Source: Secundilactobacillus similis DSM 23365 = JCM 2765
Lineage (GTDB): Bacteria; Bacillota; Bacilli; Lactobacillales; Lactobacillaceae
Length of the DNA: 64,000 nucleotides
Assembly: GCF_001311075.1 (NCBI RefSeq)
Contig: NZ_BBAD01000001.1
Coordinates: forward strand, 1 to 64,000
Direction: 5' to 3'
How positions within the stretch are numbered: the stretch's first letter is position 1; each line of letters starts with the position of its first letter. Under the pieces are notes generated by a model. It was given only the letters and a program-made list of their open reading frames with translations, ran no database searches and was not told the DNA's origin. A program made the translations under genes and the position numbers. Positions 1 to 64,000 of this stretch are shown here, piece after piece.

Positions 1-222
1 ATTACCGCGCTCCCGAAAATTTATCATGAAGGGCCGAACTGTCGCACGTTGACAATCGAGAACATCTCAGTAAACGTTAAACGATAACGTTACAGCATTG
101 CGTCACCGCCCGTTCAAGCACATTAAGTCAACGTTCAGAATAGATCGACGTCTTGTCCGTCACGATGGCGAAACATCGACTGTTAATCAACTTTAGTGTT
201 TGTCGAATCAACGTAAGCATCC
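1..222. other. Intergenic stretch, no gene seen
   Basis: I see no supported coding region here. There is a short AACGTTA/TAACGTT-type inverted motif around 74-93 but nothing that can be named. The segment may contain the end of an upstream transcription unit lying outside the window. Confidence 0.4.
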
Positions 223-251
223 TTGACAATCGAATAAAATGATGTTACTTT
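223..251 (+). promoter_or_regulatory. Promoter of the NmrA-type oxidoreductase
   Basis: A perfect -35 TTGACA (223-228) is followed after 17 bp by TACTTT (246-251), about 50 bp before the start codon. Seen directly; promoter activity is inferred. Confidence 0.6.
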
Positions 252-278
252 ATAAAACACAAGTTACTTTAAAAATAA
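244..278 (+). promoter_or_regulatory. Candidate operator repeats
   Basis: GTTACTTTA occurs at 244-252 and again at 262-270; the second copy continues into an imperfect palindrome (GTTACTTT then AAAATAAC). The repeats overlap the -10 region and early transcript. The Rrf2-type regulator encoded just downstream is a plausible but untested ligand. Confidence 0.4.
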
Positions 279-299
279 CAACAAGGATGGTCCTTAAAT

Positions 300-1160
300 A
301 TGACAACATATGCAGTAACCGGAGTTACCGGTAAATTTGGTTCAGTGGCACTCAAAGTTTTAGCAGGGTTAGTACCAGCAAACAACATCATCGCCTTAGC
401 GCGAAACGTTGAAAAAGCGCAAGCAAGTGTACCGGCTGGCGTGACAGTTCGACAAGGTGATTACACTGATGTTGAAGGCTTCAAACAAGCCTTAGCTGGT
501 GTCGATAAGCTTTTGTTCATTTCATCACTTCCAGGCGGTGAAGTTTCTCGGCAAACCCAACACCAAAACGTGATCGATGCCGCAAAAGCAGCCGGTGTCA
601 GCTACATTGCTTATACCAGTTACCCACACGCTGATACGGCTAAGTCACCATTATCCGAAGATCACAAGTACACCGAAAAGACACTTCAAGATAGTGGCTT
701 AGCCTACAGCTTCTTACGCAACAACTGGTATTTGGAAAACGACGCCGGCGTGATTCAGGGGGCCTTTAAGGGTCAGCCATTCACTTACGCAGCTGGCGAA
801 GGTAAAGTTGGTTGGGCACCAGAAGCGGATTACGCTGAAGCTGCCGCTCGGGTCTTAGCAACGGCTGATCCTAAAGCCATCTATGAGTTTGGTGGCCCGG
901 CCATCACTTATGCGCAATTGGCTGAACAAGTAAAAGCCGTTTCTGACCAATCATTTGACGTTGCTTCGGTCAGTGAAGCTGATTACCAAAAGGGATTGGA
1001 AGCTGCTGGTTTGGATGCGACAACTGCTGCCGTGATTACCAGCATGCAAACCCTGATTCACAATGGGGATTTGGCCCAATCAGATGATACGTTAGCCACT
1101 GTTTTAGGTCGTCCAGTAACGCCGATTCAAACTGCACTTAAAGCGTTAAAGGCAAACTAG
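300..1160 (+). CDS. NmrA-like NAD(P)-binding oxidoreductase (quinone oxidoreductase type)
   Basis: A 286-residue atypical short-chain dehydrogenase with an N-terminal Rossmann motif TGVTGKFG at residues 7-14. It belongs to the NmrA/YtfG (QorB) group, whose characterised members are cytoplasmic NAD(P)H-dependent quinone reductases. The family lacks the classical YxxxK pair seen in ordinary SDRs. It sits behind its own TTGACA promoter and directly before an Rrf2-type regulator on the same strand, an arrangement common for redox-responsive reductases. The start at 300 follows AAGGATGG. Assignment to the family is firm; the substrate is inferred from relatives only. Confidence 0.85.
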   Translation: MTTYAVTGVTGKFGSVALKVLAGLVPANNIIALARNVEKAQASVPAGVTVRQGDYTDVEGFKQALAGVDKLLFISSLPGGEVSRQTQHQNVIDAAKAAGVSYIAYTSYPHADTAKSPLSEDHKYTEKTLQDSGLAYSFLRNNWYLENDAGVIQGAFKGQPFTYAAGEGKVGWAPEADYAEAAARVLATADPKAIYEFGGPAITYAQLAEQVKAVSDQSFDVASVSEADYQKGLEAAGLDATTAAVITSMQTLIHNGDLAQSDDTLATVLGRPVTPIQTALKALKAN

Positions 1161-1220
1161 TGTCCACAAACCAAGCGCAATGCGTTAAACTGGAAGCACG
1201 ATTAAGCGAGGTAAATTGAT

Positions 1221-1687
1221 ATGAAATACTCTCATAAATTAAGCGATGCCGTGCACGTCTTAGCCTACATTGAAATTTGTCAGGGCGAGTTTGACCTTTC
1301 CAGCAACGCGATTGCGCTCAGTATCAACTCTATCCGAGTCTGGTGCGCCGGCTCATGTCGTCGTTGGTAAAGGCAGGATTGTTAACGAGTCGGCCTGGGG
1401 TGGTTAAACCCAGTTTGGCCAAGTCGCCAGCCGACATCACGCTGTTAGACGTTTACTATGCGATCGATGAAGATCACAACCTGTTGCACATTGATGATAA
1501 AACCAACATGGATTGTCCGGTTGGTGCAAATATTCAAGGAACGTTAGAAGAGGCTTACGCCAAGGTTCAGGCGGATGCGGAACGCAGTATGGCCCAAATT
1601 ACGTTGGCACAACTGGTTGACGATTTACGAGTACGGCGGGCGAAGTGGGAAATGGACACGCAGAGACGGACTCAAGAAACAGAATAA
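1221..1687 (+). CDS. Rrf2 family transcriptional regulator, frame broken
   Basis: A winged-helix Rrf2-type regulator. The first part starts at ATG 1221 (GCGAGGT upstream) and reads through the SNAIALSINS recognition-helix region. The rest (RRLMSSLVKAGLL, then DITLLDVYYAID) lies one frame over. Adding one A near 1332 gives an uninterrupted protein of about 155 residues with NSNPSLVRRLM, as expected for the family. The Cys residues typical of Fe-S sensing Rrf2 proteins are reduced to one visible in the C-terminal half (NMDCPVG), so a CymR/redox-type role is uncertain. It probably controls the oxidoreductase upstream. The break may be a sequencing error rather than a mutation. Confidence 0.8.
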
Positions 1688-1701
1688 CAAAGGGAATCAT
1701 T

Positions 1702-1747
1702 AAAACGACTCTTCGTTGGCGATTTTACGCTGACGGAGGGTCGTTTT
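1702..1747 (+). terminator. Rho-independent terminator after the Rrf2 gene
   Basis: AAAACGACTC pairs with GGGTCGTTTTT across a 26-nt loop region, ending in a T run. Confidence 0.6.
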
Positions 1748-1783
1748 TGGGTTAGACTTATGGAAAGAATGGGAGTGATCGAC

Positions 1784-2322
1784 ATGGCTGATATGCGTAA
1801 ATACAAGAGTCAACGTGATATTCAGGCGGCCCTGATAACTTGTTTGAATCGACGATCGTTTAATCAGATCACGGTTAATGATATTTGTCAGGAAGGATTA
1901 GTCGGGCGAAGTACGTTTTATCACCATTATCCAGATAAATACGCGGTTCTTAGTGAATTAGTTGAGCAGCAAGCAGCCCGTTTTGACGAACTACTGGATG
2001 CGCGATTGGTGGATCCGTTAGCTGATAGTGGGTTATTAGCACTCTACACGGCGTTATCGGAAGACGTTTTTATGATTTTACCGTTGTTGAAAGTCCATGA
2101 ACCGGAAGGCGATTTAAGTGCGCGGTATTTAGCTAGTTTACGGCGACATGCAGCGCAATTATTACCTGAGGTATCGCAACCAGTACCGCAGGATTTTCTA
2201 TTAGAAATTTACGCCTCTACTGCTTATACGGCAATCACTTGGCACTTCGGCGAGGAAGTGCGGATCAAATCTCAACCTTTATGAATGGACTGGTGAAATC
2301 GGTATTAACTGGTCAATCATAG
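1784..2322 (+). CDS. TetR/AcrR family regulator, frame broken near the C-terminus
   Basis: The N-terminal TetR helix-turn-helix is clear: a short helix with the sequence QRDIQAALITCLNRRSFNQI, then VNDICQEGLVGRSTFYHHYPDKYAVL. This is the Lactobacillales type of small TetR protein with a C-terminal half related to TetR_C_33. The start at 1784 is preferred because GGGAGTG precedes it at good spacing; in-frame ATGs at 1760 and 1769 are weaker. The frame stops at 2284, but in the next frame the expected ending ...STFMNGLVKSVLTGQS continues to TAG at 2322 if one G is restored near 2260. The restored protein is about 179 residues. It converges with the lactonase-like gene, overlapping by 6 bp. Confidence 0.75.
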
Positions 2323-3138
2323 GGTAATGATGTGAGGATCCGTTGTTGTATCGTGATTAGCCAGCGCTTCGATGCAGTTAGGGTCGTGGGCCTGTTCGCG
2401 TACCCAACCTAAACTAGTGATGGCGGCTTTTCGACTCGTACAAATCCCCGGTGTGAGCATCTCTTCCCAAGAGCGATTAGCGTAACCAACGTCAGCGGCC
2501 AAGAGAACATAGTGGCCAGCGTCATTTTGAATCAGAGTCGCCGACATGCCAGTGGCGTGCCCCGGTGTGTGAACTTGCAAGACACTGCCGTCACCGAAGA
2601 CATCATAACTTTCACCAACGGGTCCGATACCGGAATCTTCGTACTGATAAGTGTCAACGTTAACGCCCCGCCATTCATGTGGCAGGTAGACTAGTGGGAG
2701 CCGGTTAGCGGTCTGCCATTCCGGTTGTGACACTAGGATTTGTTTGGCCTGGGCAACGTGCTTGAGGCCACTCACGTGATCGCAGTGAAGGTGACTGAGT
2801 AAGACTAAGTCGAGATCTTCTGGCTTGTAGCCGAGTGCGGCGAGTCGTTCGTCAACGGCCCAACCAGTTGGCAAGTAACCCGTATTGATTTGGACTTGGG
2901 GGCCCAGTTCCGCCCAATTACTTTGACGAACCTGTTTATGCCAACCGGTATCGACGAGAATTAGTCCCTTGGGATGTTCGATGAGGTAACTAGAAACGGG
3001 CAGGGTGACTTGGTTTTTATCGCTTCTGAAAAGGCCAGTAAAAGCAAGCGGGTTACGGTAGAGGCCATGAAAGGGAAGTGCCCGGTCGACTTTGACGAGA
3101 CCAGTATGCATGACGTGAATTGTAATTTTAGCTGTCAT
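2317..3138 (-). CDS. MBL-fold hydrolase, AHL-lactonase-like
   Basis: A 273-residue metallo-beta-lactamase-fold protein of the N-acyl-homoserine lactonase (AiiA/AttM) group. It carries the metal-binding signature SHLHCDH at about residues 115-121, a later H in HTPGHATG, a D in AADVGY, and a final H in ANHDTT. Family members open lactone rings, but Lactobacillaceae are not known AHL producers, so the true substrate may be another lactone or ester. The ATG at 3138 is chosen over the upstream one at 3171 because AAGAAGG sits 8 nt before it. It is divergent from the GT8 gene and convergent with the TetR gene. Confidence 0.8.
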   Translation of the reverse strand: MTAKITIHVMHTGLVKVDRALPFHGLYRNPLAFTGLFRSDKNQVTLPVSSYLIEHPKGLILVDTGWHKQVRQSNWAELGPQVQINTGYLPTGWAVDERLAALGYKPEDLDLVLLSHLHCDHVSGLKHVAQAKQILVSQPEWQTANRLPLVYLPHEWRGVNVDTYQYEDSGIGPVGESYDVFGDGSVLQVHTPGHATGMSATLIQNDAGHYVLLAADVGYANRSWEEMLTPGICTSRKAAITSLGWVREQAHDPNCIEALANHDTTTDPHIITL

Positions 3139-3223
3139 TTTGGAAACCTTCTTTGTAATTGATGGTTCCAATCATAACGGGCTTGAGAGCGTTAGCCTAG
3201 AAGCAGTTTGAAACAGGCTGTAT

Positions 3224-3259
3224 CTTAAGAGACACTCATTGGGAGAACTGTCTCTTAAG
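3224..3259. repeat. Perfect 11-bp inverted repeat in a divergent promoter region
   Basis: CTTAAGAGACA (3224-3234) and TGTCTCTTAAG (3249-3259) are exact inverted repeats with a 14-nt loop, lying between the divergent lactonase-like and GT8 genes. It has no T run, so an operator or RNA hairpin fits better than a terminator. Confidence 0.6.
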
Positions 3260-3300
3260 CTACAAAAATAATAAAGTTAATTGAAAAAGGACGTGACCAC

Positions 3301-4074
3301 ATGCTTCCCATCAACCTCCTCGTCACCGTTGACGAGCGATACATCCCACCATTGAAAACGATGCTGACATCACTGAAACGGCACGAAACCACTCCGGTTA
3401 AGGTTTGGTTGATCCATCGCCAACTCTCCGCTGATGTTTTAGCGGCTTTAGCAAGTTTTATCACCACCCAACTTGGTTTCAAGTTCCAAGCGATTCAAGC
3501 CGATGCGGCCAGTTTGGGCGACGTACCAGTAACCGACCAGTATCCGGTCGAAACTTATTACCGGTTGTTGTGCGGTGAGATTTTACCGAAATCAGTCCAT
3601 CGCGTGCTCTACCTCGACCCCGATACGTTGATTTTAAATGCAGTGGCTGACCTCTGGCAATTACCACTAGCCGGCAAAACTTTCGCAGCCGTTGCGCACC
3701 AAGGCGACCAGAATAGCCGGGAACGGTTAGGGTTAGCGCAACCGTATTTCAACACTGGGGTCCTCCTGATTGATTTGGATCGTTTGCGGCAGTTAGTGGA
3801 CGTTCAAGCTATCAACCAGTTCGTGGCCACGCATGACGCGTTACCATTAGTTGATCAAGACGTGTTAAATGGCCTGTATGGCGACCAAGTTGTTGAAGTT
3901 GATGACCGACTGTGGAACTTGGATGTGCCCAATTTTGCGCAGTATGAAGCGGCCGGCGTTACGGAAAATTGGGTCAAAACGCATACTAAGGTGCTGCATT
4001 ATCAACGCCAACCAAAGCCGTGGCAAAGTAACTATCAAGGCCCATTGGCAACAATCTATCACGCAAATCAGTAG
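3301..4074 (+). CDS. Glycosyltransferase family 8 protein
   Basis: A 257-residue GT-A-fold enzyme of family GT8 (retaining galactosyl- or glucosyltransferases acting on cell-surface polysaccharide or glycoprotein). It opens with INLLVTVDERYIPPLKTMLTSL, typical of the family. The metal-binding DxD motif is DPD at residues 106-108 (VLYLDPDTLIL), followed by YFNTGVLLIDLDRLR. The protein has no signal peptide or membrane segment, so it acts in the cytoplasm, probably on a membrane-attached acceptor. AAAGGAC precedes the ATG. It is a single gene, ending in a strong terminator. Donor and acceptor cannot be told from sequence. Confidence 0.88.
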   Translation: MLPINLLVTVDERYIPPLKTMLTSLKRHETTPVKVWLIHRQLSADVLAALASFITTQLGFKFQAIQADAASLGDVPVTDQYPVETYYRLLCGEILPKSVHRVLYLDPDTLILNAVADLWQLPLAGKTFAAVAHQGDQNSRERLGLAQPYFNTGVLLIDLDRLRQLVDVQAINQFVATHDALPLVDQDVLNGLYGDQVVEVDDRLWNLDVPNFAQYEAAGVTENWVKTHTKVLHYQRQPKPWQSNYQGPLATIYHANQ

Positions 4075-4075
4075 T

Positions 4076-4109
4076 AAAAAACGGTTGGGCCAGCGCCCAA
4101 CCGTTTTTT
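4076..4109. terminator. Bidirectional terminator between GT8 and the alarmone synthetase
   Basis: AAAAACGGTTGGGC / GCCCAACCGTTTTTT with a 4-nt loop; A run on one side and T run on the other serve both convergent genes. Confidence 0.85.
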
Positions 4110-4794
4110 AGTCCTGTAACTTTTTAAAAATTGTCTGAAGATTCGTTTCGATGCCATTTAATTCCTTCGCATAACCACGTAACTGATCGCCGTATTTAAC
4201 GACCTTATCAGGATCAACGTCGGTTTTATAACGCAACTTGTGTTCCAAACTGGCCCACATATCCATGCCCACAGTTCGCAGTTGAATCTCAACCGGGGTG
4301 TCAACGGGACCGTCCGTCCGAAAGACCGGCACGGAAACGACGAGGTGTAAACTCCGGTAGCCACTTGGTTTGGGGTGGTTGATGTAATCCTTGCGCTTCA
4401 AAACGGTAATGTCGCTTTGACTCGTGAGCGCATCCGCCACGGTATCAATATCTGACAGATAGTTGGTGATCACGCGGATGCCAGCCACATCTAGAATGTG
4501 GTCGTGGATCGAATCGAACGTTTTGGGGAGTTGTTTTTTGTCCAGTTTTTTAAATAAACTAGCGGGCGCCTTCATCCGCGTTTCCATGTGGTGGATCGGG
4601 TTATGGTTATCGCGCATCTGGTATTCAGAATCGAGGTTATCTAACTTGGTGCCGATTTCGTTGGCACCAGCCTGACACTGCTGATAGTAGGCGATGAATT
4701 TACGAAATTCTTCGGTAGTTTCGGCCCCAACCAGTTCGCCCATCTGGCTAGAAATTTGGTCGAGGTTGGGAATGTTATCGCGTTGCAAAATCAT
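4108..4794 (-). CDS. Small alarmone synthetase ((p)ppGpp synthetase)
   Basis: A 228-residue RelA/SpoT-synthetase-domain protein without hydrolase, TGS or ACT domains, so a small alarmone synthetase that transfers pyrophosphate from ATP to GDP or GTP. Visible hallmarks are HNPIHHMETRMKAPAS, the DVAGIRVI core, the KPSGYRSLHLVV substrate loop and VEIQLRTVGMDMWASLEHKLRYK. The HNPIxHxxxRxK start and MDMWASLEHK resemble the SAS2/RelP (YwaC) branch more than RelQ; this is inference from remembered family sequence. GGAGGA precedes the ATG. It is a lone gene, consistent with transcriptional control under envelope or alkaline stress as for ywaC. Confidence 0.88.
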   Translation of the reverse strand: MILQRDNIPNLDQISSQMGELVGAETTEEFRKFIAYYQQCQAGANEIGTKLDNLDSEYQMRDNHNPIHHMETRMKAPASLFKKLDKKQLPKTFDSIHDHILDVAGIRVITNYLSDIDTVADALTSQSDITVLKRKDYINHPKPSGYRSLHLVVSVPVFRTDGPVDTPVEIQLRTVGMDMWASLEHKLRYKTDVDPDKVVKYGDQLRGYAKELNGIETNLQTIFKKLQD

Positions 4795-4968
4795 AGGGGT
4801 TCCTCCAAGTTAAAACGGTAGTTAATACCCTTATCATACCTGTATCGGCAATGACAACCAAGTGACGATTCTGATAAATTCTCAGGACCTTCACCTTTTT
4901 AGCAAGTAGTTTCTCAGAAAAACACGCGTTATGATAGGCCCATCAAAACAACGAAGAAGGGAACCATT

Positions 4969-7616
4969 ATGCGTGTTTTAAAACCAGAGGTGAACGAGGC
5001 AACGCTTCGACGCACCCGCTTTAAATCAGGGGTCGGGGACCTTGCCCCGGCACTCAGCTTCAGTCGGCTTGGTGTCAAAATGGGGGTCGCTAGCGTCCTC
5101 ACATTGGCTGTGCTGGGACTAGTCTTTAGCTACTATCATGTGACGCCATTTGGTTCACGCAACCTATTGATTGGTGATATGTCGGCGCAGTACCTTCAAT
5201 TTTTAACGTACTTTCGGCATGTCATTACAACGGGGCAGTTCGCAACGTATAGTTTTTCATTTGGGGTTGGGGAAAACCTTGTCCCGATGGTGGCGTACTA
5301 CCTGTTGAGTCCGTTTAACCTGTTAGTTGGCTTATTTTCGGTCGGTCAGTTACCAATGGCCATTACGCTAATTTTGATGCTTAAAATTAGCGCTAGTGCG
5401 GCAGCCATGAGCTACTATTTAGCGCGACACACGCACCAGATGCGGTGGGGAATTGTCGCGTTTGCGATTGCTTACGCGCTATGCGGTTTTGTCACCGCCG
5501 ATTTTGTGAACATCATGTGGCTTGATGGTTTGATCTATCTCCCATTGATTGCGGCCAGCATTGACCGGGTTCGGGATGGTCAGCGGTCACTTGGCCTGTT
5601 TGTTTGGCTAACGTTAACGATTCTGTCGAACTACTATGTCGGTTACATGACGGGGCTCTTTACGGTCATCTACTTCGGCTACGTCTTTTTGACGCGTCCC
5701 AATCCAACCGTGGCAACTGGCAGAATGCTGCTGACGTTCTTAGTCACTGAGGCCTGCAGTGTTTTAACCAGCATGATCGTCCTCATACCAACGGGACTGG
5801 GGATGTTGCTGACGTCGAAGTTATCGACCAATACCAACGAGTTTGCGATTCAACCGATGTATGGGCCAGAAATTTTGGCCCAACTCGGCCTCGGCGGCGA
5901 GAACTACACGAACCGACTGATTCACGCACCAGCACTTTACGCAACGTTGGTTGTGACCTTGTTAGTCATGAGTTACTTCGTTAATTCAAAGATTACTCAG
6001 CGCCAAAAATTGGGTGCAGCGGCAGTTTTCGGTATTTTACTCATCAGCATGTTTGTTCAACCACTAAATACAGCTTGGCACATGTTCCACCAACCTGCCG
6101 GCTCACCGTTCCGCTACGCCTTTTTGGTCAGCTTTATGGCAGTAATGATTGCCTATGAAGCTTGGTTAGCGCAACCACAGCAGTTAAAACGGTGGCAAAA
6201 ATTAGCCATTCCAGCGAGTTTGATGGGGTTGCTAGTTGCTGGGTTCGGTTACTTACGGTTTGCTAAGCACAGCGTTGCACTAGCAGTCTTGACCCACCAA
6301 TACCATCAACTACAACCCAATTCAGCGAAGATCTTACTCTTAAATCTGCTGATTATTGGGGTGGATGCCGCGATTATCTTCACCACGTTCCAACGTCACC
6401 AACTCATGACACTGGCGTTAACGGCTGCGTGATGGGTGAAGTGTCGCTTAACTTTGCCGACACCCTCCGGTCAGCACCGCTGGCGAGTCAGAGTGGTTAT
6501 CAGACGGATGTGGCACAACAGACAAAATTGATTACGCCACAAACGTCACAACGGCAATTGTACCGTGTGAACTATGCGGGACCATCGTTGGCACAAACGT
6601 ATGCCAAGACTGGCTATATGGGCTACAACGATGCCCAAATCTATAACTTCAATGGCATTAAACAGTATGATTCAACCATGAACGAACAAACCCGGGAAGC
6701 ACTGATGGCACTGGGTCTATACAGCAAGAATGCTCGTCGAATCAGTAACCAAGGTGTGACGGCGATTTCGGAACTGCTGTTGGGCGTTAAGACGTCCGTT
6801 AATTCACAAACGGGCGCGAAGTCGAATCCGTACTACCTCGGCATGGGCTTTCCAGTCAACAGCCGATTCGTTCAATTTAAGCTACAACGGTTTGCGATTT
6901 TTACGAACTTGGAGACGATTTTGCAACGCATTCAGCCAATCAACGGGCGGTATTTACAACCCGCTACGGTAACGGCAACTCACCAGGCGGCAGCTTTGAC
7001 TGCTTCTGGTCGTCACCGGTACCAGTTGCGGGTGACGACGCAAACGAGTGGACCGTTGTATTTGGAAGCGGCTGACAAACGAATTTCAACCGCAACCATT
7101 ACCGTTAATGGGCAGGCAATCAAGAGCATGGTCACGAAGAATAACCACGATCTGATTCGTTTGGGTAACTACGCCAAGGGCGCGCACGTGGTGATTGGCA
7201 TCTCTGCCCCAACTCAGGCATCAACGCATAAAATTCATCTATTGAGTTTGGATGCCGCCAAGCTCCAAGCACTTACCCAAGGGCGGCAACAACAAGCCTT
7301 CAAGCCAACAATCAGCGGGAACCAGGTCAGTGGCACAGTTACCAAAACATCGGCGACGAACAACTGGCTATACACGGCGATTCCGTACGATAAAGGTTGG
7401 GCAGCAACGGTTAACGGCAAAGCGGTTCAGACGCGTCAGGTACTGGGCAACTTTACGGCGGTACCATTGACCCAGAAGACGAATCACGTGACGTTGCAGT
7501 ACCACGTGCCGGGATTAGCGTTGGGCGCAGGACTGTCAGTTATTGGATTGCTAAGTTTTGGTGGTTACGACTGGCTACGACGTCGTCGGCAACAGCGAAC
7601 GGATGAGGTGGCTTAA
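4969..7616 (+). CDS. YfhO family polytopic membrane protein, frame broken
   Basis: A large GT-C-like membrane protein of the YfhO family (about 883 residues if repaired). Family members in Gram-positives are implicated in glycosylation of teichoic/lipoteichoic acid or other surface polymers. The N-terminal part has about a dozen transmembrane helices, including the luminal DMSAQYLQFLTYFRH segment where GT-C enzymes carry the acidic catalytic residue. The C-terminal 390 residues form a mostly extracellular beta-rich domain closed by one helix and RRRRQQR. TGA at 6430-6432 interrupts it; restoring a G at 6429 joins ...LALTAA to VMGEVSLNF. AAGAAGGGAACC precedes the start. The acyltransferase gene follows with no gap. 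Confidence 0.85.
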
Positions 7617-8696
7617 ATGACGGCTGAAAAAATGACGGGCGGTGAGACGCGGACAGCGGTGCGCCAACGACATCACGCGCAACGAATCGATTGGCTAGAC
7701 ATTGCGAAAGCTTACGGTATCATCGCGGTGGTGCTGGGTCATCTGCTAAGTGGCAGTATAACGGCCCACTTCGTTTATTGGTGGCACATGCCGCTGTTCT
7801 TCATTATCGGTGGGATTTTTTTAAAACCACTGCCTCATTTAGTAGACTGGCGTCGATTCTGGCGCCGGCGACTGCAGGGCGAATTGTTGCTGTACGTGGT
7901 GATGGGATTCCTACTGATCAGCGCCTACGTGGTGCTCCACCATCAAACGGTCCTGTTTTGGACGCAACACTTGATGGACCTGATTTATGGTGGTCGCACG
8001 CTAAACTTTTACACTAGTACCTTTTGGTTCATTAACGCTTACCTGATCACGATCGTTGTGGTGACGGCGGTGATCACGATTGTTCGCCAACCGCTGCTGC
8101 AGTTCGCAGTTGCGTTAGCCGGCTTACTGCTGGGCACGAGCTATCAGCAGGTGACCTGGATGCACATTAACGGGTTTGCGATGATGCCTTGGAGTCTGGA
8201 TACGGTGCTGGTCACGGCATTTTACACGATGATTGGTTATCTGCTGTTTCATGCACACCTTAATTGGATTACGCATCCGGCAGCCATCATCGGCATTTTA
8301 ACCAGTTCGGCGATGTTGATCTGGTGGCATTTTATGGGGGGCTTTACGTTCCACTTTTCGTTAAAATCCCACCTGATTCAAAGCTCATTACCCGCAGCGT
8401 TGACTTTAGCGGTGGTACCGGTATTGCTGACATTGGCGGTGATGGTGCTTGCCTACCTCACCTCGTTGATGCCGTTACATGGTTGGTTGACCGTTATCGG
8501 CCGCCACACGTTGGCAATTATGTATGGGCATAAGTTGTTCTTAGATGTCTGTCTGCTGGTTGGCATCGTCAATCATCCGGTTCTCCGGTTGATTATCGCG
8601 GTTGGCGGGCCGTTACTCATTGCGTTAGCGATTCAGTGGCTGTTACCGAAGTGGCACCGGTTCAGGCCGGTCAACGCAAAGTTAATGATTGGCTAA
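7617..8696 (+). CDS. Acyltransferase family 3 membrane protein
   Basis: A 359-residue integral membrane acyltransferase (Acyl_transf_3/OafA type, closest in style to Firmicute fucose-4-O-acetylase-like proteins). The N-terminal signature RIDWLDIAKAYGIIAVVLGH and the following HMPLFFIIGGIFL are typical, with about ten transmembrane helices. These enzymes O-acetylate cell-surface glycans. The start ATG abuts the TAA of the YfhO gene, so the two are probably translated from one message and act on the same polymer. Its precise acceptor is unknown. A terminator follows at once. Confidence 0.85.
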   Translation: MTAEKMTGGETRTAVRQRHHAQRIDWLDIAKAYGIIAVVLGHLLSGSITAHFVYWWHMPLFFIIGGIFLKPLPHLVDWRRFWRRRLQGELLLYVVMGFLLISAYVVLHHQTVLFWTQHLMDLIYGGRTLNFYTSTFWFINAYLITIVVVTAVITIVRQPLLQFAVALAGLLLGTSYQQVTWMHINGFAMMPWSLDTVLVTAFYTMIGYLLFHAHLNWITHPAAIIGILTSSAMLIWWHFMGGFTFHFSLKSHLIQSSLPAALTLAVVPVLLTLAVMVLAYLTSLMPLHGWLTVIGRHTLAIMYGHKLFLDVCLLVGIVNHPVLRLIIAVGGPLLIALAIQWLLPKWHRFRPVNAKLMIG

Positions 8697-8704
8697 AGCG
8701 AGAC

Positions 8705-8744
8705 TAAAAAACGGCTTCTTGGCAAGTTGCCAGGAAGTCGTTTT
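8705..8744. terminator. Terminator between acyltransferase and HxlR genes
   Basis: AAAAACGGCTTCTTGGCAA pairs with TTGCCAGGAAGTCGTTTT, an almost loop-free stem suitable for both convergent genes. Confidence 0.8.
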
Positions 8745-9065
8745 AGTGGTTGGTGAGTGATAATCGGGTCGTTTGCCGGAGCTGGCGGTCGCCCCAACCA
8801 TCTAGATTCAGGAGTACTTGTTGAAAGTACTGCCCATCCAACGTGAGTTTGTACTGGTAGTCGCTGGTATCGGCGACCAGTCCGAGACGCGTTAAGGTGG
8901 CGAGTTTGATCAGTAGCTTAAAGGTGCCGATGCCGCGCACACTTTCACGCAGGGTCATAAACCTTGATAGTCGCCGGTTAGATTGAGTAAAATGAGGGCA
9001 GACCATTTGTCTGAGATAACGGCAAGACCGGCCTTGGTCCCCATATTGAGGTCACGCATGACCAT
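8743..9065 (-). CDS. HxlR family winged-helix regulator, frame broken
   Basis: An HxlR/MarR-like winged helix protein of about 107 residues when repaired. The first frame from ATG 9065 (AAAGGATCG upstream) gives MGTKAGLAVISDKWSALILL; the second gives MTLRESVRGIGTFKLLIKLA, then LVADTSDYQYKLTLDGQYFQQVLLNLDGWG. Restoring one T at the run near 8959-8961 joins them (GFMTLRESV). HxlR proteins usually respond to electrophiles or redox stress. It is divergent from the LysR gene and next to the flavodoxin/SDR operon, so control of those genes is plausible but unproven. Confidence 0.7.
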
Positions 9066-9171
9066 TGTAGATCACGATCCTTTATTTTGGAGTCTGTTTT
9101 CCAAGTTTAAGGGCTTCGACGTTAAAATACCAGTAAAGACACTTCAACGAGTTTTAGAAAGGGGCGCAACG

Positions 9172-10053
9172 ATGGAACTTCGGTTATTACACTACTTTTA
9201 TACGATTGCGGAAACGGAAAACATTACCCAGGCTGCGGCCCAATTACACATTACCCAGCCAACGCTCAGTCGCCAGTTAAAGTCACTGGAACGCGAGCTT
9301 GGCACAACGTTATTTACCCGTGACCATAACCAGTTAGCGTTGACGGAAGCGGGGTTGTTTTTGAAGAGTCGGGCGGCTGAAATTTTGTCGCTGACCCAGC
9401 AAACCACTCAGGAATTTAACGACCGCCGGCAACAGCTTTTCAGCGGCCACATCGCGATCGGCTGTGTGGAGGCCGATAACTCCGACACGTTGGCGATGAT
9501 GCTGGAGGATTTTGTAAGTGACTATCCGCAGGTGACCTTTGAGATTTTTAGTGGCACCAGCGACATTATTAAGGAACGACTGGAGAAGGGGCTGCTGGAT
9601 GTCGCCATTTTATTGGAGCCGGTCAACACGGAAAAATACCATACGTTAACGTTGCCTAGAACGGAACGTTGGGGGTTGCTGGTTAGCAACGAAAGCTTTG
9701 CTGCCCGGAAGGCCGACATTGAACCCGCTGACTTGCCCGGCATGCCCTTGATGATTTCGGGGCGGCCTGAAGTGCAACAGCTCTTAGCTGATTGGGCTGG
9801 TGTAACACTGGATCAGTTAAACGTGATTGGTAACTTTAATCTGAGTTTTAACGTCATTCCACTGGTGGAACATCAAGTTGGCGCTGCCGTTAGTATTGAA
9901 GGGGCAGTGAGTGGCCGTCAACCTAGCGATGTGACGTTTGTGCCGTTAAAGCCTGCGATTCAGACCAGTTGTGTATTGGTTTGGCGCCGGGAACGGATGC
10001 TGACGCCGGTAGTTGGGGAGTTCATTCGCTACTTCCGGGAAGCCTTTGCTTAA
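9172..10053 (+). CDS. LysR family transcriptional regulator
   Basis: A 293-residue LysR-type regulator. The N-terminal HTH is canonical (MELRLLHYFYTIAETENITQ, then LHITQPTLSRQLKSLERELG), followed by a type 2 periplasmic-binding-like effector domain. ATG 9172 is chosen because AAAGGGG precedes it and the HTH starts at the usual position; the frame is open further upstream but without family similarity. It lies between a divergent HxlR gene and a same-strand flavodoxin/SDR/cupin/CMD operon, which is the likely target. This architecture matches lactobacillar LysR genes linked to quinone or aldehyde detoxification. Effector unknown. Confidence 0.9.
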   Translation: MELRLLHYFYTIAETENITQAAAQLHITQPTLSRQLKSLERELGTTLFTRDHNQLALTEAGLFLKSRAAEILSLTQQTTQEFNDRRQQLFSGHIAIGCVEADNSDTLAMMLEDFVSDYPQVTFEIFSGTSDIIKERLEKGLLDVAILLEPVNTEKYHTLTLPRTERWGLLVSNESFAARKADIEPADLPGMPLMISGRPEVQQLLADWAGVTLDQLNVIGNFNLSFNVIPLVEHQVGAAVSIEGAVSGRQPSDVTFVPLKPAIQTSCVLVWRRERMLTPVVGEFIRYFREAFA

Positions 10054-10067
10054 CTAAAAGTTGAACG

Positions 10068-10109
10068 AAACGGGATTCATGCTTATCAGGCATGAATCCC
10101 GTTTTTTTA
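10068..10109 (+). terminator. Terminator after the LysR gene
   Basis: AAACGGGATTCATGC / GCATGAATCCCGTTTTTTT, a long perfect stem with T run. It separates the regulator from the downstream operon. Confidence 0.88.
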
Positions 10110-10179
10110 GGTATTAGACGAATGCCAATGTCGGCCTTAAACTGAATCTTGTTAACTTAACCAGAACGGAGGTGATCGC

Positions 10180-10707
10180 GTGGCGGTCGTGGTTTACTTT
10201 TCACATCGGGGTGAAAATCTCGTTAATGGGCAACTTCAGTCGTTGACGGTCGGCAATACCGAATGGGTGGCGCGGACGTTAGCGGAGCGCTTAGCCTGTC
10301 CGTTAGTTCAGTTGGTGCCGCGAGAGCCGTATCCGATTAACTATGCGGCAACGGTGGCGCGAGTTAAAGTTGAACAGCAACGAAATCAGTTGCCGGCGTT
10401 TCAGCTGTCAACTTCACCGGCTGAGTTTGAGACGGCAACCCGAATTTTTCTGGGGTATCCCAACTGGAACGGCACGTTGCCACCGGTTGTGACGGCATTT
10501 TTAAAACAATGGTCGTTTGCGGGGTGTGAGATCTTACCGTTTTGCACCCATGAAGGTGGCGGCTTGGGGAATAGCGTTGCGTTGATTCAGCAATGTTGTC
10601 CGGATGCCAAGGTCCGAACTGGACTACCCATTCGGGGTTCTCGGGTGACACGATCGGAGCGCGCGGTGACCTACTGGTTAAGGCAGATTGAAGTCAGTAC
10701 GAATTAA
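10180..10707 (+). CDS. Flavodoxin
   Basis: A 175-residue flavodoxin-fold protein. It starts with VVVYFSHRGENLVNGQL, the FMN phosphate-binding strand-loop, and has FLGYPNWNGTLPPVVTAFLKQW and PFCTHEGGGLGNS, typical of the larger Flavodoxin_4 group. It likely carries electrons to the neighbouring oxidoreductases in the cytoplasm. The start is GTG 10180, supported by a strong ACGGAGGTGATC. It is the first gene of a four-gene run (flavodoxin, SDR, cupin, CMD) with gaps of 16, 14 and -1 bp, so probably one transcript, likely controlled by the LysR and/or HxlR regulators upstream. Confidence 0.87.
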   Translation: MAVVVYFSHRGENLVNGQLQSLTVGNTEWVARTLAERLACPLVQLVPREPYPINYAATVARVKVEQQRNQLPAFQLSTSPAEFETATRIFLGYPNWNGTLPPVVTAFLKQWSFAGCEILPFCTHEGGGLGNSVALIQQCCPDAKVRTGLPIRGSRVTRSERAVTYWLRQIEVSTN

Positions 10708-10723
10708 AAAGGAGATTAATTAA

Positions 10724-11467
10724 ATGACAGTTCAAAATAAAGTAGTTGTAATTACCGGGGCCTCTTCAGGAATCGGCGAAGCGAGCGCCAAATTGTTGGC
10801 CGCGAATGGCGCCAAAGTTGTGTTGGGCGCGCGGCGTGAGGCCAAGTTACAGGCCATTGTGGATGCCATTCAGGCTGCCGGTGGCGAGGCGACCTACCAA
10901 GTAACTGATGTAACGAAGATGGCTGATGTCCAGGCGTTGGTTGCTAAAGCGAAGGCGACTTTCGGTGGTATCGATGTGATTTTCAACAACGCTGGCATCA
11001 TGCCAACCTCACCAATCAGCGCGTTACACACGGATGAATGGGACGCCATGATTGATATTAACTTGAAGGGTGTGTTAAACGGCGTTGCAGCGGTAATGCC
11101 AGATTTCACCAGTCAAAAATCCGGTCAAATCATCACGACCTCATCCGTTGCGGGGATCAAGAGCTTCCCGGGGTCTGGTGTTTACGGTGCCACCAAGTTT
11201 GCGGTTCGCAATTTAATGGAAGTCATTCGGACCGAAAGTGCGCAGGAAGGCACCAACATCCGAACCGCAACGTTGTACCCAGCCGCCATTAACACGGAAT
11301 TGTTGAGTACCATTACGGATCAGGACGCTTTGGCTGGCATGAACCAGCTTTACGATGCCGTTGGCATTACACCGGATGCGATTGCGCGGGTCGTGAACTT
11401 CGCTATCGATCAACCAGCGGATGTGAACGTCAATGAATTTACAATTTACCCAACTCGTCAAGCCTAA
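10724..11467 (+). CDS. Short-chain dehydrogenase/reductase (classical SDR)
   Basis: A 247-residue classical SDR with TGASSGIG (residues 11-18) for NAD(P)H binding, NNAGIMP, the catalytic Ser in TTSSVAG and the YGATK active-site Tyr/Lys. The RRE after the second strand suggests NADPH preference. It follows the flavodoxin gene by 16 bp with AAAGGAGATTAATTAA before the ATG. The group is often annotated as an oxidoreductase of YdfG/clavaldehyde type; the substrate is not deducible. It is the second gene of the likely redox-detoxification operon. Confidence 0.9.
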   Translation: MTVQNKVVVITGASSGIGEASAKLLAANGAKVVLGARREAKLQAIVDAIQAAGGEATYQVTDVTKMADVQALVAKAKATFGGIDVIFNNAGIMPTSPISALHTDEWDAMIDINLKGVLNGVAAVMPDFTSQKSGQIITTSSVAGIKSFPGSGVYGATKFAVRNLMEVIRTESAQEGTNIRTATLYPAAINTELLSTITDQDALAGMNQLYDAVGITPDAIARVVNFAIDQPADVNVNEFTIYPTRQA

Positions 11468-11481
11468 GGAGGCTGCTTAAT

Positions 11482-11901
11482 ATGACTAAAAACGAACAAG
11501 TACAACACGGTATCTTTGAAATGGGTCCCAAGAACGATGCCTACGCCAAATACTTTGTGGGTCAAAGTTACTTACAGGGCTTAGTGAACGATCCAGCCGT
11601 TAACGTTGGTGTCGGAAATGTAACTTTTGAACCTGGTTGTCGCAACAACTGGCACATTCATCACGATGGGTTTCAAATTTTATTAGTGACTGGCGGTGAA
11701 GGTTGGTATCAAGAAGACGGCCAACCAGCGCGCCACCTCGTACCTGGTGACGTTGTGGTGACTCACGATGGCGTTAAACACTGGCACGGCGCAACTAAGG
11801 ATAGCTGGTTCTCACACATTGCCATCACTGCTGGCACGCCAGAGTGGTTGGAAGCCGTTAGTGACGACCAGTACGCTGCCGTTGAAAAGGAGTCGAAGTA
11901 A
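11482..11901 (+). CDS. Cupin domain protein
   Basis: A 139-residue single-domain cupin. Metal ligands are visible in NNWHIHHDGFQILLVTGGEGWYQE (cupin motif 1, three His and a Gln/Glu position) and PGDVVVTHDGVKHWHGA (motif 2). It resembles the cupin partner (YhhW/quercetinase-like small cupin) commonly encoded beside a carboxymuconolactone decarboxylase-like protein. Its stop overlaps the next gene's start, so the two are translationally coupled. The reaction is unknown. Confidence 0.87.
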   Translation: MTKNEQVQHGIFEMGPKNDAYAKYFVGQSYLQGLVNDPAVNVGVGNVTFEPGCRNNWHIHHDGFQILLVTGGEGWYQEDGQPARHLVPGDVVVTHDGVKHWHGATKDSWFSHIAITAGTPEWLEAVSDDQYAAVEKESK

Positions 11902-12221
11902 TGGTGAAAAAACAAACTGCAGGACGCGATAACTTGGGCGAATTTGCGCCTAAGTTCGCGGCTTTAAACGATGATGTGTTATTCGGAGAAGTCTGGGCGC
12001 GTGAAAAGCAGATGTCAGCGCGTGATCGGAGCCTGATCACCTGTTCAGCACTCATGGCGCAGGGCCTCTTTCCACAACTAGAAGCCCACATGAAGATGGC
12101 TAAGGAAAACGGCGTGACGAAGGGTGAAATGGTGGAATTGATCACCCAACTTGCCTTCTATACCGGTTGGCCAAAGGCGTGGTCGGCATTTGGCATCGCT
12201 AAAGAAATTTTTACTGATTAA
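11901..12221 (+). CDS. Carboxymuconolactone decarboxylase family protein
   Basis: A 106-residue all-helical CMD/AhpD-like protein: EFAPKFAALNDDVLFGEVWA, LSxRDRSLITCSAL and the ELITQLAFYTGWP helix. It lacks the CxxC of AhpD and has a single Cys in the conserved helix (LITCSAL), so peroxidase activity is unlikely to follow the AhpD mechanism. ATG overlaps the cupin stop by one base. It ends the four-gene operon. Related cupin-CMD pairs are often induced by electrophilic stress; the reaction here is unknown. Confidence 0.87.
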   Translation: MVKKQTAGRDNLGEFAPKFAALNDDVLFGEVWAREKQMSARDRSLITCSALMAQGLFPQLEAHMKMAKENGVTKGEMVELITQLAFYTGWPKAWSAFGIAKEIFTD

Positions 12222-12292
12222 AATCACCGAACAATTGAGTTGCGTACTTAACGGTTGTGTCATCGACAACACAATTGAAAAGGAGCAACATC

Positions 12293-12960
12293 ATGAATTT
12301 ACTCAAACAAGGGTTATTGCTGTTGGGCATGTTGGGGGATTAGTGACTGAGCCGCTATCGAGTCGGGCTAAGTTGGTTACCCGAACAGAGTTTGCTCGAG
12401 GGCAGCTACCACGGATGACGCAGTGGTCGCAGTTTCAGTCAGCAGATCGGACAACCGACCGCGCGCCTTTAGCTGTAGGGCCGGTTTGGACGCCAGCAAC
12501 GCAACGTTGGCAGCAAACGACGATCACGTACCGGTTAGCCCCGATGTCGGCATATTACCGTCAAATTTGGCGTTCAGCGGCGAGACATTGGAGTCGGGTG
12601 AGTTTAATTAACTTGGTTGAAACAAAGGCGAAATCAGCGGATATTACGGTTCAGACGAAGAAGCAACCGGCGCACGTTGCCCCAAGCATCGTGGGGATGA
12701 CGACTTCGCGGCATTATAGTCGGACGAAGCTAGCCAATCTCAACGTACTCGCAACGGCGACCGCTACGTTATATCGAGATACAACGAAGGCCTTACGCTA
12801 CACGCGACTACAACGGATTCACGTTGCAGAGCATGAATTTGGTCACACATTAGGCCTACAACATGCGCCATTTCAGCAAAGTGTGATGTACTACGTGACT
12901 AGGGACCGCACGATTACGGTTGCGGATATTCGTGGCATTCAACGCGCTTACGCAAATTAG
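12293..12960 (+). CDS. Secreted matrixin-like zinc metalloprotease, frame broken
   Basis: A predicted exported metzincin of about 222 residues. From ATG 12293 (AAAAGGAGC upstream) the N-terminus MNLLKQGLLLLGML is a signal-peptide core; the frame then stops in a G run at 12334-12338, and restoring one G joins it to GLVTEPLSSRAKL. The C-terminal domain has the matrixin zinc signature HEFGHTLGLQH followed by a Met-turn (SVMYYV), as in peptidase M10A. Lactobacilli carry similar small secreted Zn-proteases of unknown substrate. It follows the redox operon by 70 bp and has no obvious own terminator. Confidence 0.8.
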
Positions 12961-12992
12961 GTTGAGTTTGCTGATTATTTTGAGATAAGTAA

Positions 12993-13020
12993 TTGACAAT
13001 TCTATAATTCGGCGTATCAT
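12993..13020 (+). promoter_or_regulatory. Promoter before the SDR remnant
   Basis: TTGACA (12993-12998), 16-bp spacer, TATCAT (13015-13020), about 38 bp before the GTG start. Confidence 0.55.
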
Positions 13021-13058
13021 ATTTCTCAACTTATGACCGCTTGAAGGGAGCTGGGCAC

Positions 13059-13226
13059 GTGAAAAGAACGTGGATGATTACCGGATTAAGCAACGGCTTT
13101 GGCCAAAAATTGATTCAAAATTTAATCAAGAAGGGTAAGCAAGCAACCACTAATGCTCAGCAAGAACTGAAAGTTAACAGTTCGCGCAATCAGGGTAGGG
13201 TGGATGTGTTAATTAATTTGCGCTAG
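13059..13226 (+). pseudogene. Remnant of a short-chain dehydrogenase
   Basis: Only 55 codons remain. The start (GTG 13059, GAAGGGAG upstream) reads RTWMITGLSNGFGQKLIQNL, the Rossmann start of an SDR, then jumps through a short lysine/asparagine-rich link to RVDVLIN, which in intact SDRs leads to NAG. The middle of the cofactor domain is therefore missing and the catalytic part is absent altogether. The reading frame ends with TAG exactly where hairpin element A begins. No remainder of the gene is visible on the far side of the element. A promoter and ribosome site are retained, so a short peptide could still be made. Confidence 0.65.
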
Positions 13227-13346
13227 AGTGCGGAACGAAACGGTTTGAGAGCGGCGTGTAAGGGTAATCCGGTGAAAGCCCCGGGCCTGGGGTTTTACCG
13301 GGTTACCCTTACACATAGCTCTCAGTTTCGTGGAGCACGTTTCGGC
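13224..13346 (+). repeat. Hypervariable hairpin element A
   Basis: A long imperfect palindrome. Outer pairs are GTGC/GCAC and ACGAAAC/GTTTCGT, then GAGAGC/GCTCTC, then the variable arms starting GTGTAAGGGTAA and closing TTACCCTTACAC, with the loop around GGGCC. It ends with GTTTCGGC. It begins on the TAG of the SDR remnant. Boundaries are by comparison with the other copies. Confidence 0.8.
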
Positions 13347-13387
13347 TCGAGGACAGCAACGAACCAAGCATAAAAAAATTGAATTTG

Positions 13388-13422
13388 AAAGAACTGTCGA
13401 TCATATCGGCGGTTCTTTTTTT
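13388..13422 (+). terminator. Rho-independent terminator
   Basis: AAGAAC..TCGATC pairs with ..CGGCGGTTCTTTTTTT; clear T run. Confidence 0.65.
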
Positions 13423-13605
13423 GTTGATGATAGTTGTACGTAACGGTAGAGGAAACGCGTAAATTTAACGTCACTTAAACAGTTATTTTCAAGATTCTTA
13501 AAACAACAGAAAATTACCAACCACGCGCTTTTCGACCATCGTTCCGCACGTTGTCACAACAGTAACTCAACCGTTTTCAATGAACAAAAAACCAAGTGAT
13601 GTTGA

Positions 13606-13677
13606 TTGACAAATCACCGATATGCTTGTATTGTAATCAGTTAGTTAGCTAACAGTGTCGGCTAAGTTGACACTGTT
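13606..13677 (+). promoter_or_regulatory. cfa promoter and 5' UTR hairpin
   Basis: TTGACA (13606-13611), 17-bp spacer and TATTGT (13629-13634). Just downstream, AACAGTGTC (13651-13659) and GACACTGTT (13669-13677) form a perfect 9-bp stem in the leader, a possible operator or mRNA-stabilising hairpin. Confidence 0.6.
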
Positions 13678-13726
13678 CAGTAAACGTTTTACGTTAATTA
13701 GGAAATTGGAATGAGAGAAGGCAGAA

Positions 13727-14920
13727 GTGGTGTTAGAAAAAACGGTTTATCGGCAATTACTGAGTCGGGCATTTGACATTCCCGTTACAGTAACCTATTG
13801 GGATGGTAAGCTAGAAGCTTATGGTGAAGGCGAACCGGTTGTTCAAATCAAGATCAACAAGGAAATTCCGTTGAAAGAAATGACGGATAAGCCAACCTTA
13901 ATTTTAGGCGAAGCTTACATGAAAGGCGACATTGAAATTGACGGTTCAATTCAAGAACTCGTTGCGTCGGCCTATCGTCAAGCAGGGAGTTTCTTGAAGC
14001 AAAACTCATTCTTGAAGCACTTGCCAAAGATGTCTCACTCTGAAAAATCTAGCCAAAAAGACATCCAAAGCCATTACGATATCGGTAACGACTTCTACGA
14101 AATGTGGCTTGATGATACGATGACTTACTCATGTGCCTACTTTGAACACGATGACGATACGTTGGAACAAGCCCAATTGAACAAGGTTCACCACATCTTG
14201 AACAAGTTGCACCCAGAATCCGGCAAGCGGTTGTTGGATATTGGGAGTGGCTGGGGTACTCTGTTGTTCATCGCCGCTGAAGAATACGGCTTGAACGCTA
14301 CCGGGGTAACGTTGAGTCAAGAACAATACGATTACACGAAACAACAAATTAAGGAACGCCACCTTGAAGGTAAGGTTGACGTCTTACTCGAAGACTACCG
14401 TGAAGTGAACGATCAATTTGATTACGTCACTTCCGTTGGGATGTTCGAACACGTTGGGAAGGAAAACCTTGGGTTATACTTCCAAAAAGTGGCCGACTTC
14501 TTGGTACCAGAAGGTCGCGCGTTAATTCACGGGATCACTGGCCAACACGAAGGCGCTGGGGTGGATCCATTTATTATCAAATATATCTTCCCAGGTGGCT
14601 ACATTCCTAACGTTTCCGAAAACTTGAAGCACATCATGGATGCTAAGTTACAGTTCTCTGACATCGAACCACTCCGTCGTCACTACCAAAAGACGTTGGA
14701 AATGTGGTATGCCAACTACGAAACTGTCCGTGAACAAGTGATTGCCAAGTACGGCAAGGAATTTGACCGCATGTGGTCACTTTACCTGCAAGCTTGCGCC
14801 GCTTCATTTGAGGCCGGCAACATTGACGTTATTCAATACTCATTGGTTAAAGCACCAAGTGGTACTGGTTTACCAATGACGCGGGATTACGTTTACGAAG
14901 AAGATAAGGTTAAAGCTTAA
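13727..14920 (+). CDS. cfa: Cyclopropane-fatty-acyl-phospholipid synthase
   Basis: A 397-residue enzyme that transfers a methylene group from S-adenosylmethionine to unsaturated acyl chains of membrane phospholipids; in lactobacilli it makes lactobacillic acid from vaccenic acid. The SAM-binding motif [13 protein letters not shown] is followed by [10 protein letters not shown] and the E of [12 protein letters not shown], and the conserved [24 protein letters not shown] precedes them. The C-terminus ends MTRDYVYEE, as usual. The GTG at 13727 (or the next codon) follows GAGAGAAGG. It is monocistronic with its own promoter and terminator. Confidence 0.95.
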
Positions 14921-14928
14921 GTATTATG

Positions 14929-14958
14929 AATCGCTCTCCGATTGAGGGCGATTTTTTT
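14929..14958 (+). terminator. cfa terminator
   Basis: ATCGC..CTC / GAGGGCGAT followed by seven T. Confidence 0.75.
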
Positions 14959-14968
14959 GTGCTGTCGT

Positions 14969-15297
14969 TTGTGTCCAGCGTAAGTGTGCGGAGCGAGACG
15001 GGTTGAGAGTGGTGTGTAGGGGCACTTCGGTGAAAGCGCCCGGGCCTGGCGGTTTTATCGAAGTGCCCCTACATGCAGCTCTCAGTCTCGCGCAGCACCA
15101 TTCGGCGCGGTGGCCAGAAAGCGCGTGGTTGACAAGTTTCTACAACTTCAGGAACCCTGGAAATAACAGTTTAAGTGGCGCCGAATTTTGTAGCCTGAGA
15201 GCGCCGGTTTCCATGCGGCTTTGGCGAGCGAAGCGACGACAAACAGTCAACACCCAAATCTCACCCAAATCTCACCCAACACTTACGCTGGACACAA
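14969..15297 (+). repeat. Hypervariable hairpin element B with terminal inverted repeats
   Basis: The hairpin core (14985-15110) has stem 1 GCGAGAC/GTCTCGC, a GAGAG/CTCTC stem, and variable arms from GTGTAGGGGCACTTC to GAAGTGCCCCTACAT around CGGGCCT. Downstream TTCGGCGC (15101-15108) is matched by GGCGCCGAA (15177-15185). The whole unit is bounded by perfect 19-bp inverted repeats: TTGTGTCCAGCGTAAGTGT (14969-14987) and its complement (15279-15297). Confidence 0.8.
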
Positions 15298-15305
15298 GTG
15301 ACAGC

Positions 15306-15348
15306 AAAAACCACCATCACCCGGGAAATAACAGGTAATGGTGGTTTT
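15306..15348. terminator. Terminator serving the ABC exporter (and + strand)
   Basis: AAAAACCACCATCACC / GGTAATGGTGGTTTT with a 12-nt loop. On the minus strand it follows the ABC gene stop by about 25 bp. Confidence 0.75.
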
Positions 15349-15373
15349 ATCATTAATTCAAAAAGTAACGCAA

Positions 15374-17699
15374 TTATTCCGTCCGTAAAGCAGTCGCCGC
15401 ATCCTTTTTAGATGCCATTCGTGCCGGAACGTGACCACCAAGTACGGTCAGAACCGTACTGATAATAATCAGGATAATCGCATGCATTGGGTTCAACTGC
15501 GCAACGTTACTCAAGTCGGTCATGCCCTTCAGTACGGCGTTGATTGGGAAGGTTGCCAGCCATGCAATCACGATCCCGATGACCCCAGAGGCGACTCCAA
15601 GGATCGTGGTTTCAGCATCGAACACTCGGGTAATATCGCGTTTCCGGGCACCGAGGGCTTTGAGGACCCCGATTTCCTTGGTCCGTTCCAGAACGGAGGT
15701 GTAGGTGATGATACTGATCATGATCATACTTGTGACCAGCGAGATACCGGCAAAGGCCACTAAGACGTAGGTAATCGCGTCCATCAAGCCACCAGTCAGC
15801 TTCGAAACGGAGCCGGCCATGTCGGTGTAGATAACCTTGTCAGCCTTGGATTTGCCTTTGTTGTAGGCGTCTAGGTATGAGAGAACCTTATCCTTAGCTT
15901 GAAGTTGTTGGGGTAAATTAAGATGCTAGAAGGTGTTTTAGAACCGCCTAAGTAGCTAATGAGTTGTTCTTTGGCGGCGCTTGAATCAACCGTTGCGCCA
16001 GTCAGCACGTTACGGGAGCTGGCCTTTTGCGCCTTCACAATGTCCGAAGACGCGTTTTGATCAACAAGTTGCTTCGTTAAGCGATCACTGTAGGCAAATC
16101 CAGGGGAGAGGATGCCTTCCTCATTAGCGGATTTGACCCGCAGAACACCGACCACGTGGAGCGTCTTGTTAGCGCTGTTCTTGTACATTGAAGCGTAGTT
16201 GGTATTTGGCAAGAACATCGTTGCCGTTGGGTGTAGTAGGCGTTGTTGGAAACCGTCTTGAAGGTTGTGCCAACGATCTTGTTGAAGTTTAACTTTTGAC
16301 CGTCTTTAACGGTGTAGCCAAGGTTCTTTAACGCGTTGATGTTGGTTGAATTATCCTTATTTACGATTAACACGACGTCAGTTGCCTTAGATGGGAAGCT
16401 CCCGGAAATCGCTTTATAGTGCTTTTTGAGGAAGCTGACCTTACCAGCATTGTCGGTTGGGTATGATGATACGCCGACACCAGTGCTGCTGGCCATCATG
16501 CTACTGTAGTCGACACCGTTGGCCTTACTTTGATCGGTGTTGGAGAGTTGAACGGGTTTGATTTTGCCGTTCACATTGCGTAGCAGGTTCATGCCGGTCG
16601 TGTAGGTGTAGCCAATATTTTTCCCGTATTTGGGATTCAAATCATTCACGTAATTGAGGTACTTTTGGGTTAATTTGTTGGTGTGCTGAGCCTTATCTGA
16701 ATCGCTGATCTTAGCTACCACGGTGTTGTCCTTAGAGAAGTGCTCCTTCTTGTTGGCCATGCCCGTTTGCGAGGTAGCATTTTGCGAAATCGTGACCGGA
16801 TATTGCGCCAAGGTGTTCGACTGCGTTTTGTCGATTTGGCGTTGGAAGCCGTTAGATAACGCTAAAACGATTGCGATGCCGATGATCCCGATGCTGGAGG
16901 CAAAGGCGGTCAGGAACGTCCGGCCCTTCTTCGTTCGAATGTTATTGAAGGAGAGTTTGAGGGCGGTGGTGAAATGCATCTTGGTCTTCTTCAATTCAAA
17001 CTGATCGGTACTTTCAGCTTCGTTGTATGGGTTAGAATCCTTTTGAATCTTCCCGTCCGCAAATTCAATGATTCGGTCCGCGTACTGGTGCGCCAAATCT
17101 GGGTTATGAGTAACCATGATGACGAGGCGCTCTTTAGAGAGTTCCTTGATCAATTCCATGATTTCAACACTGGTGACGGTGTCTAACGCGCCGGTTGGTT
17201 CGTCACAGAGTAAAATTTCGGGGTCGTTGGCAATTGCCCGTGCGATGGCGACCCGTTGCATTTGCCCGCCAGAGAGTTGGTTGGGCTTCTTATGCATATG
17301 ATCGCCCAAGCCAACCCGTTTAAGGGCGGCGATGGCCTTTTCTTTCTTTTCGGCAGCGGGGACACCACTCAACGTCATCCCTAATTCAACGTTATCGATG
17401 ATGCCGAGGTGCCCAATCAGGTTGTAGCTTTGGAAGATAAAGCCAACCGAGTTGTTCCGGTAGGCGTCCCAATCAGAAGCACTAAACTTCTTGGTTGATT
17501 TCCCTTTAATAATCAAATCGCCGGAATCGTAAACGTCCAGTCCGCCAATGCCGTTCAGCATCGTAGTCTTCCCAGACCCACTAGGGCCAAGAATCGCGAC
17601 AAATTCCTGCTTCCGAAAGGCAACGGAAACGTCGTCTAACGCTTTGGTGACGGTGTCGCCAACTTCGTAGTATTTTTTAATATGTTGTAGTTCAAGCAT
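15374..17699 (-). CDS. Fused ABC transporter ATPase-permease (MacB/FtsX type), frame broken twice
   Basis: A single polypeptide of about 775 residues when repaired. The N-terminal 220 residues are a LolD/MacB-type ATPase: Walker A GPSGSGKT (38-45), Q-loop, LSGGQMQR signature, Walker [13 protein letters not shown] and switch MVTHNPD. Next come one transmembrane helix, a large extracellular MacB-like domain, and three C-terminal helices of an FtsX permease ([11 protein letters not shown] ... [16 protein letters not shown]). Such fusions in lactobacilli export peptides or sense antimicrobials. Frame breaks near 16229 (one C missing) and 15900 (one A missing) each restore family sequence. Element C lies just upstream. 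Confidence 0.85.
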
Positions 17700-17740
17700 G
17701 TTTTGTAGCCCCCGTTCTTAGGTTATTATACGGTAGTAAA

Positions 17741-18060
17741 GAGAGTGGAGCAAGGCGGTTAGAGAGCGGAGCCTAAGGGACTCTCGCCAGAAACTCCGGG
17801 TTTTGGAGTTTGTGGTGAGAGTCCCTTAGGTGCAGCGCTCTGTCTTGCGGAACTCGTTTCGGCGCAGTTGCCGAAAGGCAGTAGCGTTAGCAAGTTTCAC
17901 AATCCAATCGATCACGGACCAACTAAAGCCTAATTGGCGCCGAAAATAAGTAATCGCAATGCTCGTCGTCAGTACCACTATAAAGTAATGAAGCTCCCGA
18001 TTTTTGGGGATTTGTGGTGGGCGGGACTTAGGTACGCTCCTCACAGTAGACAGCTAATCA
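17741..18060 (+). repeat. Hypervariable hairpin element C with partial second copy
   Basis: Core 17741-17865: GCAAG/CTTGC outer stem, GCGGTTA, GAGAGC/GCGCTC, then arms from CCTAAGGGACTCTC to GAGAGTCCCTTAGG, ending GTTTCGGCGC. Downstream the TTTCGGCGC / GGCGCCGAAAA pair is present (about 17858 and 17934). A degenerate second 3' half (GGGATTTGTGGTG, then GGACTTAGG) lies near 18004-18040. The unit sits in the 530-bp gap between the ABC exporter and the zinc island; no gene is seen in that gap. Confidence 0.75.
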
Positions 18061-18232
18061 ACACCTCACCCCAAACCATCACCCAGGAAATACGCCACCA
18101 CCAACAAAACCCAACCCACAAAAAAAATCACCATCCCAAACCGCCGCGGGCAGTCCAGAATAGTGATCATTAAAACGGGTTATTCAAATTCGCCACACCA
18201 GCGAACTTTAAAGTTAAGTGAATGATGAAACG

Positions 18233-18340
18233 TTACTTCTTCCGCTTTGCGTCCCGAATAATCTTCATCGCGCGTTTGCGGGTCTTCAAACTGGGACTCT
18301 TCAGTCGGCGGTAAGCACTAGCTAAATCAGTTTTTTCCAT
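18233..18340 (-). CDS. Small basic protein, putative metal homeostasis peptide
   Basis: A 35-residue Lys/Arg-rich peptide starting MEKTDLASAYRRLKSPSLKT and ending in KRKK. GGAGGTTATCTCG provides a strong ribosome site before ATG 18340. It follows the alternative S14 gene by 12 bp, so it is in the same Zur-type operon. I recall lactobacillar peptides of this length and sequence annotated as putative metal homeostasis proteins; no mechanism is known to me. The high basic content would also fit a ribosome- or nucleic-acid-associated peptide. Confidence 0.75.
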   Translation of the reverse strand: MEKTDLASAYRRLKSPSLKTRKRAMKIIRDAKRKK

Positions 18341-18352
18341 CGAGATAACCTC

Positions 18353-18622
18353 CTACCAGCTGGCTTTACGAACCCCAGGAATTTGGCCCAAGTGAGCGTA
18401 CATTCTGAAGTTCAGACGAGACATGCCAAATTGACGCATGTAACCACGAGGGCGACCATCTAAACGGTCACGGTTCCGCAGCCGGTTAGGGTTGGAATCC
18501 TTAGGCAGGCGTGCCAATGCGGCGTAATCACCCTTAGCCTTCAGTTCCTGACGTAGCTCAGCGTACTGAGCGATAAGCTGTTGTTGCCGGTGAAACTTAG
18601 CAATCTTTGATTTTTTTGCCAT
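18353..18622 (-). CDS. rpsN: 30S ribosomal protein S14, zinc-independent form
   Basis: An 89-residue S14: [30 protein letters not shown] at the start and [34 protein letters not shown] at the end. It lacks the CxxC...CxxC zinc ribbon of the short S14, so it is the C-minus paralog that replaces the zinc form when zinc is scarce. GGAGT precedes ATG 18622; the frame is open further upstream but without S14 similarity. It is divergent from the zinc-binding lipoprotein gene, and a Zur-like box lies in the shared promoter. Ribosomal protein genes outside the main operon are typical for this paralog. Confidence 0.93.
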
Positions 18623-18753
18623 AACTACTCCTTTGACGTTAACAAGTGAAATGATTAGAAACAACCACTTAAATGAGCCACTTACAATTTGTCAAGAAAC
18701 TTAATATAGCAGATTAATTAGTATTTGGCGACTAATTTGACTCAAAAATATGT

Positions 18754-18774
18754 AAAACGTAAAAATTACTATTT
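18754..18774 (-). promoter_or_regulatory. Zur-box-like site, S14 side
   Basis: On the minus strand AAATAGTAAT-T-TTTACGTTTT matches 18 of 21 positions (counting the free central one) of the Bacillus Zur box as I remember it. It would control the S14/small-peptide operon. Confidence 0.5.
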
Positions 18775-18823
18775 ACATCGTTGACTGAATTCGTTATTAT
18801 TTAAATCGTTATCATTACGATTT
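18772..18823 (+). promoter_or_regulatory. Promoter and Zur box of the zinc-binding lipoprotein gene
   Basis: TTTACA (18772-18777), 17 bp, TATTAT (18795-18800). A 21-bp near-palindrome at 18803-18823 has half-sites AAATCGTTA and TTACGATTT, one mismatch from the B. subtilis Zur consensus, placed over the expected transcription start. Repression by zinc-loaded Zur is inferred. Confidence 0.75.
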
Positions 18824-18843
18824 GAGAGAAGGAGTTTGTTATT

Positions 18844-19755
18844 TTGAGAAAAGAATGGGTAAAGTTAAGTGGGTTATTGATTGCAGTAATCGTGATTGGA
18901 CTTGGCATGAGCGGCTGTGGCCAGCAAAGCAAGTCAGCAACGAACAAGCAACTTAATGTTGTTACCAGCACTGACTTCTATGGTGAGGCGGCGCGGGCGG
19001 TACTGGGCAATAAAGGAACCGTAACGTCGGTGATCAATAACCCGGCCACGGATCCGCACGATTATGAACCCACACCAGCAGTTGCTAAGAAGGTGCATCA
19101 AGCTGACGTGGTGGTTGCGAATGGCGTGGGATACGATAGCTGGATGACGAAGTTGACGGCTGATGGTGACTCAAGTCGCGTTATTCGCGTTGGTGAGGAT
19201 CTGATGAACAAGCAAAACGGGGATAATCCGCATTTGTGGTACCAACCGGCAACGATGCCGAAGTTAGTGACGGCATTAGCAGCTAAATACGCAAAGAAAC
19301 AGCCGCAAAACAAACGGTATTTTGAAAAAAATGCCAAGGCTTATGTGAAATCACTCCAGCCCATTACCCGGGAAATTGCTAAGATCAAGCAGACTGTGGC
19401 ACATACGGGTAACCGGAACGTCTACGTCAGTGAACCGGTTTTCGACTACGCACTGACTGCGATGGGCTTTAAAGTTGCGAACCACGAGTTTGAAGAAGCC
19501 ATTGAAAATGAAAGTGATCCATCACCAAAATCAATTGCGGCTATGCAGGCAGGGATTAAGTCACACAAAGTTGCGGTTTTTGTTTACAACAAGCAAGTCA
19601 GCAGTAAAACTGTCACCAACTTAGTTAAGCTGGCCAAACAGCACAACGTGCCGGTGTTGCCCGTAACTGAAACCTTACCCAAGGGCAAGACGTATCGAAC
19701 TTGGCTGTTGAGCGAGTACCAAGCCTTAGCTAAGTTACTCGCTGCCGATAATTAA
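18844..19755 (+). CDS. Zinc/manganese ABC transporter substrate-binding lipoprotein (ZnuA/AdcA-like)
   Basis: A 303-residue cluster 9 solute-binding protein. The signal peptide ends in a lipobox (GLGMSGCG). Predicted metal ligands are His in DPHDYEP, His in NPHLWYQP, His/Glu in NHEFEEA and an acidic residue in the C-lobe. TTG 18844 is the start, with AGAAGGAG upstream. No ATPase or permease gene follows, so this is an orphan binding protein that must use a transporter encoded elsewhere. The Zur box points to zinc. The C-terminus ends without a His-rich loop. Confidence 0.88.
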   Translation: MRKEWVKLSGLLIAVIVIGLGMSGCGQQSKSATNKQLNVVTSTDFYGEAARAVLGNKGTVTSVINNPATDPHDYEPTPAVAKKVHQADVVVANGVGYDSWMTKLTADGDSSRVIRVGEDLMNKQNGDNPHLWYQPATMPKLVTALAAKYAKKQPQNKRYFEKNAKAYVKSLQPITREIAKIKQTVAHTGNRNVYVSEPVFDYALTAMGFKVANHEFEEAIENESDPSPKSIAAMQAGIKSHKVAVFVYNKQVSSKTVTNLVKLAKQHNVPVLPVTETLPKGKTYRTWLLSEYQALAKLLAADN

Positions 19756-19823
19756 CGTGGTCAACACTCCTAGTGACCGGTTATAATAAAGCCAGAAGTC
19801 ACACTAAATTGGGGGATAAGCAG

Positions 19824-20534
19824 ATGGACTACACAATTACCGAAGGGGCAACGTTTCCATTGGTCAACTTGACGTTAGCGCAAAACGAGACAGTTCAAAT
19901 CGAATCGGGTTCAATGGTGTATCACGATGGCCGGGTCAGTCTTGAAGGGTCCATGAATAGCAACGGTAAGAAGGGGTTTGGCGGTTTGATGAGTGCCATC
20001 GGCCGTTCCGTGACCAGCGGTGAAAGCTTCTTTATTACCCGGGCAATTGGTCAGGCAAACGGTGTGCAGTTAGCGATTGCGCCGAAAACGCCGGGTGCGA
20101 TTAAGGCGATTCAACTGGATAGCGCCCATCAATGGCGCCTGAACACTGGTGCATTTTTAGCTGGTAGCGATGGCACCACGTATTCGATGACCCGTCAAAA
20201 AATCGGTGGCGCCATCTTCGGCGGGACGGGTGGACTGTTTGTGATGGAAACCGCGGGTGCGGGCGAAATGCTAATCAACGCTTACGGTGACATTCAACTG
20301 TTACACGTGACGCCTGGCGCACCGCTAGTTGTGGATAACGACCACGTGATTGCTTGGTCGAGTACGTTGGATTACGAGATTAAACCGGCGTCCGGATTAG
20401 TTGGCTTTACGACTGGTGAAGGACTTGTGAATGCCTTTACCGGGACGGGCGATGTTTATATTCAAACCCGGAACTTGCGTGGCTTGGCGGAGTTGTTGAA
20501 GCCGATGATGCCGAGTGGTGGGAGTAGTAACTAG
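19824..20534 (+). CDS. TIGR00266/AIM24 family protein
   Basis: A 236-residue protein of the AIM24/TIGR00266 family: Gly-rich beta-helical sequence with the family hallmarks IESGSMVYHDG, GGLMSAIGRSVTSGESFFI, GGTGGLFVMETAG and WSSTLDYEI. It has no signal peptide or membrane segment. Family members are widespread in Firmicutes and of unknown biochemical function. ATG 19824 is chosen because GGGGGATAAG precedes it; the frame is open 17 codons further upstream without similarity. It appears monocistronic. Confidence 0.88.
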   Translation: MDYTITEGATFPLVNLTLAQNETVQIESGSMVYHDGRVSLEGSMNSNGKKGFGGLMSAIGRSVTSGESFFITRAIGQANGVQLAIAPKTPGAIKAIQLDSAHQWRLNTGAFLAGSDGTTYSMTRQKIGGAIFGGTGGLFVMETAGAGEMLINAYGDIQLLHVTPGAPLVVDNDHVIAWSSTLDYEIKPASGLVGFTTGEGLVNAFTGTGDVYIQTRNLRGLAELLKPMMPSGGSSN

Positions 20535-20660
20535 GGTTAAATAAGAATTAGGAAGCGGCACTAACATCGCGGTTGGCTATCAAACGTGGTGTTGGGGTCG
20601 TTTTTAGGTTGAGGGCCTTTTTTGATTGGTTGTGGAGCTTGGCGGTTCGTTGCTGTTACA

Positions 20661-20745
20661 TAGTTGAAACGTGCTAAAAATCGCAGGCCCTGGCCATATA
20701 AGCAGGATAACAGCATGAATCCCAAAGAGCGGGTGCTGTTACAGT
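20661..20745 (-). repeat. Truncated hypervariable hairpin element K
   Basis: On the minus strand this carries the inner variable arms (around GATAACAGCA/TGCTGTTA) and then only the 3' half: CTTATAT, GGGCC, the TGCGATTTTTAGCA stem-1 arm and CGTTTCAAC. The 5' half is missing. It abuts element J, with which it shares stem 1 but not the variable arms. Confidence 0.75.
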
Positions 20746-20760
20746 TTAATCCTTTTACAT

Positions 20761-20890
20761 AGCCGAAACGTGCTAAAAATCGCAGGCCCCGGCCATATAA
20801 GTAGAATAACACCATGACCCCCAAGGGGCGGGGGCCATGGTGTTATTCTACTTATATTCTGGGGCCTAACCGCGATTTTTAGCACGCTTG
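20761..20890 (-). repeat. Hypervariable hairpin element J
   Basis: Minus-strand order: GTGCTAAAAATCG (stem 1), CGGTTA, GGCCCC (stem 2), AGAATATAAG, arm TAGAATAACACCATG, GC-rich loop, complementary arm, CTTATAT, GGGGCC, TG, stem-1 complement, CGTTTCGGC. It fits the family layout exactly. Confidence 0.85.
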
Positions 20891-20936
20891 CATTTTACCC
20901 CCTAACCCCTTAAACTTACTTAACATAGACAGAAAA

Positions 20937-21027
20937 AACACTAGGGGTGCCACTTGTGGCTGAGATGGGCGTTGCCCGATCCCTCGGAACCTGTTAAGTT
21001 AGTGCTTGCGAAGGAAAGTGTTGAAAT
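20937..21027 (+). promoter_or_regulatory. TPP (thi-box) riboswitch
   Basis: The conserved thi-element cores are present in order: ACTAGGGGTGCC, GGCTGAGATG, CCCTCGGAACCTG, then GTTAGTGCTTGCGAAGGAAAGTG. Binding of thiamine pyrophosphate would close the terminator downstream and shut off cytX-thiW. Confidence 0.93.
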
Positions 21028-21042
21028 CATCGGGATCATTAA

Positions 21043-21090
21043 ATGATGGCCTTTCGTGCACAATGTTCATTGTCGCGATGGGCTTTTTTT
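21043..21090 (+). terminator. Expression-platform terminator of the TPP riboswitch
   Basis: GCCTTTCG..CACAATG pairs with CATTGTCGCGATGGGC and is followed by TTTTTTT, just before the cytX ribosome site. Confidence 0.75.
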
Positions 21091-21117
21091 GTCGAAAAAG
21101 AGTGGAGGTTGTTTAGA

Positions 21118-22301
21118 TTGGGAAACACGAAGTTAAGCGGACTGTTCCTACTGTGGATCGGTGCAGCAATTTCGATTGCTGAAATCGTGACGGGGACGTT
21201 GATTGCACCGCTGGGGTGGCAAGTTGGGTTAATGGCAATTATTCTCGGCCACGTGATTGGCTGCTTTGTTTTCTTGCTGCCAGCGGGGTATTTATCAGCT
21301 CAACAGAACCGAACGGCAATCAAGGCAACGAAAACGGTGTTCGGTGAATCCGGCGTGACGCTGTTTTCACTGCTAAATGCCGTGCAGTTGCTCGGCTGGA
21401 CCGCAGTCATGATCGTTAACGCGCAATTAGCGATGAACGGCATTGCCAAATCACTGTTTCACTACCAATCCGTGGTGGTGATGTCGGTGATTGTTGCGGT
21501 GATGATCATCATCTGGTTGCTGATGAACCACAATTGGCTGTTTAAGATCAACAACGTCATCGTGGTGTTGCTAGCGATTGGATGGTACTGATTCTCTTTA
21601 CGATTATCGGCGAAGGCCGGTTGAAAGTCGGCGCCAACTTAGCGCCCATTAGCTTTGGGAGCGCCGTTGAGTTGAATGTCACCATGGCCTTGTCGTGGTT
21701 GCCATTGATCGGTGACTACACGCAACACACCGACCGGCCATTTAAGACCAGTTTGGCCAGTGTGAGCGGGTACTTTGTTGGGAGTATCGCGATGTTTGCG
21801 CTGGGACTATTCACGGTGATTTTGACGGGGCAATCCGATTTCACAACGGTCTTATCGCACTCCAGCATGGGGCTAGTGGCACTGCTGATCATTGTGTTTT
21901 CAACGGTCACAACGACCTTCATGGACGCCTACTCAGCTGCGACGAACGTGGCGAACTTAGTTAAGACGAAGCGGGTCAACGTGATTGCCATCGTCATCAC
22001 GGTGCTGGGCTTACTGATTGCGCTGTTCGTTTCGATGGCGTACTACCAGAACTTCCTGTACGCGATTGGCGCGGTCTTCACACCGTTATTTGCGATTCTA
22101 TTCGTCAGTGTGTTTTGGATGCATCAACGGTTATCGATCACGCTCAACTTTGTGTGGTGGGTGATTGGCGTTGTGGGCTATTCTTGGTTACAGCGGTTGG
22201 ACTTTTTCTTGGGCACAACGTTCTTCTTGCTGCTCGTGCTCAGTATCGGGGTGTATTTGACGAGCCTAGTTGCGCCGAAATACCCACTAATTGAAGATTA
22301 A
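21118..22301 (+). CDS. cytX: Hydroxymethylpyrimidine transporter CytX, frame broken
   Basis: An NCS1-family (cytosine/purine permease-like) transporter of about 394 residues with 12 predicted helices. The TPP riboswitch in front and thiW behind identify the thiamine-linked CytX subfamily, which takes up the HMP moiety. TTG 21118 with GGAGG upstream is the best start. The first frame ends at 21591 (...LLAIGWY); restoring one A near 21582 gives LLAIGMVLILFTIIGEG and continues to 22301. Key cation-coupling motifs were not checked. Confidence 0.88.
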
Positions 22302-22329
22302 CTAACGTTGGTGTAAGGGAGCGAAGACG

Positions 22330-22827
22330 ATGACAAAACGGGTTTATTACATGACCATGACGTCGATTCTGGTGGCATTGGGCGTCATTGGGGGCAGCTT
22401 TTTCGAGTTTACGGTGGGCGTGGCTAAAGTGGCGCCGATGCAACATTTGATCAACTTGATCTCTGGGGCACTGTTGGGTCCTTGGTGGGCGTTAGCGCAG
22501 GCGTTTTTGACGTCGTTGATTCGTAACATCATGGGAACGGGGACGATTTTGGCCTTCCCGGGAAGCATGTTTGGTGCGTTTTTGAGTGGCTTGATGTTTC
22601 GTTACACCAAAAAATTAATTGGCGCCGTGTTCGGTGAACTGATTGGCACGGGCATCATCGGCGCCATTGCGGCGTATCCAATCGCCAGCTGGTTGTTAGG
22701 GACCAAGGGCGCGCTGTGGCTATTTGTGCCAAGTTTCTTCTTGAGTGCGTTGGTTGGCGTTGTGATTGGGTATGCGTTGTTGAAGAGTATTTGGAAGACT
22801 GTGATTGTGCCGCAGATGAAGAAGTAG
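22330..22827 (+). CDS. thiW: Energy-coupling factor S component ThiW
   Basis: A 165-residue membrane protein with five to six helices, the S subunit of an ECF transporter. SGALLGPWWALAQAFLTSLIRN and GTILAFPGSMFGAFLSGL are ThiW hallmarks. ThiW subunits bind the thiazole precursor of thiamine and use a shared EcfAA'T module encoded elsewhere. AAGGGAGCG precedes ATG 22330; the gene follows cytX by 28 bp in the TPP-controlled transcript. Its TAG stop is followed directly by element D. Confidence 0.9.
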   Translation: MTKRVYYMTMTSILVALGVIGGSFFEFTVGVAKVAPMQHLINLISGALLGPWWALAQAFLTSLIRNIMGTGTILAFPGSMFGAFLSGLMFRYTKKLIGAVFGELIGTGIIGAIAAYPIASWLLGTKGALWLFVPSFFLSALVGVVIGYALLKSIWKTVIVPQMKK

Positions 22828-23083
22828 AGAGAGTGGAGAAGGGCGGTTAGAAGGTGGGTGTATAAGGGGAGAAAGGCGAAAAGCCCTGGGCTTGGGGCTT
22901 TTGCCTTTCTTCCCTTATATGCAACCTTCTGCCCTTCGGAACTCGTTTCGGCACGGTGGCCTCAAAGCGGTAACGTCTGCAAATCAGCCGAAGCTTCCCG
23001 AGGTTAAGGAAGGTTTGTCTGTTTCCGCCTTACACGCAGCTCTCTGCCCTTTAGAACTCGTTTCGACACGGTGGCCTAAAAGC
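22828..23083 (+). repeat. Hypervariable hairpin element D with partial second copy
   Basis: Core 22828-22961: GAAGGGC/GCCCTTC, GCGGTTA, AGAAGGT/ACCTTCT, then arms GTATAAGGGGAGAAAGGC and GCCTTTCTTCCCTTATAT with a TGGGCTT loop, ending GTTTCGGCACGGTGGCC. A second 3' half at 23022-23083 repeats CCTTACACGCAGCTCTCTG, GCCCTT and GTTTCGACACGGTGGCC without a 5' partner. Confidence 0.8.
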
Positions 23084-23222
23084 GCCGTCACGCCACCCAA
23101 CTCGGCTCCCACAAATATCTCATTCAAGTTACCTTTAAATTAAGTTTCCATCAAATCCACCATTTACCAGCCGATACCATGCTAAACTAGACATACTCTG
23201 TGAAAAAAGGACGGTCAAAAGC

Positions 23223-23672
23223 ATGGGACAAACACGTGCGTTAAGATTCGGGCTGGTTGGTATCGTTGGCAGTTTAATCGGTTTGAGCACTTGGCTCGGC
23301 ATCCGGTTATACGCCGTAATCCATTACGCGCCCGTTATTTTGACGATTACTGGCGTTGCGGTTGTGGTGGCGTTGGGCTTACTACTATACGTGGCTTATT
23401 GGTTAAACCGAATTTTAAACTATATTGATATGAACGTTGCGTTCTCGGAAGCGTCACTTGAGGCGTTACAGAAGATTAAAACCGCGGTATTGCGGATGAG
23501 CGTGGTGTTGAGCACCACACTGATTGCGTTTTATCAGGCGTCAGCGTTAAGCGGTTCATTTGGCATTTTGATCGTTGGTATGGGCTTTGTTGTCGTGCCG
23601 TTTGCGGTCTACGTTTTCTGTTCCGTATTGGAAAAATTGTTGGAACGGGCCATTGAAACCACAGGCTTGTAA
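23223..23672 (+). CDS. DUF2975-type membrane protein
   Basis: A 149-residue protein with four predicted transmembrane helices, in the style of DUF2975 family proteins, which are often paired with a small Xre regulator; none is adjacent here. AAAAAGGACGG lies before ATG 23223. Function unknown. A long perfect terminator follows. Confidence 0.65.
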   Translation: MGQTRALRFGLVGIVGSLIGLSTWLGIRLYAVIHYAPVILTITGVAVVVALGLLLYVAYWLNRILNYIDMNVAFSEASLEALQKIKTAVLRMSVVLSTTLIAFYQASALSGSFGILIVGMGFVVVPFAVYVFCSVLEKLLERAIETTGL

Positions 23673-23680
23673 GCATCAAT

Positions 23681-23730
23681 AAAAACGTTCTGGATCATCT
23701 CAAATTGAGATGATCCAGAACGCTTTTTTT
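23681..23730. terminator. Bidirectional terminator before apbE-like gene end
   Basis: AACGTTCTGGATCATCTCAA is matched by its complement TTGAGATGATCCAGAACG; A and T runs flank it. Confidence 0.88.
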
Positions 23731-23734
23731 GATG

Positions 23735-24679
23735 CTAAATCAAATGGTAAGTGTCATCAGTCAACTGGAACCGATCCGTTAAGCCAGAGGTGATGGCAAC
23801 CTTAAAGTCGCGCGTCACGAAAATGGCTTCCAAACCGGGTTGCTTTTCAATCAACGGAATGCCGTTTTCAATGTCTTGATAGAAGCCCTCAGTCGTCCAA
23901 ATATCGCCGTCGATTGAGTCATCGCTGACGATAGTGACGCTGGCGAGGTCGTTTTTGATGGGATAGCCGGTCTTCGAATCAAACATGTGGTGGTAGTTAT
24001 GACCGTTGATGACCAAGAACCGCTCGTAGATACCGGAAGTCACAATGGATTTGGCCGTTGTGGTCAGGACACCCAAGGCAACGTTGCGTTTTTGAACCGG
24101 GTTTTGAACTCCAATTCGCCAGAGACCGTTGGGATGTACGCTGTTGCCAACCAGCAAAATGTTACCGCCGAGGTCGATGATGCCAGTTTGAACGCCGCGG
24201 CTCTCCCACAACGTCCGAATCGCGTCGGCAATGTAGCCCTTCGCAATGGCGCCAAGGTTGATTTCCATTCCCGGTTTGGTGAGAAATACCGAACGTTGGG
24301 CGTCATCGAGCTTGATGTCATCGGGGTTAATCAGGTTCAGTCGTTCTTGAATATCAGCGTCAGCTGGTAAGTTTGCGCCGTCAAAGCCAATTTTCCAAAG
24401 CTTGACTAATGGTCCGATAGCGGTGTTAAAGCCTAACCGCCACTGACTGACTTCAACCGCCCGTTTGATGAGTTGGTAGACGATGTCAGAAACCGTCACC
24501 GCGTGCTGACCAGCAGCGTGATTGACCGACATCACTTCTGATTCGGTACGGTTCACGGTTAAAAGATCTTCATAGTGCTTGATGAGGTCGTTTCCTGCGT
24601 CAAGATCCGCCTCAGTCGCTGGTTCGTTGACGGAGAGGTTAATGGCGGTGCCGAGCCCGTAGTACGTTTTATGGAGCAT
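23735..24679 (-). CDS. apbE: FAD:protein FMN transferase (ApbE family)
   Basis: A 314-residue flavin transferase that links FMN to Ser/Thr of target flavoproteins using FAD. Family features: GLGTAINLSVNEP near the start, FNTAIGPLVKLWKIG, INLGAIAKGYIADAI, DLGGNILLVG, the HMFDSKTGYPIKND catalytic/metal motif, and VTIVSDDSIDGDIWTT. There is no signal peptide or lipobox, so it acts in the cytoplasm, as do Lactobacillaceae ApbE proteins that flavinylate cytoplasmic fumarate-reductase-type enzymes. A candidate client is encoded at 44213-45587. ATG 24679 is used. Confidence 0.92.
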   Translation of the reverse strand: MLHKTYYGLGTAINLSVNEPATEADLDAGNDLIKHYEDLLTVNRTESEVMSVNHAAGQHAVTVSDIVYQLIKRAVEVSQWRLGFNTAIGPLVKLWKIGFDGANLPADADIQERLNLINPDDIKLDDAQRSVFLTKPGMEINLGAIAKGYIADAIRTLWESRGVQTGIIDLGGNILLVGNSVHPNGLWRIGVQNPVQKRNVALGVLTTTAKSIVTSGIYERFLVINGHNYHHMFDSKTGYPIKNDLASVTIVSDDSIDGDIWTTEGFYQDIENGIPLIEKQPGLEAIFVTRDFKVAITSGLTDRFQLTDDTYHLI

Positions 24680-24791
24680 AAGTCAAAGTCACGCCTTTCG
24701 TGGTTAAATGCAGAGTATATCTCGATGTTAGGCGCAAATCGGTGAGCGTCAAGCGGGATATTTGTGGGCGTTGATTGATAACCGAACACGG

Positions 24792-27041
24792 TTAGTTAAG
24801 TGTTTGCCGAACATGTTCGGTTGCGGTAACCATTCGTTGTAAGCTCCGGGTCACTGCTACTTCCGGCAGGGTTTTAAGCCCACAATCGGGATTGATCCAG
24901 ATGCCGTTATCTGGGAGCGTATCGTGAATTTGACGAATTTTGGTTTCGATCGCGGTCTCAGTCGGTAATTTGAACCGGGCAGTGTCGAACACGCCAAGGC
25001 CAACGGGTGTTTCGAAGTGTTGGGCCTTAAGCGCTGGTAAGAGGTTTGGATCGGTAAATGCCAGTGAAAGGACGTCCGCATCCAACTGGTCAAGTTCGGG
25101 CAAAATATCGGTGTAGTGACCTTCGCAGATGTGAATCTGAACCTGAGTAGTGGGTTTAAGCGTGGCGGTCGCTAACCGAATCACCGGAATCGCCCAATCG
25201 AGGTAGTTGGCTTGCCAATTGGCGTGACGGAGTGGCAACCGGGTGCGAAAGGCGGGTTCGTCCAACTGAATAATGCGATGCCGTGCTGTTCGAGGGCGGT
25301 CGCCTCATCTTGTAACGCTAGTGCGATTTGGGTGGCGCTGGTTTTTAAATCGAGATCTTCACGGGGGTAGGCCCAACTAGCGAGGGTCATGGGGCCAGTT
25401 AAAACACCCTTGACTGGTTTTTCCGTCAGGGTCTGCGCGAAGGCCGTTTCTGCCACGGTAATCGGGTGCTGCCACGCAATGTCACCCCAGATGATTGGTG
25501 GTTGAGCACAGTAGGTCCCGAACGATTGAATCCAAGCGTGTTCGGTAAACAAAAAGCCGCTCAGTTGGTGGTCGAAGTGGGTGATCATGTCCGTTCGGGT
25601 GTATTCGCCGGTCACGAATACGTCTAGGCCGAGCTGTTTTTGAAGGGCGATGCCGTCACGGATGCGCTGCTTCGTGTAGGCGTTGAAGTCTGATTCAGAT
25701 AAGCTTCCCTGAGCGTAGTCCGCAATGGTTTGCCGGTCTTGTTGATTGGTTGGAAATGAGCCAATCGTTTGGGTGGGTAATGCCGGGAAGTTGAACCGTT
25801 GTTGCTGTTGTGGTGCCCGTTGCTGGCGTGATTGTTGTCGCCGCATCTTTGCTGGCGCTAAATTAGTGATCCGTTTCTTAACGCTGAATCGGGCTGAATA
25901 CGTGGTTGATCGAATAACGCTTGGTTCGCTGCGAGTTTACTGGTATCTGGCGTTTTAAGCAGGGTGTCCAAGTCAACTAATTCTTCCAACTTTTCTTCAG
26001 CAAAGGCGAGGTACTGGCGAGTATTTGCCGGTAACTGGGTTTCGGTCGCTACCGTTACTGGGACGTGCAGTAACGAACACGAGGTGGTTAACGTGAGCCG
26101 TTCGGCCGGCAGTGTCTGAAGGCGCGCTAATCGGTCAGCATAGTTGGTACGCCAGATGTTTTGACCGTTAATGATACCAGCGAAGAGATGCTTGTCATCA
26201 GGTAGGGGCTGTTGTTGAAGTAGCGCCAGTTGTGAGAATCTGGCAGTAAGTCTAATCCCAGACCATCAATGGGTAATGTGATGAGGTGCGAATAGGCTTC
26301 CCGAACGTCGCCGAACGCGGTTTGAATGAGTACCCGTAACGTTTCCTTTTGAGAAAGGAGTGGTTGGTAAAGTTGGTCGAACAAGGCGAGGTCCTCCTGC
26401 GTTGGCGCCAGCACCAACGCAGGTTCGTCCAACTGAATCCAGTCCGCATCCAGCACCATTAAGCGGCGAAAGAGGTCGGCGTAGGCGTTCACGAGGTCGG
26501 TGACGTAATCGGCGGGGGCCCGTTTACCAGTGAAGGTACTGCATTTAAGTAACGTATACGGGCCAATTAAAACGGGGCGAGCATCGTAGCCGAGGGCCTG
26601 CGCATCGCGAAAGGCGTGGGTGAAGCGGGTGCCAACGAGGTGCGGAAAGGTGTAGTCGTCAAATTCCGGAACGTAGTGGTTGTAGTTAGTGTTGAACCAG
26701 CGATGCATCCGTAACGGAGCAGCCTGTTGCTGACCGTCATCGATTCCCGCAGCTAACGCAAATGACAATTCTAGTGGTGGTAAATGCAGTTGCCGAAATC
26801 GCTCAGGTATGAGGTTAAACAACACGGCCGTATCCAAAAAACGGTCCAGTAATGCGAAATCGTTAACCGGAATCTGATCAATGCCGGCTTCATGAAGCGT
26901 TGCCCAGTTTTGGTGTTGCAGGTCAGTTGACTGTTGAATCAGTTCTGTGATGCTGATTTGGTGCGATAAGTAGTGATCAACCATGGTTTTGAGTTCCAAC
27001 TGGCGGCCAATTCGGGGGTATCCGGTAATCGTTGTGGTCAT
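24792..27041 (-). CDS. metE: Cobalamin-independent methionine synthase MetE, frame broken three times
   Basis: 5-Methyltetrahydropteroyltriglutamate-homocysteine methyltransferase, about 750 residues. The N-terminal barrel starts TTTITGYPRIGRQLELK; the catalytic barrel has TIGSFPTNQQDRQ, the GPMTLASWAYPR stretch, QLDEPAFR, zinc ligands in HICEGHYTDI and NPDCGLKT. The frame is interrupted near 26215 (one C missing), 25875 (one A missing) and 25276 (one G missing); each repair rejoins expected family sequence, and no other damage is seen. It is a single gene; no SAM riboswitch or Met T-box is obvious in the 155-bp upstream gap. Confidence 0.9.
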
Positions 27042-27130
27042 AATATGTAGTGGCTCCTTTTCAATTAGATTAACGTTAGTTTAGCGCATTTAACGGTGAT
27101 AAAACAGGGTGAGTTAGGTAATTGAGAACA

Positions 27131-27170
27131 ACAAAAAACGGCAACTCAGCCTCACGCTAAATTGTCGTTC
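27131..27170 (-). terminator. Terminator after eutC
   Basis: On the minus strand ACGACAA pairs with TTGCCGT across a 17-nt loop and is followed by TTTTTTG. Confidence 0.55.
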
Positions 27171-27196
27171 GAATAGTTGTTCAGTTCAGATTCCAA

Positions 27197-28004
27197 TCAT
27201 GCGTTCAGTGCCAGCCCCGAAGCTCGTTTGGCCAACATTTCTTTAATCAAATCAGCCAGGTAGGCCCCAGCTTCAACCGCTGGCACCCCGCCCGGATGAA
27301 TGTTTGAAACAACCGTGCGGCGCGCTTCCGGCATGCCCACGGTTGGCCGGTAAGCAAGGTAGGCACTCATGGATTTAGCAGTTACCAGCCGGTCGTTCGC
27401 CAATGAGGAGGCAAACCACGTCAGCTTGAGTGGCTTCACCAAGGTAGTCTTCGGTGCCAACTCGGGCAAAACGGATGAAGGGAATCGGCCCGATGGTGAG
27501 GTGATCCAGTGCTAAACCTTGAGTGATAGCGGGGATGACGTCGGCGACGTTCGCTTCGATAGCGGCCGAACTCAGGCCATCACCAACGGCAATCAAAACC
27601 CGCGGATTCGTGGGGTAGAGCGCCTGAACCCGTTTAAGTGTATCGGCTGATAATTGTCGCCCCCGATCCGGTCGGGTCAAATACTCGCTTTCGCTCTCGC
27701 AAACGGACTGAAATGGCACAAAGCCTTGCTGTTCGATGAAATTGGTTGAAACATCGGTCCAAACAGCGTCCCGAGCAGCGGCGTGGTCAGCACGGAGCCG
27801 GAGAACGGAGTGGGTCGTGTAGCGGGTACCAACGCGGCCTAATCCAAGTCTTGCGGTCGTGCTGGCTTTCAAAAACCGGTAACCGGCCTCGTCTGCTGGG
27901 TGGTCAACGTTGAGTAATTGTTGCTGGTCTTGGGCGCGTAAGTCGATAATGGCGCCGGTATCGTCAGTGGGAAGTGGGGTGATGTTCGGTGCGATAAAGT
28001 TCAT
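27197..28004 (-). CDS. eutC: Ethanolamine ammonia-lyase small subunit, frame broken
   Basis: The small subunit of adenosylcobalamin-dependent ethanolamine ammonia-lyase (about 269 residues repaired). Recognisable are [18 protein letters not shown], the [17 protein letters not shown] cobalamin-contact region, [15 protein letters not shown] and, in the second frame, [13 protein letters not shown] and [18 protein letters not shown]. The frame changes near 27388-27392, between GERP and LVTAKS. The shift equals two missing bases, or one extra, and the expected GERPGL favours two missing. Its ATG overlaps the eutB stop. Confidence 0.9.
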
Positions 28005-29379
28005 TTGACTGCCTCCTTAGTGAGAAAAACGGATGCATCGCCGGCCTTGCTGGTGAGGTGGCCATCGTGGCTTAACCCCAGTCGTTCTAGCCAAGCGTCA
28101 AATTCGGGAATCGGGCGTAAGTTGAGCAACTCACGGATGGTGGCCGTTTCTTGGTAGCCGGTAGACTGGTAGTTCAACATGACGTCGTCTGCTTGTGGCA
28201 CGCCCATGATGTAGGTGCAACCAGCGTTGGCGAGTAACATGGCCAAATTTTCAATATCGTTTTGGTCGGCCTGCATGTGGTTGGTGTAGCAAACGTCGCA
28301 ACCCATCGCTAAGCCACTGAGTTTACCCATAAAGTGGTCTTCCAAGCCGGCACGCGTAACTTGTTTGGCATCGTAAAGGTATTCGGGTCCGATGAATCCC
28401 ACAACGGTGTTGACGATGAACGGATCAAAGTGGCGCGCGAACCCGTAACACCGAGCTTCCATCGTCACCTGATCAGCACCAAAGTTCGCTTCAGCGGAAA
28501 GTTCGGACCCCTGACCAGTTTCAAAATACATGACGTTCGGCCCACTATTGTGTAGCTGTTCGTGTCCCAATTGGTTCGCTTCTTCAATCAACTGCCGGTT
28601 GATCCCAAACGCAGTGTTGGCCTTTTCCGACCCGGCAATCGACTGAAAAATCAGTCCGGCTGGCGCACCCTGTTCGATGGCCTTCATTTGGGTCGTCACG
28701 TGACCTAAAACACATGTCTGGGTGGGGACTTGCCAGGTTTCACAGAAGTCGTGGAAGGTCGTGAGAATCCGGGTCAAGTTATCAACCGTGTCGTTAACGG
28801 GGTTCAGACCAATTACGGCGTCCCCGATGCCCATGCTGAGGCCTTCCATGGTTGCGGCCATGATGCCGCGTAGGTCATCGGAAGGGTGGTTCGGTTGCAA
28901 CGTGATGAGAAGGTCCCGGGACGCCCAATCGTGGTGTTCGCGGTTTTTTCATTGTGGATTTTTTTAGCAACACTAATCAGATCGAGATTGGTCATCAACT
29001 TGCAGACGCCCGCAATCATTTCAGCGGTTAAGCCACCAGAGATGGCGTGGATCATTGCGCTGTCAGTCGTGGGGGCCAACAGCCATTCGCGTAACTGTTC
29101 GAGGGTCCAGTTCTGAATTTGTTGAAAGACTGTTGAATCAAGGTCGTCGATGATCAGGCGGGTGACTTCATCTTGATCGTAAGGGACTGCGGGATTTTCA
29201 TAGACGTCTTTTAACGTCAGCTGAGAAAGAACGATTTTGGCGGCCACGCGTTCGGCCGTGGAACTAGCGGCGATGCCGGCGAGTTGATCCCCGGATTTGA
29301 CCTCGTTTGCTTTTGCGAGGACCTCCTTGACGGTATTGAAATTGTAGCGTTGGTTACTTAGGGTAACGGTAAGATTCAT
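28001..29379 (-). CDS. eutB: Ethanolamine ammonia-lyase large subunit, frame broken
   Basis: The catalytic TIM-barrel subunit, about 459 residues, which splits ethanolamine into acetaldehyde and ammonia. MNLTVTLSNQRYNFNTVKEV opens the protein, ANTTIGRPGTFSSR ends the first frame, and LQPNHPSDDLRGIMAATMEG begins the second, a hallmark of EutB. Further on are GLNPVNDTVDN and MGCDVCYTNHMQADQND. Restoring one T at 28899-28901 joins the halves. GGAGGAACTCGC precedes the ATG. It follows eutA by 21 bp and overlaps eutC by 4 bp. Confidence 0.92.
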
Positions 29380-29400
29380 GAGCGAGTTCCTCCTTTAAAA

Positions 29401-30804
29401 CTAGTTGAAAATCAGGGTTTTGACGATAACGGGAACGGTTTGGCCGTTTGCAACGGGGAGGCCAATGTCGAGGTAGTCATCGCTGGTTGCTGAAACGTTG
29501 TCGAGACAAACCAGTGGGTAATTGGGTGGTAATTGACTTCGCAGACTATTGCCTAAGGCCTTGGCGGCGTTCGGCTGCATGATGATCACAAGTGGCGTAC
29601 GTTGCACAATTGCGGTGGCCATACCGGTTAGAATCAATTGCGCCCATCGTTGCAGTTCCGCGAAGGTGACGGCGATATTGGGAAGTGCCAACGCTACTGT
29701 TTCATTGGGATAGCGGGCTAACTTGGCCGTAATAGCTTTGACGGTATCCCTAGTGGACGCTAGTTGTTCAACGGTGATCACCGGTACGTTTTGAAGTGGT
29801 AAGGTCTCGGGGGTGTAACTAATCGTGCTGCCACTGATCATCATGGTTTGGGAACCCGCGCCAACAACGGTCGCCTGAATCGTTTCATCGGCCTGATGAA
29901 CGTGGCGTTCGGTGAATAACCGCGATTGGCGAACGGCGTAACCCAATAAAGGACCAACATCGCCGTACCGAAACGGATCGACTGGCAGTTCAGTGGTTAA
30001 ACAATCGGCAACGCCACCCGAGAACGTCAACGTTGTAGGTGTTGGCGTCGGCGTGAGCGATTTGTCAGTAACGAAATGCTCAAATTCCGGTGCCGGCACA
30101 TCAATGCCCACCGCACGTTCTAGGACATGCGTCATCGCTTGAATCACGGGCATGAGTTCGGCAACGGTAGTTCGTTTACCAAGCTGTAATGTCGGTTGCA
30201 CCCGGTCAATCAGCGGTTTAAGTTTCGGCGCTAAGTAGGTAATACGTTGTGATTCATCAAGCCGAATCAACCGACCACCAATGTCGAAACAGGCCGTGTC
30301 CTGACACTGGCCGTTCGTGAAGTAAGCGAGGTTACTAGTGCCGCCGCCAATATCAATATTAATGACTGGCTGCGGGTTGGTGACCGTCAAAAGAGAATGG
30401 GCCGCACTTTTAGCGGCAATCAAACTCTCTAAGCCGGGACCGGCAGTCGCACAGACAAACCGACCAGCGTAGGCGCTAAGTGCGTGGAGCACCTTATCAG
30501 CGTTAACTTTCCGAGCAGTTTCGCCCGTCATAATGATGGCGCCAATCTTAAACTCGTTTGGGTCGGCGTGGGCTAATCGGTACTGTTCGGCGACGAACTG
30601 GCGAATGCGTTGTTCGTCAATCCGAACGTGATCAATTAATGGGGTAAAAATGACCGGACTACGATAGGTAATTTGTTTATCACTAATCGTTAGGTGTGGC
30701 AACGAGAACCCGGAGGCGGTGTTCTCGATGGTCAAGGTGGCAATGATCAGGGAGGTTGTTGAGGTTCCGATATCAATGCCGACAGTTTGGAAAGTGTCAC
30801 CCAA
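29401..30804 (-). CDS. eutA: Ethanolamine ammonia-lyase reactivating factor EutA
   Basis: A 467-residue actin/Hsp70-like ATPase that exchanges damaged cobalamin from EutBC. The phosphate-binding motif VGIDIGTSTTSLIIA (residues 8-22), INIDIGGGTSNLAYF and the switch-like GETARKVNADKV are clear. TTG at 30804 follows AAGGGAGATGAG. First gene of eutA-eutB-eutC. No EutVW regulator or antiterminator hairpin and no microcompartment shell gene is seen nearby. Confidence 0.92.
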   Translation of the reverse strand: MGDTFQTVGIDIGTSTTSLIIATLTIENTASGFSLPHLTISDKQITYRSPVIFTPLIDHVRIDEQRIRQFVAEQYRLAHADPNEFKIGAIIMTGETARKVNADKVLHALSAYAGRFVCATAGPGLESLIAAKSAAHSLLTVTNPQPVINIDIGGGTSNLAYFTNGQCQDTACFDIGGRLIRLDESQRITYLAPKLKPLIDRVQPTLQLGKRTTVAELMPVIQAMTHVLERAVGIDVPAPEFEHFVTDKSLTPTPTPTTLTFSGGVADCLTTELPVDPFRYGDVGPLLGYAVRQSRLFTERHVHQADETIQATVVGAGSQTMMISGSTISYTPETLPLQNVPVITVEQLASTRDTVKAITAKLARYPNETVALALPNIAVTFAELQRWAQLILTGMATAIVQRTPLVIIMQPNAAKALGNSLRSQLPPNYPLVCLDNVSATSDDYLDIGLPVANGQTVPVIVKTLIFN

Positions 30805-30977
30805 GTGTTCTCATCTCCCTTTAACTTATGTTATAAATAGTAACATCATTTGAAATTAATTCAACTAATATTCGGTAATTAAAGTAATTCAGCTGCTTTT
30901 AACCGTGACATAAGCCTGAATAAAGGTAAAAAGTGAATGTAAATTAAAAAGAAATGAGAATTATTTTGTGAAAACAC

Positions 30978-31005
30978 TTGAAAATCAAAATCAATGTTAT
31001 ATAAT
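30978..31005 (+). promoter_or_regulatory. Promoter of the permease gene
   Basis: TTGAAA (30978-30983), 16 bp, perfect TATAAT (31000-31005), 55 bp before the ATG, in the divergent eutA/permease region. Confidence 0.7.
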
Positions 31006-31059
31006 CTAACACGTAAACAACGATTGTCCGTTAGACTTGATTGAGAGGAACGTGAAAGC

Positions 31060-32693
31060 ATGATTATTTTAGGAATTGTCATTTTTGGATTAATGCTTGT
31101 GATGATGGGATTTATTGGTGTCCAAGCAGCACGTTCGGTTCGAGCCGCACGGGGTCAAGCTGAAACGACCACCAAGTCGTTCGGCTACAAACAAGAATTG
31201 ATTCGCGATATGGGTGGGTTTTCAAACTTTGCCGTGTCGTTTTCGATTATTTCGATTTTAACTGGGGCCGTTTCCTACTATGGTTACGGCTTTAGCCAAG
31301 GCGGTCCCGCCATGATGGGGATTGGTTGGCCGTTAGTAACCTTCTTCGTTCTGTTCGTTGCAGCGGCAATGGCAGAATTGACGTCGGCGATTCCAACCTC
31401 GGGTGCGATTTATCACTGGGCATCGATTTTGGGCGGCCCAACTTGGGGCTGGTTTACCGGTTGGTTAAACATCGTTGGGCAAGTAACCATCGTTGCCGGG
31501 ATTGATTACGGCTGTGCTACTTTCGCCTCAAATTTGTTATTTACGAATCCTAGTAAGCTGCCTTTTTTGGAACTTACGCCGTGATTTTGATCAGCCACGC
31601 ACTATTAAACCATTTCGGAATTGATTTGGTATCGAAGTTGAATTCAGTTTCAGCGATTTATCACGTGGTAGGGGTGTTACTCATTATCGGCGTCTTGATT
31701 GCAGTAGGGCCACAACACCACGTCAGCTACCTTTATAGTACCTTTTCAACGCAAACGTCATCGTCAATGCCATACTGGGGTGCCTTCCTAGTTGGCTTGC
31801 TGCAAGCACAGTGGACGTTGACCGGCTACGATGCCTCCGCTCACACAAGTGAAGAAACGTTGAATCCGCGGGTTCGCGCACCATGGGGCGTCTTCCTTTC
31901 CGTAGCGATTTCCGGGATCTTTGGCTTTATCCTGTTGGCCTTAGTAACGATGTCGATCAAAAATCCAAATGCGGTCGCAGCTGCCGGCAACAACGCCTTC
32001 ATCGTGGCGATTCAACAAGCGGTTGGGACGCGGTTCAGTGGCGTATTGCTATGGCTAGTCACGATTGCGATGTGGTTTTGTGGCTGTTCGTCAATCACGT
32101 CATCGTCACGGATGGTCTACGCCTTCAGTCGTGATAATGGCTTACCATTTTCAAAATACTTGAAGCGCGTCTCAGCTAAGTTCCATACCCCAGCGATTGC
32201 GATTTGGGTCGTTGCCATCATTGCGTTTCTTTCCGGGATCTCCAACGGCATTTACGCTGTGATTGGGACCATGAGTGTGATTGGGTTGTACAGTTCCTAC
32301 TTCGTTCCGATCGCGCTGAAACTGCGGGCGCAACTTCGAGGAATTTGGACCAGTGCGGATAACGGGCCATGGCATTTAGGCAAATGTAGTGTGCCGGTCA
32401 GCATCGTGGCGAGTCTCTGGGTGATCTTCTTGATTGGCCTGATGGTCTTATCACCAACTGATGTCCAGTTGACGTCACACCTCGTCTTGCACTATGCGAC
32501 TGGGAAAATCATCTTCGTTGTACTGGTTGTGTTAATCATTGATTACGTGGTTTCAGCCCGTCACAGCTTTGCGGGACCGAAGTTGGGGTCGTATGAGCAG
32601 TTAAGTGCGCGCTTGACCCACCATGAAGCTGGCTTCAACCGGCCTACGGTGGACGCCGTTCAGTTGAAGCAAACTAAGCATGATCAGTGGTAA
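31060..32693 (+). CDS. APC family amino acid/amine permease, likely for ethanolamine; frame broken
   Basis: An APC-superfamily transporter of about 544 residues. GGFSNFAVSFSIISILTGAVS is the conserved first core helix, followed by FVAAAMAELTSAIPTSGAIYHWAS and, later, GYDASAHTSEET, typical of the GABA/choline-type branch (ACT/Bat1-like). The frame breaks at 31571-31575; adding one T gives LYAVILISHALLNHF. The first 40 residues form an extra hydrophobic segment plus a charged linker, unusual for this family. It is divergent from eutABC, so ethanolamine uptake is the natural inference. GAGAGGAACG precedes the ATG. Confidence 0.8.
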
Positions 32694-32711
32694 TTAAATG
32701 ACTGTGAATTG

Positions 32712-32758
32712 AAAAGGTACCGAAACGTCAGAATAGTCTGGGGTTCCGGTACCTTTTT
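32712..32758 (+). terminator. Terminator of the permease gene
   Basis: AAAAGGTACCGAAAC / GGTTCCGGTACCTTTTT. Confidence 0.8.
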
Positions 32759-32973
32759 AGTTGGTGCATCAGGGTGAGAGGGCCTGATGCTGAGAAAGCT
32801 GAATTTGCACTTCATTAACGCTAGTGAAACTATGTAGGGTTCCTTTGAGGTGGATCACTGTAATGTGGTCACACCACTGTTTTCAATCACTTCCAATTCT
32901 TCAAAACTAAATGTAATCAATATGTAAGCTAGTCGTGTTATAATAACCTCCTCCCTACTAAAGGGTGAACTTA

Positions 32974-33150
32974 ACACAAAAAGCCGGTAGCTGTTTTGAA
33001 CAGCTACCGGCTCGACACCACCGCTGCCCGCAAACTTGCGGGCACCTCAAACGGCCCGCTCGTCAGATTAAGACGGAACGGACAACGCGGATTTGAGTTG
33101 TGAACGTGCGTGATGTCATTGTTAAGATCTCCCTTGAGTAATGTGGATTT
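32974..33150 (-). ncRNA. Candidate short transcript with 18-codon ORF
   Basis: On the minus strand a promoter TTGAAT-17-TACAGT (around 33150-33180) is followed by GGGAGATC and ATG 33119, an 18-residue ORF (MTSRTFTTQIRVVRSVLI, 33063-33119), a TGCCCGCAA/TTGCGGGCA hairpin, and the terminator AGCCGGTAGCTGTT / AACAGCTACCGGCTTTTTG (32974-33010). No gene follows in that direction, so this would be a stand-alone RNA of about 170 nt. It might be a small regulatory RNA, a peptide gene or a type I toxin-like unit; none is proven. Confidence 0.5.
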
Positions 33151-33221
33151 ACTGTAACATTAAAATAAAGTAAATTCAACCATTAAATTTTAATTTTATT
33201 GAAGCTAAAGCGAGGTTTCTT

Positions 33222-33659
33222 ATGCAAATTGAACAACTTACGCAACTAACTGACGATGTCTTAGACCAAATCATGGCCATTTGGCTGACCGGTAACCTAG
33301 ATGCGCACACGTTTGTACCAGCTGATTATTGGCGAGAGGCGCAGCCCGAAGTGACCACTCAGATCCGCGAGGCAACGATTTACGTTGTTCGGGATGACGA
33401 TGAGACGATTGTGGGGTTTGCCGGGATGGTGGACCGTTATTTGGCGGGACTATTTGTCAAACAAGGCTACCGCGACCAAGGCGTGGGCAGCATGTTGCTG
33501 TTTGCGTTGAAGTCGGACTACAAGCTGATCAAGTTGAACGTGTACGAGAAGAACGAGCAGGCAGTCAAGTTTTACCGCAAGCACGGGTTTGAAGTTAAGG
33601 ACCGCCAGATCGATGATGAAACGGCGCAGGTTGATTTGATGATGAAATATACGGCATAA
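33222..33659 (+). CDS. GNAT family N-acetyltransferase
   Basis: A 145-residue Gcn5-type acetyltransferase: acetyl-CoA loop YRDQGVGSMLLFALK (Q/R-x-x-G-x-G/A) and C-terminal LNVYEKNEQAVKFYRKHGFEV. The length and the sequence IMAIWLTGNLDAHTFVPADYW resemble the YiaC/RimI-like N-acetyltransferase group. Substrate unknown. GCGAGG lies before ATG 33222. Monocistronic with its own terminator. Confidence 0.9.
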   Translation: MQIEQLTQLTDDVLDQIMAIWLTGNLDAHTFVPADYWREAQPEVTTQIREATIYVVRDDDETIVGFAGMVDRYLAGLFVKQGYRDQGVGSMLLFALKSDYKLIKLNVYEKNEQAVKFYRKHGFEVKDRQIDDETAQVDLMMKYTA

Positions 33660-33663
33660 CAAC

Positions 33664-33696
33664 AAAAAGCGGACCCTCTCAGTGGTTCGCTTTTTT
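33664..33696 (+). terminator. Terminator of the GNAT gene
   Basis: AAAAAGCGGACC / GGTTCGCTTTTTT. Confidence 0.75.
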
Positions 33697-33699
33697 GAT

Positions 33700-35730
<2,031 letters not shown>

Positions 35731-36130
35731 AGAGCGTAACAAAACGGTTAGAGAGTGAAATATAAGGGCGCCCCGAGTAAACTACCGGTTTTTTGGTAGT
35801 TTTACTCGGGGCGCCCTTATATGCAGCTCTCTGTTTTGTGGAGCTCATTTCGGCGCAGGCTAATCAAAGCAGTGACGTTAGCAAACTTCACACTGTAGTC
35901 GATGATTGCCAACAAGGAGGTCGCGTGGCGCCGAAAATATGTAATAGTAACGAGCGTCGCCAATTCCACTCGGTATTCTTAACGCAGTATCCCAGGTTTT
36001 GGCCAGTAGTGCTTGGACGCCCTTATGTGCAACTCTCAGTTTTGTGGCGCTCATACATCGGTAATGCACATCGCCAACATCACTCAGTATCCTTAATGCA
36101 ATACTCCAAATCTTAGCCAGTATCGTTTAC
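35731..36130 (+). repeat. Hypervariable hairpin element E with downstream modules
   Basis: Core 35731-35856: ACAAAAC/GTTTTGT, CGGTTA, AGAGAGT/GCTCTCT, arms ATATAAGGGCGCCCCGAGT and ACTCGGGGCGCCCTTATAT, ending TTTCGGCGC. GGCGCCGAAAATA follows near 35927. A second 3' half (GCCCTTATGTGCAACTCTC, GTTTTGTGGCGCTCAT) lies at 36014-36060, then a repeated segment (ACTC..GTATTCTTAACGCAGTATCCC and ACTCAGTATCCTTAATGCAA). No gene seen in the 610-bp gap. Confidence 0.8.
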
Positions 36131-36177
36131 ACAACCCAAAACAGGTACAGTCATTCTAAAACCAATTTAACCTCACC

Positions 36178-36227
36178 CAAAAAGCCGCCATCCCGGAGAA
36201 AAATTCCCCAAAGATAGCGGCTTTTTC
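36178..36227. terminator. Hairpin with terminator form
   Basis: AAAAAGCCGCCATC / GATAGCGGCTTTTT around a 20-nt loop; could stop transcription in either direction. Confidence 0.6.
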
Positions 36228-36340
36228 ACCCCATTCCGGAAACTTTCCCATCAGATTAATAGCGTCCAGCCCCCAAATCAAGTAAGATAGGTCTAGACTG
36301 GCACAACTTGGTTTAAACGGGCATCGGAGGCGGAGAACCC

Positions 36341-36766
36341 ATGACGACTGGTAATTATATCGTAGTAGCACTGGAAAATTCGCAGAATGCGCATCAAATA
36401 TTTAACTATGCACTGCAATTAGCGAAGGATTATAATAAATCTGTATACGGCATTTACATCATTAACACGGTTCGAGAACTGGACTGCACCGTGGATCAGC
36501 GGGAGTTTTGGATCGACTCGCAGGAATCGTTGGCGAAGTTTAACATGGAAAAACGGAGTCAAATTGCGGTTCGGCAGGGACAGCACTTTATCTCAAGTAT
36601 TACTTACGGCGATCCAGCAGTTCAGATTGCCAAATACGTCAATTTGGACAACGTTTGTCAGCTTGTGATGGGCCGCATCGGGGACCGCAATCTAGCTGAT
36701 GATGAGCTGGGCCACAAGGTAGCGTCAATTTTAAAGGGGATTAAAAAACCGGTGACACTAGTATAG
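36341..36766 (+). CDS. Universal stress protein (UspA family)
   Basis: A 141-residue single-domain Usp protein: the first strand YIVVALENSQNAHQIFNYALQLA, and the C-terminal nucleotide-binding-like stretch VMGRIGDRNLADDELGHKVASILKGIKKPVTLV. The GxxGxxG(S/T) ATP loop is not well conserved (VMGRIGDRN), so it may be a non-ATP-binding UspA type. CGGAGGCGGAG precedes ATG 36341. It is followed 42 bp later by a small membrane protein gene and may share a transcript with it. Confidence 0.85.
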   Translation: MTTGNYIVVALENSQNAHQIFNYALQLAKDYNKSVYGIYIINTVRELDCTVDQREFWIDSQESLAKFNMEKRSQIAVRQGQHFISSITYGDPAVQIAKYVNLDNVCQLVMGRIGDRNLADDELGHKVASILKGIKKPVTLV

Positions 36767-36808
36767 TGCCGTTCGATCGGTTTAAACGATATTTGGGGGA
36801 TGAGACAC

Positions 36809-37408
36809 ATGGGATTGATTTTATTACTCACGTTTGGCTTTATGACGTTAATGGGGGTCTTGGCGTGGTGGTACGCTGCGCACTATGATGGCCTAGTGGG
36901 TACAACGCGGGCGTTGACGATTATTAGTGTAATCGGGTTGATTGGGAGCGGCGTGTACGTGGCCAAGAATGGGTTGACGTCGCACCATGCTGCCAGCACG
37001 ACGACTTCGAAGCAGGCCAGCTTGAATTCCAGTCAGTATTTTGCAAAAAAACAATCGCAGGAAGCGGCGGATAAGAAGCAGGCACAAAACGAGCAGTACG
37101 TGTTGAAAAAGTTGCAGGAAGCCTACAAGGACAAGGTGGGGACGGTCAGCTTTGACCAAGCAACTAAGACCTACACGGTAACGCCAACGGTGGCTAGTTT
37201 TAAGACCGCAATTGGTAAAATTTGGAAATACCCAACGCAAAACAGCAAGTCCATCAAGCAACTGGAACAAAGTTACCTCAAGATGTCGGCGTCAATCGAC
37301 AAAGCCTTGGGCGATGGCTATACATTACAGTTGACTAAAACGAGTGATGGTCCAGTGATCATTAAGGCGAAGGCGGGAAAGGTCACCGTTTCGGGATTGA
37401 ATAACTAA
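36809..37408 (+). CDS. Membrane-anchored protein of unknown function
   Basis: A 199-residue protein with two N-terminal transmembrane helices (LILLLTFGFMTLMGVLAWW and ALTIISVIGLIGSGVYVA), a Ser/Thr- and Lys/Gln-rich coiled linker, and a C-terminal soluble domain of about 110 residues (VGTVSFDQATKTYTVTPT ... GPVIIKAKAGKVTVSG). I do not recognise the family firmly; it resembles DUF308/DUF4811-type lactobacillar proteins only loosely. ATG 36809 is favoured by GGGGGATGAG. It ends in a strong terminator. Confidence 0.7.
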   Translation: MGLILLLTFGFMTLMGVLAWWYAAHYDGLVGTTRALTIISVIGLIGSGVYVAKNGLTSHHAASTTTSKQASLNSSQYFAKKQSQEAADKKQAQNEQYVLKKLQEAYKDKVGTVSFDQATKTYTVTPTVASFKTAIGKIWKYPTQNSKSIKQLEQSYLKMSASIDKALGDGYTLQLTKTSDGPVIIKAKAGKVTVSGLNN

Positions 37409-37417
37409 ATGAACGAT

Positions 37418-37464
37418 AAAACGAGTTTTCTAGGCTGAATGATCAGTCTGGAAACTCGTTTTTT
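37418..37464. terminator. Terminator between convergent genes
   Basis: AAAACGAGTTTTC / GGAAACTCGTTTTTT with an internal short stem. Confidence 0.8.
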
Positions 37465-37474
37465 AGTTAAATCA

Positions 37475-38320
37475 TTAATTGGTTGACACGCCGTTCACCT
37501 TTGCACCATCAAAGGCAATGCGGTAATGGGCATCCTTTACCCGGGTCAGCAACTGTACTGATGACGCACTGTCATCAGTTTGGTAACCAGCGTAGTAATG
37601 GTTAGCTACTTTAATGGGGGTTAACCGCTTCGTAAATGGCGTGGTCCCGAGACTTTGCGGGTCAGTGGTGATGACGTTCGCATCACCGTACTGAACGGTG
37701 TCTACCGGGAACGTTTTGAGATTGAAGGTTTCGCCGGTCGTCTGTTTCTTATCGGTAGTTAGGCTAGCCGTCAGTTGGTAGGGCGTTGGTGTGGTGTAGC
37801 GTTGTGGGTTGTTGCGGATGACTTGGTTAAGTTTCAGGTACTGTTTTAAGTCGGTGAGTTTATTGGTTTCGTAGCTGAGGAGCGCGCGTTGCTTAGCGGT
37901 AGCGTTCAGGGCATCGATTTGGCTCTGGGTACCCTTAATGCGGCTTGCAAGTGTTGCTTGTTGCGACTTAACACCCTGAGTGTAGGCTTGATGATCCTTT
38001 GCGCGAGCGAGGTCGATGACCCGATTTGTTGACAGTTGGTCAAAATGCTTCATCGTGAGTGCCTGTTTACCAGTTGGCAACATGTAAGTCGTTGCCGTTC
38101 GGTTTTGAACCACCACGAGGTAGGCGGGCTTAGTTGTGGACTTAGGTTGAGCAGCTTGGCCCGTAACGCCATACCAAACCCGGGGTTGTTGGGTTTGACC
38201 GGAGGCGACCAGTGATACCTTTGGGGCCGGGGTTGTTTGGTTAGCCTGGCGACAGGCACTCAAGCTGAAAACCAGCCCAAGCGCAAACGCACCAAGCAAA
38301 AAAGGTCGGGTGTGCATGAA
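37475..38320 (-). CDS. Lipoprotein of unknown function
   Basis: A 281-residue exported lipoprotein. The signal MHTRPFLLGAFALGLVFSLSAC has a lipobox LSAC; the mature part has a TxxYMLPTGKQALTM segment, a helical region (TLASRIKGTQSQIDALNATA) and a TFNLKTFPVDTVQYGD domain. I cannot name the family; similar lactobacillar proteins are listed as hypothetical lipoproteins. ATG 38320 is used because GGAGGCGAC precedes it, although the frame is open for 31 more codons. Confidence 0.75.
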   Translation of the reverse strand, partial: FMHTRPFLLGAFALGLVFSLSACRQANQTTPAPKVSLVASGQTQQPRVWYGVTGQAAQPKSTTKPAYLVVVQNRTATTYMLPTGKQALTMKHFDQLSTNRVIDLARAKDHQAYTQGVKSQQATLASRIKGTQSQIDALNATAKQRALLSYETNKLTDLKQYLKLNQVIRNNPQRYTTPTPYQLTASLTTDKKQTTGETFNLKTFPVDTVQYGDANVITTDPQSLGTTPFTKRLTPIKVANHYYAGYQTDDSASSVQLLTRVKDAHYRIAFDGAKVNGVSTN

Positions 38321-38412
38321 TGTCGCCTCCGTTGCGTGATCGTGTGAATAGTCTATTAGTTGTATTTTACGGGAAAAGGCATGGAAAAGATAGATTAGGA
38401 AAAAAGTTTTCA

Positions 38413-38427
38413 TTGAAAACGCTTTTA
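38413..38427. promoter_or_regulatory. cre-like site
   Basis: TTGAAAACGCTTTTA matches the CcpA cre consensus WTGNAANCGNWNNCA at all but one position, 93 bp before the lipoprotein start. Confidence 0.45.
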
Positions 38428-38657
38428 TATCAAGGCTCGTAAACCATCATTTACCCAACTTTGATTTATTTTTTGATAAATACTGATTTTTGTATTAATT
38501 ATTGGTATAATCAAGGCGGAAAATTAAATTAATTAGAATTATTAGCAATTGGAGACTAGTTTGTGTCGGGGGACTACTCGTTAGAAAGTGCATGGGGATG
38601 CATGTTAAAGTAGTCAGCACAACTGGCACATGGGCAATCATATAGGAGGAGAGTCAC

Positions 38658-41614
38658 ATGACAATGGGGAAGAATCGCGCACAGCATGGTAAATGGTTAA
38701 GCACGTTAACAGTTTGTACAGCAGCACTAGGGAGCCTAGTGCTTTTAAGCGTGCCACAAATGGCGTCCGCTGCAACAACTGATACAAGTTCGGCAACCAC
38801 TGGAGCTGCTTTAACGGGGGCACAACCGGCCACTACAACTGACACGGGTGCAGCTGAAAGTAATCCTGAAACGACTCAACCTGCGGGGACAACTAACGCA
38901 GAAGCACAACCGGCGGAAGAGGCAACTAACACCCCAACCACGGCGGAAAGCACCACAAATACGGACCAACTGAAGACGACCTCAGCAGATTTGCAGTCGG
39001 CGGTGGATACGGCTAAGACAACTGGGGTGGTTGTGACACAGAACCCGACTAAGACCGTGACGACGACGCCAGATAAGTTGGCCGATACGGTTAGTTCGGT
39101 GAAGGCGGATAATGATGCGCAGGCGCAAGCGTTGGCGGATGCGACGGCGACGCAAGTGGTTAATCAGAAGACGTATGATGATGCAAAACAAGCGGTTCAG
39201 GCTGGTACACTGACGATTACATCAGGTAACCAGACTAAGTGGCCGGCTGATCAAATTATTAAATTGTTGGTTGGTAATGGGGATGTTATGCAGGCTAATT
39301 CGGACACGGATCTTATGACGGGGGCTCAAGTATCTGCTGTAACCGATGCAGATAAAATTGCGGCATCGGATGAGGCTAAAGTGGCATCGCTTATTAACCT
39401 TGAAGAAGGACATAAACTTGTCTCAAATTGGGATAAGAGTCAACAAATTGGGACTAATCAACAACGTGGACTTATGAGAATGCCTTTACGGATGCTAGAA
39501 CCGGCCGAAAAGTTAATGTCATTGAAACGGTAACGGGATTTACACAATTGAATGAAGCGGAGGTTGATAATCGAATTGAAGCAATTGATTCAAACGATAT
39601 TGGGTTTCAGCCAACCAACATCGAAAATGTGACTGCTACCTTAAAATACGTATATGCTGATACTGGTGAGGACGCTACCATTGACGCAATTCTGGCGTTT
39701 TCAGATATTGATGGTGAGCAAGGCATTACGGTTAACAACGGCTACGCAAGTGCGTTAATGGGCAACCTCGTTGATAATATTGATGGTGTTTTTCGGGCTA
39801 CCAACAATGATGGCCACCCTGCTGATGATCCTGATAATCAAATTTGGGTGTTACAAAAAGGGGTTACAGAAACAAGTTATACATTTTACGTGGGGCTTGA
39901 TAAAGACGACGGCAAAACGGCTTCTAATATAAGGCCACTTCAATCTGTTGGTGGTATTGCCTTTGCTACGGAGCTTCCAAAAAAACAGGATTTAGTCCAA
40001 GAAAAAGCCACCTACACACCAACCACCATCCAAGTCACCACGAACTACACCGTACATTATGAAGGTGCCGGTACCGAAACACCTGCAGACGTTACCAAGA
40101 CAGTAACGTGGACGGGTAATTACGATAGTGATACGGATACGTACACTTGGGCACCAGATAATAATGCCATTACAGCAGTAACGCCAATCGTTAACGACTA
40201 TCGCGCAATCGTCTCAACCGGCTGGAATTTAAACTCGACGTCAACGGATCCAGCTAATCAAACGCAAACGGTGACCTATTACCAAGTCGGAAAAGTAGCT
40301 AATAATCCAACCACTAAGTTAACGGTCCACTACGTTGATACTGAGGGGAATGAACTCCAACCTAATCTGACGGATGACGGGACGCTTGGCAGTACCTTTA
40401 CCCAAACACCTGCAGTGATCGATGGCTACAGAACGACAGACTCGGCAGTTAGTGGCACGTATAATGGGACAACTACGGATGTGACGTTTACCTACGTCAA
40501 AGACGGCGTGGTTGCCAACAACCCAACTGCGAAGTTAACGGTGCACTACGTTGATGGTGACGGTAATCAACTACTGCCTGATGATGAACCAATTATGGGT
40601 GCTTTAAATACGGCCTTCACCCAAAAGCCTAAACAAATTGAAGGGTACACAACGACTGATAAGTTGGTAAACGGGCACTACACCGGAACCAACATGGACT
40701 TAACCTTTACGTATTTAAAGGACGGCGTACCAGCAACTAATCAGGATACTACGATGACCGTGCACTATGTTGATAGCGATGGGAATCCGGTTGCTGAAGA
40801 TACCACAGATAATGGTACGGTTGGTGGCGACTTTACCCAAACACCAAAACAAGTTAAAGGTTACACGACAGCCGATAAGACTGTAACGGGAACCTTCAAA
40901 GGCAATCACATGGATTTGACGTTTACCTACACTAAAGATGGTCAGGTCGCAACCAACACCACAACCGGCTTAATCGTGCACTACGTTGACGAACACGGCA
41001 ACGAACTGATTCCAGCTACCAGCCAAGGTGGCCAAATCGGGACTGGCTTTACCGCTAATGCACCTGAAATTAACGGCTACACACCAATGAGTCAAAAGAC
41101 GGTAACTGGCAAGTACCAAGGCAATCAGATGGTGCTGTACTTTGTTTACACGCCAAATCCGATTGAGACCACGACAGTTACGCCAATTGTTAAGACAACC
41201 GGTACGCCAACCAACACAACCACCGAAACGGCAACGAGTACCCCAACAACACCAGTGACTGGTACAACTACCGAAACACCAACGTCAGCTAATGGCACGG
41301 CGGTAGCTGGTGACCCAACGCCAACCACACCAGAAACCACAACCAACTCACAACAAAACGCAACGTCACAGGCCAGTCAGGGGACGAACGGCCAATACCA
41401 CTTAATTACCTCAACGGCCAACGCCCAACACGCAACTTGGCAGTACGCTAAGACGCAAGCAACCGGCCAACGGACAACTAGTTCGGCTGCAGCAACGGCT
41501 CAGTTACCACAAACCAGTGACCAAACTGGCACAACTAGCACGCTACTGGGGCTAGGCTTGATGAGTCTGTTCCTCGGAATGTTTGGGATTACGCGGCGGA
41601 AACGGCAAGGATAA
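38658..41614 (+). CDS. LPXTG-anchored MucBP-repeat surface protein, frame broken
   Basis: A cell-wall adhesin of about 985 residues. Layout: signal peptide (LSTLTVCTAALGSLVLLSV, cleaved after ASA), a Thr/Ala/Gln-rich low-complexity stretch, a beta-rich N-terminal domain to about residue 510, four MucBP repeats (each with LTVHYVD..GN.L and T.KQV.GYTTTDK.V.G.Y) between about 510 and 830, a Pro/Thr-rich wall-spanning part, and LPQTSDQTG sorting signal with helix and RRKRQG tail. Expected to bind mucin or exopolysaccharide. The frame breaks at 39472 (one T missing: RGL-YENAFTDARTG). GGAGGAG precedes ATG 38658; an extended -10 TGGTATAAT lies near 38505. Confidence 0.88.
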
Positions 41615-41622
41615 GACATAAT

Positions 41623-41666
41623 TAAAAAGCGACTGATTGGTGATAGTTCACCAGTCAGTCGCTTTT
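41623..41666 (+). terminator. Terminator of the adhesin gene
   Basis: AAAAGCGACTGATTGGTG / CACCAGTCAGTCGCTTTT. Confidence 0.85.
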
Positions 41667-41686
41667 GAGTTAGTTTAAGATAGAGA

Positions 41687-41702
41687 TGTTTCACGTGAAA
41701 CA
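41687..41702. promoter_or_regulatory. parS site
   Basis: TGTTTCACGTGAAACA is a perfect 16-bp palindrome identical to the Firmicute ParB/Spo0J binding site. It lies in an intergenic gap after a terminator, so it is not promoter-associated. ParB loading here would indicate an origin-proximal position. Confidence 0.88.
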
Positions 41703-41724
41703 CTTTGAACTTCAAAAGCTTGAA

Positions 41725-41740
41725 TGTTCCATGTGAAACA
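41725..41740. promoter_or_regulatory. Degenerate second parS site
   Basis: TGTTCCATGTGAAACA differs by one base from the TGTTNCACGTGAAACA consensus and starts 38 bp after the perfect copy. Confidence 0.65.
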
Positions 41741-41850
41741 TTTAGTTGGCAATCATCGAATTTAGTTAGGTTGCTATCTAGCTGGTACAAGTGTAGGCTA
41801 AAACTTATCAATAATTGGTAGTGACCAATTAACATAGGGGATTGTTTGAC

Positions 41851-42568
41851 GTGTTTGATTTGAAGGATACAAGAACCAAGTTTTGGAACGGGTTGATGAT
41901 TTTTGCCGGGTGTTATTTGCTGCTGATTCAACTGTTACCAGTAGTTATTAAGGTCATTGGACAAGTCACATCGCTCAGCAAACCGCTTTTGGCGGGGGGG
42001 TCAGATAGTCATCGTGATGGGGTACGTAATCAGCGTCGTCTACCTACTGCGCAATTACTTTTCAAGCAGTTGGCCGATTCTGCGTCGGTGGCAAACTTGG
42101 TTAAGTATCATCGTCACCATCCTAGCAAGTTTCGGGTACATGATTTTGTATCAACTACTGAGATTGCCGTACCCGACTAATCAAGCAAATGAGAACCACA
42201 TGATGAGTCAGGTGGTCCACTTTCCAGTGCTAAATGTACTGTATTTGTTAACGGTGATTTTAGTGGTGCCCGTTGCGGAAGAGCTCGTGTTTCAGTATTA
42301 CTTTCAACGGATATTTTTCCCAACGCTGCTCCGGCGATTTAACCAGCGCTACGCCCAACTAGGGGCAATTGTAGGTGCATCGCTGCTGTTTATGTTGTGG
42401 CACGTTGTTGGTGAAACGGGGCATCTGGGAACTGATTTCTCGCAACTCTTTGCTTATGGTGATCTGTTGTTCTATGCGATACTCTTTGCATTTTCGAAGC
42501 AAAATATCCTACCAGTTTGTATCGTTCACATTTTGTGGAATCTGATGGGGACGCTATTAGCGAACTAA
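41851..42568 (+). CDS. CPBP family intramembrane metalloprotease, frame broken
   Basis: A polytopic membrane protein of about 239 residues in the CAAX/bacteriocin-processing (Abi) family. The glutamate-containing motif VPVAEELVFQYYFQRIF and the downstream FMLWHVV and VCIVHILWNLMG histidine motifs are present, as in the active-site helices. In lactobacilli many are linked to bacteriocin immunity, though none is encoded here. The frame breaks at a seven-G run (41994-42000); six G would give LLAGGQIVIVMGYVI. GTG 41851 follows AGGGGATTG. An earlier TTG in frame is possible. Confidence 0.85.
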
Positions 42569-42572
42569 GCGA

Positions 42573-42621
42573 AACTAACGGTGAGTTTTGGCACAAATCA
42601 GTGTCGAGACTCACCGTTTAT
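42573..42621 (+). terminator. Terminator of the CPBP gene
   Basis: AACGGTGAGT / ACTCACCGTTTATTT. Confidence 0.6.
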
Positions 42622-42764
42622 TTAGTTGATACCATAATGAACCCCGATAACACGCAACTCAGACTATTATTATAAGCAATTCAAATAAGTCACCATCAAG
42701 TTGACTATGAACCCTGAAATAGCCTATGATAACGCCAATCAAACAAAAAGTGGGGCAAGCAATC

Positions 42765-44145
42765 ATGGTAAAAACCCGAATTGAATCTGACACATTAGGT
42801 GAGGTCGCTATTCCGGCTGACGCACTCTGGGGCGCACAAACGGAACGGAGCCGACATAACTTCCCAACGCGCGAAAATGCCGCTGGCGCTGATTAAAACG
42901 TTGTTGCAGTTAAAGCGGGCGGCCGCAGTTGCGAACCGGGAAGCCAACGCGTTATCGGCGAAGAAAGCTGATTTGATCGTTAAGGCGGTCGATGAGTTGC
43001 TGGCTTTGGACGACGATGCGTTACGGCAAGACTTTCCACTCGTGGTTTACCAAACGGGTTCCGGGACGCAGACCAACATGAACGTGAACGAAGTTGTGGC
43101 GCATATGGCGGCGAAGTTGGATGATAGCGTGGCAATTTTGCCAAATGATGACGTCAATCACGGGCAAAGCTCCAACGATATTTTTCCAACGGCGATGAAT
43201 ATCACGGCAGCAGTGGCGGTTCAGGACTTGCTACAGGCGACGCAGCATTTAATTGATGAACTGACCACGAAACAGGATCAATACATGCAGACCGTTAAAA
43301 TCGGCCGGACACACTTGCAGGATGCGACACCACTGACCTTTGGCCAGGAGGTAAGTGGATGGGTTGCTATGTTGGTGCATGATCAGGATTACCTGAAAAC
43401 CTTGGCCCCGACGCTGAACGAACTTGCGATTGGTGGCACCGCTGTGGGTACCGGGTTGAACGCCGCACCGGGCTTTGCGGATGCGATTGCTGAGCAGATG
43501 GCGGACCGTTATCAGTTGCCATTCACGGCGGAAACGAATAAATTCGCGGGGTTGGCGGCCCATTCCGGACTCAACGTTGTTCACGGCGCCATTAAGACGT
43601 TAGCGAGTGATTTAATGAAGATTGCCAACGATGTTCGGTTCTTAGCTAGTGGTCCGCGGGCGGGGTATGGTGAATTAAACATTCCAGCCAACGAACCCGG
43701 ATCATCGATCATGCCCGGTAAGGTGAACCCAACCCAGGCTGAAGCACTGACGATGGCGGCAGTTCGGGTGATGGGTAATGATGTCGTGGTCAACGTGGCG
43801 GCTAGTCAAGGGAACTTTGAAATGAACGTGTATAAGCCAGTGATCATTGATGCTTTTTTGGAATCGGTAACGCTACTTAACGGCACGATGACGGGCTTTG
43901 CCGACAAACTGATTGCGGGCTTAACGGTTAACGCTGAGCGGATGCAAACGCTGGTCGATCAGTCATTAATGACGGTTACGGCATTGTCGCCACACATTGG
44001 CTATCACGATAGCGCCGAAATTGCGCAGCAAGCAGAACGTGACGGGGTAACGTTGCGGGAAGCGGCGGTAAAATCCGGTAAGGTCACGGCGGCACAATTT
44101 GATGCTTGGGTCGATCCGCTGGCGATGACGAACGTGCAAAAATAA
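42765..44145 (+). CDS. fumC: Class II fumarate hydratase, frame broken
   Basis: Fumarase C (about 460 residues) interconverting malate and fumarate. ATG 42765 gives the family start [20 protein letters not shown], then the frame shifts at the A run 42874-42877 (one extra base or two missing) into [18 protein letters not shown]. Active-site signatures follow: [41 protein letters not shown] and [13 protein letters not shown]. Together with the fumarate-reductase-type gene 68 bp downstream it forms a malate-to-succinate branch used as an electron sink. Confidence 0.93.
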
Positions 44146-44212
44146 CTAGTACCCCAAGCGTGAATTATGGTACGGTTATGGCAACATTTAAAAACGAGGA
44201 AGGTTTTTCAAT

Positions 44213-45587
44213 ATGGCAGATAAGTTTCGGTTTGAGCCGACGCCCCTAGATCAGTTGCAGTCCCACTACGACGTTGTAATCGTGGCTCCGGTGGCACTGG
44301 GCTGACGAGTGCGATTCGGGCGCACGAGTTGGGCCTGTCACCAGTAGTTTTGGAAAAAATGCCCCAGTTAGGTGGGAACACCACCCGGGCATCGTCTGGC
44401 ATGAACGCCGCAGCCACCGAAGTGCAGCGCAAGCATCACATCAAAGATACGGTGGCTTCGTTCTACCATGACACCTTCGTCGGCGGTGGCGAGCAAAATA
44501 ACCCCGAGTTGTTAAAATACTTCACGGAAAATGGTGCCGACGCCATCGACTGGTTAATGAAGCACGGCATCGTCTTGGATGACTTGACGATTACCGGTGG
44601 CATGTCTACGATGCGGACCCACCGACCAAGTTCAATGGCGCCAATTGGCGGGTATTTGGTCACTGAACTCCTGAAACTAGCTGACAAGCTGAGTTGCCAA
44701 TCTTTACGGAAATGCACGTGGACCGGCTATTAACGACTGGTGATGCCGTGACTGGCGTTGAAGTGACCACCGGCGATGAGACGCACACCATTACGGCGGA
44801 TGCGGTCGTTCTAGCAACCGGTGGCTTTGGCGCCAACGAAAAGTTGTTAACGCGATACCGACCAGAATTATCGGGCTACCGCACGACCAACCAACCCGGC
44901 GCGACCGGTGACGGCCTTCAATTAGCGCGGCAGGTTGGGGCTGAACTTGTGGATATGAAGCAGGTTCAAGTCCATCCAACCGTTCAACAGGATACGGACC
45001 ACGCCTTTTTGATCGGTGAAGCCGTTCGGGGCGAAGGTGCGATTCTGGTTGATCGCCAAGGCAAGCGGTTCGTGAACGAACTAGCGACTCGGAAAGTGGT
45101 CACGGCGGCCATTGAATACCTTGATGAGAAGGGTGCTTACCTGATTTTTGATCAAAGCGTTCGTGATCGGGTGAAGGCGATTGAATTTTACGACCACGTT
45201 GGGTTAGTGACTACCGGTGCGACATTAGCGGAGCTGGCTGAAAAAATCGGCTTTGATGCTGAGACGTTGGCGGCTACGGTTACGACTTGGAACACGGCTG
45301 TTGCGACTAAGCACGATGGCGCCTTTGGGCGGACCACTGGGCTTGATCGTGAATTAACGCAAGCACCATACTTTGCGATTCACGTGGCGCCAGCAGTTCA
45401 CTATACGATGGGCGGCGTTCGGATCAACGCTCAGACGCAGGTACTCCGCGAAGACGGCACGCCAATTACCGGACTGTTTGCGGCTGGTGAAGTTGCGGGC
45501 GGCTTGCATGGCAATAACCGGATCGGTGGTAATTCGATTGCGGAGACCGTGGTGTTTGGGTTGCAGAGTGTAGCAAAACTCGGTTAG
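44213..45587 (+). CDS. Fumarate reductase/succinate dehydrogenase flavoprotein-type enzyme, frame broken twice
   Basis: A soluble FAD-dependent fumarate reductase-like protein of about 458 residues. After repair of a missing G at 44284 the N-terminal dinucleotide motif reads VIVGSGGTGLTSAIRA; a second missing G near 44691 joins ADKL to ELPIFTEMHVDRLL. Other family marks: LGGNTTRASSGMNA, LATGGFGANEKL, GEAVRGEGAILVDRQGKRFVNEL and HYTMGGVRINAQTQVL with the C-terminal GGLHGNNRIGGNS. It lacks an FMN-binding domain in this polypeptide. It reduces fumarate with a partner donor and depends on, or acts beside, the ApbE transferase. GAGGAAGG precedes ATG 44213. Its TAG stop lies within element I. Confidence 0.88.
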
Positions 45588-45688
45588 GTCCCAGAATGTA
45601 AGTGAATAGTGCCGTAGATTCCCGATTTTGGAATCTGCGGTACTATTTGCTTACATGGCAGGGGCCTGAGTTTTGCGCACGTTTAGGC
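45566..45688 (+). repeat. Hypervariable hairpin element I, overlapping a stop codon
   Basis: GAGTG, GCAAAACT (stem 1), CGGTTA, GGTCCC/GGGGCC, AGAATGTAAG, arms AATAGTGCCG and CGGTACTATT then AGATTCC/GGAATCT, CTTACATGGC, TG, AGTTTTGC, GCACGTTTAGGC. The TTAG of CGGTTAG contains the stop codon of the preceding flavoprotein gene, so the 5' 20 bp are coding. Confidence 0.8.
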
Positions 45689-45799
45689 TAGATAGGCGGT
45701 TTACGGTAACGGTGACTTTAATTGAATTCTGAGTTAAGCAGAGATTTAATTTTTGTCGATGGTTGAGTTGCTGCGATGTTGAAGTAACGAAAGATATAT

Positions 45800-45843
45800 T
45801 AAAAAGCGTCGAGAATTCTGGTTGGAATTTTCGGCGCTTTTTT
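45800..45843 (+). terminator. Rho-independent terminator
   Basis: AAAAAGCGTCGAGAATT / AATTTTCGGCGCTTTTTT. Confidence 0.7.
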
Positions 45844-45844
45844 G

Positions 45845-46099
45845 AGTGGATTATTGAGTATGTGATGGCGACACGCATTGCGATTACGTTGTTTTCGGCT
45901 TGGTTTGGGCTTTTATTTTCCGGAAGCCAGTTCAATTGAGAAGTTTGTCAGCATTAGTTCGTTCTGGCCACCACGCCGAAACGCGCAAACCGAAGCAAAG
46001 AGTTGCATACAAGGAAGGACCAGTAATACTACCCGATTTTTGGGTAGTATTACTGGTCCTTCCTTGTACTCCACTCTTTAACCGCTTCGGTTTGCGCTC
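45845..46099 (-). repeat. Hypervariable hairpin element H
   Basis: Minus-strand order: GAGCG (sharing the TAG of the Doc-like gene), CCGAAGCGGTTA, AAGAGT/AACTCTT, arms GTACAAGGAAGGACCAGTA and TACTGGTCCTTCCTTGTA, stem-1 complement GCTTCGGTTTGCGC, GTTTCGGCGTGGTGGCC. Downstream the second stem closes with AAGCCGAAAAC and GTAATCGCAATGCGTGTCGCC, as in elements C and E. The core is 45972-46099. Confidence 0.8.
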
Positions 46100-46491
46100 T
46101 ACTTCATCTTCAAATTAGCATCAAACAACTTAAACAACCGATCGTAATCAATCGCTTCACTATCCGTATGTTCGAGCTCCACCGCTAAATCGGCGAGTTG
46201 GCTTGTGCTGAAAGTGAGTTCGTAGTCGTTTAAGTCCGCTAGGGCAGCGACTGCGATAACTGCCGTTTGTAGGTTATTGGTACTAAATGGCTTGCCGCTG
46301 ATGATGGCTGCTAACAGGAAGCCGGTTTTGTTGGCGACCATTTCTCTTAAGCTATGGTCGTAGAAGTTGGCTTGTGGGACGGCGATAATTTTATTTAATT
46401 GTTCGGCCTTAGCGATTCCGGGCTGTTTGCCTTCCTTGAGGGCTAAGTGGCTGTTGATGGCGACGAGTTCGTCGGCAGTGAGATAACGCAT
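46099..46491 (-). CDS. Doc-like (Fic-fold) toxin homologue with degenerate active site
   Basis: A 130-residue protein of the death-on-curing group: MRYLTADELVAINSHLALKE at the start and the helical core MVANKTGFLLAAI. The family motif HxFxxxNKRT, which holds the catalytic His and phosphate-binding Lys/Arg, here reads KPFSTNNLQTAVIAV, so His and both basic residues are replaced. Kinase or AMP-transfer activity is therefore doubtful; it may be inactive or a regulatory homologue. It overlaps the antitoxin-like gene by one base. A pair-type toxin-antitoxin role is inferred from context. Confidence 0.75.
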   Translation of the reverse strand: MRYLTADELVAINSHLALKEGKQPGIAKAEQLNKIIAVPQANFYDHSLREMVANKTGFLLAAIISGKPFSTNNLQTAVIAVAALADLNDYELTFSTSQLADLAVELEHTDSEAIDYDRLFKLFDANLKMK

Positions 46492-46712
46492 TAGGCTTCA
46501 CCTCGAAGAAGGTCCAAAGACCCTTGATACTGATCCGTAACGGCGGTTAAGCTCTGGTAGAACTCATCGTCGAGTTGGATATCATTCCGGAACGCAACAT
46601 CGATGGCATCGCCCCGTTGCAGCTTCAGTTTGTGCACGATATTAGCTGGAATTGTAATGGCCAGTGAATTACCCACTTGTATAATCTGACGCTGAGATTT
46701 AATTTCGTTCAT
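46491..46712 (-). CDS. AbrB/MazE-type antitoxin
   Basis: A 73-residue swapped-hairpin AbrB domain: RQIIQVGNSLAITIPANIVHKLKLQRGDAIDVAF, followed by a short acidic tail that would contact the partner. It would bind its own promoter and neutralise the Doc-like protein encoded 1 bp downstream. AAGGAGTTAAGCG precedes the ATG. The 3' overlap with the next gene is typical for toxin-antitoxin operons. Confidence 0.85.
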   Translation of the reverse strand: MNEIKSQRQIIQVGNSLAITIPANIVHKLKLQRGDAIDVAFRNDIQLDDEFYQSLTAVTDQYQGSLDLLRGEA

Positions 46713-46881
46713 CGCTTAACTCCTTCCGTTATAACAAATTCACATTATTAAGACACCCTTAGTATAGCATAGATTATCTTAAATACCTTGATAATCAGTC
46801 AAAATTAAAATTATGATTTATCAACTGTGGATTGGTAAGGGTCTGTCAAACTCCGGATAGGTACCGGCCGTTAAAGAACAC

Positions 46882-46918
46882 AAAACGCCATCCACTTGCG
46901 CTGAAGTGGGTGGCGTTA
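46882..46918 (-). terminator. Terminator of the alcohol dehydrogenase gene
   Basis: AACGCCACCCACTT / AAGTGGATGGCGTTTTGTG on the minus strand. Confidence 0.75.
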
Positions 46919-46945
46919 CAGGGCTATTTAACTGTTAACGTTAAG

Positions 46946-48064
46946 TTATTTACCTGGTTCGTAGCTATCGTCAATAATCAGAACTGGCTTAATGGTCTTG
47001 CCTGAACGAGAATCGGCGTTGGCTTCGTTAATTTCACTGAATTTGTAGAACTTTTCGGTCTTATCGAAGTCGAACATGCCTAACTTGTAGAATTCAATCA
47101 AGCGAGGGATGTCAACTTGTGGAATTGAATCGCCCATGTTAACACCAACGACCTTCTTGTCTTCGACACACAGGTCATTCCAAGTATCCAAGTCGATGTG
47201 GTTAGGGGTAACAGCGATGGTTGCGGTGGTCCCGCCTTGTGCGAGGACGCCGATAGAATCTTCCATAACCTTGGTAACACCAGTGGTATCAACGGCCCAG
47301 TCAACACCGTAGCCGCCAGTGAGGTCTTTAACGGCCTTCACAACGTCGATGCCCTTGGAGTTGATGACGTCAGTGGCGCCTAATTCCTTGGCTAAATCCA
47401 ACCGGGAATCAACGATGTCGATCCCGATAACTTTAGTACAACCTGAGATCCGGCCAGCCATCATGGCAGCCAAACCAACGGCACCAGTCCCGAAGACGGC
47501 GATGGTGTCACCAGGCTTTGGCTTCAACGTGTTCAAAACGGTCCCGGAACCAGTGACGTAGCCGCAACCCAGAGGGCCGAGTTTCCGTAAATCAAGGTCC
47601 TTGTCAACCTTGACGGCGTTCCGTTCACGAACGATCGTCGTTGAAGTAAACGAACTTTGGTCAAACATGTCAGCAACTTTCTTGCCGTTTTCAGTAAAGT
47701 GGGCGCTACCATCTGGCCGAACACCGGACAGGTTATTGGCAGCGTAGTTTTCACATTGGGTTGGAATCCCCTTCAAACAGCTCTTACAGTTACCACAAGC
47801 GTAGAAGCTCAAAACAACGTGGTCACCGGGTTGGAATTGGGTGACTTCTGGGCCAACCTTTTCAACGATCCCGGAACCTTCGTGCCCTAAAACGATAGGG
47901 TAGTCGATAACGGCATCCCCAATCCGAAGGGCTTCGTCAGAGTGGCAGATTCCACTGGCGACCATGTGTACTTGGATGTCATCGGCGCCTAATTCGGCGA
48001 GATCGACGTCCTTAATCTCAAAATCGGCATTTTGCTTTTCAACAACGGCTGCTTTAATTTTCAT
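46946..48064 (-). CDS. Zinc-dependent NAD(P) alcohol dehydrogenase
   Basis: A 372-residue medium-chain dehydrogenase. Catalytic zinc ligands: Cys in SGICHSDE, GHEGSGIVEKVG and the Cys in LGPLGCGYVTGSG; structural zinc cysteines in CGNCKSCLKGIPTQC. The cofactor motif is VFGTGAVGLAAMMAG with GIDIVDSRLDLA (acidic residue, so NAD likely). It resembles aryl/benzyl alcohol or (class III-like) dehydrogenases. Start ATG 48064 follows AAAGGATG. A perfect cre site lies upstream. It could reduce acetaldehyde from ethanolamine cleavage, but no linkage is shown. Confidence 0.92.
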   Translation of the reverse strand: MKIKAAVVEKQNADFEIKDVDLAELGADDIQVHMVASGICHSDEALRIGDAVIDYPIVLGHEGSGIVEKVGPEVTQFQPGDHVVLSFYACGNCKSCLKGIPTQCENYAANNLSGVRPDGSAHFTENGKKVADMFDQSSFTSTTIVRERNAVKVDKDLDLRKLGPLGCGYVTGSGTVLNTLKPKPGDTIAVFGTGAVGLAAMMAGRISGCTKVIGIDIVDSRLDLAKELGATDVINSKGIDVVKAVKDLTGGYGVDWAVDTTGVTKVMEDSIGVLAQGGTTATIAVTPNHIDLDTWNDLCVEDKKVVGVNMGDSIPQVDIPRLIEFYKLGMFDFDKTEKFYKFSEINEANADSRSGKTIKPVLIIDDSYEPGK

Positions 48065-48124
48065 AAGGTTTAAACATCCTTTCATGTTTGAATTCATTGA
48101 TCATTATCGCACAATCCCGAATAA

Positions 48125-48139
48125 TTGCAAGCGGTTTCA
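48125..48139. promoter_or_regulatory. cre site for CcpA
   Basis: TTGCAAGCGGTTTCA fits WTGNAANCGNWNNCA at every position, 61 bp upstream of the alcohol dehydrogenase start, a position compatible with catabolite repression. Confidence 0.7.
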
Positions 48140-48283
48140 TGAATGCTGGACATGAAATTTTGGCGGTGTTAGGAATGAACTAATGTGCAGCAATTTGGAC
48201 TAAAAAGGGGGGTTGTTGGACGAAGAAAAATGAATTTTGATTATTTTCAGAAATTTTTCATTTAGAAATTGAAAACATTTGCA

Positions 48284-48321
48284 AAAAATGCCCACAAGCC
48301 ATCAACGGACTGTGGGCATTT
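48284..48321 (-). terminator. Terminator of the TauE/SafE gene
   Basis: AAAATGCCCACA / TGTGGGCATTTTTTG on the minus strand. Confidence 0.8.
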
Positions 48322-48338
48322 TAGCGCACTAACACCAA

Positions 48339-49061
48339 TCAAATCGAAGACACCAAATAAAAAATTCCCGCACACCCAATAAACACGTAAATCACGCGCC
48401 GCACCAACTCCAAATTCATCCGGTTCAACAAATGGTTCGCCAAAGTCGTCCCTAAAACGGCCCCGACCACCCCAAGCGCAATCACCGGAATCGTATCAAT
48501 GGTCAGAATGTGGTTCGCCACCCGGTACAGCGTAACGTAGGTCATGTCGATCAAAAAGAAGGTCTGAATCGATGCCATGTACTCGTCTTTCGTGCGGGAT
48601 AACGAGAGAAAGTACAGCGCCATTAGTGGGCCACCGATCCCAAACAAGCCGTTAAAGAACCCGGAGATTATCGTAAACACGATCACAACGGGTAATGGAT
48701 AGTGCCGGTCACCAGCGGATTTATTAAGCAGAAAGTAAATCGACAGGGCGGTCAGCAAGCCACCTAACATCAGCTTCAAGACTTGAACGTCTAACAGCTT
48801 ACCGATGTGAATCGAAAAGGAGGCCACGGTCGCATAAATCAAAAACGGCCAGATCAGTCGTTTGAACTGAAGCGCGTGCCGATAGCGGTGCACCATGATG
48901 CCAATCGACACCATTGGAATCAGCGCAGCTACCCCGGCACTCTGCGCCATGGGCAGGATGCTGGGGAGAAAGATCATGAGAATGATGCCAGTTCCGAAAC
49001 CGGTGAGTCCCTGAACGAGACCAGCGAGTAGGGCCGGAATGATGACGAATAGCCAAGACAT
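48339..49061 (-). CDS. TauE/SafE family anion exporter
   Basis: A 240-residue membrane protein with seven to eight helices. Two TauE/SafE half-motifs are visible: GLVQGLTGFGTGIILMIFLPS and GFFNGLFGIGGPLMALYFLS. Members move sulfite, sulfoacetate or other organic anions. AAAGGAGTTTCCCC precedes the ATG. It stands alone and is divergent from the exopolysaccharide genes. Substrate unknown. Confidence 0.9.
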   Translation of the reverse strand: MSWLFVIIPALLAGLVQGLTGFGTGIILMIFLPSILPMAQSAGVAALIPMVSIGIMVHRYRHALQFKRLIWPFLIYATVASFSIHIGKLLDVQVLKLMLGGLLTALSIYFLLNKSAGDRHYPLPVVIVFTIISGFFNGLFGIGGPLMALYFLSLSRTKDEYMASIQTFFLIDMTYVTLYRVANHILTIDTIPVIALGVVGAVLGTTLANHLLNRMNLELVRRVIYVFIGCAGIFYLVSSI

Positions 49062-49360
49062 GGGGAAACTCCTTTTTAGTCAAACGTGGTTTTATCGAAT
49101 TAGAATTGAGTACGAACAGGATAGTTATCCCGAATCAACTCAGGAATGATCACCTGATAAAGTTTGTCATTTTATTAATAATTATACCAAAGCAACCATC
49201 TTTTTAAGTGGTTGCAGTAAAATTAAAATAGTGATCGTTTTCATGAAAAAAGTGTTAGAATTAAGATGTCTAGACCAATACGACACATTGTTTAATGTTA
49301 CATTGGTTGTATAACCATTAGATAAAACCGGAAAATGAAGGTAAAGGAGCAATCACTCAC

Positions 49361-50467
49361 ATGATTAAACCAATCACACAGCGTATCGGTATCCTGATTC
49401 CAGCACTTGATCCGGATCAAAACTTGGTGACGTTAATCGGGCAACTCTTGGCGACCAACCAGTTTGATCAACGAATCATCATTGTGGATGATGGGAGTGC
49501 GGATAAGCAAATTTTCCAGCAACTAGCAACCCAGTATCACGAGCGACTTCGCATCATCTATAACACTGATAATCACGGGAAGGGGACGGCGCTTAAACAA
49601 GGGTTTACGGCCTTTATCCAAGATTATCCAGAGGTTGTTGGCATCGCCACGATGGATTCAGATGGGCAACACACGGTGCCTGATCTACTCAATTGCATCG
49701 ACTTATTTGCCAAACACTCGGATGATATGGTGACCGGGCAGCGGACCTTTCCGAAATCAGTGCCGCTAAGAAGTCGGTTTGGCAACCTGCTGACGAACGC
49801 ACTGGTAAGAGGACTAACCGGCTTACCTATTACGGACACGCAAACTGGGCTACGGGTGATCCCAATCGCCTATGCTAAAACCGCGCTAACGTTTACCGGT
49901 CAGCGCTACGCCTTTGAGTTTGAGATGTTGTTACAAGCTAAGGCCAACCACGTCGGCATTCATGAACAGCCCATTCAAACCATTTACATCGACAACAACT
50001 CGGCCTCCCACTTCCGGGTGATTCGTGATTCGCTGTCGATTTACCTGCGCTTCATTAAATTTGCGTTGAGTGGGCTGTTGTCGTTTATCGTCGACATCGG
50101 CCTATTTGCCCTGATCGTACATATTACCACCACTTATTCACTGGACACGGTACTTTCGGCCACCATCATCGCGCGGCTGTTGTCGGCCATCGTCAACTAT
50201 ACGGTCAACCACCACATGGTATTTGACCGCCAAGGACACGCTACGTTGATCAAATACATCCTATTAATGTGCGTTCAAATGCTGATCTCCGGCTACGCCA
50301 CGCACGCATTGAGTGTCATGGTTGCATCAGGGCACAGCTTAACGTTGATCACCACCGGTGTTAAAGTGGTGGTGGATTTCTTGCTGTTCCTGGTGAGCTA
50401 TCAGGTGCAGAAACGCTGGATTTTTAAGAAGGAGTCGTCGCATCATGGGCATGAGCAGAAAGCGTAA
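49361..50467 (+). CDS. Glycosyltransferase family 2 with C-terminal GtrA domain
   Basis: A 368-residue two-domain protein. Residues 1-225 form a DPM1-like GT2: RIGILIPALDPDQNL, IIVDDGSADK, GKGTALKQGF, MDSDGQHTVPD (DxD) and TGLRVIP. Residues 235-355 form a GtrA-type four-helix membrane domain (FALSGLLSFIVDIGLFALIV ... YQVQKRWIF). Such proteins load a sugar on undecaprenyl phosphate and help flip it, feeding a surface polysaccharide. AAAGGAGC precedes the ATG. It overlaps the next gene by 23 bp, so they are translated together. Confidence 0.9.
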   Translation: MIKPITQRIGILIPALDPDQNLVTLIGQLLATNQFDQRIIIVDDGSADKQIFQQLATQYHERLRIIYNTDNHGKGTALKQGFTAFIQDYPEVVGIATMDSDGQHTVPDLLNCIDLFAKHSDDMVTGQRTFPKSVPLRSRFGNLLTNALVRGLTGLPITDTQTGLRVIPIAYAKTALTFTGQRYAFEFEMLLQAKANHVGIHEQPIQTIYIDNNSASHFRVIRDSLSIYLRFIKFALSGLLSFIVDIGLFALIVHITTTYSLDTVLSATIIARLLSAIVNYTVNHHMVFDRQGHATLIKYILLMCVQMLISGYATHALSVMVASGHSLTLITTGVKVVVDFLLFLVSYQVQKRWIFKKESSHHGHEQKA

Positions 50468-52423
50468 ATTCGTATACTTTATCGCCATTGGATTATCGGT
50501 GCTATACCTGCTGTGGCGGATTTTCTTCACGATTCCGTGGGGCACTAACTTACCGGTGCTGATTTTTGGGTTAGCGTTGGTGATCAGCGAAGTGGTGTCG
50601 AACCTGACTGCTACGTACTGATCATTTTTCGGTTGCTAGAATCTCAGAGTCAAGAAGACTTTATCATCCCGGATTATGATCCGACACAACCGGTGCCGCG
50701 CGTTGATATCCTCATTGTGACGCATAACGAGGACGTTGAGTTGTTGCAAAAGACGATCAACGCTGCCACCTTCATCGACTATCCTGAACCAGAAAAGGTC
50801 AACATCGTGGTCTGTGACGATGGTAACCGACCAGAAGTCGCGACCTTAGCAGCTAAATACCACGTGCAATATATTGGCATGGAAGGCAACCATGAAGCCA
50901 AATCAGGTAACATCAATCATGCTTTAGCACAGTTGGATGCGCCGTTATTTGCGTTATTTGACGCGGATATGATTCCATTTTCAGGCTTCCTGAAAGATAC
51001 GGTGCCGATTTTCTTGCGGAACTTTCGGCGGTTAGAAGAAGACCCAGACCATACGAAACCACTGGGCTTTATCCAAACGCCTCAGAGTTTTTATAACGCT
51101 GATATTTTTCAATTTAACCTCTTTTCAGAAAAAATCGTGGCTAACGAACAGGACTTCTTTTCCCGGGACGTTAACATTCTAAACGGCCATAACCAAACGG
51201 CGCTGTTTACGGGGTCCAACGCAATGTTTCTCCGGAAGGCCGTTGATGAAGTTGGTGGCTTTCCAACCGACACCATCACCGAGGACTTCGAGTTGGGGTC
51301 CAAGATCAACATTGCGGGGTATTCAAGTTTCGCGACCACGCAAGCTCAGTCTAGCGGCACGACGCCGATTGATTTAAAGGGCGTGATCAAGCAACGGACG
51401 CGGTGGGCGCGGGGCGTGATTCAGAGTTGCCAAAACCTGCACATTTTTACGAACCCGAAGATTCCATTGCTTAACCGAATTATCTTGATCAACACCTACC
51501 TCTACTGGTGGTCGTTTTTGCGACGCTTGATTTACATTGCAGCACCAATCTTGTACGCGTTGTTCAAATTCCAGGTGGTGAACGCTAATTTCTGGGTGCT
51601 GATGATCGTTTGGGCACCAGGGTACTTCCTATTACACTACGTCTTAAACGATGCTTCCAGCGAAATTCGAAATGAGCGCTGGGGCGAGGTGCAAGAAACC
51701 TTCTTTGCGCCGTACCTGTTTTTCCCAGTCATTTTGGAAACGTTGCGGATCCGCGCGAAGCATTTTAAAGTCACCCAAAAGAAAGTCAGCTTTTCCATCA
51801 AGGATAAGCTTTACATCCTGCCTTACTTCTTCATGTGGTTAGTCACGCTGATTGCCATCGTGAAGTTCAACTACGGTAAGTGGGGCGCCGAAATCATGGT
51901 GGGAAGTGTCATCACGTTCTGGCTGATGATGCACTTTATCAACCTTAGTTTCTGCGTGTTCATTGCCATGGGCCGAAACGTGTACCGAAATGCCGAGCGG
52001 TTCGACCGCCACGTGGTGGGCCGAATCAAGGCAACGGGCACCGACCACTGGCTGGTGATTCACACCAACGACGTCTCGGATTCAGGTTTGTCGTTTACCA
52101 CGAAGGACGTGACGCAGGTACTGAAAGACCAGCAGGCCTTCGAAGGCGTCATCTTCCACGGCAAGGTGCCAATCCACTTCACCGGCAAGATTATCCGCCT
52201 GATTCAAAACGACGCCGGCGAGGTCACGTATGGCGCAACCATCGTGATGAGAGCGCAAAAGGACCGCAACCACTACATGCAAATCATTTATGATGGCAGT
52301 AACGGCGAGTTGCCAAAGGAGCAGGATGCGTGGGTGACGCCGTTTGATGAGTTGAATATGAATTTGACGATGCGGTTGAGGACTTTGGAGAGACGGGTTA
52401 GTGTGTTCAGGAATAGAGCGTGA
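50445..52423 (+). CDS. Cellulose-synthase-like glycosyltransferase with PilZ domain, frame broken
   Basis: A BcsA-like processive GT2 of about 659 residues. Two N-terminal helices (KFVYFIAIGLSVLYLLW...), catalytic residues DDGNRP, FDADMIP, TEDFEL and QRTRW, four to five C-terminal helices, then a PilZ domain (VGRIKATGTDHWLVIHTN, with RNAER upstream and DVSDSG matching RxxxR and D/NxSxxG for cyclic di-GMP). The product cannot be told; it may be cellulose-like or another beta-glycan. The frame breaks at 50612 (one T missing: NLTA-YVLIIFRLLES). GAAGGAG precedes ATG 50445. Element F begins over its stop codon. Confidence 0.9.
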
Positions 52424-52660
52424 GGAGAAGCGGTTAGAGAGCGGAGTATAAGGCGACTTCAGCTAAAACGCCTGGGCTTTGGGCGTTTTAGCTGAAGTTG
52501 CCTTATATGCAGCTCTCTGCTTCTCCGAACGCGTTTCGGCGTGGCCGAGGGAACAAGTTGTGAAATAGTAATTTCATAGTGATTAATTCCCGGGAAATAT
52601 AATTTCAAGTGGCGCCGAAAAGAACGTTGCCAGAAAGCACGTCGCCATTAATACACGGTA
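52416..52660 (+). repeat. Hypervariable hairpin element F
   Basis: Core 52416-52546: GGAGAAGC/GCTTCTCC, CGGTTA, AGAGAGC/GCTCTCT, arms GTATAAGGCGACTTCAGCT and AGCTGAAGTTGCCTTATAT with a TGGGCTT loop, ending GTTTCGGCGTGGCC. GGCGCCGAAAAG follows near 52612, then GCACGTCGCC. The 310-bp gap holds no gene. Confidence 0.82.
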
Positions 52661-52734
52661 ATAGATAAAACGCAAAACGCAAAACACAAAACAAAGTTCC
52701 ACCACCCCAAAAATCAAAAAAGGAGGCCCCACCC

Positions 52735-54600
52735 ATGTCCATCCTCGGCATCGCAATCTACATCATCAGCTTAATTGGTTTCACCGGAATGCTCCGGATG
52801 CTGGGCGTCAACCAGTACCTCTCATGGATCACGGCCATGTTGACGCAAACGCTGATCATGTATGGCTTTGCGATGATGAAGTTGCTCAACCTTGGCTTCA
52901 AAGTTGTCATCGGCTTGGGGATTGCCTTTTTCATCATTCGGATGATTCTGGTGCTGTTTAAGGGTAATCGGTTTCGGTTCAAATACGAAGGCATCCACTA
53001 CTTCGATATCTGGATGGTGTTACTGGGCCTATTAATGATTCGAATCCTCTATGCTAGTCCGTTGATCCACTACGATAACTATTCCCACTGGGCGTTGATC
53101 GTTAAATTTTTGCTGTTTGAGGGGCATTTACCAGCAGCTGCGGATGCGTCACTCGTGACCTTTACGTCGTATCCGCCTGAAATGGCGTTGTATATCACCT
53201 ACTTCGTAAAATTGGTCGGGTTCAGTGATGGCGCCATGATCGTGGGGCAGTTTCTGATTATTTGGTCATCGCTCTATGCGCTATTTGGCGCCATTCGAGA
53301 CCGCACGCGGGGCTTGATGTCGTTCATGCTTTGCTTTGTGATCGCGGTGACTAACGTGTTTAACATTGCGATTCGGATGAATAATCTGCTGGTGGATTAC
53401 GTCTTGCCAGTATTAGCGGCAGCGGGGATTATCGGGATTTACGTTTACCGAAAAGAGCCGGTTCGGCAATGCCTGCATACGATGTTGTTTGCGAGTGCCC
53501 TGTTGCTGATCAAGAACTCAGGTGGCTTTTACGTGGCCATTTTATCTGGCTTCCTGCTGTATCAACTGGTTGTGAACCAGCGTGGCCATTGGTGGAAGCG
53601 GGTGCCGGTTGCGATTTTTGGAACGGCGCTTTCGGCTGGTGTCGGCTTTCTGCCGTTTTACTGGTGGGATAACCACGTTAAAACGGTATTTACCACGGTG
53701 TCCAAGCACCAAATCAGTACCAAGGCTTACTCGCATCAATTGGCGAGTGAGGGTGGCAAAGTCGTTGCTAAAATCGGGCACAAATTCTTAGAAGCGATTT
53801 TTAGCGGTAACTCATTGTCGACTAAGGGTGTGTTGTTGATCAACATCACGTTACTAGTCGCTTGGCTGGCAATCCGGTTCATCAGTCACAAGCATAACAA
53901 TTTGCTGAAAACGCTGATTGCCATCGACTTTGTGTTCGTCAGCTACTACATCAGTTTATTCGCGATGTACGTGGTGTCGATGCCGTACGCGGAAGCGATT
54001 GTTCTGGACGGTTTCGAGCGCTACATGTCTAGTATGGTGATCTTGAACCTGTTAGTTGGGGTCGTTGCAATGGCGATTGCCATGGACCGCGCGTTTATGG
54101 AACAGCGAATTGAAAAACGCAGTATCCGTTCGTTCCAGTCGATCATTTCGAAGAACGTGTACCAAATCTCGGCCTTTGTGCTGATGATTTTCTCCGTGAT
54201 TATGATGTTCTCAGAAATCAACGGGATTCAGTACAACAACTCGATTGGTGAAAATGAGTTACCAGTTCAAATGACCCGCATCGCGCACCAGAGCTACCAG
54301 GATAACCATGTGAAAATTCTACTGGTGGATCCGCATCCCACTGACGTTGATAATTATTTCGCGGGTTATGTTGGCCGCTACTACTTCTTTTCGGATAAGG
54401 TGATCGGCCAAGAGAACTTTGATATGCCGGCAAAGCAGTTCCATACGACACTCAATCAGTACCAGTATGTCGCCATTCCGGAGTGGCACCGGACCTTTAC
54501 CGTGATGGTGGGGAAGGTTTATCACCAACACTTTAAGACCGGGCTGTACCGGGTGACGCCGAATAAGTTGGTTAAGGTGTCTCGAATAGCAGTTAAATAA
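52735..54600 (+). CDS. Polytopic membrane protein, GT-C-like, in the exopolysaccharide cluster
   Basis: A 621-residue protein with about 12-13 transmembrane helices. After the second helix pair comes a luminal segment with HYDNYSHWALIVK, resembling the acidic catalytic loop of GT-C glycosyltransferases, and then a long loop TFTSYPPEMALYIT. The C-terminal 100 residues are extracellular. I do not recognise a precise family; polymerase, flippase or lipid-linked glycosyltransferase roles all fit. AAAAGGAGGCCCC precedes the ATG. It lies downstream of the BcsA-like gene and upstream of the GGEEF gene. Confidence 0.75.
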   Translation: MSILGIAIYIISLIGFTGMLRMLGVNQYLSWITAMLTQTLIMYGFAMMKLLNLGFKVVIGLGIAFFIIRMILVLFKGNRFRFKYEGIHYFDIWMVLLGLLMIRILYASPLIHYDNYSHWALIVKFLLFEGHLPAAADASLVTFTSYPPEMALYITYFVKLVGFSDGAMIVGQFLIIWSSLYALFGAIRDRTRGLMSFMLCFVIAVTNVFNIAIRMNNLLVDYVLPVLAAAGIIGIYVYRKEPVRQCLHTMLFASALLLIKNSGGFYVAILSGFLLYQLVVNQRGHWWKRVPVAIFGTALSAGVGFLPFYWWDNHVKTVFTTVSKHQISTKAYSHQLASEGGKVVAKIGHKFLEAIFSGNSLSTKGVLLINITLLVAWLAIRFISHKHNNLLKTLIAIDFVFVSYYISLFAMYVVSMPYAEAIVLDGFERYMSSMVILNLLVGVVAMAIAMDRAFMEQRIEKRSIRSFQSIISKNVYQISAFVLMIFSVIMMFSEINGIQYNNSIGENELPVQMTRIAHQSYQDNHVKILLVDPHPTDVDNYFAGYVGRYYFFSDKVIGQENFDMPAKQFHTTLNQYQYVAIPEWHRTFTVMVGKVYHQHFKTGLYRVTPNKLVKVSRIAVK

Positions 54601-54721
54601 CATAAAAAATGACTCTGGATTTAAAATCGAAGTGCAACACTTAGTAAAATATTTTAAGATGACAGCAAAAAACACCAACCAATAAGGTCAGTAACTGACT
54701 TCTTGATTGATGTTAATGATG

Positions 54722-54955
54722 CTATTTTGGGTGCCGTAGCCGGTACTTTTTTCGTTCGTTTAGCCACAATATCCAGAGGTCGATGACGACGTTAATAAAA
54801 ATAAGCACACCGGTTAGGAGACTTAGCCATAACGGGTGATAGAATATCGTAACGATCATCAGAACGAACGTTGCGATACTAAAAGGGCCAATTCGGCGAT
54901 TCCAGGTGGCATATGGTTCAATCAAAACCCGTGGTGTTTTTTGCGGTGCTTTCAA
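54722..54955 (-). CDS. Small two-helix membrane protein
   Basis: A 77-81 residue protein with two transmembrane segments (GPFSIATFVLMIVTIFY and LWLSLLTGVLIFINVVIDLWI) and a basic tail RKKYRLRHPK. TTG 54955 with GGGGGAA before it is the most likely start; an in-frame TTG at 54970 is possible. No family recognised. Location between the polysaccharide and GGEEF genes suggests, but does not prove, a linked role. Confidence 0.55.
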   Translation of the reverse strand: MKAPQKTPRVLIEPYATWNRRIGPFSIATFVLMIVTIFYHPLWLSLLTGVLIFINVVIDLWILWLNERKKYRLRHPK

Positions 54956-55157
54956 TTCAATTTCCCCCAATTGCGAGCTGTTCGAAATGATAAAACGTTC
55001 GCAATTTTAGGGTACACGCTTTTCACGGCAGTCACAAGTTTAGAAATACTAATCTAATCATATTATAACTAAACGTTAAGCTGCTGCCAGCGGTAGTTAT
55101 ACCAAGCAATAACCCATTGCGTCAAATTAAACCGTGCATTCATCATATTTCCGGGGT

Positions 55158-55163
55158 TATAAT
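55158..55163 (+). promoter_or_regulatory. -10 element of the GGEEF gene
   Basis: Perfect TATAAT at 55158-55163 with no clear -35. It lies after the first in-frame ATG (55117), which argues for a downstream translation start. Confidence 0.45.
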
Positions 55164-55209
55164 GATACTGATATCAAAAAATGAACCGGAAAGGTGGTGG
55201 CGGCGACCC

Positions 55210-56361
55210 GTGCCTCTTCATATTATAATCATGTCGTACTTTTCATCGTTGATTGCTAACGTGATCGTGATGTTGGGTGCGATTTCAATTTTTGTATGGC
55301 TAAAAGAAGATACGACGAACACGTGGATTCGGCGCCATCGCAACGCCATCATGGTAGTGGGCGGCATCTTATTCATGCTGTTTGTTCAATCGGAATCGTG
55401 GACAAATGCCCACCTTTCAACCGTCATGATGGGCTTTCACTGGACGTACCTTAACCTCGAAATGATCGCACTTTATAATTTCACGCTTCAGACACGAACG
55501 CGGTGGCAACTGCTGAGCACCCTTGGGTTAACAACGATGTGGTTCGTTTACAATACCAAAACTTATACGGCAAATGCGATTTTATTTTACGCCCTCGTCA
55601 TAGTGGTCGAAATCGCCATCTTTGCGGGCTCGCGGAAAATTCTGCATAGTGGTTGGCTGTATTTTGGCGGTCTATGGTTGCTGGCAGCCTCGGCCTTTAA
55701 GCTAACCACGGTTATTTACGCCCACCAAGATCTGCTAAGCTGGGTACGTCAGATTAGCGCACTGTTGATTTTGCAACTGGGGTGCTTCCTTTATGGCCAG
55801 TCACTACTGTCAAAAATTGCGTCAACGGAGCGCAAGGCGCGGTTTGATGAACTGACGGGGATTCATAACTTCGCCACGTTTAACCAAGATTTGGAACAAC
55901 TATTTGACGACTTTAAACAAAACGGGCACGCCTACGCCATCTACTGCATGGACATTGACTGGTTCAAGCGGATCAACGATACCTATGGTCACGTGGCCGG
56001 CAACGATGTGTTGCGGGCGGTGGCGCAGTGCTTGAGCCGAGAAGTTGAGTCTGTCGAGTATGAAGCCGTGGTTTACCGAACCGGTGGCGAAGAATTTACC
56101 GTGATCTTGAAAAACGTCATTACGGACCCCAAGCGGGCCGCCGAAGTCTCGTTGCAGTTGCAGCGGGCGGTTCGAAAGTTGCGGTTCGACTTTGCGCCCG
56201 AAATGGAAGTCCATATTTCCATCGGGCAGGAGCGGGTCGTTCCCAGCGATACCAGTTATCTAGAAACCTATAAGCGGGCGGATAAATACCTCTATACATC
56301 AAAGCGGAGCGGTCGCAACCGAATTACGGTTCGGGGCGAAACGTTGGCCGAAGATATTTAG
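55210..56361 (+). CDS. Membrane-bound diguanylate cyclase (GGEEF)
   Basis: About 383 residues: six to seven N-terminal transmembrane helices (SLIANVIVMLGAISIFVWLKE ... LLILQLGCFLYGQSLL) acting as a sensor, then a GGDEF domain starting RKARFDELTGIHNFATFN. The active site is RTGGEEF with metal-binding DIDWFKRINDTYGH, so it should make cyclic di-GMP from two GTP. An RxxD inhibitory site is absent before GGEEF, so product inhibition is not expected. The start is taken at GTG 55210 (AAAGGTGG upstream); ATG 55231 is an alternative. It is the obvious source of signal for the PilZ domain encoded at 50445-52423. Confidence 0.9.
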   Translation: MPLHIIIMSYFSSLIANVIVMLGAISIFVWLKEDTTNTWIRRHRNAIMVVGGILFMLFVQSESWTNAHLSTVMMGFHWTYLNLEMIALYNFTLQTRTRWQLLSTLGLTTMWFVYNTKTYTANAILFYALVIVVEIAIFAGSRKILHSGWLYFGGLWLLAASAFKLTTVIYAHQDLLSWVRQISALLILQLGCFLYGQSLLSKIASTERKARFDELTGIHNFATFNQDLEQLFDDFKQNGHAYAIYCMDIDWFKRINDTYGHVAGNDVLRAVAQCLSREVESVEYEAVVYRTGGEEFTVILKNVITDPKRAAEVSLQLQRAVRKLRFDFAPEMEVHISIGQERVVPSDTSYLETYKRADKYLYTSKRSGRNRITVRGETLAEDI

Positions 56362-56472
56362 GTTATTCCCCGGGAAATTAAGACAAAGATTAGGTCGTGC
56401 CCAACGCAAGGTTGAGCGCGATTTTTTTGTCTGTTATGCTGGGAGTAACGAGAATGAGGGGAATGAAAATCG

Positions 56473-56952
56473 ATGAGCGCCATTGCACAACAACTGAAAG
56501 CAGCCCGCAAGCAGACGGGGTATTCTCAAAGTGAGGTGGCGACGATTCTGCACGTCACGCGCCAGTCGATTTCAAAGTGGGAAACCGGGCGGAGCTATCC
56601 GGATATTGATAATTTAATTCAACTGAGCGACTTGTATCACGTGTCGGTGGATGCGCTGGTTCGAGCAGACCATGAGGAGGCGCCTAAAGCTGATCAACCG
56701 CAACCTGAACGGTATCAGAACCGAGATGAGGGGTTATTACTGTTGGTGCTGACGCTGGCGTCTGGGTTGATTGCGCCAGTTGGAATCCTGATGCCAATTT
56801 ATACGATGTGGCGAAATACCAAGTATAACAGTCTCCATAAACTGATTTATGTGATTGGGGTTGTGGTGATGCTGGTGAGTTTGTGGGGGACTTACGTCAT
56901 GGTGTCGGATAATTTTGGGCCGACGGAGACGACAGTTTATCGGGTGAAGTAG
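56473..56952 (+). CDS. XRE family regulator with membrane helices
   Basis: A 159-residue protein: a HTH_3 domain at residues 5-60 (AIAQQLKAARKQTGYSQSEV, LHVTRQSISKWETGRSYPDI, LIQLSDLYHVSVDALV) and two C-terminal hydrophobic segments (LLLLVLTLASGLIAPVGILM and LIYVIGVVVMLVSLWGTYV). Such membrane-tethered Xre proteins occur in lactobacilli as sensors of unknown signal. GAGAATGAGGGGAATG lies upstream. Monocistronic. Confidence 0.87.
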   Translation: MSAIAQQLKAARKQTGYSQSEVATILHVTRQSISKWETGRSYPDIDNLIQLSDLYHVSVDALVRADHEEAPKADQPQPERYQNRDEGLLLLVLTLASGLIAPVGILMPIYTMWRNTKYNSLHKLIYVIGVVVMLVSLWGTYVMVSDNFGPTETTVYRVK

Positions 56953-56973
56953 GGAGGCGCTTTACTGTTCTCT

Positions 56974-57096
56974 AGCTGAAACGAGTTCCAAAAGGCAGAG
57001 AGCTGCATGTAAGGCCGACAAGGTAAAAGCCCAGACCCATGGCTTTCACCTTGTCGGCCTTACACACCGCTCTCTAACCGCCTTTTTCCACTCTCT
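56974..57096 (-). repeat. Hypervariable hairpin element G
   Basis: Minus-strand order: GAGAGTGG, AAAAGGC/GCCTTTT, CGGTTA, AGAGAGC/GCTCTCT, arms GTGTAAGGCCGACAAGGT and ACCTTGTCGGCCTTACAT, TGG-rich loop, GGAACTCGTTTCAGC. It lies head-on to the XRE gene, so it does not follow a same-strand stop codon. Confidence 0.8.
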
Positions 57097-57189
57097 GCAA
57101 CGTTTCCTTTCCCCCACGCACGCAATAGTTGCTAGTGTATTTCCGCCAACCGGCTTACACTAAAAGAGTTCTGATAGGGGGAAATTCGC

Positions 57190-57462
57190 ATGCAACTGAA
57201 ACGACAGCAACACACCCAACCTAAAGTCTCAGCAACAACGCCACCCGCGACGCTTAATTGGGTTGGCGGGTTGCTGACCGTCTTGTTAACCGGCGTAGTC
57301 GTGGGGACGACATTACCTTGGTTAGCGCAACGGTTTAGTTTTACGGGCCCCGTGACCGGGTTGACGGGATTGATTCTAGCGGCACTCATTGGCATGGGCT
57401 TGCTAGCTGGATTCAAGCATGTCGATGGATTGGTGGTACACGTTAGGAGTCGTCAGCAATGA
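57190..57462 (+). CDS. Small membrane protein of unknown function
   Basis: A 90-residue protein with two predicted helices (GGLLTVLLTGVVVGTTLPW and GPVTGLTGLILAALIGMGLLAG) after a Gln/Thr-rich basic start. Its last bases overlap the next gene's ATG, and AGGGGGAAATTCGC precedes ATG 57190. No family recognised; the overlap suggests a two-protein unit. Confidence 0.65.
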   Translation: MQLKRQQHTQPKVSATTPPATLNWVGGLLTVLLTGVVVGTTLPWLAQRFSFTGPVTGLTGLILAALIGMGLLAGFKHVDGLVVHVRSRQQ

Positions 57463-57848
57463 GGATTAGTCGATTGTGGGCACCACGGACACGACCGTGG
57501 TGGCTAGCGTTAGGAATTATTACTTCAGGGATTTATGCCATGGGACTCAGTGACCAGATCCTAGTTAAGCTGGGACTTTGGTTACTGTTTGGGGGCATTA
57601 ATGTCCTTGCGGTGATGTTAGGGTTCAAATACCCGAAGATTTTGGACAGTGGACAAATGGGCAACTTCGGTGAAATGTTCGGCTACATGTTGGTCGATGC
57701 GTTTGTTGCCGTCGTTTATTTCCTAGGTAATACTCACTTGACCGGAATTGCCAAAGTAATCTGGCAGATCGGTAAGTGGGGCTGTTGCTTTGGCGGACTG
57801 ATTTTAGTGATGGTACTGTTAACGTTATGGTATAATCGACGACATTGA
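57459..57848 (+). CDS. Membrane protein of unknown function
   Basis: A 129-residue protein with four predicted helices (WWLALGIITSGIYAMGL, LWLLFGGINVLAVMLGF, YMLVDAFVAVVYFLG, GGLILVMVLLTLWY). ATG overlaps the preceding stop (ATGA type), so the two are translationally coupled. I do not recognise the family. Terminator follows. Confidence 0.65.
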   Translation: MRISRLWAPRTRPWWLALGIITSGIYAMGLSDQILVKLGLWLLFGGINVLAVMLGFKYPKILDSGQMGNFGEMFGYMLVDAFVAVVYFLGNTHLTGIAKVIWQIGKWGCCFGGLILVMVLLTLWYNRRH

Positions 57849-57905
57849 AAGAGTGGTTCAAGCGAGTTCTAGCAAGGGTTAGAGCGAGGTTGAATCACTC
57901 TTTTT
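57847..57905 (+). terminator. Terminator of the small membrane operon
   Basis: AAAGAGTGGTTCAA / TTGAATCACTCTTTTT with a wide loop. Confidence 0.65.
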
Positions 57906-57950
57906 GCATGAAAACTTAATAATAAAATTAAAAATAAATAACAAAACGTC

Positions 57951-57979
57951 TTGACAATTCTCACTAAAATAACTAATAT
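57951..57979 (+). promoter_or_regulatory. brnQ promoter
   Basis: TTGACA (57951-57956), 17 bp, TAATAT (57974-57979), just before the T-box leader. Confidence 0.75.
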
Positions 57980-57992
57980 GAGTGTCAATCAA

Positions 57993-58269
57993 ACAGAACA
58001 CGCAATGAGAAAGTTGAGTAGGCGTGGTGGACCTGTCAGTGAGCTTCGATTAGTGAGAAGAAGTGAGGTTGCCACGGTGAACATCCCTTTCGAGCGATGT
58101 ACCGAATTTAAGTAACGTACATTGGTGGCACCCATTATCGTGCTAGCGTATCGCCTGTGGGCCGTACGTGAAGAGGTCATATCAGTGATGGTATGACAAT
58201 GTAAGGTGGTACCGTGCAATTAAATTAACTGCACCTTTAGTTCGATGTCGAACTGGGGGTGCAGTTTTT
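57993..58269 (+). promoter_or_regulatory. T-box leader, isoleucine specifier
   Basis: The leader has GAGTAGGC on the 5' side and GTGAAC-ATC-CC on the 3' side of Stem I, giving an AUC (Ile) specifier at 58083-58085, the T-box AAGGTGGTACCGTG (58203-58216), and the terminator AACTGCACC / GGGTGCAGTTTTT with an inner TTCGA/TCGAA pairing (58227-58269). Uncharged tRNA-Ile would promote readthrough into brnQ. Confidence 0.9.
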
Positions 58270-58404
58270 GTTTTCTAATGGATGCACACCACTCAACCAA
58301 CTATTGCGAGTCAGGAAAGGAAGTGAGGGCTTTGGAAGATCAGATTGGTCCGATTCAGATTAGTCAGCATCAGAGAAACGTTAACTTTATGGGGGTAACA
58401 AAAT

Positions 58405-59793
58405 ATGGAACAATTACACGATTTAAATCCAAAGCCGTTATCGGTCAAACAGTATCTGGTCGTCAGCTCAATGCTTTTCGGACTCTTCTTCGGGGCTGGT
58501 AACTTAATTTTTCCAATTCACTTGGGGCAGTTAGCGGGCGCCACTGGGGTCTCGCAACGGTTGGTTTTTTGGTCACTGCGGTGGTTTTGCCATTATTGTC
58601 AGTTTTAGCCGTTAGTGTCACACATTCAAAAGGGGTCTATGATATCGGTAAACCACTGGGTCCGGTATTTGCCCTGGCCTTCATGGTCTTGATCCACGCT
58701 ACGATTGGCCCGCTCTTCGGGACACCCCGGACCGCGACGATTCCATTCTCAGTTGGGGTTCAACCACTTTTGCCAGCTAACCTCGCTCATGTCGGCTTGC
58801 TGGTCTTCTCAGCCTTGTTCTTCGGCGCCGCATTCTTAGTCAGCTACCGTGAATCCAACATCATGAGTAGTGTGGGCAAGGTGCTCAATCCATTATTCTT
58901 GTTGATGCTTTTCGGGGTGTTCGCCCTCGGGTTCTCATCACCAATGGGCAACGCAGCGCACCAGAGTGTCACCGCGGCTTACCAACACGCTTCATTCTTC
59001 AACGGTTTCTTGCAAGGCTACAATACCATGGACGCTTGGCCGGGTTGGCCTTCGGGGTCACGGTCGTTACCGCTGTGAATCAACTTGGCAAGACAACGCC
59101 TAAGAGCAATGCGAAAGTCACTGCGCGTGCTGGGGTGTTGGCAACCGGGATGATCGGGGTCATCTACGTTGCTTGATCTACTTAGGGGCCACGACGTTAG
59201 GTCACTACAAGGTTTCCGCTGATGGCGGGGTCGCCTTCAACCAATTAGTGACCTATTACCTGGGTAATTTAGGTCACGCGCTGTTAGCCACGTTGTTGAC
59301 GGTCACTTGTTTAACGACGGCCGTTGGTTTAGTTGCCGCTTTCGCCCAAGATTTCCACAAACACTTCAGTCGGGTCAGTTACCGGCAATGGTTAGGGTTC
59401 ATGTGCTTGGCGTCATTCTTGACCGCTAACTTCGGTTTGGATACGATCATCTCATGGTCAACACCAATGTTGATGTTCCTCTACCCATTCGCGATGGTCT
59501 TGATCCTGCTGTCGATCACGTCACCACTCTTCAAACGGGACCCAGTTGTTTACGCCTTCGTGGTGGTCTTCACTGCTGTTCCAGCCTTATTGGACATGGT
59601 GGCTGCCTTCCCAGCCGTTGTCAGTCAGAGTGCCTTTGGGAAAGCTTTAGGTGCCTTTCAACAAAGCTACCTGCCATTCGCCAGTCTCGGTATGGACTGG
59701 GTCGTCCCAGCCGTTGTTGGTCTGGTATTAGGCTTGGGGGTCCACGTTTTACGCCCAGCCTTCGCTGGTCAACGGGTCTCAACCCGCGGCTAG
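58405..59793 (+). CDS. brnQ: Branched-chain amino acid:cation symporter BrnQ, frame broken three times
   Basis: A LIVCS-family transporter of about 463 residues with 12 helices. It begins [20 protein letters not shown] and [16 protein letters not shown], the family signature. Frame breaks near 58544 (one C missing, restoring [17 protein letters not shown]), 59037 (one [15 protein letters not shown]) and 59173 (one [15 protein letters not shown]) all restore BrnQ sequence. It takes up isoleucine, leucine and valine; the Ile-type T-box fits. GGGGGTAAC precedes ATG 58405. Confidence 0.92.
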
Positions 59794-59822
59794 GTTGATC
59801 GAATCATCTAAATAAATCGTTA

Positions 59823-59870
59823 AGAAATCACCCGCAACTCCAGTTTAACGCTGACTTTGCGGGTGGTTTT
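59823..59870 (+). terminator. brnQ terminator
   Basis: AAATCACCCGCAA / TTTGCGGGTGGTTTTG. Confidence 0.75.
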
Positions 59871-59904
59871 GCTATAATGAAGCTCATAGGACAGGAGGAC
59901 GACA

Positions 59905-60210
59905 ATGACAATTTTAGCAATCATTCTAGACATCGTTGCATTCGGTGGCTATCTCTTTCAAGTAGGTAACGGGGGCACAACGGTTTACGTGATGGGCTTG
60001 GTGTTGCAAGTCATTGTCACGTTGGTCTTGATTCGGTTCTGTTTCCGCTTTGGTGGCCAACGGCATCGGAATCCGTGGATCTTTGGCTGGTTCGTGGCCA
60101 CGTTCCGGTATGGGGTGATCCTGATTTCCACCGCCATTAATGCGCTGGTGCTGGTGATGTACGTGATGAACATCCTCGGGATCAATAACGTCATTTTCGC
60201 GAACTTGTGA
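59905..60210 (+). CDS. Small membrane protein of unknown function
   Basis: A 101-residue protein with three predicted helices and a basic loop GGQRHRNPWIFGWFVAT. AGGAGGACGAC precedes ATG 59905, so it is well supported as a gene. A TATAATGAAG lies just upstream. No family recognised. Confidence 0.7.
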   Translation: MTILAIILDIVAFGGYLFQVGNGGTTVYVMGLVLQVIVTLVLIRFCFRFGGQRHRNPWIFGWFVATFRYGVILISTAINALVLVMYVMNILGINNVIFANL

Positions 60211-60698
60211 TGACGTGGGAGCGCTGGGGTTATTTTTCAAAATAATTGAAATCGAAACGCACTTTTTCTTACCAAAAGGTGTATTTTTCTTATCGTAACG
60301 ATAAAAATACAAATTGCTATGTTTTAACGTGTCATCCGATTTACTGGGAAGCAAACCAGTGCTGTACGGAATTTATATAGAATAAACTAATTCTACTCAT
60401 AATAGATATATTAATCACGTTCCGGAAAAGCATGGTATACTCGCAATGTAAGCGTTTTACACGGTGCTTGTTGACCACCAAGACCAACCTCCGGGAACAC
60501 GATTTCCGCACGGTATTTTCCAATGATTAAAACTTCCTTTTTGGTAAAACTGGCTGCTGGCTTTTTCGACTACGGTTACCGGTTGTTTGGTCTGGTGGGG
60601 GATGGGCATGCTGTTAAACGCTGAATCCCAGTAATTAAGGGATCTTTCATAGTTGCCTAAGATGCAACCAGTACGATGCAATTAAGGACAACAACCTA
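60211..60698. other. Gene-free region with a cre-like palindrome
   Basis: No gene is supported in about 490 bp. ATGTAAGCGTTTTACA at 60448-60463 resembles a CcpA cre half-palindrome but is one base too long. A 74-codon open frame on the minus strand (60457-60681) has no recognisable similarity and no good ribosome site. Confidence 0.4.
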
Positions 60699-60748
60699 AA
60701 AAGTAGCTCACTGCAACCCAATTAATGGGTACAGTGAACTACTTTTTA
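60699..60748 (-). terminator. Terminator of the MFS gene
   Basis: AAAAAGTAG..TCACTG..ACCCA pairs with TGGGT..CAGTGA..CTACTTTTT, almost loop-free. Confidence 0.8.
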
Positions 60749-60753
60749 GTGCG

Positions 60754-61942
60754 TTATGATTCGGGGTCTACCAGTCGTTCCGGCGCGCGAAGCACGAAGT
60801 GGCCGATCAGTGATAGCACGAGGAAGCCAACGGCCACCCAGCACACGCCGGCCCATTGGGCAACGCTCCAAGCCCAAGTGGCGAACATCGTGCCCAGTGA
60901 ACCGCCTAAGAAGTAGCTGAACATGAAGACGGAATTGTTGCGGCTACTTTGCTGGCGGTTGAGGGACTGAACGATAGCTTGGTTGGACACCTGACTGAAC
61001 TGGGTCCCGAGATCAAGCAAGACGATGCCAATAATCAGGCCCAACATCCAGTGGCCAATGAGCCAGAAAATCAAGAAACCTAGACTAGAGAAGCCAATGG
61101 ATAAGCCCAGCGTTAGCCGGGGTGAACGGTGATCGACTAAGTTGCCGATCATTGGTGCGGCTAAGACCCCGGCGATGCCCAGAAGACCCAGTAACCCAGC
61201 CACGTTACTGCCCAAGTGGTATTGGTCAGCGAGGTAGAAGCTAAGGTTGACCACAGCACATTGGAGACGCCGAACATGCAAAAGCCGTTGAGGGACGCGC
61301 CTGCAAGGGTTGTTGGCTGGTCAGCAGGTGGGGCAACGAGCGAATGACCTTGATGTAATTCAGTTGCTGGTGGCCACGTGCGTCCCGAGGCATTTGCCAG
61401 TGGACGACTGCTAGGAGCAGTAAGTCTAGGACGGCCGCAATCAGGTAGATGGCTTGCCATGGGACGAGGCTGCCCAGTAAGCCGCTGAATGAGCGGGAGA
61501 GCAAGATCCCGGTTAAGAGGCCGCTCAAGACGGTGCCCAGCACCTTGCCCCGTTGCAGGGACGGCGCTAAGAAGCCGGCGTACGGGATGATGATTTGAGG
61601 CGCCACTGAGGTGATGCCAATCAGCGTCGTGGCTACCGCGAACACGGCGGCATTTGGCGCTAAGAAGGCCACTAATAACGAGATGATCGACAGGCCCATC
61701 ATGAACTGAATCAGGTGGTACCGGTCGAAAATGTCACCTAGTGGGACGATCAGTAGCAGCCCAAAGGCGTATCCCAACTGGGTCAGCATGGCGAGGACGC
61801 CCACCGCGGCCTTCGAAAGTTGAAAGTCAGTGGCAATTAAGCCTTCGATGGGTTGAATAAAGTTTAAGTTAGCAACGATAACGCCGGTAGTGACCGCCAT
61901 CAAAAGGACGGTGCGGCGTGAAATTGAGACTGGTTCTGACAT
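60754..61942 (-). CDS. MFS transporter, frame broken twice
   Basis: A 12-helix drug-efflux-type MFS protein of about 396 residues. The first part reads MAVTTGVIVANLNFIQPIEG and the motif-A-like PLGDIFDRYHLIQ; the second half has APMIGNLVDHRSPRLTLGLS. Missing single bases near 61300 (G: LQGASLNGFCMFG) and 61245 (C: WSTLSFYLADQYHL) interrupt it. It resembles YbcL/inner-membrane efflux proteins of the AraJ type. It lies 29 bp after a 25-codon ORF and after an EamA gene on the same strand, so the three probably form one unit. Confidence 0.85.
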
Positions 61943-61970
61943 GGAGAGTCGGACACTTCCTTCATTTAGA

Positions 61971-62048
61971 TTAGTGCGTGGTAAGGTCCGTCCCGCGAAA
62001 CGGGTTTTCCGTTCGCATGATCAGCCAGTGAAAGCGTTGATGATCCAC
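61971..62048 (-). CDS. 25-codon ORF between EamA and MFS genes
   Basis: GTG 62048 follows AGGAGGGATTTTC, a near-perfect ribosome site, and opens 25 codons beginning MDHQRFHWLIMRTENPFRG and ending TDLTTH. It ends 28 bp before the MFS start codon. It could be a translational leader for the MFS gene or a small protein. The strong ribosome site is the main support; no homologue is known to me. Confidence 0.5.
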   Translation of the reverse strand: MDHQRFHWLIMRTENPFRGTDLTTH

Positions 62049-62071
62049 GAAAATCCCTCCTAATTGATGTG

Positions 62072-62977
62072 TTATGGCTCACGCAGCGTCAAGCCGACGC
62101 CTGCGAAAATCAACAGGCAGCCGACGACAAAGCTGACGTGCAGCGCCTCGCCCAGTACGAGCCAGCCCAACAAACTGCCAACGAGGGGCTGGAAAAAGAA
62201 GAAGAGTCCGGACTGACTGGCACGTAAATACTGCAGGCCCTTATTCCAGAGCACGAAGGCCACGGCGGTTGAGATGATGCCGAGGTACAGAATGCCGGCA
62301 CCAACTTTGGGGGTAGTGAGCACCGCCCAGTTGAAGTGCGGGTAGCCGATGAAAATCATCGGGGTTAAACCAATCAACGCAACGGCAGTGCCAACGGTGG
62401 TTACTTGGAGCGCTGGGTAGCGCGCGGGCACCTTCTTCAGCAAGACGGACATCAGGGCCCAGGTCAGGGCGGCAATCGTCAGTGAACCGACGCCGAGTAG
62501 CTGTTGCGGTTTCACGTGAAAGCCGCCACCGGCCAGTACCACGCCAGTCGTAGCGCTGGTAACGGCAAGTAGTTGCTGCCAGCTGAGCTTTTCTCTGAGC
62601 AACCAAGCGGCGAATAGCGTCATGAACGCTGGGGTCGTTGCGGTGACAATCGAGCCAATTTGCGCGTTAGCCAGCATGGTTCCGGTTTCTTGAAAGACGA
62701 TACTAGCGAGTTGCCCAATCAGGCCGATGCCGATGAGTAATGGCCAATCCCGTTTAGCGATGTGCCAGTCGACCTTTTGTTGTAAGCAAAATAGCACCAA
62801 GGCGATAATGGCGATCAAATACCGCGACCACACCAGAATCATCGGCGGCACGCTGGGCACAACGATTTTCACCACCACAAACATCCCGCCCCAGATACTA
62901 GCGGCGATGGTGAGGTAGAGGCTGCCCTTGAGTTTATCGTGGGCGGATTGAGACGCTGATTTTAAATTTTGAGACAT
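62072..62977 (-). CDS. EamA/DMT family transporter
   Basis: A 301-residue, ten-helix drug/metabolite transporter with two EamA repeats: SLYLTIAASIWGGMFVVVKIVVPSVPPMILVWSRY in the first and LLGVGSLTIAALTWALMSVLLKKV in the second. Family members export amino acids or metabolites. AACGGAGTGACTTAC precedes ATG 62977. A 25-codon leader ORF with a hairpin lies 43 bp upstream. It ends 23 bp before the next small ORF on the same strand. Confidence 0.9.
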   Translation of the reverse strand: MSQNLKSASQSAHDKLKGSLYLTIAASIWGGMFVVVKIVVPSVPPMILVWSRYLIAIIALVLFCLQQKVDWHIAKRDWPLLIGIGLIGQLASIVFQETGTMLANAQIGSIVTATTPAFMTLFAAWLLREKLSWQQLLAVTSATTGVVLAGGGFHVKPQQLLGVGSLTIAALTWALMSVLLKKVPARYPALQVTTVGTAVALIGLTPMIFIGYPHFNWAVLTTPKVGAGILYLGIISTAVAFVLWNKGLQYLRASQSGLFFFFQPLVGSLLGWLVLGEALHVSFVVGCLLIFAGVGLTLREP

Positions 62978-63018
62978 TGTAAGTCACTCCGTTATTTTAG
63001 TATAGGCAAACTGGTTAG

Positions 63019-63098
63019 GCCTAACAGAGCGATGACGGCCGTGTTAGGCGATTAGCTACGGATGGCACGTCGTTTTCGAATTGGGTTGCAAATAACAT
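63019..63098 (-). promoter_or_regulatory. 25-codon leader ORF with hairpin upstream of EamA gene
   Basis: ATG 63098 follows AAGGAGGCTATCAC and opens 25 codons beginning MLFATQFENDVPSVANRL, ending in TAG at 63021-63023. The last codons lie in a hairpin GCCTAACA/TGTTAGGC (63019-63049); GTTAGGCCTAAC offers an alternative pairing. The arrangement looks like a leader peptide whose translation could change folding before the EamA gene. Confidence 0.5.
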
Positions 63099-63240
63099 GT
63101 GATAGCCTCCTTGCGATAAGTTCAATAGGGACTATTATACGGCATTTTTTAACTGATTTCACAGGCTTTCAGGAGGCTGGGTCACTGCTAAGCGCTTTCT
63201 TCTTCGAAAAATTTGGCGTAAGATAACTGCGAGGTGATAA

Positions 63241-64000
63241 ATGATGAAATTAGCAATGTTACATAACCGCCCATTTGTGATTGAGGGCGAAACCACTGGT
63301 CGAATGATCAAGAACGCCGCAACGATTCTGGAAGCGCTGGAGGTCAAAGCGACTTGGCAGTTGGGTGAGATTCAACCCTACACGATGGCCGAACTGGACG
63401 CGCCGATTCAAACGCCCCAGCAGATCTTTGCGGTGGGGATGAACTACCGGGATCACTCGGCGGAGATCCACATTGAGTTGCCGAAAGCGCCAAGTATTTT
63501 TACTAAATTCAGCAGTTCGATTGCAGCGCCGGTGGTGGACGTTAAGGCTCACGGTCCGCAAACCGACTGGGAGACTGAAATCGTGGCGGTCGTTGGCCAA
63601 ACTGGCCGTGACATTGCGACTGAAGACGCCATGAACTACGTGGCTGGTGTGATGGTCGGTGAAGACCTCTCCGACCGGGAAGTTCAATTCCAAAACGCCA
63701 AGCCCCAGTTTTCAATGGGCAAATCCTTTGAAAACTACGCGCCAATCGGTCCGTGGCTGACAACCGTGGACGAGTTGGGTAACCTAGACGACGAAGTCAT
63801 TACCACCAAGGTCAACGGGGCCGTGATGCAGGAAGCCCCGTTGAGTCAGATGATCTTCAAGATTCCAGAACTGGTGCACTACCTCTCGACCGTGGTTGAA
63901 CTCCGACCAGGCGACTTGATCTTCACTGGGACGCCAAGCGGGACTGGTGTCGGGCACGAACCACAGATTTTCTTGAAGCCCGGCGATGAGTTGACGGGTG
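63241..64000 (+). CDS. Fumarylacetoacetate hydrolase family protein, cut by window end
   Basis: The first 253 codons of an FAH-domain protein (FAHD1-like, hydrolysing 2-keto acids or oxaloacetate). After a short N-terminal part come IFAVGMNYRDHSAEIHIELP, metal ligands in WETEIVAVVGQTGRDI and GVMVGEDLSDRE, then FTGTPSGTGVGHEPQ. GAGGTGATAA precedes ATG 63241; a second ATG follows at once. The reading frame stays open to base 64000, so the C-terminus lies outside. Preceding gene is divergent. Its substrate is unknown. Confidence 0.9.
   Translation, partial: MMKLAMLHNRPFVIEGETTGRMIKNAATILEALEVKATWQLGEIQPYTMAELDAPIQTPQQIFAVGMNYRDHSAEIHIELPKAPSIFTKFSSSIAAPVVDVKAHGPQTDWETEIVAVVGQTGRDIATEDAMNYVAGVMVGEDLSDREVQFQNAKPQFSMGKSFENYAPIGPWLTTVDELGNLDDEVITTKVNGAVMQEAPLSQMIFKIPELVHYLSTVVELRPGDLIFTGTPSGTGVGHEPQIFLKPGDELTG

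Follow-up and report, generated by a model that had tools for sequence, protein, structure and literature searches.

Two adjoining sequences on the minus strand, designated J and K, were found in a 64,000-nt stretch of DNA (hereafter, the window) to be parts of a dispersed family of hairpins. Pairing is kept in this family while the letters vary, one strand shows a marked bias in its mispairs, the copies favour certain positions relative to genes, and half copies lie next to full ones. As a joint explanation, we consider these to be probably once-mobile hairpins of Lactobacillaceae, in which pairing on the functional strand (F; the minus strand at J) is kept and the letters drift, with K as a local partial duplicate of J, and with a putative role at mRNA 3' ends. 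A tempting reading is thereby corrected: variable arms need not imply exchange of arms.

The hairpin J and its partial copy K

J (20761-20890, minus) is an inverted repeat that forms a single long, near-perfect hairpin of 55 pairs by RNA folding. On the minus strand it consists of stem 1 (20872-20886 with 20769-20783), a bulge (20868-20871), stem 2 (20861-20867 with 20784-20790), and a long arm (20830-20857 with 20795-20822). The F strand after the stem reads CGTTTCGGC, and the F-3' tail together with the J/K joint was located by reading the sequence at 20742-20761 (minus); this tail, GGCTATGTAA, is also present in J-like copies of other species. With DNA energies the fold reached -54.8 kcal/mol (z -13.6), and none of 200 shuffled sequences folded equally well, while RNA folding gave -90.9 kcal/mol for the minus strand versus -85.9 kcal/mol for the plus strand. 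Apart from structure and folding, J was compared with R2, a structure model built exclusively from copies outside the window (37 of 43 divergent copies, the six left out including members of the J subfamily). R2 detected J with 91.5 bits (E 1.3e-20) on the minus strand and 46.8 bits on the plus strand, indicating that J belongs to the dispersed family as modelled from other copies only.

K (20653-20741, minus) retains the F-3' strands of the arm, stem 2, and stem 1, plus the tail. Its 5' half is gone except for a short apical hairpin (20708-20715/20734-20741, minus), and the sequence thus confirmed the initial annotation, which had described K as lacking its 5' half on the minus strand. By itself K folds no better than shuffled sequences (z -0.43; 62 of 200 equally good), and R2 did not detect it as a full element. 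The 5' stem strand of J can also pair with the 3' strand of K, as it does in the minimum-energy fold of the two together.

J and K adjoin head to tail in the same orientation, 99 nt apart. Both carry GCGATTTTTAGCACGTTTC on the minus strand, in agreement with the common stem-1 arm noted initially. The 15-mer CGTGCTAAAAATCGC has three exact occurrences in the 3.45-Mb assembly, two in J (both strands of stem 1) and one in K; because the exact 15-mer of stem 1 is confined to these two, J and K were taken as mutual closest copies. The head-to-tail arrangement, the absence of this exact stem 1 elsewhere in the assembly, and the full-plus-half arrays of other species described below support the local duplication that had been proposed.

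The second part of that proposal, a replacement of the variable arms only, found no support at this locus. When 20653-20736 was aligned in register with 20752-20835, identity was 86% over 84 nt, arms included, with no difference in stem 1 (0/15) or stem 2 (0/7), five in the long arm (5/29), and two in the apex (2/11). The arms, which had been described as different in kind, are homologous; they appeared different because they had been read out of register. In the short hairpin, TAACAGCA/TGCTGTTA of K corresponds to TAACACCA/TGGTGTTA of J, a change compensated on both sides. The difference between stem 1 and the arm alone was not significant (p 0.15), and the comparison of both stems (no change) with arm plus apex (seven changes) was borderline (p 0.044), mildly favouring the initial annotation. 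As far as the sequence goes, the difference between J and K is explained by compensated drift, with no need for arm replacement.

K is an instance, as judged by sequence comparison, of a recurring rule. At seven loci in seven other species (G002, G004, G005, G007, G009, G010, and G011; two of the seven loci are orthologous), the F-3' side of a full element is flanked by a tandem series of one to four copies devoid of the F-5' strands, and an eighth such locus (in G009) is cut short. Where the motif was found, the units of these arrays are spaced by 56 to 106 nt, against 99 nt for J/K; the loci in G001 and G013 carry a full copy and no half. Four tandem half copies were observed at L138 (G009) and at L127 (G011). 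The 93-nt units of the G011 array differ by only one or two bases, and its growth may therefore be recent. With profiles of the two halves, solo halves in the own genome were 10 for F-3' versus 1 for F-5', and in related stretches 10 versus 4, so that F-5' halves on their own are no rarity in the latter, where some of the hits lie in full copies. K would accordingly represent, in the proposed mechanism, a partial head-to-tail duplication made on the spot without the F-5' half, and we infer that such half copies arise by polymerase slippage or template switching, probably provoked by the hairpin itself. A copying process that truncates the 5' side would leave a similar picture.

The dispersed family and its strand bias

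The window contains 10 full copies. Besides J, these are a member of the short-tail class (13225-13347, plus), one of the B class with the outer inverted ends GTGTCCAGCGTAAG..CTTACGCTGGACAC (14983-15107, plus), one of the long-tail class (17740-17864, plus), one directly 3' of the stop codon of a ThiW-family gene (22828-22953, plus), two at stop codons (35729-35855, plus; 45974-46100, minus), one near a stop codon (52415-52541, plus), one of the J subfamily (45565-45689, plus), and one further member (56974-57096, minus). K-like F-3' half copies lie downstream of two of them, at 23027-23066 (plus) after 22828-22953 and at 36019-36053 (plus) after 35729-35855. In the region of the B-class copy (14944-15330), an inner GGCTTTGGCGAGCGAAGC segment was seen between the outer inverted ends; this class has several near-identical copies elsewhere in the genome and is therefore probably young. 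The F-3' tail of the long class (17740-18014 and similar) resembles a second domain, in which TTTCGGCG faces CGCCGAAA and is followed by the conserved GTAATCGCAATGCACGTCGCC.

The first structure model was made from nine window copies aligned by structure. Of their pairs 87.4% were standard, and 106 cells were changed on both sides, compared with 32.5 in shuffled alignments; 38 pairs showed such changes. All of the 150 candidates scored, from 912 in the 3.45-Mb assembly, matched this model, which sets the number of copies there at 150 or more. Matches were obtained in 24 of 60 genomes (own included) and 10 of 40 genera, the counts per genome being lower bounds from at most 58 scored candidates each. 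The window and 20 further stretches (436,514 bases in total, the stretches being chosen to reach known copies, so that copy density in them is not unbiased) gave 157 matches, with both strands of many hairpins counted, and alignment of the best 150, the seven weakest being left out, yielded 77 distinct copies. Across copies, stem 1, stem 2, and the arms all vary with pairing kept, and the 21 J-like elements from 14 genomes all fold as one long hairpin. Each copy retains pairing on F together with the bases at junctions and ends, and the letters of the arms are largely free. Among the families of Rfam release 15, only the TPP riboswitch (20933-21033) scored above its gathering score in the window; nine further weak matches at 12900-23300 were all below theirs.

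We then compared the two strands with respect to mispairs. At paired positions of the 77 copies, the element's plus strand showed A-C 200 times and G-T 21 times, corresponding to G-U and A-C, respectively, on F. The same bias was seen in a set of 52 divergent copies (121 G-U versus 14 A-C on F), while base composition would give a ratio of about 1.3 to 1 by our estimate from pair counts. When orthologous copies of related species were compared (ten comparisons), the one-sided changes led to G-U on F in 21 cases and to A-C in 3 (p 0.0003). In addition, the F strand was the more stably folding one in 19 of the 21 J-like elements from 14 genomes (p 0.0002). Because G-U on F is about 10 times more common than A-C, also between orthologous copies, one strand of the element appears to be under selection, most simply as RNA.

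Two simpler accounts were discarded on these counts. A strand-neutral hairpin acting as DNA only had been suggested by how seldom the nine window copies show a one-sided change to another standard pair on the plus strand; it was rejected, since A-C on the plus strand (G-U on the minus strand) is about 10 times more common than G-T on the plus strand in the 77 copies. Pure cytosine deamination on one strand was rejected as well, because the partners of the 21 orthologous G-U changes are evenly divided between A-T (11) and G-C (10).

Pairing could also be kept by mutation instead of selection, if template switching at imperfect palindromes copied one arm onto the other and so restored the hairpin. 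Among the nine window copies, one-sided changes that remain standard pairs on the plus strand were limited to 2 cells versus 106 two-sided, as such correction would produce, and the half copies suggest that these hairpins disturb replication. Correction of this kind alone, however, predicts no excess of G-U on one strand, and the excess found was about 10 to 1 (21 to 3 between orthologues); we regard it as a very unlikely explanation.

Change between orthologous copies

A large set of hairpins with free letters and kept pairing offers a natural experiment on the evolution of RNA helices, and this experiment includes orthologous copies in species with flanks 76 to 88% identical. We compared 11 orthologous pairs from related species, some of which share a member and three of which come from within one trio. 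Among the arm pairs, 34 were changed on both sides and were Watson-Crick in both species; one-sided changes led to G-U on F in 16 and to A-C on F in 3, and 12 were of other types. Changed pairs amounted to 65/253 in the arm, 36/164 in stem 1 (p 0.41), and 9/88 in stem 2. The fraction of changed sites was 0.213 in the arm, 0.168 in stem 1, and 0.074 in stem 2, and 0.200, 0.153, and 0.083, respectively, when each locus contributed a single comparison; the rate in the arm was close to that in the flanks of these pairs, whose identity is 76 to 87%. By these rates the slow part is stem 2. Stem 1 does change between species, so that it is not in general fixed while the arms turn over, as replacement of the variable arms only would require. 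The arms would drift by paired substitutions, often by way of G-U, and for this reason they look variable between copies without any exchange of cassettes.

The nearest case to the replacement of arms was found at an amidohydrolase-like gene, where a copy stands at the stop codon in five species. Three of the five have a letter-identical 5' strand of stem 1; within this trio, two arms disagree at 13 of 29 positions in the ungapped alignment (22 of 31 columns are identical when gaps are allowed), and the arm of the third species differs at 3 of 29. At this locus a block may have been replaced. A second case, the orthologous arms of G007 and G001, was at one time taken as wholly different; this was rejected, because most pairs agree or are compensated once the two are in register.

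The idea that the arms were replaced as blocks after a local duplication, through gene conversion from other copies or from a reservoir of half copies, has its best case at the amidohydrolase-like locus, where the strongly divergent arm accompanies an identical 5' strand of stem 1 in a close relative, and where the half copies carry other inner hairpins. The junction sequences common to the copies would also allow conversion. Against this stand the homology of the J and K arms, the point differences, mostly compensated, by which orthologous arms align, and the similar frequencies of change in stem 1 and the arm between orthologues. Arm replacement as the main process was rejected for J/K on the register of the arms and on the changeability of orthologous stem 1, and in its general form we consider it unlikely.

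Position relative to genes, and comparison with known elements

The position of the 77 copies was examined relative to ORFs of at least 90 codons, called by a simple program. The upstream ORF was on the F strand in 49 copies and on the other strand in 19 (p 0.0004), with no ORF in the piece for the remaining 9. As many as 30 of the 49 fall between -22 and +12 of the stop codon, and 14 of the 77 start exactly at it, so that the element's first two bases form part of the TAG. For the 60 copies with enough flank, a strict scan marked a terminator-like site within 70 nt upstream in 9 on F and in none on the other strand (10 and 1, respectively, in a looser scan); no copy with such an upstream site was among the 24 stop-adjacent ones.

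The result for the downstream side depends on the settings of the scan. Within 400 nt downstream, the strict scan marked terminator-like sites in 8/60 copies on F, 20/60 on the other strand, 3/24 stop-adjacent copies, and 45/400 random pieces, and the looser scan in 26/60, 37/60, 13/24, and 100/300, respectively, the opposite strand of the 24 stop-adjacent copies being as high (14/24) in the looser scan. Replacement of terminators as a rule, suggested by the strict count of 3/24, was withdrawn on the looser count of 13/24. About half of the stop-adjacent copies may therefore sit between the stop codon and a terminator, that is, within the 3' UTR. By eye, some single loci do look as if a terminator had been lost. 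At the amidohydrolase-like gene, a terminator-like hairpin follows the stop codon in two element-free outgroups and none is evident beside the element. At the ThiW-family gene such a hairpin was seen in six of seven relatives, and beside the window's own copy a weak site was marked by the looser scan. Two further loci have a terminator-like hairpin after the stop codon in element-free relatives. At both the amidohydrolase-like and the ThiW-family loci, the gene stops a few codons sooner where the element is present.

Most likely, the family would serve within the 3' portion of mRNAs as a long hairpin of double-stranded RNA, placed at stop codons or after terminators and acting as a putative RNase III site or a protector of the 3' end. 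If copies truly lie in many mRNA 3' ends, a repeat family has altered the ends of mRNAs across a genus. A more far-reaching version holds that a mobile module, free in sequence, lands at stop codons, joins the mRNA 3' end, and at some loci displaces the native terminator. Selection would then act on duplex length and pairing and not on letters, so that copies drift yet remain duplex, and the tandem halves would serve as alternative partners for the 5' strand. This version was made less likely by the terminator-like sites downstream of 13 of the 24 stop-adjacent copies in the looser scan, and we hold it to be unlikely.

We next considered what could have moved the family. The bias toward one strand could also arise if the folded strand were single-stranded DNA serving as substrate for a recombinase or transposase (compare REP/IS200 and attC systems); the hairpins are strand-specific and present in many copies, near-identical copies occur at different places, and one orthologous site lacks the element. 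Among 41 genomes, a Y1 transposase was found in 18 and was absent from 8 of the 14 element-rich genomes (at least 37 matches each), and a match to RVT_1 was found in 13 and was absent from 11 of these 14. Neither the Y1 transposase (REP/RAYT, IS200-IS605) nor the reverse transcriptase (retron, group II intron) tracks the element in the 41 genomes, and both were rejected as mobilisers. In particular, G003, G004, G005, G006, G010, and G013, with at least 44 to 58 matches each, carry neither Y1 transposase nor RVT_1 at E 0.001, which argues against recognition as single-stranded DNA and leaves it an improbable alternative to RNA-level selection.

The attC sites of integrons end in boxes of the form RYYYAAC paired with GTTRRRY. 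No such boxes were seen by inspection of two element alignments, in which the conserved ends are AGAG.G and the motif that follows the stem of J. Group IIC introns insert after terminators, and a likeness exists in that some family copies immediately follow a terminator, always in the one orientation; the family is unlike them in that no Rfam intron family was found in the window or in the separate scan of 12900-23300, and no RVT_1 in most element-rich genomes. With respect to MITE features, outer inverted ends are present in the B-class copies, and no consistent target (TA) duplication was seen by eye in the long-tail copies. No match was obtained among plasmids for one B-class copy or J/K, or among phages for one long-class copy, in searches that may omit the own record and very close ones.

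Several known repeats are of a similar kind. According to the available text of PMC3049150, BOX, RUP, and SPRITE of Streptococcus are small interspersed repeats with predicted RNA folds and low current mobility, transcribed at the 5' and 3' ends of operons. The hairpin family likewise consists of small interspersed repeats with predicted RNA folds, and differs from them, as far as that text describes them, in letters that vary with pairing kept, in frequent starts at stop codons, and in halves after full copies. Correia elements (CREE) of Neisseria are present in more than 100 copies of up to about 157 bp, with inverted repeats that bind RNase III in the transcript; according to PMC2649163, they have ends of defined sequence, and many are found 5' of genes, whereas the stems of the hairpin family vary and the 3' side is favoured. 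The hairpin elements of sponge mitochondria are thought to be mobile, with tandem insertion and discussed roles in 3' UTRs; the excerpted text of PMC2800124 gives them conserved stems and varying loops, whereas the stems of the hairpin family vary with compensation. Surveys of low-GC firmicutes reported stable stem-loops near stop codons, discussed as terminator-like (PMC2267715, PMC1590033). Within the passages available from these surveys, Lactobacillus johnsonii (PMC1590033) and a family Lac-1 (PMC2267715) are named without details, and no family with free stem sequence, as in the hairpin family, is described. The family was not found described for Lactobacillaceae in an open-licence library of papers, which is weak evidence for novelty. 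Taken together, the kind, small interspersed structured repeats, is already known; what sets the family apart is that its stem sequence is free, that copies are placed at stop codons, and that full copies and halves form arrays.

J/K itself does not follow the placement at stop codons or after terminators, and is not at any stop codon. It has an AIM24-family gene on its left and, further right, the TPP riboswitch with the ThiW-family gene; the flanking genes are on the plus strand, that is, against F. Neither J nor K was marked as an intrinsic terminator (a short GC-rich stem followed by a T run); the terminator scan of 20400-21200 gave one site, at 21065 on the plus strand, outside both. No promoter-like site was found on either strand of 20400-21200 (chance mean 1.0). 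J/K is oriented against both neighbouring genes and may itself be idle. At the orthologous thiamine locus of relatives (1.5-kb flank), J/K does not occur at the corresponding position; two copies lie in tandem about 1.2 kb upstream in one relative, and weak matches were obtained in two others.

The riboswitch (20933-21033) is located 43 nt from J, and the F strand of J runs opposite to it, which places J within or beside the promoter region of the thiamine operon. Near the riboswitch, a gene for a membrane permease-like protein (21043-22301) is apparently split into overlapping frames of 182 and 239 codons, by a frameshift or an assembly error, and no Pfam family was found in either part. At 23672-23736, a separate inverted repeat of 32 nt between convergent reading frames is probably an ordinary two-way terminator.
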